Under the pieces are notes generated by a model. The model worked only from the letters and a program-made list of their open reading frames with translations. It did no database searches and was not told where the DNA came from. Below, piece by piece: positions 1 through 64,000 of a stretch of 64,000 nt of DNA. The stretch covers positions 446,810 through 510,809 of the forward strand of contig KL197731.1 of the NCBI GenBank assembly GCA_000697665.1, given 5' to 3'. The DNA is from Jaapia argillacea MUCL 33604. Its lineage: Eukaryota > Basidiomycota > Agaricomycetes > Jaapiales > Jaapiaceae. The number at the start of each line of letters is the position of its first letter. The first letter of the stretch is position 1. Position numbers and translations under genes: made by a program.

Positions 1-260
1 GGTTTTACCATTTAGGATGGTCATGTGATCTGACAGCCACCCCCAACTACCCTTCCTACCCTAGCAGAATTTATTCTGATTTTTCCTGATTTTCCCCACA
101 TTTTTCCAGGTCCAATTGATGGCTTTACCAATGTGACCCGCCAAACAGCACCAAATCCTCTGCCTACCCTAGTGCAATTTATTCTGATTTTTCCTGATTT
201 TTAGTCATTTATTCCACTCTTTTATTCTGCTTTTTCAGCTATTTACCATTTTAGATAGCT
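1..260 (+). repeat. AT-rich interspersed repeat, first copy
   Basis: A low-complexity element with a T-rich core of the form TTTATTCTGATTTTTCCTGA appears twice in direct orientation (about 68-95 and 177-205). Each is preceded by a block mentioning a GTGAC/GTGATC motif, CAAACAGC-like sequence and CTACCCTAG. A diverged copy lies in the opposite orientation at about 25670-25960, so this is an interspersed family and not a local accident. No coding capacity is visible. It may be a small non-autonomous element, but the ends cannot be fixed from one and a half copies. Confidence 0.6.
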
Positions 261-1095
261 AGCTATATATGAACATCCCCTGAGTCAGGTCCACATGGTC
301 CACATGGTCCCAGTAGATCCCAGCAGGTCCTAGCTGGCCAAGCTATGCTGCTGCCTGTGGACCTGGGACTTATTGCAATAGATTTGCTGGGGTTTGTTGC
401 AATACACTCCTAGCCATTTGCTGGTATAATTGCAATTATATTACAACAGCGGCTGGGATAACTAGGGCTTACTTTTGTCGTACCAGTCAGGGTATATTGC
501 CCAATCTGAAGGCTCCTACTGCCCTAAAGTGTTCTGTTCCACCGACATCAGTAACCCTCAAACTTGAGGAAAGTGCAGTCCCAACCCGCAGCCTGCTATC
601 GTCACCCATTGAACGCCATCGGGGCTATAATTGTCCATTGCAAAATGAGGTGTATCAAAAGAGGCTCTGATAGCCGTGATGAGGTCAGTTTTGTGAGGGT
701 TGCCAAGCGACATATCTGTGTCATTTGCACTTTGCTGGTTCCCAGATTAATGGGTCACCAAGCACTCGTATGCATATGGAGAGACTATGTTAATAGCTCT
801 AGACCCACACTTGTACAAAAGTACAGCAGAGGTAGGGGAAACGAGTATGAATGAGGGTAAAGAGGAGAGTGGCGACATGTTGTTGGTTGGTGTGACTCGC
901 AAGACTCATGTGACACTTCGTCCCACAGTCGCGCGTAGAGTTGAGCATAAATATCCACATGTGAGTGTATATGGTAAGAATTAAGCATGAGTTGGGAGTG
1001 TGTCAATAAGGTATATACATAGATGTGTGCATAAAGGAGAAACAAAAGAAAAAGAAAAAGAATATGAAGAATTGATACATGGGGAGGTTCCTGTG
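261..1095. other. no gene seen; flank of the Ty3 fossil
   Basis: Only short chance frames occur. There is a small direct repeat of GGTCCACAT near 289-312 and a purine-rich stretch near 1033-1066. The stretch probably holds the downstream non-coding part of the neighbouring retroelement fossil, but I could not match it to a second terminal repeat. Confidence 0.4.
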
Positions 1096-4000
1096 TTATG
1101 GCCTTTCCAGGCCAACCAATGCTCTGTATTCATAGATCTGCCGAGGGGCATTGCAAAGGTCACAGGAGGATAGCCAGGAATTGTAAAGAGGAGAATACCC
1201 CTCCCATCGTATGAGGTACCAGATCTGACCAGACTTTCTATCAAACTTGTGACCAATGATTTTCTCCACTTGGTATTCTTCCAATGCTGGTTTATGAGTG
1301 CAGGTTTCTGGAAGTTTATCCCTGTCCCCAAATGTTTCTGGGGAGGAACGGTACTGCTGTAGGTGTTCAATGTTGAACATGTTGGATCCAGGGTATTTAT
1401 TGCTCAAGTCCAGTTGATACACTTTTGAATTAATGTGTTCCTGAATTGGGAAGGGACCAATAGCACGTTGAATCAGTTTCTGGTGCTCCCCTTTGGATTC
1501 AATCCATTCAAGGGAGTGCAGGTTAATCATTACCAAATCTCCTGGATGAAATTCCAATTCCTGTCTGCCTTTGTTGTTGGCTGCGGCCTGTTTGTCCTGC
1601 GCTCTTGCCATGGCCCGCCAAGCACTTTCTTGGTGCATGAAGACCTCATGGAGCCAGGAATCAGCACCCTTATTATCTGAGAATTGTTCCTTGGGGTGTG
1701 AACGTGATTTCGATGTCTGCTGGCTGGGGCGTAGGAAGTTGAGTGGTCCTTTGGGCAGAAATCCATTCAAGAGAAAATATGGAATTTCGCCTGTCGTAGC
1801 TGATGGTGTCAAGTTGTGAGCATGTTCCAAGAGGTGTAACCATTGGGCCCATGATGCTTTATCTTCTGCTACATAGGCCCGTAGCATGATTTTGAGGGTC
1901 TTGTTTGCAATCTCAGTTTGTCCGTCATATTGTGGGTGATGGGAAGATGATAAGGACATGCGCAACTTCAACACTTGTGCCACAGCTGACCAAAAGTTGG
2001 ACGTCCATCAGGGATCTCTATCTGTAATGATATAGTCTGGTAGGCCATATCAGCACGCAACATGCTTCACAAATAGTGAAGCAAAGCGTTCCGCTGTGAG
2101 TCCTGTAGTCATTGGTACGAATTGGGTGTGTTTGGTTAACCTATCCACTACTACCCATATCGCATTGAACCCGTCTGACCAAGGTAGACTGGTGATGAGG
2201 TCCATAGATACGGATTCATACGGATGTGAAGGTATAGTTGTAGGGATCAGATGTCCGTATTTGGAGAAGTTTGGTGGTTTAATCTTTTGGCACATGTCAC
2301 ATGTGCAACAGTACTCTCCACATCCTTCTTCATGCTCAGCCAGAAAAACTTCCCACTAAGCACTAGCCAGAGTTTTTCTGGGCCAGCATGGGCAGTCTCA
2401 TAGGCCAATTTGTGGGCTTGCCAGAGAAGCCTATTCCACATTGAACGAGGGACACATAAACAAGGTATGAAATCAGCGTCACAGAAGAAAAGCAGGCCTT
2501 TCTCATCACGGTGATACCATTGTCCTGGATACTATGATGTGGGGTCTGTAGTCTGGTCCACCAATTTGTTACAAAATGCCGGATCAGCTTGATATCCTTG
2601 AATAAATTCTGCTATGGTATCTGGGCTAGCAGTGACATGTAGCAGGGGGGGAGGGTGGTTTGATTCCCAATCCGACTGTATCTCATATGGGTCCTGTGTT
2701 CTCAAGGCTGAGTCCAGTTGTTCAGGTGCCTGGATCACCTCGACAGGAGTTATGACTGGAGGGATCCATTCTGGCGGGACTACTATTGCTGGGGGCAGAG
2801 GAGCTGTATCTTTGACTTGCACCGGTCTAGAGTGTTGATCTAACTCTAGTGGGTCTGAGTCTCCCTTGCTCCATGTCAACACTGCTGTCAAACTGCGTTC
2901 CAAGATGTTGCATAGACTCTTTGCTATAAATGATACATGTTGGGCTGGTTGCTTGTCCAGCTCTCGTTCCTGCAATTCAGCAGTCACCACATCCGTTACC
3001 AGTGGCAATGAGTTGTCCCATAAGGGGGAGAGGTGGGTGGGTGGGCTACAGGGTACTCAAGAGAGAGGATCAACATTTGAATGAACTCGCCCTGCCCGAT
3101 GGATGATTTCCGAGTCTGGTAAGTATGCAGAGAATACCACCCCCCAGGCTGCTAGTCTGTGATTCGCGTTCTCATAGGTGTGCGCCCATTGCAAGGCAGC
3201 ATGGTCCGTAATCAAGATTTCTTTTCTCCCTCCATAAAAGGCTGGAATTTGACCAGGCCCTCTTTTGCTGCTAAAGCTTCTCTTTCCGTGGTGAAGTAAC
3301 GCTTCTCGGTGTCCTTCAAGGATCGAGACCAATATGCAAGAACCCTTTCTACGTGGACAACGGTATCCTCAAAAGAATCTGCCCAGTTCCCTGGATTTGG
3401 TACATCTTTGATTTTCTGTGAAATTGAGGGTACCAGAGAGGGTATGGGTTCTCCAGTGTCATAGGCTTTTCTAAGACAATCGAAGATTCTTGTGCCTCTA
3501 AGGTCTGCAACCTTGATCAGCTGAACTTGCTGCAGTGCACATCCAAGAGCTTCATCTGATGCGTCCATGTACAATCGATACAGCATGTTCTGAGCAGGGT
3601 GTCCCAGCACCGGGGCACGTTGCAGAGCTAGTTTAGCTTCTTGGAAGGCATGTTCTTGGTCTGCCCCCCAGTCCCATCTTGCTCCTTTGCGCAGCAGTTG
3701 AAAAAGAGGTGCTGCTATACTCACATAGTAGGGGATGAATGAAGAGAAGTAGACCATCATGCTGAGGAACGTCTGTAGCTCTGACACCTTGGAGGGTCGT
3801 TTGAGTTCAAGTATTGCCTTGACTTTTTCCTGATGAGTCAACAGGCCTAGATGTGACACCTTGTGTCCCAGAAGCAGAATGGAAGAGTAGAACAAGTGGC
3901 ATTTGTTAGGCGAAAGAGTCAGTCCTGATGATTCGACGGCCTGCAGAACCTTATCCAAATGATCAATGTGCTCCTCATAGGACTTCAAATAGACGACTAT

Positions 4001-4534
4001 ATCATCTATGTAGACTAGGCAGAATAGCCATAGGTACGGAGCAAGGACTGATTGCATGATTCTCTGAAAGATAGACGGGCCATTTTTCAGGCTGAAAGGC
4101 ATTTGCAAGAAGTGGAATAGCCCCCTATGTGTTCGGAAGGCTGTCTTCTCCACGTCTCCCAGGTCTATCTCTATCTGGGTGAAACCCAATAGGGCATCCA
4201 ATGAGGATAAGACCTGTGCTCCTGAGAGGGACGCTAAAATCTCTGTTTGTCAGGGAATAGGAAACTCATCCGCGATGGTTGAAGCGTTAAGTTTTCGATA
4301 ATCCACACAAAAACATGGCTTTCTGTTCCTGTATGCAATGACTACTGGGGTGCTCCACAGGCTTTGCGAGGGGGCTATTACACCTTGCTTGAACCATTTG
4401 TCTAACTGTTCCTCGATGACTAGACGTTTCGCGGGGGAGGTTCTGTACATAGGGACAGCGATAGGGTTTAGCCCATCCTGCGTGTGTATGTGGATTCTAG
4501 CTGGGTAGTGACTGAGGTGTCCCTGTAGCAACAA
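1096..4534 (-). mobile_element. Ty3/gypsy chromovirus fossil, pol region
   Basis: This is an old, broken LTR retrotransposon of the Ty3/gypsy group (Metaviridae-type, chromovirus branch) lying on the minus strand. Parts seen in order of transcription are reverse transcriptase (about 4.5-3.5 kb, with the YIDD active-site box near 4.0 kb), RNase H (about 3.4-3.06 kb), the integrase zinc-binding and core regions (about 2.45-1.9 kb), the integrase C-terminal part, and a chromodomain just before the end (about 1.3-1.1 kb), which is the mark of chromoviruses. Gag and protease were not recognised, and terminal repeats could not be paired. About half a dozen breaks are present, so it looks inactive and old. 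Coordinates cover the recognisable coding part only. Confidence 0.93.
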
Positions 4535-5860
4535 TTAAATGTTAGTGACAACTAGTACCAGCTACGTTACAATTCAGACACTAGCTACTGTACAATAATT
4601 GTCATGGGCATTGTAATTCAGCCACATTATAATGTGGTGCCACTTCAGCCCAGGTCCCAAAACAGCGCACTACAGAAAATGGACCAGCGGAAAAAAACAT
4701 ATGAAAATGGAAAAAACATACAGAAAACATATAGAAACGGAAAAAACATACACCACACTCAAAAAGGGGAATTGATATGCTGCACTGATTCAAAACAATA
4801 TGCTGCAGTGAAAGGGGGCAGGGTGTAGTGGGGATTCAAATAGCAGAGTCCAATAGGCAGGGAACTACGAGGAACACTTCAGCAGCCATGATGGAACGGA
4901 ATGAGGGATTTACATACCATTCTCGATGATGAAGACATGGAGAAATCTATGGAGAAATAATCAGTGTAAGCACTTGAGGGGGGGAAGGATCCATCTATGA
5001 CCACCGACGCCACTCCGGTGATGCCTATGAAGACTTCTCACAGGTATTGTTGGGGAGTGGACAGATTGACAGGATTAAAGGGTGTTCGACTTACACAAGT
5101 TAAAGGGAGAGATTTAGGGATTCAGCTATTAAACAAGTGGATGGTAGGGGTGTAGTAGAAGAGATGAGTAAAGACAGGAATACTGAATAGATGAGCAGAT
5201 TGGAAGTAAGGATGGAGGGACTTGAATGTTGATGCTGAGTTTGGCACGAGTGGCTGAAGCTGAAGACCTGAGGTTCGGTACTTGAGCCTGCAGTGCCTCG
5301 GGAAAGGTCAACTAGATACCAACCTTCAGACACTAGCATAGCACTCAATATCTACGAGATAGCCTACATCTGACCATGGGTGCATTCAATGAGATAATAG
5401 GGTGTCTGAAACTTATGGGTTGACCTAGTGAACTCCCTGCCAAAGTACTCATTTCGAGTGCTTAGTGCACACCCTGCACCAGCTGACATCCATCTAAATC
5501 TTTGTTGTTTGGAACAGGATTGACATGATATATCCCAGATCAGTGAATGCAGAGTGTTCACGGTTATTTCTCAACATTCCTTAGATTTGCAAACACTTTC
5601 ATGTGGAATTTCAATGATATTCATCAGATGAAAGTGATGGAATACTGATAACAAAGCAGCAGATGACAAGAGAGGAAGTTTTACATGAGAGTGAAGGTTC
5701 CATTTAGGAATTCCTCACTCGAACTCAACGCTCACAAAGCCCTCGTCGATATCCGTCAATTGCAGCACCCTCTGACTGATAAACCTCCCATTCTCTCCCC
5801 TAGATCATCGCCCCCTGCAGCTCAACATCTGCCCTATGCTCAACATATCACCATCAGGTA
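4535..5860. other. no convincing gene
   Basis: The stretch between the Ty3 fossil and the next gene holds only short frames. It contains an A-rich segment with repeated GGAAAAAACATA-like words at about 4676-4755 and a CTAGCTAC/ACTAGTACC motif around 4545-4590 that looks like another interspersed repeat. A weak frame on the + strand at 5685-5870 reads as a plausible peptide, but nothing supports it. Confidence 0.4.
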
Positions 5861-7180
5861 TTGTTATTGAAGAAGATCATGGGCGACTTACCTTGTCTGG
5901 AACACACCAGTAATGTTGTCCCTGATAAAGACACAATACCATCGATGAGGGGTTTCAAGTGGATGGGTGGCGGGGTGTGGGATTGGCTTCCAGGCGTTGA
6001 CACCACCTCTACCTCAAACAATATCATACTCATCCTCCACCTCTTGCCTTGTCTGAAACCGCTTGTGGACAGCCATCCCCACCTTGTGGACCCAAGCTTG
6101 GACCTCCAGCCTATACTTCGTGTCAGCAGTGATGTCTGATGTTGAGAAAGTACAACTCACCAGTTGACACATATGCCAACCTGAGTCCCCCTGTAGACGA
6201 CGTACCATTTGGCAGACTGAGCATCTACCTCCGGGAACACAATAAGCCTGGGCCATCAGGAGGGCGACGATTCAATTGGGAGGTTGTTTGTGGGTGCCAA
6301 GGTTGCAGTACCTCCAATGGCAACGGTGTTCTGAACGGTTTCAAGCACCTCCCACTGTGTCGCAAACCCATTTTGGATGGATCTGGGTACCCCTTGTGTG
6401 TTCATAGTGGTGATACCCCTTATTTTCAGCTATCAGAAACCCAAATAAACCTCAGCACAATAACTACTCACCAAGATGGGGTCACCTGAACCTGTTTGCC
6501 TCGGAATATCCCATATGAACCTGCAGGCCTTTGAGGGCTCGTTTGGAGAGACTGATACACTGGATGTGGATGCCCTTCTACCACATATTGCACCTTATTC
6601 CTACATGAACGAAGTTAATTCAAACAACTGTCAACCTGAGGTAGCAAGCTGCTTACCACTGGGTTGTTGTGCCTGTTTCATACCCACTGCTAACCATGTA
6701 TGTCTTTCCATTGGATCCTGGGTGTCCTCCAGGCTGATCAAAGGCTGGAATATAGGTGGGGGGGTTGATATGGTTGGCCTGTGGGGCCCGAGGCAGAGGC
6801 AAGCTCCTCTCGTTTGTTGGTGGAGGTATTTGACGTCTGATCTCAGGTGGTCAGGCAGAGTGACTGGCAGGGAGAGGAGCGATAGTTACATGAGAAGTTG
6901 GGATGGAGATGAATGATATGTTCACAGGATCTTGGGGTGCAATGTTTTTCAGACGGAATTTGCCTGGAGCTCTTCTAGAGGGAGCGGGAGTTGGATGGGA
7001 TGCTGGTGGGGTAGGGAGAGGGTTGAGAGTCATCAATGGCTGTATTGGATGAGGGAGGGAAGATGTAGGGCGAGGTGGACTCGGAGTCAGTCTGCCATGG
7101 CCAGCTGCAACGTCCTCAAGGCTCAGCGTCCCCATCGCCAAGAGAGCTTTGATCTCTTCAAGATCAGAATTCATTGTCAT
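5861..7180 (-). pseudogene. protein with ribonuclease H1 N-terminal-like domain
   Basis: A spliced minus-strand gene. The first exon (7180-6657, starting at an ATG that gives MTMNSDLEEIKALL) encodes a proline-rich region. The next two exons (6600-6472 and 6429-6161) join with good GTAAGC, GTGAGT and AG sites. The third ends in KWYVVYRGTQVGICVNW, the first half of the small domain found at the N terminus of eukaryotic RNase H1, which in that enzyme binds RNA/DNA hybrids. A further exon near 6130-6035 supplies VGMAVHKRFQTRQEVEDEY, the second half. No catalytic RNase H domain is seen, as is common for such fungal proteins. Two in-frame TGA codons (6853-6851 and 6258-6256) interrupt it. It is divergent to the + strand gene starting at 7427, so a shared promoter region is likely. 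The start and the last exon are uncertain. Confidence 0.55.
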
Positions 7181-7426
7181 TGGAGATGGTATGGGCAGGT
7201 GTATTGCAGCTGTAGAGGTGAAGGCTATCGAGGTGGCGTCTTCAATTGCCATTCCACAGTCTCTCGGTCTCAGCAGGCAGATGGTCTCCCGACAATGGAC
7301 GGTCTTTCCATTCTTCACTTTGGCGTCGGCAGCGGCACTATAAATTTCTGTGTGGTTCGATTTTTGGCTTTGCACCCTCCTCATACCTGGTGGACATTGC
7401 CAATGTCTTGTCCTCTTGCATCTGCT
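7181..7426. promoter_or_regulatory. divergent intergenic region
   Basis: About 246 bases separate the inferred starts of the minus-strand RNase-H1-N-like gene and the plus-strand gene at 7427. The arrangement implies a bidirectional promoter. No TATA box or operator-like repeat stands out, so the call rests on gene orientation alone. Confidence 0.3.
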
Positions 7427-10400
7427 ATGCCCACTGCAACCAAGGCTTCCTCCCCCTTTGGCACCAAGGGTGCTGAACCAACTTCAAGACGCAGATGTGG
7501 CGTGCCATCCAAAGTTGTTGGCTCCAAGCATGAGTTCTTGATGAAACAGAATTCAGAGTGGCTGCTGGTTCACGATGGAAAGACAACTCAGAAAATGGAG
7601 GGCTTTCTTGACACCACTACGAAGCTCTGGTTTCATAAGTATGGGGATTTGCCTTTTGAGAAGGACCTCGACATCGACAAGCCCAACCCCAACCTCTCTG
7701 TTCTCGATACGCCTCAACAGCTCACCCCCGAGTAGTCCAAGGTCTTCAAGAACCATCGGAAGGTAAGTGGCCCTTCTGTAACCTGTTCTCAATTCACTGA
7801 TGCATCACTCCCAGAGAATTAGCCAGTGGTTCCACAACGTTAACAACCAACTTCTGAAAGGCAACAACAACAACACGATCATGGACCTCATCAACCGTGC
7901 ACTGTGTTCCAACAACACCGAGGCCCCTCGCAAGCGACAAGCCGCTCCGATATTCTTGCAGGAGTATCGCACCCAAGTCTACGCCGCATTCGAGGTTCAA
8001 TGGGAGGAAGAGTTGTTGAATGCCAAAGCTCTTTCCAAGAAGCCTCTGAAGAAGGTCTCCATCCTCATGAAGGTGGTGCGGGGGTTGTTGAATGAGCAGA
8101 CTGCCAAGTTTCGTGCAGAGGTGGACCAGATGGTCCTTGACGACTATCATCTGCATATCGAGAGCTGGGAGGCTCGCGGGAAGGGCAGCTATGCTCGTCA
8201 GGGTGAAACACCTCAGGACTTTGACTGGTGTGTATTGGTCCTTTATTCTTTGAATCACCTCTCATGTCGTCATAGGGCTCTTTTTCGGAGTGGTGATTAC
8301 ATGCAGCCCATGATTAGTTGCACTGGAACCAACACAGGTATGAACGTCGTTCTGATGTATGTTGGTCCTATTGGTCGGTGTCATGGTAACATGGAAGTTC
8401 GAATGTACATACCTACCATCCTTGTTTGATAATGCACACTCTCTAATGCGCATTTTATTCAGTTTATACCATGGCCAAACCAAAGGTTTAGCTGGCCAAA
8501 CGTGGCAACAGTTTGACCCAATCGGTTTCAATGCGGCTATTGCGTCAGCTGCGAGGTGGGGCCGAGCATCTTTTTGTGAGCCTTTTCCTTACTGTATTTG
8601 TGTTTATATGTTAATCTCTTTTTGATGCCCCTCTAGCTGATGAAGAATGTCTTGCCCGTGCACTCCCTGTTGAACCAGACACTCCTGATGGGCGAACATA
8701 GACAGACAACCTTTCACCAGCAGGTGGTAGCACTGGCGCCCTGACAACAGATGACTCACCGTCCACTCCGCCCAGTCCAACACCACCATTGTCGATGACA
8801 ACCACTCCTCCACAAGCTTCTAGTCCACCATTACCATCAACTGCCTCAGCAACTCCACCCCCAGCCATGCAACAGCCTCCTTCTCTGCTGTTCACTGTCA
8901 CAGGTACCTCCACTGTCGTGCCCGCTAGACCAACTATTTTGGATCTGGACTTCAGTGCCCACTATGACAAGGAGCTTGATCGTCTTTTTGACGACGAAAA
9001 CGAGAGTTTGGTGGACATGGACTTTAAGGATGTAGATCTCCGAATGCTGAACACCTCGACTACCCCTACCCTTGAATCCACTTCATCTGGGACTGCATTG
9101 TCGACTCCTCCCTCGTTGTTGACTCCCTCATTGTCGACTCCCTTGTTGTCGACTCCCTTGTTGTCGACTCCCTTGTTGTCGACTACCCCTTTGCTGTCGA
9201 CCTTGCCCGTGTCGTCGAAGGTGCCTAGTGACCTTGCAGCAGCTGAAGCAGACCTCAGTGCAATGATGGCAGATGTTGGGTGGAATGATTTGCAAGGACT
9301 GTCAGGATCAGGTGCTGAGGTAGACGAGTTTAGCACTCCAACTGGGGCATTGAGTGATGGGCAAGATACAGGTGGCTTGGCGTTGGGACAGGTGCTGCTA
9401 CCACCGCTCTCAACTGACCCACCTGTTGGTGTGTTGACTATTGGAACCTCCCTTGGCCTGAAGACTCCTGCTCGACAACTTCCACTCACCGATGCTCGAA
9501 ACTGCCCACTTTTCCTCAGCCTGGGATTGGGTTTGAGTCCTGGTTCACGATCGTCTCCTGCTCAATCTCATTGGCCATTCTTCAAGTTGTCACAGTTCAA
9601 GAGTGTTTTGGAACAACCTCTGACAGTCGAATCATCAACAACAGAACCTGGAACATCTCACTCCTCCTCTCCCTCCCCAACCCTACCCGTTGGTGGGAAC
9701 AACAGCTCTGGCACATCAAGTCCTGAATCAACGTCATCAGCACTGGATCCCGATGTTCTCAACGCCGGTCCTGGAGGTGTTCAGAACGTTGACACTGCTA
9801 CCATCAACCTTTCTGATGTGCCCAAGTGGCTGCAGGAGGGATATGGCTTCATGATGGGTTTGGGGCTTGGCAAGCAGTGGGAGTCCTGCGTTTGGCTTTT
9901 GGTGGAGTTTGAACGACAGTCTGGTTTCTCTGTGCCTTCATTTCCCTCATATGTCTTTGTCTCAGGCTGACCACAGCTTGAACAGAATGATAAAGGTGTT
10001 TCTCTGAAGCCCACAGGTGTTCCTATCGCTGTCCAACAATGGAAGAAGAACTATCGTGTTTGGAGCCTTGACAAGCCACCGTTTTCCAACATCACACAAA
10101 AGTCCTTCGACGACCATCTCGCGGCATGGAGCAAGTGGTGGTGGATGCTGCAACCACCTGAATGTAGCTCACCAACAGGCAGCCTTCTCTGTCGTCCAGG
10201 ACTTGACTGGTCATCGCTGAGGAAGTCGGGGGGGAATGGTTTTGTTTCGGTCATGGTATCGATCTCTTGTTGGGGGTGTGCGAGTTGGTGAGCTGGTCTG
10301 AAGGTCGATGAGGGTGATCTTATGAGTGTGATTGATGATGTCAAGTGGGTTTTGAGGTCAATGATCAAGTCCGTTCCGAGGTGAGTAACTTATCATAAGG

Positions 10401-10598
10401 GGTGATCATCAACGACTAACAATGAGTTATAGCAATGTTTCATTGAATGGTCCAGCTGCTCCTGTGGCATCTACCAGTGGTTGTAAATGTCGAGCTCAGG
10501 CAGAGGGTCCAGCAAAGGCTGTGGGTCCTAAGAAAAAACGGTAAGTTGGGTTATTTCTCTGATCTAACGCCCTGACTGACAGTTTATTCAGGGTATGA
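7427..10598 (+). pseudogene. large unknown protein, HMG-like/Agaricomycete-specific family
   Basis: Eight exons can be followed: 7427-7762, 7815-8227, 8276-8404, 8463-8555, 8637-9931, 9977-10380, 10433-10540 and 10592-10598, joined by GT-AG introns that keep frame. The N-terminal third is basic and helical (around IFLQEYRTQVYAAFEVQW), resembling the diverged HMG-like proteins carried by KDZ elements. A middle segment has VVLMYVGPIG, then LAGQTWQQFDPIGF. A long Ser/Thr/Pro-rich linker follows, then a Trp-rich C-terminal region (VPKWLQEGYGF and AAWSKWWWMLQPP) and a lysine-rich tail ending KKKRV. Function is unknown; nuclear DNA binding is an inference from the basic ends. In-frame stops interrupt it: TAG 7733-7735, TAG 8699-8701 and TGA 10289-10291. 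It is probably a decayed copy of an element-borne gene. Its family is widespread in mushrooms as far as I recall, but I could not search. Confidence 0.6.
9114..9205 (+). repeat. 15-base coding minisatellite
   Basis: Within the Ser/Thr-rich linker of the surrounding gene, a 15-base unit around TTGTCGACTCCC is repeated about five to six times, giving a peptide repeat of STPLL. The unit is a multiple of three, so copy number can change without breaking the frame. Confidence 0.85.
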
Positions 10599-10993
10599 TC
10601 ATCAGCGTAGGACGTGTTGCACAATTTCCAGTATGCCAGGCCTGCCCATACATATATGCTCATTGTTCAAGTCATTCAAGTCACTTTGCCACCTCCTCAT
10701 TATGTGTCACCGTCCCTTCGTATCTTCCATCCATCTTGGCGCTCTTCTCTTGTCTTCCCTCTTTGTCGGTTGTTGTTTGTCTCGGTCATTTGTCTTTGTT
10801 TCGACTTATGTGTGATCACATTGGTCACTGTTGTCGTTGGTTCTCAGTTGCTCATTGATTTTTTTTCACCTCATCCTGTCTGTTACTGCTCTCTTTGTAT
10901 GCTTGCTGTTCTTGGAACACTTCCCCTTACCACTCAGACTTCTCCTTATATCTGCCCTCCTCTAATGTGTCAGTGTAGTTAGCTAGAGTCTTC
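10599..10993. other. pyrimidine-rich 3' flank, no gene
   Basis: Pyrimidine-rich sequence follows the stop codon at 10596-10598. Overlapping frames read here, but all are low-complexity Cys/Ser/Leu strings with no support. It probably holds the 3' untranslated region of the upstream gene and then the broken edge of the Helitron remnant. Confidence 0.4.
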
Positions 10994-13440
10994 TCATGCC
11001 GTAGTCAATCCATGTTGTAGTTGATCCTTGTCATTATCACTCATCAATTTATCTCTAACTTCCTGGAGAGTAAGTGAATCTGCAATCCATAATAGTAGGT
11101 GTAGATGTAGAGTAAGTCGACCTTGTTGCTCAATTGTACCATAGTAAGATCCTGTTTTACCATAGACTCCTAAATGATCAGAGTTAACACCAAGTATATG
11201 TTGAAGAAAAAGATTTACAGCAAAATGAAAAAATCGTGCTCCTACAACTGGGTTCTGTATAAGTAACTTTCGACACTCATCTTTCATTGGTACAGAAATG
11301 GGTATTTTTTGTTTTGTCATAGCATAGTACAATGATATGGGATGGGATATATCTCCTGGTGTGAATGTTATAAACCAATTAGGTGCACCTCTATATGCAA
11401 TGAGACACCATATTTCATTACGACTAATTTTTTACTAGTATTTGAACCAGCAATGCAGTGGGCTATGATGTCCACATCGTGAATTACAGAAAAGCACAAT
11501 TTCTCTGCATCAGTTTGAGGAGTGACCTTTTCACCATTTTTCAATCTAGTTGCTAGATTCTGTAAAACATCTGGATCAAGGTTTGCAAGACGTTCCACTG
11601 TCTTTGTAAAAGTGTGTTTGCTTGCAGTCAGAAATCCAGCATTTGTACATTGTTTGATTTGCTCATGATGTAAGGCGAGCAATGGATATTGTGGTTCAAG
11701 TTGAAATTGTTTGTCATGATACATCAAGAGATGTTGTTTTTGTTTGAGTTCTGAAAGGTTTTTCAGTACATGTGGATTGCATAGACCTCCTAGACCATAT
11801 GGGAATAGCCATGGAAACATTTGAGGATATAATTGTGGATTGTTGTATATTGATTGCATCTCATTGTCTCTGGCTATTGCTAATACACTTCCATTGTTCT
11901 GTAGATGTTGTAGACCAGTTGCCTTTAGTGCATTAACTGACATGCCAGCATATTCTTCTCCAGACACACTATGAACTGCAAATGAACAATCACCTTGATC
12001 AAAACCTTCTTCTTCTTCAAGGTCATGTGTTGAAGTTGACTCAGAATCAACATTATTTTCTAGTGTTTTATACTGAATAGGAACTGGTAGTTGATCATCA
12101 CTGTACTGTCTCATATTTTCATGAGATATTTGTAAGTCAGCATAATCTGTGTGGTTTAATTTGAGCCATTCCAGTGCATTAATTACTTTATTCCTTATCA
12201 CAAGCAATGGAATTCTTCTTAAGTCATCCTCAGTTGGCTTGTGAGGTCCAGTAAATATAATGGCCAAAATTTCCTCTATGTCTTTCTTTGGTGGAGGAAG
12301 ATGCTTGTAAATCTTAGCTGAAGGATTGGCAAAAATTATAGCATTAGCTTTCATTTTATACCCTCCACAACCCATAGATACCCTTGTTATACAGTGATTT
12401 GTGGATGCTCTTGATATGAGAAGTTTTTCTGCCCAGGACAGATTTTTTAGTTCATTGGGAATATCACCAATCCACAGTCCATTTGCCAGAGACAGTTTTG
12501 GTAGTTTTCCCAACTTTAGATCATTTTCACAGTCATTACAAACTTCATTGCATTGTGATGCAAAAATGGGTCCATTAAGTTTCTCAATAGGATCTGTGTC
12601 AGATTTCCTTTCTTTTCTCGTGATACCTTCACCATCACGTACAAGTATATTCCAGTCAATATTCAGTGATGCATCCAATTTTAGTTGAGTGGTAATGGTC
12701 AACTTGCTACAAACTTTACATCCTCGTTCTTCATATTTATCTGGTCATAAATTCTCACAGAATTGCATTGCAATCTGTCTTAGTTGTTTGTCTTCAAGTG
12801 GTGTTGGTGGAAAATTGCATCCATTGTTCATAACATCTGATGAAATTACAGGCATACTTTTTGGGTATGAAGATGAAGTAGTTTGTCTTGTAGATTTAGT
12901 TCCCAGTGAAGTGGCTTTATCAGCGACCTTGTGAGTCTGTACAGTTTCTTTAGAGGCATTAGTTGGCACTTTATCAGTGACTTTGTGAGTCTGTATATTT
13001 TCTTTGGTGACATTGTTTGGTACTTTCTTTGATAATCTACATCTTACCCTCTTCTGCTTTTTGAATGGTTCAAAGACAGACACATATGATGTACATCTTT
13101 GACACCAGTGAAAGTCAAAAACTCTTTGATTAATATTATTTGGGCCTTGTGGTGTATAAGTCAAGTTCTCATGGACATCTGCAATTTTGAGAAGTTCTGC
13201 CTTAGGTAAGAATTGAAGTAATGCATTTACTTGTAGTTGACAAAACAACACTCTCATATTCAGAGGGTATTTTTTGATGGCAGTTTCAAAAGGAAGGTAG
13301 TTAAGAAAGCAAAAACTTTCATGCTCAAAATCATGAATAAAGTAACGATTTCCAAGGTGTATATTGTGTTGACTACCAGTGTACCGATGCAAAGCATCTT
13401 TAGTAACCTTTATGGTTTGACGACCATTGACTGATCTATT
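10994..13440 (-). pseudogene. Helitron Rep-helicase remnant (N-terminal half)
   Basis: A rolling-circle transposon protein, readable from about 13440 down to 10994. It starts with a Cys-containing segment (FDFHWCQRCTSYV), continues through a cysteine pair (CKVCSKL) and a region typical of fungal Helitron-like N-terminal proteins (WIGDIPNEL, then QMFPWLFPYGLGG). It ends in the Rep replication-initiator motif LTLHLHLLLWI, whose two histidines bind metal in the HUH nuclease. The expected family context WFITFTPGDISHP is present just before. One in-frame TGA lies between the 12745-13392 and 11368-12702 frames, and a single frameshift lies near 11400. The catalytic tyrosines and the whole helicase domain are missing beyond 10994, so the element is a truncated, inactive copy. 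Base composition is clearly more AT-rich than the 5-10 kb region. Confidence 0.85.
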
Positions 13441-14296
13441 TCCTCCACCACTTCCAACAATCTGTCTTGTGCATCATTTTACATGAAGTGAATTTTCTTT
13501 GCCATTCAAAGACAGTTACATGTTTTTTGGTTACAGCTACTTGATGAGATTGAATCCATTTTGACAACATATTCCTGAAGTGATGAATGATACGAAGTAG
13601 AAGTAGATCATCAACAATTGGATAAGATTGATTGTACAGCAAAGATCTATAGTCATGTCGAAGTAGGTACTGACGGTTTAGTAGTGTATGCACAAATCTA
13701 ATGGTTCTTTCAACAGATTGTTGTGAATAGTGCATATAGAGGAGTAAAGGAATGTTATCCTTGACGCCATATACATAACTACAGTGGTTGCCTTTAATGT
13801 TGTAAATTGTTTCACATTGAAATGATTGAATGAGAATGTAGCTCAGACTTGCTTTCTTGTAATACAAGTCAAGATCTGAATTGTTGAATTCAGTTATAGA
13901 GAAGTCACTATATAATGTATTGTCATTCAGTGTGTTTGTTTTTCTTGTTGTCAACAAATGTAACTGAATGACAGAAACATATGATACATCATATATAGCA
14001 GGTTTCATGTGAGAACATTGTAGGTTACAGTGTACATTCAAGGTTGTGTATTCTTGTGCTGTAGTTGTTGAGGTGTGCATATAGGAAATGCACAATGATA
14101 CATGGCAGAAGGAAAGTAAGATTACTTGAATAGCCACAATAAAGAGAACAAATAAAAACACAAGCTGTCGTTGTCTCTTTTGCTCTTGATCATAGAGTAA
14201 CTTATATATTATTTCATATTCACAGAAATTCATGTTCATGTTCATTGTTTTGAGAGAAGTGTTTTTAGGAGTGGTTGAGTGTGGTGACATTGGCAT
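13436..14296 (-). CDS. unknown ORF with one membrane segment
   Basis: An uninterrupted frame of 286 codons in AT-rich DNA, where chance frames of this length are unlikely. After a short polar N terminus it has a strongly hydrophobic stretch (LVFLFVLFIVAIQVILLSF) at about residues 45-63, then a soluble region rich in Ser, Tyr, Leu and His and a basic, Trp-containing C terminus (DCWKWWRK). I recognise no family. It overlaps the upstream edge of the Helitron remnant on the same strand and may be an accessory or captured gene, or a chance reading of the Helitron 5' region. An expression check would decide. Confidence 0.4.
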   Translation of the reverse strand: MPMSPHSTTPKNTSLKTMNMNMNFCEYEIIYKLLYDQEQKRQRQLVFLFVLFIVAIQVILLSFCHVSLCISYMHTSTTTAQEYTTLNVHCNLQCSHMKPAIYDVSYVSVIQLHLLTTRKTNTLNDNTLYSDFSITEFNNSDLDLYYKKASLSYILIQSFQCETIYNIKGNHCSYVYGVKDNIPLLLYMHYSQQSVERTIRFVHTLLNRQYLLRHDYRSLLYNQSYPIVDDLLLLRIIHHFRNMLSKWIQSHQVAVTKKHVTVFEWQRKFTSCKMMHKTDCWKWWRK

Positions 14297-14472
14297 GGAG
14301 AATTAACAGGTACAGGATGAGGTTTCTGTTCCTTGTCTTATATATCAAGAAGGAAGTGATGTCATATGGGAGCTATTTGTGTTTCTTGAGTAGCATGTGA
14401 TATTTCATGTGATCAGTAGTATGACTGTCTGCAATGAGTTTAGACAGGATAATCAATTAAGGGAAGACCATA

Positions 14473-15176
14473 ATGCATATTAGAACACAGTTGTTTCAAT
14501 TTCCATCATCATACAATCCATACTGTATGACCAATCTATACAAACCCATGGGTGTCAGGATGAGAGTAGAGGATTTGTGTGGAGTTGATGCAGTTCCTGA
14601 TTATGGCTATCGTTCTTTGAAGGAGATTCACACTGTTGTTAGTTGTTTTTTTTTTGCACTATTTGAAAAGTGAAACTCATGTTCCATTCAATTATAGAAG
14701 AGTTGGATCATAACCTCAGTGGAAGATATAATCCATCATCCACATATGGTGGAGATCTCATTTGATAAAATCCAAGAGGATGACATGATCCTGGCAGTCA
14801 GGTTCAAGTCTACAATGGTTGATCTCGACAGTATGAGCAAGATATCAGATTCAGTATGTGGTTGTGTCATTGTGGGTAAAGGAAATAGTGAGGTGTTTCT
14901 TTCCTAATGTTTTAGATGCAATTAACTATTCATTTTTGTTAGAATCTTAAGCACGGTGAACATGACCTACTCAACTTCAAGGGTTCAGTTGGACATGCAA
15001 CCCCATGTATGAATCAAGAAGGACTATGCTGGGAGGGTTATGTTCCCATTGCAGAGACAAAGGAAGCAATATTGCATAATTGTGATGCCTTGATTATTCA
15101 TCATTATTTTTACGTGCCATATGAAATGGAAGTCACAACAGAGATCACTGTAATTACATTAACTTCATCTTTATAA
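14473..15176 (+). CDS. unknown gene, at least three exons
   Basis: Exon 2 (14698-14892) and exon 3 (14943-15176, ending in TAA) both keep frame across an intron with GTGTTT and TTAG sites and together give about 143 residues, for example EISFDKIQEDDMILAVRF and HDLLNFKGSVGHATPCMNQ. An upstream exon around 14473-14610 carries RMRVEDLCGVDAVPDYGYRS, but its donor site is unclear. The alternation of hydrophobic and polar residues suggests a beta-rich fold, perhaps OB-like; that is inference. The gene is divergent to the ORF at 14296. No function is proposed. It resembles in style the unknown gene at 21.3-22.6 kb, but I cannot show homology. Confidence 0.5.
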
Positions 15177-15515
15177 TGATGTCATATGGTAATGCCTTTT
15201 GCTTGCTCACATGACTCTATGTTGTGATATTCTGCCAAATACCTGTATATATATCAAATTCCTTTACCCAGTTTGCACTTCTTCAACCAAGTCTGCAGTT
15301 TGTATTTGTATGTATGAGAAGTAAAACCAAAAGTATTACGGTATTCAATCACTTGATTAGAATGTTGTAGGATTGACAATTAGGATGTCACAAAATTTCA
15401 CAGTTTCATAAGCAGCTGAAAAATGGCAGACACTTTCTAACACTACAAACTTAGCACTAGCCAGAATATCTGCACTTACATTGACTTTCTTTACCTAGAT
15501 CAGAGTTCTTCAAAG
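15177..15515. other. intergenic, no gene seen
   Basis: AT-rich sequence with no supported frame. The word TTTGTATTTGTATG near 15300 is partly repeated near 15526-15540 next to a similar TTCTTCAA(C/A) context, a small local duplication in front of the following gene. Confidence 0.4.
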
Positions 15516-16734
15516 ATGTCTGCAGGTTTGTATTTGTTAGTTTCTGTATTGAACTCCACTGATTGTTGAATTCTATCTAATTGTAGTTCAAACAGTTATA
15601 TCCAGTGCCGACCTACTTCCCATAATCCTCCAACATATGGATACTGCATTCACCTTTAATATCAATAGTTACATGCCCGAAGACCTTGTAGATATATGAA
15701 AACAAGTCATGGGCTTATCGGTAGTCTGTCAGCTGTGGTATGAGATATTGCAAGAGCTGCTTGTGTGATACATTCAGCTACCAGAAAGCAACACATCACA
15801 TACATCCAATTGGGTAGCTCTGTTAACAGAGCACTTGGGCAAATATGTGACAAATTTATTCATCACCGACATCGATGAACTATTGGACCTCCCAGATGCT
15901 GTGAAAGCAGTGTCATTCATGTCAAACATTCATACAGTTTGCCTAGAGAATGACATGCTTGGAGATACTATGGACCTCCTTCATCATTTACCCAGCACAC
16001 TTGCCCATCTCTTCATTCATCACATTCACATCACATACGATCTCTACTCAACCAACACCCTCTCATTCTCCCATTTGAAGTCATTCTCGGTTCAAAACTT
16101 GACCTTTGAACATCACCTACTTGGTCACTTCAGATTTGCATGGCACATTTTTCAAAACTTCTCATGTTTAGATTGGGACATGTTCACCAATCACAACGAT
16201 GATACAATTTGGACTACAATCCATTCAAGTATTACCCCTGGTACAACACTCAACCTTACAATTTTACGACTTGGCACAGTGGACCAAAAGAAGTGGGATG
16301 CTTTTGATTCCTTTTTGACTTTGTGCCCAAACCTAGTTGAACTAGGAATACAAAAGGGAGATCCCACAGAGTCCAACCCATTGTCCATCACCACCATTCC
16401 TCGACTGGATACATTGGGAGTTCTGACTTCAATTCTCTCACATTTTCTTCCCCAGCATCTTCTTGCTCTACACATCAATGGAAGTTGGCTTGATGAGATG
16501 TCCATGTGGCCCATCGTGGATACAATTCCATCCAATATCATCAAGTTATCTATTATCTTACCATTTGATGCATCTGATGCCACTGTGGATGCATTACTTG
16601 TCAGGTTTCCCTTGATCACAGAGTTGATGATAGACTATAGCGATATTGAATCTTCTGAAACTCTTGATTATGAGGTATGTTGTGGAGAAAAGAAATTGTC
16701 AAGTATGGTTGTTAACTTAACTGAACAGCGATGA
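15516..16734 (+). pseudogene. F-box/LRR-like protein relic
   Basis: A short first exon (15516-15525) joins through a 71-base intron to an exon starting at 15597, giving a start of MSAVQTVISSADLLPIIL. The segment VCQLWYEILQELL looks like an F-box-type alpha-helical region, and the following 299 codons from 15835 are open and leucine-rich with regularly spaced LxxL patterns (for example PSTLAHLFIHHIHI), the look of fungal F-box proteins with degenerate LRRs. Such proteins serve as substrate adaptors of SCF ubiquitin ligases. Two in-frame TGA codons (15697-15699 and 15766-15768) break the N-terminal part. A final GTATGT...ACAG intron (about 16676-16729) would give a short alternative end. Confidence 0.55.
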
Positions 16735-17261
16735 ATCGATTCAGTAACATGTTATACAGCTATAATACCCAACCTTATCAAAGTCAAACTTATAATCGCT
16801 TCTGGTGGGGTTGTGGATAATCTAATGAAATCCAGGTTATCCAGATTGAGCCCAGAAACATCTCAGTTGCATGTTTTTCAAGTAGATACTGTGTATTGTG
16901 TTCTCAGAGATGCTCCTGACTTTGATTTCCATATTGGCGAGTACAATAGGTGGTGGTAGTAGTGTCTGTTCTTGTTGGTTACCTATCCTTGTATATCCAT
17001 ATCAGGTCCTGCCTGGATTGATGCAGTGGTTACTCATGGTTGTTACTATATTGTACATCAAAAAGATGTATCATACGTTATCCAATATTTGTTTGTGTCT
17101 GTGTTTATTGGACATAGATCATCACAAGTACATGTATTTGCATACTATATGAGTTACATTTGTATATACATGGACAGCACACTGATCATTTAGATACAAG
17201 TACACACATTCAAAGTTGTCAACGTTCATTGAGCAAAAATGCATGTGGACAAACTATTCAT
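16735..17261. other. intergenic, no gene seen
   Basis: Short frames only, mostly hydrophobic by chance in AT-rich DNA. The stretch separates the 3' ends of two convergent genes, so it probably holds both terminators. Confidence 0.35.
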
Positions 17262-19885
17262 CTACATCAGTACTGCAACCCAGTGTAAGTTAAGAGAAAG
17301 GCTGATTCCATTCTGGCCTGAGTATGTGTTGACAGTAAAACATACAATGACTGGCGTGGTTGTGGGGACTTCTGCATCATGATATCGAGGAATATTAGAC
17401 AGATTGACAATTGACCAGAAGGGAAAGTTTCCAGAAGATGCATCATAAATAGGGACTATAACGGAGGAATTTGAGGTGAAAAAATATTTCCTGGAAAGAT
17501 GCACAAATACCTTCATCATTGGCATTTAATGCAACTTGATTAGAGATAGAGGAAGATGCGACATTAAGACGTGACTTGTAGGTGACACCACGGGTTGGAG
17601 ATGATTGTACTAATAAAAATAATCAGTATCCATATCCATATTAGCGAATAAAACTTAACTTACGTGTGCCAGGTTTGGCAGAAGGCACAGTCTTGAATTC
17701 AAGTCCTCCATTCCACAAAGGCATGGTGACATTCTTCAAGCGAAATACTTCTCCAACAAAAGCTGCAAACTGCTCATATTCCACTGGAATAGGCATGATC
17801 CTGATTGATTTGTATTCCTTTCCCTCTTGCAATCCAGACATGGAGCAAGGTGTCGATATGTTGCTTGACAAGACTTCACCCACCATCATGCATTCAGCAA
17901 CACCACCAGCTTGTCGTCCAAGATATGGAGTCCTGCTAATGTGAGCAAACAAGAAAGTCGGCTGGATTTGCTCTGGAGGGATTAACAAATCCATTGTCAA
18001 TTTTCTTTGTGATAATGACCTTGACAATGTATCTATAATCCATAACACATATAAAATCAAAGAGTAAAACTGTATACAGGGAAAATACTCACTCCATATC
18101 AGCACCATCAGCAGCCCAATCTTTTAGTGAGACCATCTTCTCTTCACTCGAAGAAGCACCTGTTGCAACAGTAACTGCACTGAGGGGTGTCAGTCCAGAG
18201 TAGGTGTCTTTCAAGTATTCATTGGCATCCTCTATGTTGGTAACCTCACAATTTTTATCAGATTGACTATAACATAAGTTGAATTAGGAAAGATTAAAGA
18301 AAAATGATTAGCAATTATTGAAACAAACAGCATACCTCTTATTAGGAGTGATAATAACAGGACTGAGAAGTCGGCTGACATGTTTAGAGGAACTAAAATA
18401 AATCATTAAGAAACAAGTTGCACCTTAGCTTAAAGGTACTTACCCTTCCTTCTTATTGCCAGCTTCATCATCAACATAAAATCATGGTTTCTTTGCACTG
18501 TGAGTAAAGTCAAAATTGAAATTGATCTTGTGATAGATGTAGTCACAAAATGCTTACCTCTTAGGCTTCTCGTCACTTGATTCTGACCTAGGATTCCTAG
18601 CAAATTTACAGTTAAGTTGTGAACAACTTGATTGAAGTTAGGATTTACCTTTTCTTACTTGGGGTGTGAGGCAAAGTCAAAGCTTTCATTGAACTTTGGG
18701 TAGATACAGCAACTTTCTTGGAAGATTGCATAGGAGTACCAATGTTACCACTCTTTGAAGCTTTGAAAGTGACAATAGGTTCATCTTCATCTCTGTTAAT
18801 GTAACATGGTAAAGTTGAGATGTATGCATGGGAAGTAAATAAAATGTACGTGGCAGTCTCCACATGAGCACGATGACCTTCTGTAGTATGAGAATGAAGT
18901 GGTTCCCTTTGAATAGTGAAATTAGATGGAGAATACAATTCACATTAACGTGACTCACTCACCAGAAGATATCTCCACAACAGACATAGCCCTTTCAACT
19001 TGAGGCAGTTTCGGTCTGTTGGAGGTCTTGTGATTAGGCCTATGGACATATTAGACCAGGATGAATTAATAAAACATCTTAACTCACTTTATCACACCTT
19101 CACCATGGTGTTCCGATATCATGTGACCTTTGGAAGACTTGGCAATCAATTTCTTCCTACATTGAATTGAAGCACCTGACAACATTTGGGTGCTGATAAC
19201 AGAATTTTCAGTATAGCATCCAATGAACAGGACTGTTGAACTACTCACTCATCATCAGATGTTGGATCAGCTGAAAGACTAAATGAAATCAGGAACAAGT
19301 TACATGGATCAATGTTGCTAAGACACTTACTTCTCATCATCGCCATCTTCTTCCATCTCTCCATCTTCCATGGCAGAGTAACTTTCATTATCATCAACAT
19401 CTTCTTCGTCTTCTTCAATCCCATCTAATCCATCCTGTTCTTGACACTCCTCAATATCTTCTTCAACTCTCCCTTCTCCACTATCAACATTGTCTTCAAT
19501 GGGCTGAACTGGAAGGTTTGAAGGTATTCTAAAATTGTAAGAATATAAGTGTTACAGTGAATTGTAAAAAAAGAAAAGATTACTTTGACTTTGATCCAAG
19601 AGTTGTTGGGCGCTTCTGTGAATTGCATTTACTTAGTGGAATGTGAAATCAATGTCTCTAAAATGATAAAGTTCTGTAATCAACTTACTTTTGCACATTG
19701 GCAACGTCCTTTGATGCATTGGCAGTGTCCTTTGATGAAATAGGCACATTTTGTTTTCCTCCTTTAGACTTTGCTCTAGTGATTATTGGAGTCAATGGAA
19801 GACTTTAATCATATTTAGATGTAAATTCACTATGAATTAAAAATTGTACTTACAACGTAGAATTTCTCTTAGTCTTGGGAGGCAT
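17262..19885 (-). pseudogene. many-exon unknown gene with acidic middle and conserved C-terminal domain
   Basis: Starts at 19885 with MPPKTKRNST and can be followed through about a dozen exons with good GTAAG/GTGAG donors. An early exon repeats the phrase SKDTANASKDVANVQ. A strongly acidic exon (about 19530-19330) holds EEDEEDVDDNES-type runs, followed by several short basic exons (KKLIAKSSKGH, NPRSESSDEKPKR), which is the pattern of a nuclear protein. The last third (about 18110-17650) has a hydrophobic-polar pattern with GVAECMMVGEVLSSN and FRLKNVTMPLWNGGLEF, and the final exon has VIVPIYDASSGNFPF, ending at TAG 17264-17262. A frameshift lies near 17970 and an in-frame TGA near 18482. It is divergent to the gene at 21314. 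I recognise it only as an Agaricomycete-type unknown; a capsid-like beta domain in the last third was considered but not claimed. Confidence 0.5.
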
Positions 19886-21313
19886 TGATGAAGTAAAATA
19901 GAAATAGTTGGAGTCAAGTTACACAGAACAGAAGATGGATGTTGACAGAATCAAAGAACAAAGAAAGGGATTTCTTTGATTGCAGACTGATAAAAAGTTG
20001 TACAGTATATATAAACATTCTGTGGACATACCACTGGTCTTTGCTAAGGTGATGACCATGCAAGAATTTGCACATCGGCAGTGAAGTGTGGTCATGGGAG
20101 GCAATCTTTGTCACCTGTGAGGTCATTGTCAAGGAAACAGTCATCACATGTTGTGGAGAGAACAATTAGACAAAGAAAGATATGGATAGGGTTACAGCAG
20201 ATGGACAACTTTGAAAAGACTCACAAGGGATGATCCAAGCCTAAGAGAACAGTCCTGATCCATTGAGAAGATATCAGATCATTCTAATGGTTAAACTATG
20301 TGTATGTAATCAAATTCATACTCAGTAGATGCAAGGACAGTGGCACTGGGAAATTAGTGGGTTGAAATCCAAGATCTCAAGTCCATTACTGGTCATATTG
20401 GGTGCGGTTTCATCATGTTTCCACATCATATGTTCTCCTCAATTGTTAGACAAACTTAATCATATTTGCAATACATAAAAACAAAAGAAAATTTGACTCA
20501 CATGTTCTCATTCCTCATGGAGATTGGAGTTAGTCTCGTAGACAATGATGAAGCAGTCATACTCAAAAAGTTATAGTTTAGAAGTTCAAGCATGTTATTC
20601 CTGAAAGGAACAAAAAGCTCAGACTATCTGACTATTTAGGCTTTTCAGAATGGGGACTCACATGTTCTCATTAGTGGTGGAGATTAGAATTAGTCTTGTA
20701 GACAATGATGAATCAGTCATACTCAAAAAGTTATTGTTTAGAAGTTCAAGAATGTTGTTCCTGAAATGAACGAAAAGCACAGACTATCTGAGTTTTTAGG
20801 CTTTTCAGCATGGGGTTGTATATAGTTCCGAATGGTCAATGATTGGTATACACATGTCTAAACCTAACCCTACTTCAGAATCAATATCACATCTAAGTGG
20901 AAATGATTCTGTACATGTGGTTGTGCACATGGCTGCAATTTCAAATACTCTCATCCAATTCTTTTGGCTCCACAATATCATGTGCAAAGAATGATGTATT
21001 TAGAAATAATGGACCTCACTAACGGAGATGGGGTAAAAGGCTAATCGTTTGTAAGTTTAGAGTTTTAGTCCCTGTGACATCATTGATTTCCAAACGATTG
21101 ACTACAGAATTGGTAAATGACAAGGAAGGAAATCAGACACCATGCTACAGGAGATGATAGAGAAGGCAAGTGATATCCAAGGTCCAAAGAGATTCTAAGG
21201 ATTGTTCCAAATATGGTGAAGAAAAGTAAACCTTGGAGAATGATGCCACTGCAGAGTAGATGATGCAGTGACATATAAGTACAAAGCTATGCAATCATTG
21301 AGCACCCAGTAAT
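19886..21313. other. long divergent intergenic region
   Basis: About 1.4 kb between two divergent unknown genes. It carries the 160-base tandem duplication described separately. Short frames inside it are not supported. Confidence 0.4.
20497..20816 (+). repeat. tandem duplication of a 160-base unit
   Basis: Two direct copies (about 20497-20656 and 20657-20816) both begin with CTCACATGTTCTCATT and contain CAGTCATACTCAAAAAGTTA and the word TTTAGGCTTTTCAG. By eye they are about 90 percent identical. The copies sit between two divergent genes and could carry duplicated promoter elements. Confidence 0.85.
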
Positions 21314-22550
21314 ATGACTTCCATCACGTTCGAAGCTGCTCAGTCGAATTTGTTGGATATTGAAGAATCTAGTAAGTAAATTTCGTTTTCTTCAATGCAT
21401 ATGCATACAATGACTTCTATCAGAGCTTTGCCTCAAAGAGTTTGTTGTAGATGCAGATGAACATTCATCTATAGATCAGTTGACATCTTTGAGACAGGTA
21501 AGTTTCTCAAAAGGTGAATTGTCTTTTTTCTAATTTTTGCAGAGGACGACTTTTTGTCGCACAATGAAGGGAATTCTTTGTGGTGCACCTCCAAGAATTC
21601 GGCTCGGTATTGTGAATGGTAATGTTGTGGATGAGTGTGTGTTCAGACTTCAAGGATTTGTGGTGGATACTTCTCTCCCTCCTTACCTGAATGTTCATGG
21701 GTGAGGATTTTACCAACTCATCAAAGTTTCATTGTTGATTGAACTACAGACTGCCTGAGAATCTCTCCTACCTCTACCAGTCCATTCGCATTCATGGTCA
21801 TGGCCTTGATTACTTCGAGAAGGCTGTGGAATCTATGTGACATATTTCAATGGTACTTACTCAAGCTGTCCCATCTGGACTTTTAGACACTGATGTTATC
21901 GACCAATTTGCCTATTATGGATCTATTGAATTCTCCAACTTGCTGCTATGTCCATCAAATCTTGTCACTCCAATCGATGTCATCGATATATCCGACAATA
22001 TTGACCCCCTCCACGTCTTGTAGAAGAAGAAAAAGCATTGGTTGGTCCATACTCCTAATAATGTCGTCCATTACATGGAATTGAATCAACAGAAGAGGGA
22101 CATAAATAGGTGAGAAGACATTTTTATATATGATGCAATTTACTGACCATCAACCAAGCTACCATCACACCAAAACCTGTTTCCTGCATTCAATTTGATC
22201 TGGTCAACTTGTTGAACTGGAGGTATCATTTGGTGCTGTACGATCTCATGGAGGTCATAAACTGTTGTGTACTTTACAATCCATCTTGATTTTGGAACAA
22301 GAGCTTGCCATGGTAAGTTGGTACTTTTATATTCATCGGAAACTTCATTCATACTAATATGAATTAGAATGCTTGGCTCAAACATACTATGACTTCTCTT
22401 CCACCAAATGTCAAGACACTGAAACATAAGCAAAGGGATCCTCAGGATGATGATGTTGATAAAGATGTGAAAAGGGTGGCCATAGCTGTTGGTCGTATGA
22501 ATTTGGATGGCCCTGGGGAATTGGAAGAAGTAATGTCAGAAACCAATTAA
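21314..22550 (+). pseudogene. six-exon unknown gene, Agaricomycete family
   Basis: Exons 21314-21371, 21424-21497, 21543-21700, 21750-22109, about 22157-22312 and 22368-22550 join in frame with canonical sites. The protein starts MTSITFEAAQSNLLDIEES, has RIRLGIVNGNVVDECVFRL in exon 3, YYGSIEFSNLLLCPSNL in exon 4, SGQLVELEVSFGAVRSHGG in exon 5 and a charged tail ending VMSETN. No known domain is recognised. Three stops interrupt an otherwise clean reading: TGA 21838-21840, TAG 22021-22023 and TGA 22196-22198. The gene is divergent to the 17.3-19.9 kb gene, and the two may have travelled together in one element. The fact that six exons still splice in frame indicates recent decay. Confidence 0.6.
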
Positions 22551-23095
22551 GATCACATGGTTCAGCTATTTACCTCCTTTAATAACCCGTCATAGCAGCT
22601 GCTGTCTTCTATAGGCTTGCTACTAATGTGTCAGCAACAAACAACAACCAGGGATGTGACTGGCAGCAGCGCCGGAAGAGTAGTGCGAGTAGCAACAAGG
22701 AGTAATGAGGTCGACCGATGACACACAGGTGTGGCTGGTTTGGAATAGACTAGCTCAAGACTGGCATTTGCATTAAAGTGGTACAAGCTTATATACTACA
22801 TGGCTAGTCTAAGAATAGTCCGATGGTACAATAAGGCATCATACCAAGTCAGAAGAGTCTTTAATGCTACAGGTAGGAACAATAAGGAATGTTCTATGGG
22901 TCACATGACTGAAAGTAAAAAGAACATGACATAATGGTGCGGCCAATGGAGGATAGGTTGTATACTAATGCAGCAGCCGATAGTCAAGAATTGGGATAGA
23001 TACATAGCGGCTGACCTAAGATCACATATATATATTGCTGAAACATCCATTAACTTTGTATTGTAAGGCTATCTAGTACTGATAATGTATTATAT
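22551..23095. other. intergenic, no gene seen
   Basis: Mixed sequence with a GCAGC-rich patch at 22600-22690 and no supported frame. It leads into the tandem array that follows. Confidence 0.4.
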
Positions 23096-24130
23096 ATAGG
23101 ACCGGGGATGAGGTAGGGGGGCCGTGGACCGAGGAGGGTGACCAGGAGTAAATTGTACACCGGTCTCGAGGTAAAATAGATGCTCAAGGGCTACTTTGGA
23201 GGGTCTGGGGAGGGTGTATGAGGCTGGGAGGGTGCGGGGGTGACTGGAGAAGGCATGGTCAAAATTTATCAGAGTATCTGGGACACTAACCAGAGACTTT
23301 TGGAGGGTCTGGGGAGGGTTTATAAGGTTGGGGTATGGATGGGTGACCAGGGAAGAGAGCGTCAAAATCTAATGGAGGACCTGGGACACTGACTAGTGTA
23401 CTTTGGAGGGTCCGGTGATAGTTTGGGAGGGTGGGATATGGGTGGGTGACCAGGCAAGGCAGTGTCAAAATTTTTTGGGCGATCTGGGACACTAACTAAT
23501 GTACTTTGGAGGGTCTGGTGATAGTTTGGGAGGGTGGGAGATGGGTGGGTGACTGGGGAAGGCAGTGTCAAAATTTATTGGAAGACCTAGGACAATGACT
23601 AATGTACTTTGAAGTGTCTGGTGATAGTTTGGGAGGGTGGGAGATGGTTGGGTGACTGGGGAAAGCAGTGTCAAAATTTTTTGGAAGACCTGGGACACTA
23701 ACTAGTGTACTTTGGAGTGTCTGGTGATAGTTTGGGAGGGTGGGTGATGGTTAGGTGACTGGGGAAAGCAGTGTCAAAATTTGTTGGAAGACTTGGGATG
23801 CTAACTCATGTACTTTGAAGCATCCAGTGATAGTTTGGGAGGGTAGGAGATGGTTGGGTGACCAGGTAAAGCAGTGTCAAAACTTGTTGGAAGACCTGGG
23901 ACACTAACTCATGTACTTTGGAGGGTCCGGTGATAGTTTGGGAGGGTGGGAGATGGGTGGCTGACTGGGGAAAGCAGTGTCAAAATTTTTTGGAAGACCT
24001 GGGACACCTACTAATGTACTTGGGAGGGTCCGGTGATAGTTTGGGAGGGTGGTGATGGGTGGGTGACTGGGGAAAGCAGTATCAAAATTTATTGGAGGAC
24101 TGGAGACACTAACTTGGGTAGTTCGAATGA
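23096..24130. repeat. tandem array, 103-base period
   Basis: About nine to ten copies of a 103-base unit run in direct orientation. The recurring words are GATAGTTTGGGAGGGTGG, then GGGTGACTGGGGAA and CAGTGTCAAAATTT. The last of these recurs near 23461, 23564, 23667, 23770, 23873, 23976 and 24079, exactly 103 bases apart. The first copies (23096-23400) are more diverged. The minus strand reads as Pro/Ser/His-rich peptides, but the period is not a multiple of three, so these are not a repeat protein. This is a minisatellite. Confidence 0.95.
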
Positions 24131-24534
24131 CTGAAAACTGCGCAGAACAACTGGACTAGACATAAAACACCCTCTTAGAGTCATGCCAAGGGAGTAACAT
24201 CTTCACCAGGGTATCCGGCAGTTGGATTATGAGCTCCTGGCGATGTCCTCAGTGAAATGATGGTTGAATGAAGTCAAATATTGGTAGGGAAGACAAAGAC
24301 AACAGAGATTTTGAAACAGTAAACAATGGCATTGTGATGCAAGGTGAGTGAACGCAGTTTGATAGCAATACCGGGGGTTTGCAAGAACACCTGGAAAACA
24401 AGTTGAGTACCTAAGTTGAATTGCAGTCAAATATTTGATAGCAGGCAAGAGATCAAAGGCCATTGAATTCACGACACGCACACATGGATACTGGAGTACA
24501 GAAAACTATCAATGACAACTATGGACTCAGCTAA
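24131..24534. other. 3' flank of the following minus-strand gene, no gene seen
   Basis: A minus-strand frame at 24227-24481 is short and unsupported. The stretch probably holds the 3' untranslated region of the gene ending at 24535. Confidence 0.35.
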
Positions 24535-25641
24535 CTAAGAATGAGGAGCCTGGGGAATTATCATCTCATAAGATGCTCGATGGGCCATGAGATTGTTGTA
24601 AGCCTTTTGCAAGGCTCTGAGAGTTTCTGTATACCTGGCCTGCAAAACCTGGAGTTGGACCTGATGAATCGAGATGATTTGGCAAATGGAGTTGGTGATT
24701 GGTCCGCTGACCATGTATGGACCAGCCATAGGCTCCAACGCCACCTCTATTGAACGCAGTACATGACTGGGTTGCCTGGGGTGATAGACATCCCTCCATG
24801 CCACAAATGGGTGCTGGTGTGGGGTATTAATGTGGTGACATTGGCAAGGAGTGAGTCCTAGCTGAGATGTCTCAGCGGCTGAAGATGTGTCAACAAAGCA
24901 CTCCAAAGATGTCAGTGAAATAAAGGCACTCACCAGAAGATAGTTTGAAATATAATCAATCACCAGGAGCCCAAGCAGAGGTCTCTCATAAGGGAATATG
25001 TATTGTGGTGGCATGTCGTCAGAGTGGCGAATAAACTCAGGAACATGGGTTTCAATTACCCACTGAAGTGATATATCCTAGAGGAACTGATTCAGAACAG
25101 AAGGAAGGTAGTGCAGGAAAAGGAACTCACCATGATCCCACAACTCTCTGACAGGTGTTCGACGCTTTGCCGGAGATCAACATGGGTATACCACGCCAGC
25201 CAGTGTGCAAAGGCATTATTGGAAACACCAGGGAACATTGCATCACAGAAATAGCCATGAACATGAGTCCAATTTGCTGGAATCTTTGTTGGATCGTTCC
25301 TGGTGAAGTCTGAGAAAAAGAAAGAGTAGAGGTTGGAGAAAACAGGATGGAGTTTGTACTCGGCGAGGCCAGACATCGCAGCCTCTCCCCACAAGATATT
25401 GCCAAGCGTCTGGACATCACTTAACACGAAGACGACATTTATGGCTGTGGATGCAAACTCACCAATTCAATGTGTATTCCCTTGATCCAGAGGAGGCGCT
25501 CCTCCACATTCTGACATCCAAAGGGATGTTTCTCAACATGGCCTGGAGGGCAGCGCGAAGCCATCCAGCAAGGGCGATGAAAAAATCTTGGATGTAGTTC
25601 CATGCATTTTGTGAGTTAACTAATTGCTTGTGCCAGCCCAC
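24535..25641 (-). CDS. unknown family, copy 1 (5' truncated)
   Basis: Four exons are readable on the minus strand. Exon 1 (to about 25459) contains NAWNYIQDFFIALAGWLRAA. Exon 2 (25420-25130) contains VQTLGNILWGEAAMSGL and FCDAMFPGVSNNAF. Exon 3 (about 25082-24938) contains LQWVIETHVPEFIRHSD and PLLGLLVIDYISNYLL. Exon 4 (about 24890-24535) contains PFVAWRDVYHP, VALEPMAGPYMVSGPI and a helical end finishing IIPQAPHS before the stop. GTGAGT donors and CTAG or TTCAG acceptors fit. No stop interrupts the readable part. Upstream of 25641 the sequence turns into the AT-rich repeat, so the 5' end is lost. No function is known; the protein looks soluble and mostly helical. A diverged paralogue lies at 27.8-28.9 kb. 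Confidence 0.6.
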
Positions 25642-25649
25642 CAGTCCCT

Positions 25650-25965
25650 GTAACCTTTATTTAATTGGACCTGGATTATAATCCACATACACATTACAAC
25701 ACAGCCTGATTTTTATCAATGGATTATAATCAGGCTGCATTGAAATGTGCTCCACCCCCATTTGTTGGGGGTAGCCTGGAAAAAATCGGAAAAAATCGGG
25801 AAAAATCGGAATAAAATTGCTACTAGGATAGGGCAGCAGTGGGGGCACTTTGGCGCTGTTTGGCAGGTCATGTGACCTGCCTAAATAGGTAAATTGATCA
25901 ATATGGCCTGGAAAAAAATCAGGAAAAATTAGGGAAAATATATTCATGTTGCTATGATGTCATGT
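25650..25965 (-). repeat. AT-rich interspersed repeat, inverted copy
   Basis: Reverse complement of the family at 1-260: the core here reads GGAAAAAATCGGAAAAAATC followed by GGCAGGTCATGTGACCTGCC-like sequence, itself a palindrome. One flank contains a small inverted repeat (CAGCCTGAT ... ATCAGGCTG, about 25698-25737) and a second (CCACCCCCA ... TGGGGG). These features suit a small foldback or MITE-like element. It abuts the 5' end of the gene at 24.5-25.6 kb and probably truncated it. Confidence 0.6.
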
Positions 25966-26148
25966 GATAGATCCACTATGCTTAGAATGGAAATTTCCAT
26001 GACAAACATTGAAAGTATTTGAAAACCTAATATGAACCAGATACTATACGGAATATTACTAAATTTGGAAATTTTGACATGTTAGGCTCAAAAGGTAGCC
26101 TGGACCTAGGGCTACCTAGATCTATCACTGTTTCACTTGTAGCATCAC

Positions 26149-26464
26149 NNNNNNNNNNNNNNNNNNNNNNNNNNNNNNNNNNNNNNNNNNNNNNNNNNNN
26201 NNNNNNNNNNNNNNNNNNNNNNNNNNNNNNNNNNNNNNNNNNNNNNNNNNNNNNNNNNNNNNNNNNNNNNNNNNNNNNNNNNNNNNNNNNNNNNNNNNNN
26301 NNNNNNNNNNNNNNNNNNNNNNNNNNNNNNNNNNNNNNNNNNNNNNNNNNNNNNNNNNNNNNNNNNNNNNNNNNNNNNNNNNNNNNNNNNNNNNNNNNNN
26401 NNNNNNNNNNNNNNNNNNNNNNNNNNNNNNNNNNNNNNNNNNNNNNNNNNNNNNNNNNNNNNNN
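26149..26464. other. assembly gap (316 N)
   Basis: An unbroken run of N. Translations across it are meaningless. Confidence 0.99.
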
Positions 26465-27295
26465 GTGAGTTTGCAAGACCAAATGACAATGTGTTGAGTG
26501 CCAAACCAATGACCATTTTTGGACACAAAACTTCCGTGTTTGGGAATTTTGGTTACCAAAGGCACGTCGAGGCTGCCGCACAGAACACAGACCACAGGCC
26601 TGTAGAATGGAGAGAATAAAAATCCAACTATCCCGATGGGACATGGTTGGTGACTAGAGTAAAGTCTTTGGAACAGATTTTTCCAAATTTCACTAAAAAT
26701 CCTCGCAAGCAACAATTTCCGACCATCTATGGACTCGGCAAAAATTCCAGCCCAAACAATTTGAAGGCATGGCCATTTTATATGTTTTCCCCAGCGAAGG
26801 TGAATGTGGATCTGTCACCGTTGACTCTCCACCATCCTGACTACATTTCTGTTGTGACCGCTTGTGACCTTGGCTCTTATCTGTCGTCACCATCAAATCT
26901 TCTTGGGTTCTTGGCTGCATTTGGGTACCAAATTATACAGACAAACATCAGCCACTGACACGGTGGCGCTGGAAAATCCTCATTGCATTGCGCCTCCCCA
27001 CTACAAGGCAAAGAAAGTTGAAAAGTGTTGCATTTAAAATTTGTTCTGTGTTTTGCCAGAGGTACAGTGGGTGGAATTAGGTATGGATACCTGTTCTAGG
27101 GTCTCCTAGATAGGGGCTACAATCCTAGATACTTATATCAACATTCCTGCAATATCTTTTCCTCACCGAAAATATTCTCAAAAGGTGGAAATCAGTCATT
27201 TGATAGATGGTCGGATGTGCCAGTGATGTGAGATGACTCATATTGGATCCTTGGAAGTTGGAACCACAATCCTAGATGCTCACAATGTCCATTTT
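26465..27295. other. no supported gene
   Basis: A plus-strand frame of 103 codons at 26647-26958 is the longest, but it has no recognisable features and no splice context. From about 27233 the sequence enters the inverted-repeat arm described next. Confidence 0.35.
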
Positions 27296-27882
27296 GGCAA
27301 CTTCACTTTTACTGAAAATGCACAGTTGACAAACCAATTTGAGATTTGCCAGGCTATCGGGAAAGGCATGGTGGTAAAGACATTCATTCCAGAGGCCCCT
27401 CATATAGATCCATGACCTGAGATAGTTGGTTTGTGACGACTGCAAGTTTCAGTTTTCACCAACTTTACATCTAAGGCTCACTAACAATCCTGTTTCTCCA
27501 ACCACTTCCAACCATGATAGACTGTATGAGACTGGTTGGCTCAATCATACAAAGGTGAATTATTCAAAGGCTTGATCATTGAAAGATAGACAAAGGTATG
27601 GTTAGTCAATGTGAGCCAGATACTCAAAGCTAAGTCACTCAACCCATCTCAGGCAGTCTGTCATGGATGGAAGTGGTTGGAGAAACAGGATTGTCAGCAA
27701 ACCTCAGATGTAAAGTTGGTGAAAACTGAAACTTGCAGTCGTCTCAAACCAACTATCTCAGGTCATGGATCTATATGAGGGGCCTCTGGAATGAATGTCT
27801 TTACCACCATGCCTTTCCCGATAGCCTGGCAAATCTCAAATTGGTTTGTCAACTGTGCATTTTCGGTAAAAGTGAAGTTGCC
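27296..27882. repeat. large inverted repeat (foldback)
   Basis: The left arm (about 27296-27528) and right arm (about 27651-27882) are reverse complements with only a handful of differences, separated by about 120 bases. Both arms contain the terminal exon of the unknown gene family (TENAQLTNQFEICQAIGKGM in both orientations). The right arm is the native 3' end of the minus-strand gene; the left arm is an inverted copy. Transcription through both would give a hairpin RNA of about 230 base pairs. Confidence 0.9.
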
Positions 27883-28860
27883 ATTCTCCATCCAATGCAT
27901 CTATTGACTCTATGAGTTCCTTGGAAGTGTCCACGAATCAGGTAACATTTTCCAGCTGGAGCTTCATGATCTTGTGGAGAGCATTTGTTGTGGTGCCATC
28001 GGTCATTTTGGGAGAAATGGGAGGAATGGAGATGGCTGAGGCATGGAAGAGCAGCCAAGAGGGACGCAAGTGTGTGGAGGATGAGAGTGGGAGGCCCAAC
28101 CTTCTGTAAGCTCTCGCCAAGATGAGTTGTAATGAAGCTCCTCCACTGACTATAATTGACATTAAATATATGAATGTGACGAATCAAGCAAGCAACTCAC
28201 ATAGTCTGACTGGGACTCAACATCAAATCCCATGAGTTCCAATTCCCACAGAAAGGCATTTTACCCAGCAATGGGCGAGAACCATTCTGCTGGAGGAAGT
28301 CAGGAACCCTCCCAGCGATGACCCAGTCCATTGAAGCCTCCTAGAAATAACTCATGAACTCAGAATATTGTCAGGGGACCAAGAATTACTCACCAACATG
28401 CCTGTAGCCATCATCAGCTTGTGGACGCTGTCCCTGAGATTGGGTTGATCCCACCAAAACGGCAGTTGGAGATACTGAATAGAATCTGGACAGGTGAACG
28501 GTTCAATTGCAAGAACTGAGGAGATAGATTCCCAGCTGATCAGGACATTGAGGTTGCTTGGCATGTCATAGGAGAAAAAGAAAGCGTAGACTTCATCTTG
28601 ACAGGCCGTACCCCATACCACATTTCCCAAAGTCTTTAACGCCAAAATCCATGTAAATGGCGAATGTGGGGAAGACGTACCAACTCCAATCTCATACCCA
28701 AAACCCAGCAAGCCCTGATCTCCTCATCCAAACAACCCTGTGGATGGAGGAGAACATAGGTTCGGATTGCTCTATGCAATCGATCGGTGAGGGAGTTGAA
28801 AACCTGGGGAGTTGGAATAGTCCGTACAAGGTCTTCAGATGATCACCTTCTGTGGGGGGA
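27763..28860 (-). pseudogene. unknown family, copy 2
   Basis: A diverged paralogue of the 24.5-25.6 kb gene with the same exon design. An upstream exon (about 28860-28700) reads VFNSLTDRLHRAIRTYVLL. The next has LKTLGNVVWGTACQDEVYAF, matching LGNILWGEAA in copy 1, and ends in GM before a GTGAGT donor exactly as copy 1 does. The next exon begins MDWVIAGRVPDFLQQNGS, matching WVIETHVPEF of copy 1, and also ends at a GTGAGT donor. The last part lies in the right arm of the inverted repeat and ends IPEAPHIDP, close to the IIPQAPHS end of copy 1. The stretch between about 28160 and 27900 does not give one clean frame, so I call it a pseudogene. Function unknown. Confidence 0.5.
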
Positions 28861-29100
28861 ATGATCTTCTCCAGAATCTTTATGCAGAGGGGTCACATCT
28901 TCACCAAGTGAGTCATTGGATTCACAAGTCTGAGATCCATTATGCCAAGGTGTGAAGAATCTGCTGGAGAGTGATGCAACTGCTGACAAGTGATGCAAAG
29001 TTGCCTTGCTGAGATTTGAAAAGCCGGCCTGATCGCCAGATGATCAAGACAGCAAACGATCATTTCAACAATTGAACAAATCATCATTGTATCTATCTAT
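28861..29100. other. short flank between unknown gene and KDZ transposase
   Basis: No gene is seen. A short CTAT tandem run (TATCTATCTATCTATAC, about 29089-29106) overlaps the stop region of the transposase. Confidence 0.4.
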
Positions 29101-32100
29101 CTATACATCATCCTCGGCACCACTGGAGGACTGTGATTGCTGATCCTCAGAGTCTGAGTCGACCAGATCCTGAAACTCCTTCACCAATCTGTTGACGTGA
29201 AAATCAGCTAAAATTGGGTGAGGATGCATGAGCTTGGCCTCTTCAAACTGAGTACGGGTGGTACGAGCAAAACAATACCACATGTGACACTGACGAGCGG
29301 CGTATGCTTCATGGCCGGGTATGGGGGAATGATGCTCTGCCCTCCTCCTCCAAGTGTCCCCATGATAATTGAAGTAATTGCAGACCCAATCCATCTCGTT
29401 GATGATGAATGTGAGCTCTTCCTGCCAGCGATCTCTCATGGCCTTTGCACGGAGCCAATGAAGCCTGACAACTTGTGGAATGTCAGCTTGGCCAGTCTCA
29501 TGGCGATCCATTTCTTGGTGGCACTCACAATCTGTCAGATGTTTCCCCTTATTCTGGCCATTGCCGAGGCCCCAAATCCAGGGCAAAACTTTGTTGCAAT
29601 TTCCTCTTTCACTTGGGTCATCGATTATCCCTGTGTTCACCCTGCAGTCGCTCTTCTTGAGGATCTGGTATTTTTCGAGGGTGTGAGAAGATGCTCCTAG
29701 CCAGACCATTGCCTTTCAACATTGTGCATAAATTTGTGTGTGTTTTTGCACAATGCCGTCCTGCTGAGAAATACGTCCCTAAGTGCAGGTTTTCTTTGAT
29801 TGACTTTTGTAATGCTGAACATACTTGTGGAAGATGTAAGACTTGTTGCTGAGGGCTATCTGGATCTGCTGGAGAGTGTCATTGGCCTGTCCCTTCCTCA
29901 GGCAGAGTTCTTGTTTGGCAAGCCTTTTCAGGGCACTACCATTGCAAGCGTCTGGGCCAATGCTCGAAGGAAGGGAGATGGGTAGTTTCTCAGCAGGTGT
30001 TTTGGAGGAATCTGTGTGGTATCTGTCAAGGTCGATTTCCAGTTTGGTGATCTTGCCGTCAAGGTCAAGGTTGTCAAATTGAGTTCCAAACTCAATTCCG
30101 GTGTCTGGATCATCACCAATGCTGTTGGCGATCTGACCAAGATACTTCGGCAAGGTGTCATTAAAGGTTGAAATTCGGTCACGAAGTCGGCGACGGTGAT
30201 CTTCTATGCTGTTCATTTGGGCAATCGTTGGGTGCCGACCCAGCCTTCTCACCTCCACTGCAAGCTCCAACCTTTGGCAAATATCAGCTGCCAAATGAGG
30301 AGACTAGGAATATTCACTCACTGCACCTCCTGAATGCGTATTCTGCTGGACAACCAACTTGCAGAACCTTGACTGGGGGTTGAGTCCATTCCTTCCTCTT
30401 TAGTAAGCTGGAGCTGAATTTCTGATTTTGTGGGAGCTGGATTTATTCTTAGCGGGGTACTCGCATGAATTGGCAAACAAAGGACTCACCCTCCTTCACG
30501 GTGGGAGCGTCAATGTCCATTGCTGCAATGTTGAAGCTACAAGACTCCTGGGCCTTTGATTCATCATCACTCCAGGTCTTTATTTCCTCCTGGGTTGACA
30601 CTCGGCTGATGTCACAGAAGCCTGCAGTGCTTATTGCAACTCCGTCCACAGCTTTCACATACTTTTTCAGCAGTGAAAGGACTGGGTAGAGGTTGTCAGC
30701 CTCCCATCCACAGATGACCAAAATGGCACACACCAATATTCAACATTTTCCTCCAGTTATTTTGGCTTGTGTGGATGTCGAGGGTCTCCGCCCGATGATT
30801 GTTCCCCATTGCTCGGCAGCTTGATGCAATCTTGTTAAGATTTGACCAAAGGGTTTCAATCACCTCGCCGTTGACCTGACCGGCCCTGGGAATGTAGTTC
30901 AGCAAATACCTCGGAGTGCACGAATCTTAATGACCATGCACATGGAACAAAAGGTTGATGGCAAACTGGCAGTTGATGTTGTACAGAGACATCACCAAGC
31001 ACAAGCCATCCACCCCTCCCATGGTATGCAGGAGGGATTGGGTGAATGTGTAGTCCTTGTTCATTTGTCTATGATCAAGATTTCTCGGCGAACAGGTCAT
31101 TGAGTAGTTGAGAAGCACAAATCTTTCACCTTTCTGAAAGTTTAGGATGGAATGAGGGCAGAAAGCCCTGTGTCGCCACAAGCAGCAGCCCCAATGCCAG
31201 TCACCTGAAGATTCTTGGATCCCATGTTGCCTTGAGTCACAGCCTGATGATTGTGACATGTTCCCCCCTGGCATGATGTCAGGAGATTGAACTGACGAGG
31301 TGAGGTTGTACATACTGGTGGATTGTCAATTGAAGCCCTGATAGAGGCTTTGTAATCCTGATCCCCCACCATAAAACCCCCTCCCTCCATGAGGGGAACA
31401 TTGATGTATTTTTGGACCATCTGCTCAGCTTTCATATTCCCATCCAAGTTGATGATTCGAGTGTAGAGATAACTACGCCTGAGTGAATTCAGCAGACGGT
31501 CACCTGACATGAATGTGTCCCACCTTTTCCCATTGTCCTTCCAATCACTAGGTAAGTTGATTCCTGGTTGAGGGCAGGCAGCACACCAGAGCGCAAGATC
31601 GCCGGGTCCAACAACTCTCACCAGGCCATGACCAAAACCATGCCATTTCATAACCTTGAGATATCTCCACTGGCAAACGACATGCATGAATTCTCTGTAC
31701 TGATCTTAGAAAATAAGTCACATTCAGTTTGTGACGAGTTGAGATCCACGTACTTGGGCCAAATGTGGAAACGACGGCTTGGTCGCCTGCTGAATGGTTT
31801 GGTAGTATTCCCTAGCATTGGTTTTACATTCCAGGTTATGGATGTAAAATTGTCGAGAACCTGAAAAGTAAAGCCCTTCTTTGGGCGCTTAACGCTCCCA
31901 GGATAAATCACCAAGTCCAAGAGCTGGAGGAACTCCAACTTGCGTTTCCCACAATTACAAAAATGAACCACAACCTCATGAATGCCCGACACATTGACGA
32001 TTGTAAAATTCCTCCCATTTCCTTTGGTGCTCAGTGGGGCGAGAAGTTCTGCATTGGTGAGTAAGTGGTGGAGTTCAGTCACGGACTTCCACTCCTCCAC

Positions 32101-33008
32101 ATCATCCTCCTCATCCTCCCAAATCTCATGCTCATCACCATCCCCCTCCTCATCCTCTAGGAATGGATCATCCTCGTCCGGTGCATCTTCTACGTTGCTT
32201 GGCGAGAAGTGCCAATGCTGGATGGTGCTGGTGAACTGGGAGGATTGAACTGGAGGATGGAATGGAAACAGGATCAACGTTGCAATTTGATTCTAAGTCA
32301 TCAGACGTGTGGCCATCCCCCTGCCCGTCAGCAGGGTATGGAAGAAACTCTGGCGATTGAAGGCCAACCTGTTCCCTGGTGGTCTGGGTAGTTTGCAGAT
32401 AAGTGTTTCCTGGACATTCTCCCCCTCCATGTCCAAGATGAATGCAAACCCCAACCTGCCAAAGCCAACTGGTAGAGAAGTGATCGTCCTTCCAAATCTC
32501 CACCCGATGGAAGGGATGCGACATTTGAGCATCCCTGCAGCAATCTGGGCAGAACAGTGGATGACCAAAGCACTGCAGACATTGCCACAATCCAGGCTCA
32601 CCACAGTGATGGCAGCAGCCATCTAAGGGACATGCTTCTCCAGACAGCAGAGTATGGAGGAAGATGGGGGCCTTCTTCCATTCTCTCGTCATATCATTTG
32701 GAGTCTGTTCAAAACATCCTTGTCAGTCATCTCAGCCATCACATGCAACGCCATACCTTCTGTGTGCTTGACAGCAAGGAAGGGATAGGATCCATCTGCG
32801 CTGCATCGTGTTGCAAAGAGTCCTCTCTTGATTGCCAGTCCCGTGAAGGGGTGCCCCATCCCGATTTACTAGGGCTAACCATCCCATCATCGTCAGTTCC
32901 CTGCACCAACACCGTTTTCCACCTTGTAGCACCCTTCACCATCCTTTTTCTCGTTATCTTCTTTAATGGGGCCTTGCCAGTGAATCTGATGCCCTTTTGA
33001 CAAGCCAT
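29101..33008 (-). pseudogene. KDZ transposase 1 with CxC2 cysteine cluster
   Basis: A DNA transposase of the KDZ class. It starts at 33008 (MACQKGIRFTGKAPLKK); a 52-base intron leads to TPNDMTREWKKAPIF. The CxC2-type zinc cluster follows (CPLDGCCHHCGEPG, CLQCFGHPLFCPDCC). Next come FTIVNVSGIHEVVVHFCNC, CAACPQPGINLP and the first catalytic motif NLDGNMKAEQM of the RNase H fold (near 31430), then NLQVTGIGAAACGDTGL. The second acidic position reads LYNINCQF where the family has YDIxCQ, so a catalytic Asp is Asn (G-to-A). The third is kept (GEVIETLW). The C-terminal helical part (ALKRLAKQELCLRKGQAND, 29779-30294) and the final exon (29101-29709, WQEELTFIINEMDW) are present. A frameshift lies near 31155. 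It probably cuts and pastes DNA when whole; this copy looks dead. Several upstream genes may be its cargo. Confidence 0.88.
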
Positions 33009-33059
33009 GGTAGATAGAGGGAAATTGAAAATAGCCAGAGAACAGAGAGGTTGGCAGAA

Positions 33060-34570
33060 GCTTGATTCAATGGCGCTTGACAAGGTGAAGACTAACTACT
33101 GCTACTACTCCTGGCGTGGCAGTAATGGTCAGTATCTCGATGAACTGGTGTTTCCCTGTTTGATATGTCTGCAATGCTGGTGTAGACCAACAACCAATCA
33201 ATATCCATCCCATCCGCCAACAAGGCTTCTCGACCCCTGCGACCATATGCATATGGTCAAGGATGAATGACCCTCAGTATCACGTTCATGATGGCCATTG
33301 AATGGATTGTGTCATTCAACCATTGATCCACACCCAAATGGCGGGCTTTTGCATTCAACATCGCCGAGACACCGAGCGAACTCACTGGACCCTTAAGAAC
33401 TCGACTTGTCACCAGACAACATAGGCATGGAAACTTGCAAAACATACCTGATGACCGAGTTGAAACCAAGCCAGGCTGAAGTTGAGGACCCCAGGCATGA
33501 CCTCATACTGACTGGCGGGAGCTTTGAAGCACGCTGGGTTGTTTTGCCAGCTTCCACACTTCCCTGGGACTTGAGGTTTTCCAGAAGTCCCAATGAGTGG
33601 ATTCAGGCTCGAAGCAGTGCGAAACATAGCCATCTTTTGCTATGAGATGTGCCAAAAACAAGGAGTGAGACAGGAAACATACCTGCCAAGACCAGCAGAG
33701 GAGTGAGGGAAGCTGCCACATCAGCACCATGCCAGTGAAGTTGACAATCACAAAAGGGTCCTTGCAAATGGGGAGATCACTGGTAAACAGTGGGGAAATA
33801 GGGCTTCCATCCCCTCTTCTTTCTTTCGATTCATCCCTGTCTGCCTGCTGGATCCAGCGTGTACTTGTGGCCACTCCAATCAAGGGAGACTTGAGAGGAT
33901 CAGGAATTATCCAGCAGCTTAGAAATGAAACTCACTGGGGTGAGTGAATGCCTCATAGATGACACTGGCCATCCATTGGCATTCACCAACGATTGAGGCA
34001 GGCAGCACTGGTAATGCAGGGTACAGCGATAATTGGGGCTCAAGCTTGCACAAGAAAAGATGGTAAAGATATTCAGCGACCTGAGCTTCGAATGCCATTG
34101 CAGAGTGAAAATGAGCAAGGTTGGGTGGAGTCATGGATGTAATGGAGTAAAAGGTTTGATGAGAGACACAAGAGGTTTTGCCGACGCAGGAACTATTGAG
34201 AGCTTGTTGCAAGATTTGATGGCGATTTGAGATGAAGTTTCCAGGCGATTCATTGTCGATTTCAACTTCATATCCAGCAATCTGGAAACCAGGGAATAGT
34301 TTTGTGTCCTTTTGACCAGATGCATTCGATATGGTGCATTCCTGCAACAGTGACCTGTCAAATTTGCGTGGGACCATCCATCAAGGCATCAACTTTGTGT
34401 CTGGCAATGAGACATGAATTTAATTCAGGTGTGCTTTTGTGAAGGCTAAGCAGCCATGGTGTATTCCAAGAAACACAAATGTCAAGGCCGAAGCCAGCTG
34501 AAAGTACATAGGTATTCGTGGACCATTTTCGCACTGGCCTGTCCACATGTGTTTGCGTGAGTTTGGCCAT
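33060..34570 (-). pseudogene. dioxygenase-like unknown protein, C-terminus cut off
   Basis: Starts at 34570 (MAKLTQTHVDRPV). Readable exons include LSAGFGLDICVSWNTPWLL, IAGYEVEIDNESPGNFI, LYHLFLCKLEPQLSLYP and ECQWMASVIYEAF, then DPFVIVNFTGMVLMWQLP, PGVLNFSLAWFQLGH and SMAIMNVILRVIHP, joined by GTGAGT and GTATGT introns. It then reaches ISNRETPVHRDT (HRD at about 33142-33134). The His-x-Asp in this setting is the look of the iron-binding pair of 2-oxoglutarate/Fe(II) dioxygenases of the double-stranded beta-helix fold, related in layout to TET/JBP enzymes. That assignment is inference. The expected distal histidine and arginine are absent because coding stops about 100 bases later, just before the KDZ transposase start at 33008. 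The transposon edge probably lies here. Stops and frame changes between exons suggest a pseudogene. Confidence 0.5.
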
Positions 34571-35305
34571 TCCTTAAATGAAGGTCAACACTCAATTTAC
34601 CTCTTGTCAACATTCTGCTCCTAACACAGCAAGATTACTTCATCATTTCCCAACAATAAGGAAGGACTTGTAGATAGCAACAGGCATCAAGGCCTCAGTT
34701 GAAGACCCCCAGCTGCATCGTGCGATGAGGTGTCCACAATTGATTGCGAGTTCCACCCTGCTTCACACTTATCGTGCACCGAAGTGTCCACATTTGATTG
34801 TGAGTTCCACCCTTCTTGCTCGCCCCATTTTTTAGTCCTTCGACCCCAAAATTATCTATGGTGGAATGAAAGGAAGCGGCACTATCCCTTTGATTCAATT
34901 GTTTTCGTCACTGAGCTTCAAATACTTAAAGTCCAGGCTTCAAATACTTAAAGTCCAGGCTTCAAGTGATTGAAGTCCAGGTTTGTGCCAATGTTGCCCT
35001 TTGACCTTTGTGCTTCCGGAAAGTGATTGAAGCCTCCCTGAAGTGGGTGTCTCAATTGTCTCTAGTAATTCTGACGTCCCCACAATAGCTTTCATAGGTG
35101 AACTCCATACATTGTCACCTGAGGAGCCTTTGCATTGATCGCAAGGAACTGGTATTCGATGGCATCGACCTGACCCGAGTCCTGCCTATCTGGATACCTG
35201 TGTGAACTCCAAATCTTCAGCTATGGGCCTGTCTGTTTGTCAACCATCGGCTAACCTTGTGTCTTCCATATTCATTTCTCCCCCTCTACTCTTTCACCAC
35301 GTATT
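34571..35305. promoter_or_regulatory. divergent intergenic region with short direct repeats
   Basis: Lies between the dioxygenase-like gene (-) and the HMG-like gene (+). It contains two copies of a block of about 50 bases with GTGTCCACA(A/T)TTGATTG (34731-34770 and 34781-34820), and two to three copies of a 23-base unit around CTTCAAATACTTAAAGTCC (about 34916-34985). These repeats are candidates for protein-binding or transposase-binding sites; no direct evidence. Confidence 0.4.
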
Positions 35306-38300
35306 ATGGCACGCAAACGGCGCACCAAAGGTCTCAGGAGGAATCCACATGCTCTGGGGTACTCTCTTACCGCCCAGGACATTGAGGTGGTCAATACTTT
35401 CCTCCCCTGCTACGAGACAGTTGAGTGACACGAATGTGTTGGTGTCTTGGCTGATGCTTCTGATGCTGTTCTGGACATTCACAATGGACTCGCTGAGCTC
35501 TCTGATGATGAGAGAGACGAAATCATCTCTGTGAGTCCTTAATTCACTCTGAACCGGACCCTTTGCAATCTGTTACACTTCTTCCAGGCTGTTCACAGCC
35601 ACATCATGCAAGAAAGGCCTGGAACCATGAGTGACATGATGGGATTCTTCTTCAGGGATTGGAATTTAAAGTATGTGGTCGAGTATGAGAGGAGGGAAGA
35701 CATTCGGCATAGGATTGCCAAGACTGTTGGGCTTGGGGTAAAGGGAAACGACAAGCTGGCTTTTGCCTGCTATCAGACCATCATCAGTGAGATAATGAAG
35801 GAGCTGACTGACAAGGAAAGGCGGGGGTATACTATTCAGGCAGAAAAGTGGAACCAGATTGGAGCTCCAACCTTGGTGAAATCTCAGTGAGCTTGTCAAT
35901 CTCCACTTTCAAGTCTGACTCATGAGTTGTTCCATACAGAACTGCCAAGAGCAGAGCTCACAAGATCATGTCCACCTTCACCAATCGCTGCCAGGAAAAG
36001 CTTGCTATGGAAGTCATGATACTCTACTCCTACCATACGCCTGCCAGGGAGGTTGAGGTGTTCATGTAAGTTCTTTGCCGGGACTCTGCATATCCATTCT
36101 GAGAGGTTGTAGGGCCAAGACCGAAACGGAGGTCAAGCTCAGCAAAATGTTTCCCAAATTCATCACCCACAATTGTAAACCTTTCAGGGAGTACTGTCAG
36201 ATCGCAATTGGTGCGTGGATCTACATCACCGAGACAGTTGTCCTGACAGATTCAAAGATGGCAAAGTCAATCTCATTCCACCAGGAATGGGCGGTCGCAA
36301 CAAAAAATGTCCAGACAATGTTCAACTTGCTCACAACCCTGAGGGCTGTCCAGTCATTCTGGCGGAGCTTGGGAAAGGACAAGGTCGCCTGGCAGTGATC
36401 CTTTGGGACTACCTAAACATGATATGGGGTGAGAGTATTCATGTTATTGGCCGAATCAAGCCAACCATCTGATGCTGTTCCCCGGCAGCCTTGGCAATGG
36501 GAAACGAAGGAGAGTCCATGCCTTGGGCGAAACTGACCTGAGACCCATAGATGTACATTGATGAGACGTGGTTACCTAGCAGCAGAAAAATCACAGATCC
36601 CTCAAAGATGCATTACAAGGATCTCAAGGAGATGTTGGAAAAGATCAGGGACACTCCCAGCAACAAGCTCGACTTCAGAGTCGGCAGGAACACCAGGAAG
36701 GTGGAGAAGCAAATGAGAACTCGAGGTAGGAGGAAGAAGGTGAAGGTGAAGGATCAGGTGGTCCAACCCACCGAGTCTGACAGAGTTGATGACCTGTCTG
36801 AGACTCTGGAGAAGTTCCAAGGTGAGTAGCTCCTGTGATATGCCGTACTCTGGACTTAACTTGCTGTAGATTGTAAGGCAAAACAATCCAAGGCTAGAAG
36901 CAGGAAGCAAAAGCCTGACCTCTGATCCGATACAGATGAAACAGATTGGGAGTTGGCCCAAAATGGGAGTGGAGATGATGAAAACAGTGAGAACGACTTC
37001 TCTCCCCAACTGACAATAATGTGACTGCATCTTGTACAGGCCAGGAGCCAACTAGGAGCCAGGGAAAGAAGAAACGTCAGGCTGCCGTCCAGGATGTCAT
37101 TGGTGAGTAGTCTCCACTCTTTTCCCTCCATTCAGCTGACAGCAGAATCCCACTGACTAGAGGTGGGAATGACATCGAAGGCGAAAGGGAAGATGAAAGT
37201 ACAAGAGGATCCATACAATTCAGAACACATGGATTGGGAACTTTGCTGTCATGGAAGTCCTGATAAGGGTAAGTCTCGATTACTCCCCTGAACATGCTTG
37301 GGACATTGATGATTTCTGAAGATAAGAGGAATGCCAAGTGTCAAGGCAAGAGAAAGGAAATTGTGGCTATGTTCAGCGACATAGACTCAGATGTGTCTGC
37401 CCCTGCAAACAAGAAAGCCCAACCTCTCCCAGGTAAGTGGTTCATCATTGCTCCTCCCCCTCGTTATATAATGCCCAGTGTAGTTAAAAAGACACCTGCA
37501 GGGATGTCAAAGATGGACAAGGGTACGTGAGAATCATTGCCAGGGATAATGTTGCTCTATTCACATCCAGATTAGGGAAAGCGAAGCAGAGGTCAACCCC
37601 TCAGATGGCATTGGTCAATGACTCACTGGGAACAGGTATATTTCATCAGAAAGATTGATTGACATCTCACTGACTGTGATCAGAACCAGACAAGGGCAAA
37701 CAACCCATTAGGTTTCCTTCTGATGAAGGTAAATCAGCTCAACTCCACAAATATACAACGTAATTTGATCCACCACAGATTCGCCAAGTGAAGTCCCATC
37801 CGTAAAGCCAGAAGGTCGAATATCCTGCCGGGCACTCATCGAGAGTTCGGAGGAGTCCAAGGGTGAACCAGGTATGTGTATGTAATCATTTTTCATGTGC
37901 TTCCACTCATACGTGGACGTCAAGCTATGCCTGGTGCTACCCCTGTTAACAGAGTCATCCCTCACCCAAAACCCTGTCCTCTGGCCAACTCAGCCATGGT
38001 GAGACAGTTGAAGGAGGAAGCTGGTAAGACGCGTCTTCAACATCATTCTGCGACGACCACCTCAACATTCATATCTATCGCAGATAATGCTACCAGTCAA
38101 GCTCAGGAAAATGGGGAAGCAGGTGAGGGACTCGCTCAATTCTCACCAGAGCCTTGACCTAATGATGGCTTCAGTCTCCATCCCAGCTTTGCTGACTCCA
38201 GAGCCAGGTCTGATGTTTTTCCTCCAATGCAATGGAGGATTTTGGCTAACGCGACTTCAGAGTCCATGAAGTCTTTGATGAGAGTCCCGTGTACAACATT

Positions 38301-38656
38301 TAGAATTGACTTGTGGGAATGATACTGCTGATTCACATTTACAGCCAAACTCGTGAGGATGGGGAGGAAAGCGATCCCGGTACGAAAAAATTTGACATTC
38401 TTTGAGGACAGTGACTAAGAGATGTCCAGATGAACCGCTCAAAAAGAAACAGCATACGACGCAAGTCCCCCTCTCAAGTCTGTCTTTCAATTTTTTCTCT
38501 CTGGCGATCACTAATGCTTCGTCCCCAGAGCAAGGTCCGCTGAAACGCATCAAAGGTGCCACCCCCAAAAAACTTCCAGTGAACCATCACCCTGTCACTA
38601 GAAGTATCCCACCAGTGAAACCTCAGCCAGTAGCTGGCCCATCTCGGCTGAGATGA
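35306..38656 (+). pseudogene. HMG-like protein of KDZ elements, many exons
   Basis: Exon 1 (35306-35530) begins MARKRRTKGLRRNP, a basic nuclear-type start, and joins in frame to an exon at 35588 (AVHSHIMQERPGTMSDMM). That exon carries a helical, charged segment with MKELTDKERRGYTIQAEKWN, the third-helix pattern of a diverged HMG box. The next exon reads AKSRAHKIMSTFTNRCQEKL. Further exons give RLAVILWDYLNMIW, MPWAKLT and ITDPSKMHYKDLKEMLEKI, followed by a long basic and low-complexity tail over many short exons to RLR at 38656. HMG-like proteins are known companions of KDZ transposons in basidiomycetes and probably bind DNA. An in-frame TGA at 35426-35428 and several stops around 36110-36560 interrupt it. 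It is divergent to the dioxygenase-like gene. Confidence 0.6.
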
Positions 38657-38714
38657 TCTCACATCTGCATTTGGAACTACAATTTGTACATTATATTGGG
38701 TGTTCATGAAACCG

Positions 38715-39900
38715 TCAATACACGTTCTCAACTTCTGCATTCAAAATTGCCACCCTTGCTATGTCCAAAGCCTCCAGTTCCCTATAGATCAGATCGCTGA
38801 GCTGGTCAAGTTGTTGCAGGTGAGATGTCATCATGCTCAAGTAGTTGTCTTGGATGGCCTCTTGGTGCATCCAAACCCTTTGAGAGAGTCCCATCATGGC
38901 CATTGAAGAGGGCATTGCACCAGCAAACCCACCACCAATTGGCATGGGCAGGTATTGTTGCGATCTGGAGGGATGAGGCTGTTTCTTGGTGGAGGTAGAA
39001 GTACCTGAGGTAGACCTGGACTGGCCAAAATGAGCCGATATTGATGCGACCGGGAGAGGTGGCTGATGTGCCCACGGTGTGACACTTGTGGAGGGGCTTT
39101 GGTCCTGTGCACTGGTTCATCAATGTAAGGAACTCATAGTGCAATGTGCTTACCAGTTTCAACTCTCTCCCTTTGCCCTTATCCTTGGTTGAGATCGCCA
39201 AGGCATGTTCTGGAGATTCAGCTATATTATAAAGAAATCGTTCTGAGGAACATTGTAGGCAAGTCAAATGATAAATGATCGATATTGACTCATGAGCAGT
39301 CTCCTGAAGCTCCGGTGTCAACAGTGTAGCCACAGGAGTGGATTCGCAGCCCAAAGCTAAACCTGGGTGATAGTCGGGAAAAGGTCCTCGGCTGGTGGGG
39401 TGAGGTACCGGTGCCTGGTGCCATGTGAGGTTAGCGAGGACTTCTGAGGCTCCTGGGATGTGTGGTTGGGATCCAAAGTCAATGGAAGAGGTCGTGGTCT
39501 GACTGGATGGGAGACCCTCTGCAGTCTCAGCGATTGGATCAGATGTGATTGCCAGAGCATTACCACTTGGCAGAGGGCTACCCCAATCTATGGAGGAATC
39601 GGATCCTGATGAATGGCAAGAATGGCCAGTGGACTTCTGTCTTTCGTCGATCTCCTGTAGATCCAAGGAGATCAATGAGTTGCTGGAGTCTAAATCCCAA
39701 GTGAAGTCAGATCTTGTTCCATAAAATGCAATCACATTACCATCTGAGTCGCCGTGCATGACTATATCCCATTCCACTGAATCATCAGGGCAGTCAGTGA
39801 AGATACAACAACACATACTAGAGAGAACGCACTGTTTGTGCAGGATCAAGATGGTTGCAGAACTTGGCCCGTTGGCATTGCTGAATGCTTGGATCAATCC
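38715..39900 (-). pseudogene. unknown Ser/Thr-rich gene with helical C terminus
   Basis: A long open frame (39897-39150) with acidic and Ser-rich composition (WDIVMHGDSDGNVIAF, SIDWGSPLPSGNAL) ends near a GTAAGC donor after KDKGKGRELKL. After the intron the best reading is a Ser/Thr/Pro linker that changes frame once and then gives MPIGGGFAGAMPSSMAMMG and a predicted coiled coil (LQQLDQLSDLIYRELEAL) ending at 38715. No domain is recognised. It is divergent to the + strand gene at 40106, about 200 bases away. It may be part of the KDZ 1 neighbourhood. Frame change and mixed reading make an intact product unlikely. Confidence 0.45.
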
Positions 39901-40105
39901 CAGTTCCTCATGGCATGCAATCCAAATCCAGCAATGCCAGTTGCTCGCGGCAAGATTGCCAAATCCAGTGTTTTTTTTGTTTCGTAAATTTGTTATGTAA
40001 TTGTACCTTCTTGATTTCTCAGCTTTGAAGTCTTCATCTCAAACACTCTTGTTCTACAACACCATCTTGCAACACCTGTGTTCAACATCTCTTGCAATCT
40101 TCTCT

Positions 40106-42758
40106 ATGGCTTCGACCCAACAAGTCAAAAACCTTCAGTGGTGCATTTTCTACGCCACCAATCGCATCCAATCTGCCATCAACACTCGCTCACCGTGCTG
40201 ACCACCTGCTGGTGACATACAAGTTGTTGGCCACTGAACAGGTCAGCTCTGTTTTCATTCACAAACAATTCATAACTAAAGCTCAAATTCTAGCAACTTT
40301 GGATCCACTCCGTTGACAAGATCCAGAAACTCATTGGAGAATGCAAACCTCCTCGAATCCTGGTGATCACTCTCTCCCTGGAGATCGAGCTAACTGATGC
40401 ATCACCGGAGCTCTCAAGAGTCTCCAACGACGATCCTCGTGTAGACAGTCACCCGCGATTCAAGCAGATATGCAAGCAGCCTATCCCAGGGGCCGAGCGT
40501 ACGAATCTGGGTGAAAGCAGATGGTGGGAGCCAAGTATGTCTAATCATGAGTTCCATATGTGTTTCCTCACTGACATCCACCAGACTTTCTGGCTGAAGA
40601 TGACTGGGTATTGGCGGTCTTGGCATCAAGGGATTTCAATGGGAAGCTTTTGTGTAAGTCCAACAGTATTGCTTATTGTAAAATTCACTAATGGACTTCT
40701 ACCCAGATGATGCACCTTATCCAATCGACGACGATACACCCAGCATTCTTGATGCCCCGGAGGCATCAACTTCGACTCAATCACCAGCAACTGGACCAAC
40801 ATCTTCAACTTCCACTCTAAAAGTGGGTCCTCCTCGAGGTGTCAAAGTCAGTGATGGATCGTTGATCAATCCACTTCTTCCGACCGCTCTCACTGTACCT
40901 CCAAGTGTACCGGCGATACTACCTCAACCTCCAGCTGTTGCATTGCCAACTTGCAGCAAGTCGATCGATAAGGGTAAACAGCGAGCAGAGCCTGTCCCTG
41001 AGGAGGTTGAAGTTGAGGCACTGGCGGGAACTGATGACAAGGTTGATGGATCAGCATCGGAAGGTTCAGAATTTGCCGAGGATGATGGTGAGAGGCCCAA
41101 TCGGGGTGAGTTTGAGGATGAGGGGAGAGATGAAGTTGGCGAGGTCAGTTCTGGTCCTGTCAAGGCGAAGGCAGCGTTGGGTCGCTGAGCACTAAAGCGC
41201 AAACGAGCACATTCTCCCCTTCTCAACCCTGAAGTCTCATCACCCACTGACAACCATGTATACGCACCCTCAGAAACCTACCCCGACTCTCACACTTACA
41301 TGCACCGCTTTGTAAGTGTTCGACACTGACCCATGTGTGCTCACAATTCACAAACTTGCCAGGTTTATTCTGTGAGATGCTACGACTGCCAGGTCTGCAA
41401 CTTTTGATGTGTCTATGTCCCTCCAACCAAGCCCAAGAAGCACACCAAGAAGAAAGATGGCTGACATCCAGCTTGCCTCATCTGTTCAAGGAAGAAGACT
41501 CGGTGTCACTGGGAAGGTATCATGAAGGGGTGACCATCAACGATGAAGAACTCAGCATATGGACATCCTCAACCTCCTGAGGAATCCAGCACCTGCATTG
41601 TTCCCATCCCTTTGGAGTCTGCTCTGGTCACTTCTCCAACTCGCAGTCCCAAATGTCGCAAGTCACAGCAAGCTGTGGGCGATGGTCAGGAGAAGGTTAA
41701 ACTGGAACCAGGTGAGTCTCATTTGTCTGTGATGATGTTACTTTCTGAGTAACCTTTCTTGTCCATCTAGTGGTTCCAGGCAAACCTCAATTGACTTCCT
41801 CCAGTCGCGGTAGATCTACCTGTGAGTCAATGACTCCCTCATGCTCCATGATGGTAAGCTGATGTTGGTCTATTTCAGCCTCGAACGCAGCCACCGGACC
41901 CTCTACGCGGCAGAAAAAGAGGAGACAAAAAGGTGAACCCATGGCCAACTCACAAGACCGACTGACATCTAATCATCCTCCTCATTAGACCCTAGGATTG
42001 CAGCTTCAACTGCCCTGGAAGAAGTTGATGTGAAGGATCTCGCCGAGACCGGTGAGTCTCCCAGCTTCCTTGCCATGGTTGGCGATGTTCACATTCACAA
42101 TCAGGTGTGACCAGGAAGCCTGTGAAGGTAATCACAAATCATGAGTTTGTTTCCTTTTCTTTCAGGCAATTACTGACCATCTTTTCACAATCTCCACTCA
42201 TTTCATTACCCTCCCTTTTGCTTATCCCTGCATACCTGAATTCCAAGACATCAACGCCACATCCTCCATCTCAAGCAGCGTGCCCCCCACCCCTGCAGTT
42301 GTTCAACAGCCCCTCCCTCAAGATGCTGCACAGTGCACCAGTGGCAGTCAGGTGATCTTTGTGTTTTCTGCTTTCTTGGCATTGTAACGCTGATCTCAAT
42401 TTATATCTTTCTCCAGACAGTCAAGCAGCTTGTTGCCCAGGTCCAGGCACTCAGTGAAGTCATTGACAAACAATGCATCGAAATTGATTGCCTTCAAGCA
42501 GCTCTCCAAAGGCTGTCAAGCTCGGTCGACATGCACTTCAGAGGCATCCCCATTACCACCACAAAACAGATTCAGGCCATTGTTGATCCCCTGAAGATCA
42601 GTTTGGAGGTGTTGTCGCTCACCGTGTATGGACGTGTTTGTTGCTCACTGGGGATGGACTTTGTTGATGAATTCACTGGACTTTCTTTTCTCTCCCCTGT
42701 TCCGATTCTTGTTTTTCTTTTCTTTTGTACTCTATGTCTATTTTTTACCATCTCGTAG
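40106..42758 (+). pseudogene. Cys-cluster and coiled-coil protein
   Basis: Begins MASTQQVKNLQWCIFYAT and continues, after one frame change, through a 52-base intron to LWIHSVDKIQKLIGECK. A long Ser/Pro and acidic region (40691-41188, with ASTSTQSPATGPTSSTST and AEPVPEEVEVEAL) is followed by a basic patch (LKRKRAHSPL). The next exon has cysteines spaced CYDCQVCNF...CVYVPPTKPKK and HPACLICSRKKTRCHWE, the look of a fungal Cys-rich zinc cluster next to basic residues. The last exon is a coiled coil (VKQLVAQVQALSEVIDKQ). This combination suits a nuclear DNA-binding protein that dimerises. In-frame TGA codons at 41186-41188, 41405-41407 and 41462-41464 break it, two of them inside the cluster. The 3' end is uncertain. 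Confidence 0.5.
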
Positions 42759-43033
42759 ATCATGCTGTATGCCAATGCCTATGCAATATGACCCATGACC
42801 CATGCACCTTGGATGATCAAGCATATCAATGCCTTGAAGTCAACTTCCTGATGACAAGACCACTTGTCAATATTATCGAGAAATTTATATGGCTCATCGT
42901 TGGTGTATCAATGGCACAACAAACCCTTTGCCATTGATATGTGTTGAAGATGATGCCCCAAGTTGAACTGGCCAGATATGATTAACCGAGCCCCCCACTG
43001 AGTCCATATCATTGGCGCTGCCTTATCCCAAGT

Positions 43034-43345
43034 AATACATCGTGTGGAATGTGCTAGGTTATGAAACCAAAGTCTGTTGATACCTAGTCTAGCGGTACCT
43101 GCAATTCGCCAAGATACAACACTGACTCGCTGAATAACGATTATCCATGACACAAGGTTTGTTCACCTCACAAATGCTGTGAAACGCAATACATCATGTG
43201 GAATGTGCTAAGTTATGAAACCAAAGTCTGTCAATACCTAGTCTAGCGGTACCTGCGATTTGCCGAGATACAACACTGACTTGCCGAATAATGATTATCC
43301 ATGACAGAAGGCTTGTTCACCTCACAAACGATGTGAAACGCAGTA
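43034..43345. repeat. tandem duplication, 155-base unit
   Basis: Two direct copies start with AATACATC(G/A)TGTGGAATG at 43034 and 43189 and share CTAGTCTAGCGGTACCTGC and GATACAACACTGACT. A third, weaker partial copy (GATACAACTGTGACTCGCCG) follows near 43391. No coding frame is shared. Confidence 0.85.
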
Positions 43346-43519
43346 CCACTCTGAAAGCCATTTTGACCATTAATGCGTGCGCTTCGCTGAGATACAACTG
43401 TGACTCGCCGAATGATCACATTGCATGACTGAGCTCTCATTGACCCCACAAAGCCCTCTGGTTCCATAGAAGCCATAACCAGCCCAGCAGTGCCACCAGG
43501 CATTCTGCAGGAACCATTT

Positions 43520-44060
43520 GGCTAACCAGCAGCCGACGCATTACTAACCCACCATCGGCCAACACATTACCATCCAGGGTCGGTTGACAGGTTACTAACC
43601 CAATGTTTCATCGTCAGCTGGCAAGCTATCATCGAACAATATGCTACCTACCCAATCCCATTTAATAGCTACCCGAAAACTATATACTTACTCATTGGTC
43701 AATGGGTTACTAACCCAGAGCCCCTCATTGGCAGCTCCTTTAACAACCTGCTTCCTGATATCGGCCGACACATTACCATCCAGCGTCGGTTGACAGGTTA
43801 CTAACCCAATATTTCATCGTCAGCCAGTGAGCTATTATCGAACAATAATATACCTACCCAATCCCACTTAATAGCAGCCTGGAAACTATATACTTACTCG
43901 TCGGTCAATAGGTTACTAACCCAGAGCCCCTCATCAGCTGCTCCTTTAGCAACCAGATACCTGACATCAGCCGACACATTACCATCCAGTGTCGGCTGAC
44001 AGGTTACCAACCACTGTCGGCCAATGTCGGTTGACTTGTTAACATGGGGTATTATGTTCG
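43520..44060. repeat. tandem array, about 206-base unit
   Basis: About two and a half direct copies. The marker ACATTACCATCCAG recurs at 43564, 43770 and 43977, and GGTTACTAACCCAGAGCCCC and CTATATACTTACTC recur in step. A shorter inner motif (GGTTACTAACCCA) occurs several times per unit. Repeat boundaries are approximate. Confidence 0.85.
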
Positions 44061-44231
44061 TTGGGTGACAGGTTATCATAGGGTTTTTTGGCTGAATGGG
44101 CTGTTAAGATTGACTATTATATGTAATGCCCTATGTTTATACTGTAACTTATGTAGAATAACCACAACTGCAAATGTAGGCACACTGCTTGCTATCTAGT
44201 ATTTACAAGTACAATTGAGCAGTATAACAGA

Positions 44232-44660
44232 TTAGTCCAAATTATCACAAACAGCTGCATCAGCCACAGCCGACAGTATAGTTGATACTAGAGTCCACTG
44301 TGCATCTGAATCCAAAGTAGCATACTGCTTCCAATGTTGGGGATTCTCAGCAGCAAGAGCATTGGTGGTTGTTCCATGGTCATCCACATCCGCATGCCAT
44401 ATCCAATGTGCATCTTCAGCTAATTCAACAATCACACGAAATCCAGGATAGACAAAATTTGACTGGAAGCGATTGAGCTATATTTTTAAATCAGCATGAG
44501 ATTTTCTTGTTAATGGTGGTGTTACTGTTGAGGGTCTTTTCATTACCCATACATGGGTGATTGATTCATCATAATCAAGATGAGACCCAGCACAGTATGC
44601 AAACATTGCAAATGAAGATGTTTTGGGACGACCAAGAATATTCAGCAACCCACAACTGCG
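44232..44660 (-). pseudogene. C-terminal fragment of an unknown conserved-looking protein
   Basis: The minus strand reads SSFAMFAYCAGSHLDYDES, then VWVMKRPSTVTPPLTRKSH, an in-frame TAG near 44480, and then FVYPGFRVIVELAEDAHWIW and AENPQHWKQYATLDSDAQW to the stop at 44232. The residue pattern is protein-like and the frame continues across the TAG, so this is the decayed end of a real gene. I recognise no family. The 5' part is not found upstream, where short frames and the gap follow. Confidence 0.45.
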
Positions 44661-45178
44661 GGCTTTTTTCTGTAGATTTCATCAATTGGGTTTGATAAAG
44701 GTGTTCAATTATAGACTCACAAATTGTTGAAGGGCCAAATGAGGCAATATTCCATGGAGAAACTCAAAATCACCCATTTGTATAACTGCAAGGACAAGTG
44801 CAAGATTCGCAGTCCCTTAGATTAAATCTGACCCCTTTGTTCCAGGGAGGGTGGATTAAACTTTCCCAGCTATTAGATCAATCTCAAGCCAGTAGCTGAC
44901 TGATTTTTGAACGAATTAATCGAAGTAGTCTTGCTAGATACCATCACTGTGAGTGAGACGGTGCAGAATCGGATTGTTGGTGATAATCCACCCAATGGAT
45001 TGAATCTCGTTGTTCCATCTGAGTTTCGAATGGGATCAGAATCAAGTCAAGAAATGTGAGACAATCTGATTCAGTGCCTTTGGATTAACAGCCCTACCAA
45101 ATTGTAATCCAACCAAATCAAAAATCCAACCAAAGGAAAAGATCCAACCGAACCAAAAAAATCCAACCGAACCAAAAA
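44661..45178. other. no gene seen; ATCCAACC-rich sequence before gap
   Basis: Contains scattered GATTAAATC/GGATTAAACT words and ends in a simple repeat of AATCCAACCGAACCAAA running into the gap. Similar GATTAATCC/GATTAAATCC words occur at 56640-57000. Confidence 0.4.
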
Positions 45179-45516
45179 NNNNNNNNNNNNNNNNNNNNNN
45201 NNNNNNNNNNNNNNNNNNNNNNNNNNNNNNNNNNNNNNNNNNNNNNNNNNNNNNNNNNNNNNNNNNNNNNNNNNNNNNNNNNNNNNNNNNNNNNNNNNNN
45301 NNNNNNNNNNNNNNNNNNNNNNNNNNNNNNNNNNNNNNNNNNNNNNNNNNNNNNNNNNNNNNNNNNNNNNNNNNNNNNNNNNNNNNNNNNNNNNNNNNNN
45401 NNNNNNNNNNNNNNNNNNNNNNNNNNNNNNNNNNNNNNNNNNNNNNNNNNNNNNNNNNNNNNNNNNNNNNNNNNNNNNNNNNNNNNNNNNNNNNNNNNNN
45501 NNNNNNNNNNNNNNNN
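45179..45516. other. assembly gap (338 N)
   Basis: An unbroken run of N, preceded by a simple repeat, which probably caused the gap. The last exon of the neighbouring transposase may extend into it. Confidence 0.99.
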
Positions 45517-45561
45517 GGAAACGGTCAATGGGGGGTAGTTTTTAGCTAAGTGAATGAAACT

Positions 45562-48500
45562 TCACTCACCGATGTCACCGATCTCGGAGTCCATCTCAAC
45601 GTCTGTGGCTGTCATCCCTTCCAAGCAGTCCTGTGCCATCCGCTCATACATCCACGATTGCTTCAACGCATATGCTTTCTTCCCGTGGTTGAGTAACGTT
45701 GAATGGTCTGGGCTTTCTGCAAGCCGCTGCCAAACCACTTGCCACTGAAGGAGCGACCTATATGTATGACGGAGTTCTTCTTCTAGCATCTCAACCTCCT
45801 CGACCCAGCGATCCCGATCTGCACATCGGCGGAACCATTGAACTCAAGATACTGTAGTTGTATAAGTAAATGATGGCCATCCACACTCAAGATTGAACAC
45901 ACCTTCTCTGCTCCAGTCTGAGCCATTAGAGATCAATCCAGACCCAACGCCCACTGACCAGTACCACAGCTCTGGTTGGCTTCCGGCACCAAGTTTGTGG
46001 GCGATATGCTGACTATGCATCCACAGGTCTTTTAGATCGAGTCGTCTTAGCGAGGTGCCGTCCGTTTTGTCGAGTTCATGTTTGACCAGTCCGAGGTTGA
46101 CCAGAGCTCACCATGCTTTGTTATAGTGGTCGGCGCAACATTCACACTCTCAATGAAGACCTGCTAAAGCCTTTGTCGCCCGTGTATTTTGCTTCTGCCC
46201 ACGAATATTCTTCCGCTTCTCCAATGCGTTGAATGTCTTGGCTTGCATGGCTTCTCTGACTTCTTGTAGCAGCTGGTGAGCTTGAGCGATGAGTAGCTCG
46301 CCTTCTTGCTTAGCAGCGACGTCAAGTCCAAACTGAGCCCGTTTTGAAGGGTCACAGAAGTGGGAGGGCAGATAGAGTGGTTCCTTCTTGGGCTCATCGC
46401 CCTTTAGTCGCATCTTGAGGATCGGTCGCATGGCAGGGTACTGCTTCACTTGATACTGATGGAGGAGAGCAATGTCGTCCCTGAGCTGAGATCGAGGAGC
46501 CTCTAGAGAGATGGGTTCCTCGCTGTTATCCTTCGACAGATGTCGAATTCATACCCTAGGAAATGGGTCAGAGTTGGTATGACAGGAGCAAATAGTTCTC
46601 GTTACGCACTGCTCCATTTCAACAGTCAGAGCCTTATTTAAAAACGCAGCCATCGTCGAGAAGATTGGTAGTTCATGGACCGAGACGAGGGGTGCTTGGT
46701 TCTTCACCTCCAATTGGCGTACTCGTTGTAGTACCTGGTCCTGGGTCAATACTACGGTTGCATCAGGATCAGTTCAGTTCCAATTTCAGAATCGAGGCGA
46801 CTTACCTGTTGCAATGTTCGGTCGGTACACACTAGCCATCCCAGTAGTCTCCTTTGGGCTCAAAAGGGAACCCATATCATCATCAAGCCTTGCCTCCTCT
46901 TCTCTCCACAAAGCAAGGCCGTCCAGGTTGGTTTGTGATAGGAGTTTGTCGTGACCCTCGCATACGGCAATGAACATCTCCCATTTTATCCAGGCTTTCA
47001 GCAATGCTTTCCCCAAGACAACCGCTGAAGAGCATCATTAGCGAAGGACAATAAGTTCACAGAAGAGATACTTATGTCCTTCCTGATTTTTTCGAAAAAC
47101 ACCCATCGCATGGTTGTCAGAGAGGGTGTCATGTCGATGACCCTCGTTCATCTCCTGAGTACTTCCTCGTAACTCCTTGCCAGCCACCCAGAGGGTTTCA
47201 ATCTTCTCACCATGGGTTCGACCAACACACTTCGCGTAATTCAATGAGAATGAATATTGACAGTCATCTTTATGTCCGTAGAGATGCATCTTGGGGACGA
47301 GGATCCGTATTACATGCTTCCAGAGCTCTGCATCGTCAGGCCACTCTTCGAAAACCCTCTTGATGAAGTTGATACAGTACTGGCAACCAATGTCGTAGGT
47401 CAAGAGAATCCAGAGCAGATCCTTCCTGTCTTGTAGAGCATTGATGATCACATAGTTGGTATTGGTATAACTAGATGGAGAACGGTATCAACCCCTGAGC
47501 CATGATGAGAATAAAGTACTCACCGCTCCCCACGCTGAAGGTCGACCATGCTGGAGGGGAAAAAGCAGCCATGCCAACAGCAGACACCGACAACGCCAGT
47601 GACGACCATCCCTTTGAGTTTCTTCTTGTTTTGCATAATGACTGCCTTCAGCTTGGAGCAGGTGCTCTTCTGTAAAAGGTGGAGCAGGGGACAGTCAGAT
47701 CGGAAATGGTACTTCAAAAAGTGTGAACTCACCTCCACATCATGGTTGTGTGCCCCTTTCTTTGCCTTCCTTGCTAAGTACTCCTGGAATGGTTCCTCCT
47801 TTACAAACATGCCATCGCCATTGAATAAAGAGATGTCGTTGGGATCACCGTTTTTTCCATCCTTGCGAGTCAGAGTGTGATTTCCATTGGCATGGATGGT
47901 GAGCATGTGGATATGGCTGTAGAAGAAACGAACCCAATTAGTCGTGGTGTACAAAGATGGGCTGGACCAAATACTCACCGCTTATTGAGAGGCGTATTCT
48001 CCCAGTTTAGCAGCATGTTGAAGTGGGGCTCGGGACAGGCATAGCATCTTGGTACAAGCGAGCCTTTCTTACAGTGTGGGAGAACATCATCAATGCCATG
48101 GATGTGACCAGAGTGTTTGCGGTGCATGAGGTATCTCCAGATACAAATGACACAAAGTAGTTCGTGATATCGCTCCTGATTTGCGAGTATTCAGTTTTGA
48201 GATCAGCGCTGTAGAAGGCAACACCTTACCGGAACTGAAGCTGGGAATGCATTGTTTGATAGATGCTTGAGAACGATGAAGTAATCATATGCTGTGACCT
48301 TCGATTGGAGAGTTGAGAGATGGAAGTGGTTGAGGAGCGAAAATGTGAAAACCGTAGAAGGCTGCTTGAGTGTGGCTGGGAAGTAATGAGCTCTTAGGAG
48401 CTGTTGGTGAAAGGGGAGATGCCCAGCGCAGTGGCAAGGAACTACTTCTCGACGGTGGACCCCATTGGTGTGGACGACAACAACAGAGATACCTGCATCC

Positions 48501-49277
48501 TTCTTTGGCCGATGTGAGCAGAGGTCCCCTCCATGACCTAACCCGATCACCAAACCCAACTCGTCAAGCCCCCTACGCTCAAAAAAGGAACCGTTCCACT
48601 CCTCCACCCAGTGTAGCAGTGAACTCTGATGCAATTTGACTATACAAGCAGAGCACCAGTAGACACTGTTGAGACAGTCAATGCATCGGACAGTAGGTGG
48701 CTGACCGCACTGACACTTGGGTTGCAAGGGCTGGTACGCATCGCACTCGAGTAGAAAGCCTTCAAGCTCCAGGATTGCATCGATTAGATCCTTCATTAGT
48801 ACCGACGCACCCTGTAAAATTGAATCAGCCTAACGGCCACTTGAACATGTGAGAAATACACACCTGATTGCGCTTTGGAGGGGGAATCTGAGGCGACGAG
48901 CTATCCGTAGCGCCTAGTGTGGTAGAAATCTTCTCGACAGGGGGAGTGTTGTTGATTTTCTGGCGCTTTAGATGGGGGCCGGTTATTGTCGTCATCGTCA
49001 TCTTCCAAGCGGAACCAACTGTGCTAAGACTTTGGTGGTAACCAATGTCTGCACCGCTAGCGCCAACGAAAGTCTTAACCTTGGGGCACTGGTGGGTGGC
49101 ATTCGTTTGATATGACGCCCTAGATCCAGTGTGAACGTTGACATCTGAGCTGCCAGTTCCTGCGAAAGTCTTTACATCGGGGCGTCGATGTGTGGAACCA
49201 GTTCGAGATGATGGACGACTCTCAGATCCAGGGTGATCTAATGGTCTAGAGGGATTTCTGGTAGAAGGATCTGGCAT
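45562..49277 (-). pseudogene. KDZ transposase 2, nearly complete
   Basis: A transposase gene with about ten exons; the first is 49277-48864 (MPDPSTRNPSRPLDHPG) and splices to 48812. Exon 2 has the CxC2 cluster (CQCGQPPTVRCIDCLNSVYW, then CSACIVKLH), followed by WNGSFFERRGLDELGLVIG and LGHGGDLC. Exon 3 carries CYACPEPHFNMLLNWE. Exon 4 (47916-47733) has NDISLFNGDGMFVKEEPFQ; its first acidic motif reads TIHANGNHT where relatives have D-G-N. Exon 5 has GMVVTGVVGVCCWHGCFF and MVDLQRGER. Exon 6 has the second and third catalytic motifs (LLTYDIGCQYCINF, VPKMHLYGHKDDCQY, HGEKIETLWVAG). The tail reads LYLPSHFCDPSKRAQFGLD and ends VEMLEEELRHTYRSLLQW. Two clear in-frame TGA codons (46152-46150 and 46110-46108), and perhaps a third at 46551-46549, interrupt it. 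It is divergent to the + strand TET/HMG cluster. Confidence 0.9.
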
Positions 49278-50072
49278 TGGCGGGTTTTGGACAAAGGTGA
49301 TCAGGAGGGAGAGGGTGACGGGGAGAGGACGAGGGGGAGGGTGACGAGGAGGGCTACAAGGGAGAGGGTTGCAAGTGGCATCTGTGACACTTTGGTGGTT
49401 CGGAACTCAGTGATGCCACCACATGGACCACATTTGCTTTGCCTGAGCAAAGAAAAGAAACAGATGGCTGCATGAGAGATAATTACAGTCGTAAATCTGG
49501 GTCAAAAAATCGCTCAGAAGGTGCTTGCGAAACCGACGAGCTGTTGAGAGACAATTGGAGATGAGCAAAGCCCAACTTTGCACAATTGTGCTTCTTGTTG
49601 ATATGAACAAGACTGAGACAGGCCATAGATCGAAAACAACTGAGCTGAGCAATTGGAACACTTCGGCTCTACGGGTTTGTTGAGGTGGAGGTGATTCAAA
49701 CAATAGTCTACGGCGGATGATCATTGCAATGGCTGGCCAGTGTGCAAGCAGCAAGCTCAACGCTTGTTTTCCGACTTTGAATGTTTGGCCCATCTTGGCC
49801 AGATCTTAGCTCTAGCAGATCTCAGATCCCAATCAGGCTGTGCTCATCCGTAATGCTGTCATTGACGATCGTCCTGTTCTCGGCAGCCTCCTGTACTTTG
49901 ATTGCTCCTCTCGCTGCAAGGGCTGTCTCACTAGCTTGCAGAACAATGCTCTGACCATGGGACCCCTTGATAAATACCTGTCTTTTGTTGACCTTGGCTC
50001 TCTCAACCTCAAGATCGAATTTCGCTTTACTCACGACAACTGCCCAACTGCTCACCTGCTCTTTTCCCCCCT
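49278..50072. promoter_or_regulatory. divergent intergenic region of the KDZ-TET cassette
   Basis: About 0.8 kb between the transposase start (-) and the unknown gene (+). It includes a purine-rich tract (49300-49375, GGGAGAGGGTGACG-like words) just upstream of the transposase. Two opposing short frames (49407-49793 and 49822-50055, both minus) and one plus frame (49840-50060) exist; none can be preferred. Promoters of both arms must lie here. Confidence 0.4.
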
Positions 50073-51177
50073 ATGGCTCCTTACACTGCTCCTGCTGTCG
50101 AAGAATTACTTTCTGAATGGCTGTCGACCCATGTCAAGCGTCTTTGTGAAGAGACTGCAGCACTCTATCCTGGCAAGCCGCCCTCTTACGACGCACGTGC
50201 TAAGCAGTGGAGGATTACAGGCAGATGTGGCAGGATGCATCAGGTCTACATCAATCGTGGGATTCACAATCCATCCGACCTTGGTGCTGTGATGGAACAT
50301 GTAGGCATCGAGCTGCAGTCTCATGCTCTGCAACGACTGACCTGTCTCCTGCAGTGCACTGATGGTTGTTGCAAGCAAAGGGCAATATATCTGGGTACAC
50401 GTCTAGAACGGGACACTCTCCAAAGTATCCAGGTTCAATTTAGGGAAGAGAACGCCGCCAAGGCTATACAGAGGGCGAGGGAGAAGAGGAGGCCTACGGG
50501 AGGGTTGCACAGGGTACCCTTGGGTGAGTGACGACTTTCTATAAACACCCTGTTTCGTCGTTGACAAAGGTGCCTGTTCAGACCGTAAAGTAGCTCTGAA
50601 TGCCTCCATCGTCCAGAACGCAGGACGTCAACTGCCTTGTCAACAGGTGGCTCCTCCTCCACAACATCCTTGCCCATTTCCTTGTCCGTCACCACTGTTG
50701 GAGCCACAGGCTGGCCCCTCATCTTCTCAACTGTCATCATTACCCTTGTCCTCTCAATCATCGTTGTTACCCTCGTCCTCTCAACCTTCATCGCAGCCCT
50801 CGTCCTCTCAGCCATCGACGCTACCCCTATCCTCTCTGTCCTCACCCTCATCGAAACCTCCTGCGTTGCACAAGAGAAAGAGGGTCACCAACTTCGACGG
50901 GATGGACGTTCTAGAGATATTTAGCGACAATGATGAAGTCCCAGTGAAGAAGAAGCCGTTTTATGGCTCAAATGTGCAGTACAGTTTGGATATTCAGAGC
51001 GACGGCAAAGGTTCCGGGTTGTCAAAGAGGAAGGGAAAGGAGAGGGCGCCTGTTGATCCAGCTATCTCTCCTGAGAGGTATGAGTTGAGGTACGACGTTG
51101 ACAACGACACTGACGAGTTGGTCGAGATTGAAGACTCAGAGGTCGTTGGTTCACCGTCAAGGTCGTCTGCTTGTTAG
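50073..51177 (+). CDS. intact two-exon unknown gene in the KDZ-TET cassette
   Basis: Exons 50073-50523 and 50582-51177 join in frame through a 58-base GTGAGT...TTCAG intron, giving a predicted 348 residues with no internal stop. The N-terminal 140 residues form a compact, helical, Cys-containing region (EELLSEWLSTHVKRLCEET, ITGRCGRMHQVYINRG, TCLLQCTDGCCKQRAIYLG) ending in a basic helix (AIQRAREKRRPT). The second exon encodes a Ser/Pro/Gln linker, then KPPALHKRKRVTNFDG, a nuclear-localisation-like stretch, and an acidic C terminus (DNDTDELVEIEDSEVVG). I recognise no domain. Its place between transposase and TET/JBP genes makes it a candidate element-encoded cofactor acting in the nucleus. It is the only gene of this cluster with no visible break, which may mean it is younger or selected. 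Confidence 0.75.
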
Positions 51178-51683
51178 TAACGTTGCCCACATCTTTTGTT
51201 GATAGAGTCCTTCAGGATAGAATTGCCTGGTTGTTATCTTTCCAAGCTCATCTTTCTCTCTTTCTGTATGGTTATTGCTGTGTAGTTTATCCCCACTAAT
51301 GTACAACTTCAGTCAACTTCAGGTGCTCTCAAATATTCAACCCTCCAGACTTGAAATGAATTTATATTGCTCCATCCCAGAATGTACTTGTTGTGCAACT
51401 ACCTAAGGATGAACCACTGAATGTATCTCACAACGAATGGCAAGGAACAGTGAATGTGCAGTGCTTGGTGGTTGATGGGGCTTTAGGTTAGGGGCTGGAT
51501 GGCTACACGAAACAGATACAATAACTTAAACACAGAACAAATGTGTCGCGTCCACAATCCACGCATACACAATCAACGCGTCCACAATCAACGCGTCCTA
51601 CAATCAACAAACTCACGTGTAGCAAAAGTATAAGTAGGGTGTCCTCACCGTCTTCAATCCACATCCTCCAAGCGGACTCGAAC
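51178..51683. other. intergenic region
   Basis: No gene is seen. A short direct repeat of an ACGCGTCC(A/T)ACAATCA unit (with CACGCATACACAATC variants) occurs three to four times at 51549-51605, about 80-130 bases before the TET/JBP start; it could be a promoter element. Confidence 0.45.
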
Positions 51684-53430
51684 ATGGGCAACACTGGTGA
51701 GTGTCTTCTGCTATCTGCCGTCACAGAGCTCCTTGTTTAGCTGGATGTGGACCCGACCCTGGAGACCACGGAAGGCAAGGCTTGGAAGCTCTCAGCGCAT
51801 CGACAATTGCTCCTACCCCATCTGCTTGTCTAACTTCTTGTCTACCTTTCAGATGGCCCAGCATCCCCCTTGTTGGCTTGCGTTGTAAGTCGTCTCAGTT
51901 GCTTAATGTTTCTTTTGTTTTTGTTCTTATCTTATCTTATCTATAGCTCCGATCGGGTAAAGAGTTCTTGCCTTGGACTCTTGCCTCCATTGGCATCCCA
52001 GTCAAAATCGATTTCCAAAGCATGGTCAACCGTGCCTGTCATGCAGACCTCGTCACAGACCTCTTCAAAACGGCTCATGAAGACAGCCCAACTCCCAGCC
52101 CATCTGTTGAACCCAGACCTGCTGAAGCCAGTATCCCTCCACCGAACCTTCTGCAGGATGATGGCGAGCTCACCACCCACCCTTCGTACCTTCCCATCCA
52201 ACACCAGCACCTCTCTCTGGAGAAGAGGCGCAGCCGAAACAAAAGGGACAAGAAACACATAGCTGCCCAAGCTGTTGAAGACACCAACCTGAAGGTCATC
52301 ATATACAGGTGTCGAGGGAAGGCAAAGAAGGTGTCCACGAATCTCAAGACCAGCGACCTTTTGGTGGAAGGGTGAAGCTGAAGGGCATACTCGCTGGATG
52401 AAATGAAGAGGATGGGTTTTTCGGTGGTTGCTTGGGATGGAGTGTGAGTGATATCAGCCCTCTCTACAGCTTCGAATCTCAACGGTATTGGTTTCAGAGA
52501 GCCACATGCTGTTTTGGACTGTGGGTCAACCGTTGTCACCATGCTTGCAGGACGCCCTTGCGATGGGCAATTCATTGAGCAGGTGGCTAACCCTCTGTTC
52601 AAGGCTATGTAGTGTACTTGCGAACATTGCTCTATGTCCAGCCTGAAGCACCAGCGTGGCCATTTTGCTGCCACAAACGTTGGGATCTCTCGCAGACTGG
52701 GTTCAACGGTGCACTTCATCCTCCCTCTCACAAACCGCGTTCTAAACACCATTTGTAGGAGCCTCAAACACTGCAAGTTGATCCCAAAAACCAACTTGCA
52801 ATTGCAGAACTACTTAGTGAGCTGTCTCTACAGCGTTTAGTTGGGTTCACTGCCAGTAAGTCGCACCCTTCTACTTCATTATCGAAGCCTTGACTCAACG
52901 CCTTAGGTGCCTTCAACCTCTATGCTCCTTGACTTTATCAATGCTACCAAACCACCCTGGACTCGCTTCTCCAATGGAAACCAACCCTTCGCCCGTACCT
53001 TGCCAATTCACCCTTCGCCGCATGTACGTTCAACTTCGGTCCCGACGTCCGGACTTTTGTCCATACAGACCCAAAGAACCTACCTTGGGGTTGGTGCGTC
53101 GTCACTGCCCTTGGTTCCTTTGACCCCAAGCGAGGTGGCCACCTTGTCCTATGGGATTTGAAGCTTGTTGTTGAGTTTCCACCTGGGTCAACTATCTTCA
53201 TTCCTTCAGCCATTATCCAACATTCGAATATCCCAGTTGCAGAGGGTGAGGTATGGCTATCGTACACCCAGTATACTGCTGGCAGTGTTTTTCGCTGGGT
53301 CAACTACAGTTTTAGATCCGTTGGAGAGGTTGTGAGCATGCTTGGAGAGGCTGAAGTTCACCATTTGAACGCTGGTCGATGGGAGGCAGGGTGCCAGATG
53401 TGGTCTAAGCTTGGGGATTTTTTTGAGTAG
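51684..53430 (+). pseudogene. TET/JBP family 2-oxoglutarate/Fe(II) dioxygenase
   Basis: A nucleic-acid methylpyrimidine oxidase (5-methylcytosine to hydroxymethylcytosine and beyond in active members). The start MGNT splices to APCLAGCGPDPGDHGRQGLE. A linker follows with SMVNRACHADLVTDLF and a basic KRRSRNKRDKKH. Then AYSLDEMKRMGFSVVAWDG, a phase-2 intron (52445-52498), and VLDCGSTVVTMLAGRPCDG. After the intron at 52856-52906 comes the catalytic core: ACTFNFGPDVRTFVHTDP, LPWGWCVVTALGSFDP, RGGHLVLWDLKLVVEFPPG, IIQHSNIPVAEGE and QYTAGSVFRWVNYSF. The iron ligands His-x-Asp (53062-53070), distal His (53221-53223) and the 2-oxoglutarate Arg (53293-53295) are all kept. In-frame stops break the reading upstream of the core: TGA 52373-52375 and 52379-52381, TAG 52610-52612 and TGA 52930-52932. 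An alternative intron could skip the first two. It is probably a recent pseudogene. Confidence 0.9.
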
Positions 53431-54021
53431 CATCATAGTTTGGCTACTCCCATTTTGTGGAGCTTTGTAACAACTGAACATAGATTCTAATGCAAGTGAG
53501 TCCACAAACTGGGCTGCCTTCCTGGGACGGCAGGCACTGATGCGCCAGTACTGCAGTACACTTTGATCAAATTTGCATGTCTTACCTGCTCATGCCTTCG
53601 ATTGGATTCGCCAACCCATGATTACAATGACGCCTGCTGAAGCCGCTCTTGCAGGGTACTGAGCACCTAAATCAATCAAACAATTGCAGTCTGAAACACC
53701 TTTCTTCCAAGCAAACGGTTGGATTGTAACGGCCACAACAAGCTTTGCCATCCCCATGCCTTCGTTTTGGCCATCGCTCGGGCCCATGACCAAAGCAATT
53801 GGCTTGGGCCTTTGGTGGCACAAAACAGACAAAAACGAGCCCTATTGTTCGCTTGGTCTAAGCGTGAAGGTCAGAGTGAAAGCAAAATGTGGACCTTCCG
53901 ATTCTTGTTTCCCCTCTCTTATATGAACTCACTGCATCACTGTCGAATCCATTTGCCAACCCTCAACACAACCCCTGCTTTCCCAACCTACCCCAGCTTT
54001 CTGCCCACCCCATCACCAGCC
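53431..54021. other. intergenic region between TET/JBP and HMG-like genes
   Basis: About 590 bases. Two opposing 80-codon frames overlap at 53590-53926 (Trp- and Gly-rich on one strand). Neither has splice or domain support. The region should hold the TET/JBP terminator and the promoter of the next gene. Confidence 0.4.
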
Positions 54022-56389
54022 ATGCCCAGCGCCACTGCACTCCCTCCCTGACCCCCTCCAAAAGTAGTCAACTACAACGCCAAACTCCTTCCAACCATCT
54101 TGCTGCGCAAGGGGGTTGCGAAAGAATGGCTTCTTGCCAACCTTCCCCAATACATGACGCTGACAGACCACGGCCAGAAGTCTGACTATGCTCGAGAGCA
54201 GGCCGACTGGTTCATCATTGCCTTTCAACTTGAGCCAAAGCAGTTGGAGGACGGCACGGTCTTTGACCCTATGGAGGGACAGGCAATAATTATGTCACAG
54301 CTACGAAGTGTACATTGTTCCTAACCTTCTCTCGCCTGCCTACTTACAAACTACTTTCAAACTCTACAGGCAATAGCCCTTTGGTACAAAAACACTTTAG
54401 CTCAAGCATCAGCACCTCGACGAGGCCTTGCAGCAAAAGGCCTTCTCAAACTCTCTGTTCCCAAGGAGAAGCGTATCACGCCCCTCTCGATCTTCTCAGA
54501 GGAGAAGGCTTTGGAGCTGAGGGCAGACATGCATGCTCGCTTGCATTTGCACGGTGTTCAAGGCGACACTCAGCAAAACCTGCCGCATTGGAACGCTGCC
54601 CTCCAGTCGCAGTGGGACCGGCTCACTCACGAGGAGAAGGAAGAGTACGAGAAAAAGGCAGAGGTACTTCATTCGAGGAAGGCGTCGAAGGGAGAGCCCA
54701 TTGATGACGTTCAGATTCATTGGTTTGTTTCTCGCCCTTTCGTTCTTTTCCTAGGTCATTGATGCTTTCATTTCCAGCAACCAAGACCAGCTTGGGAAGG
54801 ACCTTTGAGACTTCCTATGGACACTTCCAGGCAGATGCAAGGGTCAGTTCGGGGACGTCGTCTTTCACGTTCAATTAGCTTTCCGGAATCGTGGAGACGT
54901 GCTTGTGGTCAAGACATATGGACCCTTTCTTAGAACCCGTTTCTCAGTGGTTGCTGACCTTATGCTTTTGTCTAGATTTGTTGCTGGGCCAGGGTGTGAA
55001 GACCCGCCTTTTGACAAAACTGAGTCCTATCCACAAATGGTGGACTCCTTTACTGTTTGGGCTGCTGCTGCCATCCCTAGTACATGTCTCATCGACTTCG
55101 CCCAGCCCAATCTAATCTGTTTCTGCATATTAGAACAAGTAAACGCCGACAGAAATGGAGAAGATGAACCTCTTCAGGTGACCGTTGATGAGAGTGGCCA
55201 CACCCATCTCCCTAACCTGGATTTCGACTTGGTGACAAACAAGCACTTTGCGAATTTGCTTGTAGCCTATTTCGACATCGAGTGGGGTAAGTTTTTGAGA
55301 CCACGCTGTGTTTTACATTCTGATGCTGTTTTTAGAGAAATCACTTCCCAACGATCCTCTGTACCCAACCATTCCTTGGGAGGAAGTCAAACAATCACCG
55401 CTGAGTTATATAACACCAGTGGTTGATGATTCAATCACTCAGCTTTTCAAGCACCCAAGCAAATTGGGTAGAAACGTTCAGGACCTGTACAAGTACATTT
55501 ACAACAACGCCACCCAGCAGATCCGTCTTCAGCACCCACAACCTCCCTCTCCAGCCCTTCCAGCCCTTCCGTCAACCCCACAATGCAGTCACCCATCCTC
55601 TCCTGGGGACCCACTCCTCTTGTCCCCTGACTTCGCAACCAAAGGGCTTCTGTCTTCGCCAATGACTCCCACTCCCTCTACACCCCAAGCAACCTCCACA
55701 GGTGCTGCCTCGACCTCTGGAGGTATTCCTGCCGCTCCTACTGATGATCAGCTCAACAATCAGAATGGCAGTGGCTCCATATCTGCCTTAGATGGATGTC
55801 CAGTTCATGCAAAACTGAATTCTGCCAAAGCCGACTCGATCTTAGCGGATGTTGCTCCTACCACTAAACCGCTGGACGCTTTGAATAGTGGTGGCTCTAC
55901 ATCTGCCCGTCTTGATCATGCCACCCTTCCCTCACTGCCAGATGCTTTCAAATCAGCTGATGGCCCCCAGACCTTGATGCAGGAGGTTGGGCGAATGACG
56001 AGGAGCAGGAAGCAAAAGGAGGGTGAGTTTGTTGGTGACGATGGAGGTAGTAAGCAAGGGCCGATGAAGAAAACACAATTGACTGCTCCGCAATCATTGG
56101 AGACAGCAGGAGAGCCTTTGCAAGCAGTGACAACAGGGCGTGTGAGAAGGTGCACAAGTCTCTAGCAACGTTCATCCATTTGGATTACTGATTGAAGCTC
56201 GGAGCAGACCTCGAGGAGCAGTGCCACCAGCTGGGAATGAGGATGTTGTTGAAGTAGTTGTCAGGCAAGTAACCCTCTTCCAACACCATTCTCTTGTTGA
56301 GTGAAGGTTACTAACCCAAATTACAATGTAGATCCAAAGGAGCGAAAAGGGGGAAGCGTTCTGGAGGTAAGAGAGGAGGGGGGCAGTAA
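54022..56389 (+). pseudogene. HMG-like protein of the KDZ-TET cassette
   Basis: Starts MPSATALPP; an in-frame TGA follows at once (54049-54051). The reading then runs NYNAKLLPTILLRK, YAREQADWFIIAFQLEP and MEGQ. An unusual intron with a GC-AATAAT donor leads to AIALWYKNTLAQASAPRRG. The HMG-like part is FSEEKALELRADMHARL, LPHWNAALQSQWDRLT and HEEKEEYEKKAEVL. After a 57-base intron comes NQDQLGKDL, a second TGA (about 54808), LPGRCKGQFGDVVFHVQLAF, DFDLVTNKHFANLLVAYF, then a Pro/Ser-rich tail from 55500 with TRSRKQKEG and a final basic exon (AKRGKRSGGKRGGGQ, stop near 56389). Diverged HMG proteins accompany KDZ-TET elements in basidiomycetes and presumably bind DNA. It is the last gene of the cassette. 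Confidence 0.7.
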
Positions 56390-57565
56390 TTTGGACGCCA
56401 CTGACTCCGACTGTCACTGTCGCAGATATCTTTCACATGTATAATGAGTTATGGAATTCTATCTATTTTTTCTTCCATCCAGGATGTGGACAACAAGACC
56501 ACCCCCTTCATATGGGCTCGATGAGATGCATGGGTTCATGCTGCCCAAGTTTAGTTTGAGCTGATTTATGTGGCAGATCGGATTCTCAAAGGAAAATCCG
56601 ATCTACTTGGTACAAACAATCTTTTCTATCTAGTTGACTTAATGCTCTCCAAGGCGAGCCTCGAGTTGGGTTCTCTCTGGATTCTCTTGATCTGAATTCA
56701 AACTTCCTGGATTTAATCTGACAATTTGGATTCCCTTGGATTAGGTTGCTTGAAATCCTCTGTTGTTCGGAATCGGTACGTGAATTGAGATCAGATATAT
56801 AGAAATACATAGAAGGATTAATCTGAAGTCTTTGTACTGATCCAATCCAGCGTGGAACTCGGATTAATCTCAAAACTGGATTAAATCCCAAACCCCGATT
56901 AATCCAAGCTCCCCGCCCCTTGGCCATTCCACAATGCCCCCTCCCCACCTTTTCTGCCTCAGCTTAGTTTAATCCTAGGGGGCCTGAAAGTGACGGAAAA
57001 TATTAATCCAATCTACTGACATCCCTGACAAGTGAGAATTGTAGTTAGATAGGTCTAGGATTACTTACAAGGTTCCTGATCTTTTAACTGACATCAAATT
57101 TGATGTTGATCTTGAATTTTTTTCACGGTTTCATCTCTGGGATTTTTAGATTGAACAGTCTTCTCATGAAGTTGACTATGATATGTGTGTCCTCCGGTGC
57201 TGTGGATTCCAGTAGCCTTGACCATAATCCCTTGTTGAGGTATATTTTGCTTGACATTTTCATTTTGACTGGATGTTTGAAAATTAGCTTCTAGTATATA
57301 TAAAAGGAAAAGTAGATGGTACTGAATAATTCAATGGCAGCTTTCATTTGAGTTTCCACCATCGTTGAATTTAGACTGCTGAAGCTTTGATGTAAAGATG
57401 GAAGATTGTATATAATTGTCCCAAACTGAATTGATCATGAATGAGTAGTATGCATGAGTCAGTAGAAAACACATACCACTTTATCCCAAGAGGGACATTG
57501 ATGTTCTTGTGAGTCCTTCTCCCACATCACAATTGTCCATGGTACTTTTTCACTGTCCTTTTCAT
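56390..57565. other. no gene; repeat-like AT-rich sequence
   Basis: From 56640 to 57000 many GATTAATC/GGATTAAAT words occur, resembling 44.8-45.1 kb on the other side of the KDZ-TET cassette. 57000-57560 holds only short frames. Confidence 0.4.
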
Positions 57566-58833
57566 CTATAGGCGCACTAATTCGACCCCATTGTCAGACA
57601 CCAGTAATTCCACTCCTCGTTCACCAAAGGCTCCAGATTTTATTCCAGATACAAGTAATTCTTCAGTTTCCACCAAGTGTTTGTTCTTCAATTTATTGGC
57701 AGTATCATCATCTCTGTTGGTATTGTGCATCAAACTTTTCTTTACCAATGAAATAGACCATATCATTACACACCTTAGAAAGCCCAACCATTTGGCACCA
57801 CGTATACAATCCTTACCTGCCCTCTTCATAGCTTTCAATTGCTGTCTTGCTGCCTATGAAGTCTTCAATGCCACTTGCATGGCTGGAGGTAATTGCAATT
57901 CATGGTGGTTACACAATGAAAGTAACATTGCGTAGACAGCAAGCAATGTGGAAGATTCAAAGGGATTCTCCAGAACCTCTTTGGAAATCTGGGAAAGACA
58001 ATAAAATCAGCAGAACAACATTAACAAGACAAATTGAGCGTTGAAACCTTCTTACAAAGTTGGATTGTATATGTTTCCTAACAAAGAAAAGAAAAGTAAG
58101 TGATGAGCAAGAATGCAAAGGAATATACTAACCAATATGTTGTTGTTAATAAAATTATTGACCAGCTGGCTCAACTCCACTTCACCTATGGTATACCACA
58201 TAGCCACAGGGTCAACAAAGGAAAGTAGCAATTTATCATATTTGTCAGGATTGATGATTGACGATGGCCATTCCTTCTTTATGCAATTGAAAGTGCCTTA
58301 ATTGTGACCTTGTCTTCCTGTGAGAGACCACTAGGCCCTACATAGAAAGAATAGATCAATTCAAACAGGAGATGAAAAGATTAGGTGAAACATACTAAGA
58401 TTTTCCTTAACAATTCTTTCCAGTTGAATTCCTTGGGAATCTACTTGATAGTAGGATGTTGAAGAACTGTAAGTTGTACCTTGATAGTGCTCTAATAACA
58501 TATGCATCTAGTAAGTCAACATTATCATTTTATAAACTCACTGATTTTTTCTGATTCTATCAGCTTGTCAGTATTGTTCAATACTGGTATAACCATGGGT
58601 TCATTAAGGACAGTATCCCACTCCATATATTCTTCAAAGATGGTGGCTTCTAAATCTTCATATGATTCATCTCCAAGCAGCAGTGTGTGAGGTTTTTGAG
58701 AAAGTTCCATTCTTGGCCTGGATGCAATTCGAGTCTTCCATGAACTATCTGTTGTGTTTGTGTCCGAACGTTCATGTTTGAGGTTAAGTTCTGTATAATC
58801 CATTACTTCAACCATTTGGTCAATGTTGTACAA
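57566..58833 (-). pseudogene. unknown multi-exon gene relic
   Basis: The first exon (58833-58525) reads MYNIDQMVEVMDYTELNLKH and ends near a GTGAGT donor after IESEKIS. Later pieces read QEDKVTIKALSIA, CIKKEWPSSIINPDKYDKL and AMWYTIGEVELSQLVNNFIN, then after another intron ISKEVLENPFESSTLLAVYA and ALKTS, an in-frame TAG, AARQQLKAMKRAG, and a final piece CIRGAKWLGFLRC. At least one frameshift near 58300 and one stop break it. No domain is recognised. Its AT-rich style resembles the 11-22 kb genes more than the KDZ cassettes. Confidence 0.45.
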
Positions 58834-59160
58834 TTTGGCGTAGGAAATAATGTATGCTCACTTAGAACATAGAAGCTTGATTGGTTGCAGAAGGGTTACA
58901 ACGTCGAGAAACTGGTGAATGAACGATGCAGAAACAGAGTACGAAATTGAACATTGTATGCTGATGAATTTGCCCAAAGTGGCTGCATAGGATTTCCACA
59001 AAACAGGGCTCATCGTCACCAGTCAATGCTATCACTGACCAACTATCAACCTAGTCCAAAAAAGCGACAGGTTTTTCTTTAACAATTATTGTACATTCTA
59101 TAGATGCTTCGTAACTCAATGAATCCAATAAACAATCTATTTTCTATAGAACTTGTAGAG
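58834..59160. other. intergenic, no gene seen
   Basis: AT-rich sequence upstream of the preceding minus-strand gene, with no supported frame. Confidence 0.4.
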
Positions 59161-60970
59161 GGGTATTTCATTGAGTTCATTAAATTTGATGTTGAGGGGG
59201 TGAGAGGTGATATCAGAGGGAGCGTTCAACATTCGCGAGGTTCAAGTATAGAGTGGAACCAATGGCTCAGAGAGCATGTTGGTTCATGGGAGGTGTGAAT
59301 GATTGAATATAAGATGAAAAAACCTGTCACAAATGCTGCAGGAGTGTTCATGACAGTCATGAGAAGAGAGGGAGGGGGGGTGAGATGGGTATGGCTTCTG
59401 GCTTATTCGTGGGCTATGAATGGACAAGCTGGTGGTGGTGAGGCTGTTGAGGTAGTAAAAGACCTAAAAGTGGGGAAAGTGACATGAGTCAAAAATAATC
59501 AAACAATCAATTTGGTTTGACTTGCCGAGAGCCCGTAACCTCAGCCTCATAGTCTCCTGCCCATCCACTCATTCTGTATGTTAAACTCTGTCCATTAAAG
59601 ACAAGGTTGAGGGGGGTGCAAGGCAAGATCGAAGGGGGGGGGTTGATGCCCATGAAGTCGACAATAGGAGTGAAACCAATGGCTCAAAGGAGCACGCCAG
59701 TTTGTACAAGGTGTGGGTAGTTGAGATTGAGATGATAAAACCTATCGCAAATGCTGCAAGAGCATTTGCAATGGTTTCCACGATGAGGGAGAGGGCCAGG
59801 TGGATTTGGATGTATGTGGAGTGACCCAGAAAAGTGAGTGCTTCTCTGGCGTTCGCAACAGGACCTCTGAGAGTATGTGGTGGTATTCGACTGTCTGCAA
59901 GGGCAACACTGTCATGTCTTGAGGGGTACCTGGGGTAGAGGAGGGTGGGTTCAAAGTCAGATATGGAGGTGGGTGAGACTTGGCTGGTGGTCTAGTAGTG
60001 TTGTTTGGGGTCCCAAGAGTGATATAGAATTAAAAAGAAACTGAATAGGCTGCCATGGAAACAGGCTGACTTGATCTTGAGGGAGGGATTGGAGTGGATG
60101 GCAGAGGTGGCTTGTGAATGATTTCAGGCATTTCTAACAGGCTGATGGGTGACAGGGCTGATTCACATCGTGGTGGATTATGGCGGTGTGTTGGCAGAGA
60201 GACCTGAAAGTGAATTAGTAAATGGGTGTATATAATATTTGAAAACGAATTGTTTACTCATTCGGGACTGTTCACTCGCCCTGTGACTCTACTGGATCCT
60301 TCCTTACATCCTAATAAGGAATGCACATTGATTTGGACACATGCGAGGAGGCTTGAGACGATGAGGCACGAAAATAGGTGGTTGGGCTCAGAGTTGAAAA
60401 TGCAAGTGAAACTGGTACCCTTAGTGAGGGTGTCAGTTTGTATGAGGTGTGTAGAGTCGTAGATAGTCATAGATAACCGATCGCAATCGCAACAAGAGTG
60501 ATTATGAGGGTGGGAAGGTAGATGATGGAGTGGGTGAACAGGTGAGTGGTTTCAGGCTATTCAAACGGATGGATGTGTAGCATGGGTGCTTCACAACACA
60601 CCAGACTGGTCAAGGAGGATGGGGTCAGTACAAAACCTGAAAGTGAAGAATGAAGGGAATTAGTGAATATAATAGTCAGATTCAATAGTTCACTTACCTG
60701 GTGCCTTGATACTCCTCTTGAAACCCCCGCCCTTGGCCCTTAATTACATTGCTCTGATGAATAGATCTCGTGATGAATGAGAGCCAGGAAAAGGAAGAGC
60801 GACTGGGTGTGGAGTCGGGTCAGGCACGCAAAGTCGGAAATGCAGATGAATCCGGCATCCTCAATGAGAATGCTGGTTTGCATAGGGTATCAGTGGTTGT
60901 GTAGAGCTGAAAATAACCCATCATGATGGTACTGAGGGTGTTCACAATGAGTGGTAGGTGGGAGGGGCAA
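59161..60970 (-). repeat. four diverged tandem copies of a membrane-segment exon
   Basis: On the minus strand four segments align as protein: near 60960-60830 (HLPLIVNTLSTIMMGYFQ, TTDTLCKPAFSL), near 60520-60375 (IIYLPTLIITLVAIAIGYL, STTLHTSYKL), near 59810-59620 (LIVETIANALAAFAIGFI, STTHTLYKLACS) and near 59385-59220 (LLMTVMNTPAAFVTGFF, HTSHEPTCS). Each is a hydrophobic helix of about 20 residues followed by a Thr/His/Leu/Lys motif. Intron-like signals recur beside them, for example a GTAAGT donor near 60698 and CACTTTCAG acceptors near 60640 and 60205. They may be exons of tandemly duplicated small membrane-protein genes, now decayed; copies carry stops. The family is unknown; resemblance to fungal multi-pass membrane proteins was considered but is too weak to name. 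Confidence 0.5.
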
Positions 60971-61780
60971 GGGGATGTGTTGGAATGGTTCGAGGCCAAT
61001 TTTGAGTTGGTGGGGTGGACACAGGGGTTATCAATGTAGCCTGATCTTCATATGAATGGCTAAGATTGGAGGAAAACATTGATTTCAGGGGGGTGGTATC
61101 AGTGTGTTACTGTGAAACAGAAATTTGGAATTCAGCGCCAGCAAACAATATAGACACAAATATGAAAGAAAGACTTGCATAAACACCCTGGGCCATCCAA
61201 GGATAAAATACCAATGCACAAGGAGACCATTGGTGAGCCAGATGGTGTGCAGATGGGTGATGTTGTCATCAACACAAAGGAGCAGACTTGTAACTCCACA
61301 ACTCCAAGTGACTTGTTGTGACAACTCCCTTATACGGTGCAATGTGGCTGACGCCTTGGGGAGAATCAACGGTGAACTACTGCAATCCCCTCACTTACTA
61401 GAACTTGCAGAGAAGGTAGAGGGGATGATATATAAACACAGAAAACAGCTACCAGTAACTTTCGATGTTGTACGATGAACGATAGTTGAGTGAACGGGGA
61501 TTATGGCCAATGGAATAGTCACATGATGTTCATCAATATGTAAATAAATATTGACAAATAACAAGACCTTATGTGAATGTGTGACAGCTCTAGCTTTGAT
61601 TCTTACAATGTCCATGAAGGGCAGTTCAAATCCAAGGATGTGGGTTCATACCCTTATTCATAGGAAAGAATGTTGTCGTTTTTCACGTTGTGCTGAAATG
61701 TCACACCCGGCAGAGGTGGTCAGATGTGACACAGCTGAGTTGTGTTTGCAGAACAGTACCGGCAATTTATTGTTTGCAGA
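60971..61780. other. no gene seen
   Basis: Two overlapping opposite frames at 61085-61478 (94 and 117 codons) are not supported by domains or splice sites. The stretch leads into the tandem array. Confidence 0.4.
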
Positions 61781-63890
61781 CTCCATATGAATGTACCAGA
61801 TGTCGAGGCACATAGCCATGACAAATCCACAGGTGCACCAGACCTCCATGTACATACTCATGCATGGAGGGAGACCTTCCATAGGCAAGGTTTATTTGGT
61901 TCCAATACCCCCAACCTATACATTGGATGGGAGGAAGACCTACTATTAGACAGGTCTTGTTCACTCATGCACGTTGTCGATTCAGTCAACCAATCCACAT
62001 TTTGATTCATTCCCACCACTATAAAGTGAGCATTCACATCCTTATCTCAAAACTAACCCTTATTTGTCTTACAGAGTATTTTACTTTTCTTGAGTGTCAT
62101 TCACAATACAAGTCTGCCTTCATAGAGGTCAGCTCGTTTGAGTGCCACGATACACAATGGCATCCAAATGATACCATTTTTATTTGTTGAGTCGGTCGTT
62201 GGCTTCAGCTGCGATGAATCGACGGGCACACCAGACCTCTATGTACATACTCGTGCATGGAGGGAGGCCTTCCATTGGCGAGGCTTATTTGGTTCCAATA
62301 CCCCCAACCTATACATTGGATGGGAGGAAGACCTACTGTTTGCAGGGTCTTGTTCACTTGCGCTTGTCGATTCAGTCAACTGATGTTGATTCCAATTCAT
62401 TCCCACCTCTATCAAGTGAGCGTTCACTTTGTGAACTCAAAAAACTAATGTTTATTCCAATGACAGTTTACTTTGATTGAGCGTCATTCATGCTACAAAC
62501 TTGCCTTCAGAAAGGTAGGGTAGCTTGGGCGCAACAATACATAGTTGCATCCAAGCAGTATTCAACTATATGAAAATTTCTTTGGGACGTCGATTGTTGG
62601 CTTTTGTCACAACGAATCAACGATCACACCAGACCTCCATGTACACACTCATGCGTGGAGGGAGGCCTTCCATTGGCGAGGCTCATTTGGTTCCGATACC
62701 CCCAACCTATACATTGGATGGGAGGAAGACCTACTGTTTGTTGGGTCTTGTTCACTTGCACTTGTGGATTCAGTCAACCGATGTTGATTCCAATTCATTC
62801 CCACCTCTATCAAGTGAGCGTTCACTTTGTGAACTCAAAAAACTAATGTTTATTCCAATGACAGTTGACTTTGATTGAGTGTCATTCACACTACAAACTC
62901 GCTTTCAGAAAGGTAGGGTAGCTTGGGCACAATGATACATAGTTGTATTTAAGTGGTATTCAACCACATCTAAATTTCTTTGGGACGTTGATTGTTGGCT
63001 TTCTTCATGACGAATCGATGAGTGCACCAGACCTCCATGTATATACTTGTGCGTGGAGGGAGGCCTTCCATTGGTGAGGCTTATTTGGTTCTGATACCCC
63101 CAACCTATACATTGGATGGGAGGAAGACCTACTGTTTGATGGGTCTTGTTCACTCTCGCTCGTTGATTTAGTTGACTGATGTTGATTCCATTTCATTCCT
63201 ACCTTTATTAAGTGAGGGTTCACTTTGTGAAATCCAAAAACCAACTCTTACTTGGTGTCCAATGGTAGTTTACTTTTATTGAGCACTGTTCACACTACAA
63301 ACTCACCTTCAGAAAGGTAGGGTAGCTAGGGTGCAATGATACACCCTTGCGTCCAAGCGGCATCCAATGCTATCAAATTTTCTTAAAGGCATCAGTTGTT
63401 GGCTTTCGTCACAATGAATTGGAAGACCTGCTATTTGCTGGGTCTTGATCACTCGTGCTCGTAGATTCAATCAGCTGATGATGATTCCAATTTATCACCA
63501 CCTCTATGAAGTGAGCATCCACTTTGTGAACTCCAAAATCTAACTTTTATTTGTCCTCCAAATGTAGTTTACTTGTATTGAGTCACCTTTGCAATACAAG
63601 CACATGTTCAGAAAGGTAGGCTCGCTTGGCCGCCACTATACATAGCTGCGTCCAAGTGGTACTCAACAATATCAAATGTTCTTGTCTGTGTTGATTGTTG
63701 GCTTTAACCACAACAAATCAATGGATGCACAACACCTCTATGCACATACTTGTGTGTTGTAGGGAGGGCTTGCCATCAGATGGGTCTTGTTCACTTGATG
63801 TTGGTTGGCAGGAAGATCAGTTGTTAGGCTGGTCACGCTCATTCGCGCCCATCAATTCAGTCAGCTAGTCTCGATACTGGTTCAATCCTG
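61781..63890. repeat. tandem array, about 395-base unit
   Basis: Direct copies marked by CACCAGACCTC(C/T)ATGTACAT at about 61836, 62229, 62629 and 63024, spacing 393 to 400 bases. Each contains CCCCCAACCTATACATTGGA, GGGTCTTGTTCACT, AAGTGAGCGTTCACTTTGTG and TCAGAAAGGTAGGGTAGCTT. Two further partial, more diverged copies follow at about 63410-63690 (lacking about 100 bases in the middle) and 63690-63890. The first three units share an open frame of about 55 codons (AWREAFHWRGLFGSNTPNLY), interrupted in the fourth. Confidence 0.93.
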
Positions 63891-64000
63891 TTGCCATTGG
63901 GTGTTCAAGGCGTACATCACAATGCTCAACGGTTTGTAAACTAATTTTCTTCAATCATCATGTACAATTACTGCTTCATGGAGATGAATTCATTGGCACT
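63891..64000. other. window edge, no gene seen
   Basis: Short unique sequence after the array; nothing supported. Confidence 0.4.

Follow-up and report, generated by a model that had tools for sequence, protein, structure and literature searches.

TnpA of En/Spm and VANC of Vandal are anti-silencing factors. In a PNAS paper of 2014, Iyer et al. reportedly described KDZ, TET/JBP and a divergent HMG protein as being carried together. TET+ Kyakuja (KDZ) DNA transposons were presented by Kojima in 2025 (PMC12730594), the main text of which proposes, and does not validate, their self-demethylation. The same text mentions Vandal's protein, describes Kyakuja-1_LB and Kyakuja-2_LB as devoid of terminal inverted repeats (TIRs) and contains neither HMG nor the word 'divergent'. 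A TIR motif has been characterised for KDZ and Plavaka elements of Marasmius oreades, according to PMC8290104, which means that TIRs have a precedent among KDZ elements. As to the oxygenases, the account of the AG-type enzyme CcTet of Coprinopsis cinerea on which we draw (PMC11040006) ties residues Gly331 and Asp337 to 5mC/6mA and assigns cofactor binding to Arg385.

Here, we characterize an element in Jaapia argillacea MUCL 33604, contained in a 64,000-nt window (the whole stretch of DNA analysed; GCA_000697665.1, contig KL197731.1, positions 446,810-510,809, forward strand). The element is a variant of the known TET+ KDZ transposons, with a divergent four-gene layout that recurs in one genome. 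As in the TET+ Kyakuja described in the main text of PMC12730594, a KDZ transposase is combined with an oxygenase gene, a 7-bp target-site duplication (TSD) and CA..TG termini; unlike in those elements, the gene order is divergent, an extra protein is encoded and the oxygenase, by its Asp337 position, is not of the AG type. C-numbers such as C80 denote places in the same genome. The DNA compared with the window was a subset of that genome, made up of 20 stretches around oxygenase genes of the window type (type B), four tandem loci, three short stretches and short loci from searches; match counts in the genome are lower bounds. The region around the cluster is repeat-rich.

The gene cluster is one mobile unit of the KDZ group

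The window carries, in this order, a KDZ transposase (−), a fourth gene (+), an oxygenase (+) and an HMG-like gene (+; Table 1). That the transposase lies on one strand and three genes diverge from it on the other, as the earlier note had it, is upheld, with matches to the KDZ transposase domain PF18758 (E = 1.7e-31 at 47038-47487) and to CxC2 (E = 2.5e-31); the locus thus combines the KDZ domain and the CxC cluster by which KDZ transposons are recognised. The extent given in that note, 45562-56389, proved too small and is ruled out as the boundary of the unit by termini at 44801 and 57027, which rest on alignment borders and the 7-bp duplication. Inverted repeats and TSDs, which it suggested looking for beyond 45.5 and 56.5 kb in related copies, are both present: the TSD of the window copy matches perfectly on its two sides, and the C80 relative has a TIR of 24/28 bp and a TSD (AAGGACG/AAGGACA) agreeing at 6/7 bases. 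The cluster is therefore one mobile unit, a KDZ-group transposon. Its 7-bp TSD departs from the 8 bp of Zisupton/Dileera and, with the CA..TG ends, points to a Kyakuja-like placement, from which the TIRs (less perfect in the window than in C80) set it apart, Kyakuja-1_LB and -2_LB being described without them in PMC12730594.

Table 1 Features of the element in window coordinates.
Feature	Position	Strand	Remarks
Transposon copy, complete	44801..57027		12,227 bp, CA..TG termini; alignment borders vs C17 (left), C56 and C80 (right)
Left TSD, ACAAGTG	44794..44800
Right TSD, ACAAGTG	57028..57034
Left terminus, imperfect inverted repeat of right end	44801..44828	+	16/28 in window
Right terminus	57000..57027	-
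Left subterminal GATTAA motifs	44820..45088		n = 4, either strand
Right subterminal GATTAA motifs	56713..57008		n = 10, either strand
Run of N, assembly gap inside element	45179..45516
KDZ transposase gene, several exons	45562..49406	-	CxC2 in 48203-48829, KDZ domain in 47038-47981
Fourth gene, two exons, open	50073..51177	+	50073-50523 + 50582-51177, or exon 2 from 50570; 348 or 352 aa
TET/JBP-like (type B) oxygenase gene, two in-frame stops	51562..53443	+	extent by homology to solo copy C50; core exon 52933-53430
HMG-like gene, one in-frame stop	54052..56165	+	N-terminal exon in 54052-54324, HMG-like exon in 54325-54762, C-terminal exons in 54809-56165

Copies of GATTAA crowd the ends of the element, with 14/14 in the window element and 10/11 in C80 falling inside the terminal 400/600 bp (~1e-15 and ~1e-10 under uniform placement, for zones set after seeing the sequence). 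Among the matches listed, the end patterns (≤3 mismatches) had sites solely at C23, C56, C80, C17, C14 and C44, and reversed control versions found no match in the genome. A search with the right flank returned no paralogous empty site, its 600 bp matching only themselves.

The divergent four-gene layout recurs within the genome

The C80 relative (13,948 bp including a gap) has both ends and the identical four-gene order. At C56, the order agrees as far as assembled; a gap cuts its KDZ domain, which is why automated neighbour scoring put this place as 'none'. Exon 1 of the fourth gene has at least three matches in the genome (window, C80 and C56), and at 3/3 of these places the arrangement that had stood out in the window, a fourth protein between transposase and oxidase in divergent order, is seen again (C56 as assembled). 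A chance cluster of nested insertions, for which the repeat-rich setting and a KDZ-rich genome (at least 71 domain matches, hand-grouped into 41 places) might speak, is at odds with the copies at C80 and C56: diverged copies keep the same order and share their ends, and the TSD and terminal motif arrays argue against it as well, leaving this explanation highly improbable. The earlier note would have accepted it if the fourth gene and the TET/JBP gene had mostly lacked KDZ neighbours. All exon 1 matches listed lie in such elements, so this does not apply to the fourth gene in the present genome (3/3 near KDZ); the oxygenase gives a mixed picture over 11 places.

These places, at least 11 in the genome, include the weak fragments C9 and C13 and the partial C17. 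Type B stands in the divergent four-gene layout at the window, C80 and C56, and in tandem with KDZ at C24, C29 and C30; at C9 an opposite-strand KDZ lies 10.8 kb off, whereas none is seen up to 12 kb from C50 or C28 (C28:432096), nor on the fragments C17 and C13. Clear Tet_JBP genes are in tandem with KDZ at 19/25 places and divergent at 0/25, among the matches listed (25 places at E ≤ 0.001, of which 17 exceed the cut-off; eight were inspected and four aligned). This suggests that two gene layouts, along with two types of oxygenase, can coexist in a single genome. No clear CA..TG ends with a duplication were found for the tandem C24 and C29 elements, and relatives of the fourth-gene and HMG-like exons at the other compared loci reached at best chance level (E ~1 and ~4.5, respectively).

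A fast-evolving fourth protein and an HMG-like protein

The earlier note's intact gene of 348 residues was confirmed: it splices into an open frame and is the sole gene of the window element without damage; its C80 counterpart has two stops. Residues C52, H56, C95 and C99 are invariant in 3/3 copies. Between window and C80, its dN reaches 0.76 in exon 1 and 0.52 at the C-terminus, as compared to 0.12 for KDZ, 0.17 for the oxygenase core and 0.19 for the HMG-like exon (dS 1.2-2.6, near saturation). In the young pair of window and C56, constraint on exon 1 is weak (pN/pS 0.82, vs 0.37 for both the oxygenase core and the HMG-like exon). Searches of the fourth protein against Pfam and PDB gave nothing above cut-off or significant, and its single-sequence fold (pLDDT 40.5) is uninformative.

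The HMG-like gene is present on the plus strand as described before, with a weaker assignment and an in-frame stop: its HMG_box_2 match (E = 0.048, 14.8 bits) is below the cut-off of 22.4. Of the fold matches to its model (pLDDT 51), 31/37 are HMG-box entries, none significant.

The oxygenase departs from the AG and PE types

The earlier note had further described a TET/JBP dioxygenase with all iron and 2-oxoglutarate ligands. This did not hold for the window copy, in which H-x-D and the distal H are kept, the 2-oxoglutarate Arg site holds Trp, so that the set of 2-His-1-Asp plus cofactor Arg breaks at this residue, and two in-frame stops, both 5′ of an open 165-aa exon, rule out an intact gene (C50 is open at both sites; C56 has one stop). 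The TET/JBP identity survives as a weak assignment, with a Pfam Tet_JBP score (E = 0.011, 15.5 bits) far below the cut-off of 34.9. Across seven aligned type B sequences, the distal H is kept in 7/7 and H-x-D in 6/7 (H-V-N in C30); the Arg site is Arg in 5/7 (C50, C80, C28, C29, C30) and Trp in 2/7 (window, C24), as also in C56, which lies outside this alignment. Weak Tet_JBP matches were obtained for 3/7 (best E = 0.011), and none in PDB. A profile of the four clear Tet_JBP sequences from the same genome matched CcTet at E = 2e-23; the type B profile placed its H-x-D and distal H opposite those of the CcTet-like type (one pair at E = 0.003, albeit with a probability of 10%).

Relative to CcTet as presented in PMC11040006, type B thus shares H-x-D, the distal H and, in 5/7, an Arg near the Arg385 position, and differs at the equivalents of Asp337 and Gly331: placed by spacing, these are Cys in 7/7 (H-x-D His + 11) and Asn, respectively. 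The Cys rules out the AG type, and H-x-D in 6/7, with H-V-N in C30, rules out the PE type (H-x-E). Asp occupies the Asp337 position in 3/4 clear Tet_JBP sequences, AG-type residues having been checked in four aligned sequences of the 25 places. These features suggest that the three-type scheme of transposon oxygenases (AG, PE and PU) may be incomplete.

Decay of the element and its probable former activity

At the putative catalytic Asp of the transposase D-G-N motif, the window copy has Asn, and three others found by motif search (C80, C3, C64) have Asp. The window copy is decayed, its transposase, oxygenase and HMG-like genes being damaged and no longer able to do the job proposed below; none of the copies compared has all four genes open. 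It has been a target of heavy CpG decay in the past: between window and C56, 318/513 CpG-like dinucleotides changed vs 75/7,501 other positions. Four repeat pairs that have no oxygenase gene in the portion compared are decayed just as heavily (14/22, 15/21, 7/11 and 15/16 CpG changed), so no protection is visible. These controls are limited in number and size; among them, the pair at C9 might represent the inverted repeat of a KDZ transposon, and the one at 13747-14670 merely adjoins a DUF6570 ORF.

With a probability of roughly 0.55, we read the locus as one decayed member of a four-gene KDZ-group transposon family of low copy number, in which a GATTAA-reading accessory protein brought the oxygenase to the ends against silencing. 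In the active stage, the KDZ transposase would have moved the whole unit, the fourth or the HMG-like protein would have recognised the GATTAA arrays, and the bound protein may have brought the oxygenase to the element ends, where it would have oxidised methylated bases and countered silencing. By analogy with TnpA and VANC, the fourth protein might be a rapidly evolving factor that acts in targeting or against silencing; the proposed resemblance is one of role, an accessory protein combined with arrays of motifs at the termini, with no sequence relation seen. The four-gene layout might help such elements evade silencing. Self-demethylation by a window-type element would follow a published proposal for TET+ transposons (main text of PMC12730594), with a weaker case for type B, which lacks those residues of CcTet that are linked to 5mC/6mA.

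The same transposon could instead have used its oxygenase to make a hypermodified base, or on another substrate, the fourth and HMG-like proteins serving transposition (end binding, nuclear import, bending). We consider this possible, if doubtful: the Asn and Cys at the CcTet positions, the score far under the Tet_JBP cut-off, the absence of a solved relative and heavy CpG decay despite the gene are set against the conserved H-x-D, distal H and Arg of type B, the profile alignment to the CcTet-like type and the finding of no further DNA-modifying enzyme among the element ORFs scanned. An extension of the silencing-countering model, which we judge rather unlikely, would have type B be a further class of transposon-borne TET/JBP-like oxygenases, outside AG and PE, the two types compared, by their hallmarks, with the fast-evolving fourth protein reading the GATTAA end arrays and directing the oxygenase there, that is, targeted self-encoded erasure. 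The four-gene family offers a targeting test, with defined ends, subterminal arrays, two candidate DNA-binding proteins and, at C50, an open solo type B oxygenase.

A solo type B oxygenase

The C50 gene keeps the Arg, is homologous to the window at 51562-53443 only and has a dN/dS of ~0.17 vs the window copy; searches of C50 with KDZ, the fourth gene and the HMG exon found no match. Together with the KDZ-free C28 place, it would fit an oxygenase taken as a passenger from the host or from such a solo locus, mobility needing the KDZ, fourth and HMG-like genes only. This origin appears improbable given the presence of the gene in window, C56 and C80, its occurrence in another layout at C24, C29 and C30, and a dN/dS well below 1; equally, a transposon may have left the C50 gene behind.

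Ends and copies of the mobile unit

The window element is a mobile unit with four genes in a recurrent order, defined ends, motif arrays and signs of decay. It lies on contig C23 of a 43.7-Mb assembly comprising 95 contigs. Genomic comparison placed its borders outside the limits proposed in the earlier note (45562-56389), with the left border also found in a C17 copy that has an internal deletion, and the right one in copies on C56 and C80 (coordinates in the table). The element starts with CAAGATT, ends with CATCCCTG and carries ACAAGTG on either flank as a target-site duplication. The ends of the C80 copy, which contains a gap of 1,686 N, are 13,948 bp apart, between flanks reading AAGGACG and AAGGACA. 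Its two ends match as a terminal inverted repeat at 24/28 positions, those of the window element at 16/28.

When end patterns were searched in the whole genome at up to three mismatches, the right end was located on C23, C56, C80 and C14, plus the C80 left end in reverse, and the left end on C17, C23, C80 and C44, while reversed control patterns gave no match. The C14 match is what remains, in diverged form, of the element's right part, and C44 is doubtful. The family is low-copy in the Jaapia argillacea genome.

Location of the element, related loci and neighbouring repeats
Feature	Location	Length	Remark
Window element	window 44801-57027	12,227 bp	borders from alignment to genomic relatives
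Tandem direct repeats	window 43034-44012	154 and 206 bp	immediately left of the element
Second KDZ element	window 28638-35490		79-88% identical to pieces of the C12 element
C12 element	C12:35500-42500		carries Tet_JBP and KDZ genes in tandem
ORF with DUF6570	window 12001-14670		E=1.5e-42; adjoins the repeat compared with C70
Control repeat compared with C70	window 13747-14670
Control tandem repeat	window 43554
Insertion in C56 copy (L024)	C56:14680-18038	3.4 kb	separates oxygenase and HMG-like gene
Solo oxygenase gene (L030)	C50:84385-86295		open; CpG o/e 0.90 vs 0.58 in window element
Inverted repeat (L041/L042)	C9:17554-17939 and 25317-25702	386 bp	95% identical; flanks a KDZ domain

Gene order and constraint

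The minus strand of the element encodes the KDZ transposase, with a CxC2 cluster, and the plus strand divergently carries the fourth gene (two exons, 348 aa), a TET/JBP-like oxygenase (here type B) and an HMG-like gene, so the divergent four-gene layout described from the sequence in the earlier note is real. Exon 1 of the fourth gene has three matches in the genome, namely the window, C56 (91% identity) and C80 (34%), and the HMG-like exons and type B oxygenase are found at the same three places. The KDZ gene of the C80 copy lies on the opposite strand to its other genes; that of C56, a copy also interrupted by an insertion, is cut by a gap, and its remaining CxC2 part is oriented as in the window. 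Compared over its core, the window transposase shares 83% identity with the C80 enzyme, 37% with its C24 and C30 counterparts and 31-32% with the ones on C66, C64 and C12.

Between window and C80, dS is 1.2-2.6, whereas dN is 0.12 (KDZ), 0.17 (oxygenase core) and 0.19 (HMG-like exon), indicating that these three genes were kept together under constraint. The fourth gene evolves fastest of the four (dN 0.76 and 0.52); in the young window/C56 pair, its pN/pS of 0.82 in exon 1 indicates little constraint and 0.32 in exon 2 more. Its residues C52, H56, C95 and C99 are unchanged in all three copies, which also share a motif around VTxFxGMDVLEIxSDN, a region we tentatively read as a nuclear signal with a SUMO-interaction-like motif after it.

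Two oxygenase types

A Pfam Tet_JBP search of the genome (E up to 0.001) yielded 25 places, 17 above the cut-off, and did not pick up the window element. Eight of these places were inspected and four of them aligned; a profile of these four clear sequences matches CcTet, the AG-type TET of Coprinopsis cinerea (E=2e-23), and three have the equivalent of Asp337. By coordinates, a KDZ domain follows in the same orientation at 19/25 places, no more than 3 kb away at 18 of them and 10.5 kb away at one; the other six have none within 12 kb, and a divergent arrangement occurs at none of the 25.

Type B occupies 11 places and scores far under the Tet_JBP cut-off, and PDB searches retrieved no related solved structure. 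All seven aligned type B sequences have Asn and Cys at the positions of CcTet Gly331 and Asp337, as placed by spacing. Assignment to the AG or PE type was rejected, as neither fits by the hallmarks in the available excerpt of Kojima 2025 (PMC12730594). In a profile comparison of the two types, H-x-D and the distal H align (E=0.003 for one pair), at a probability of only 10%, and we therefore term type B TET/JBP-like rather than TET. On C24, C29 and C30 type B stands in tandem with KDZ, so the divergent order is not inherent to it. The solo open type B gene on C50, a contig without a KDZ match, can be seen as an active source, as a relict or as a domesticated gene.

Decay of the window copy

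The window oxygenase gene has two in-frame stops upstream of an open 165-aa exon, and the C50 gene is open at both sites. The earlier note credited the protein with all iron and 2-oxoglutarate ligands; H-x-D and the distal H are indeed kept, but Trp occupies the cofactor-Arg site, matched to CcTet Arg385 by position after the distal H with an offset of two residues. Arg is found there in 5/7 type B sequences (C50, C80, C28, C29, C30) and Trp in 2/7 (window, C24), as also in C56. In CcTet, Arg385 is reported to be a cofactor-binding residue, and activity to be abolished when alanine takes its place (PMC11040006).

The window HMG-like gene has one in-frame stop, and two of the three stops in these two genes are of the kind made by CpG decay. 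In the window transposase, Asn replaces the presumably catalytic Asp of a motif reading D-G-N in C80, C3 and C64, the three other sequences from the motif search. With two stops in the C80 fourth gene and one in the C56 oxygenase, none of the copies examined retains an open reading frame in every one of the four genes.

Motif arrays, CpG loss and a possible mechanism

All 14 GATTAA motifs of the window element (either strand) lie near an end, in the leftmost 400 bp or the rightmost 600 bp, zones chosen post hoc after the sequence had been inspected, and none occurs in the readable interior. The same zones hold 10 of 11 in the C80 copy, and the last 600 bp of C56 contain 10. Such clusters may represent an array of protein-binding sites.

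Repeats in this genome lose CpG strongly. Between window and C56, 318/513 CpG-like dinucleotides differ, as compared to 75/7,501 other positions, and the changed share was 59-88% across 12 compared pairs. The controls were four small pairs whose compared piece lacks the oxygenase gene: the inverted repeat on C9 (14/22 CpG-like sites changed), a C29/C30 repeat (15/21), the tandem repeat (7/11) and the repeat shared with C70 (15/16). Against these four small pairs, no sparing of oxygenase-bearing elements from CpG loss was visible; this is weak evidence on function, since the oxygenase copies in the comparison may mostly be inactive. The available part of Kojima 2025 describes hypermutation as not detected in Agaricomycotina (PMC12730594); CpG hypermutation of repeats in Tricholoma matsutake (PMC6980582) and CpG bias of polymorphism in Heterobasidion parviporum (PMC5870257) are reported in the excerpts available, so the decay seen here is not new.

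The KDZ transposase would move the unit, one accessory protein might read the GATTAA arrays, and the oxygenase could act there on methylated DNA. Kojima proposes that silencing is countered by transposon TET genes (PMC12730594). The idea itself is older; what this element adds is a possible partner that targets the oxygenase. The strongest objections to such a mechanism, judged from sequence, are the missing CcTet determinants and the lack of CpG sparing.

In their abstract, Iyer et al. 2014 reportedly mention a divergent HMG protein as part of KDZ/TET elements. A study of Marasmius oreades states that the terminal inverted repeat motif of its KDZ and Plavaka elements was characterised (PMC8290104), so such a repeat in a KDZ element is as such not new. 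Given both precedents, the element is a variant of TET+ KDZ elements. Searches of one literature collection found no paper joining Kyakuja, or KDZ transposase in basidiomycetes, with HMG, and for 2OG dioxygenase plus KDZ in Agaricomycetes found only Kojima 2025.

Other repeats

The second KDZ element of the window lacks ~240 bp within the stretch corresponding to the Tet_JBP domain of its C12 relative. The inverted repeats on C9 are possibly long terminal repeats of an oxygenase-free KDZ element. Finally, we take the DUF6570 ORF to be, perhaps, a Helitron.
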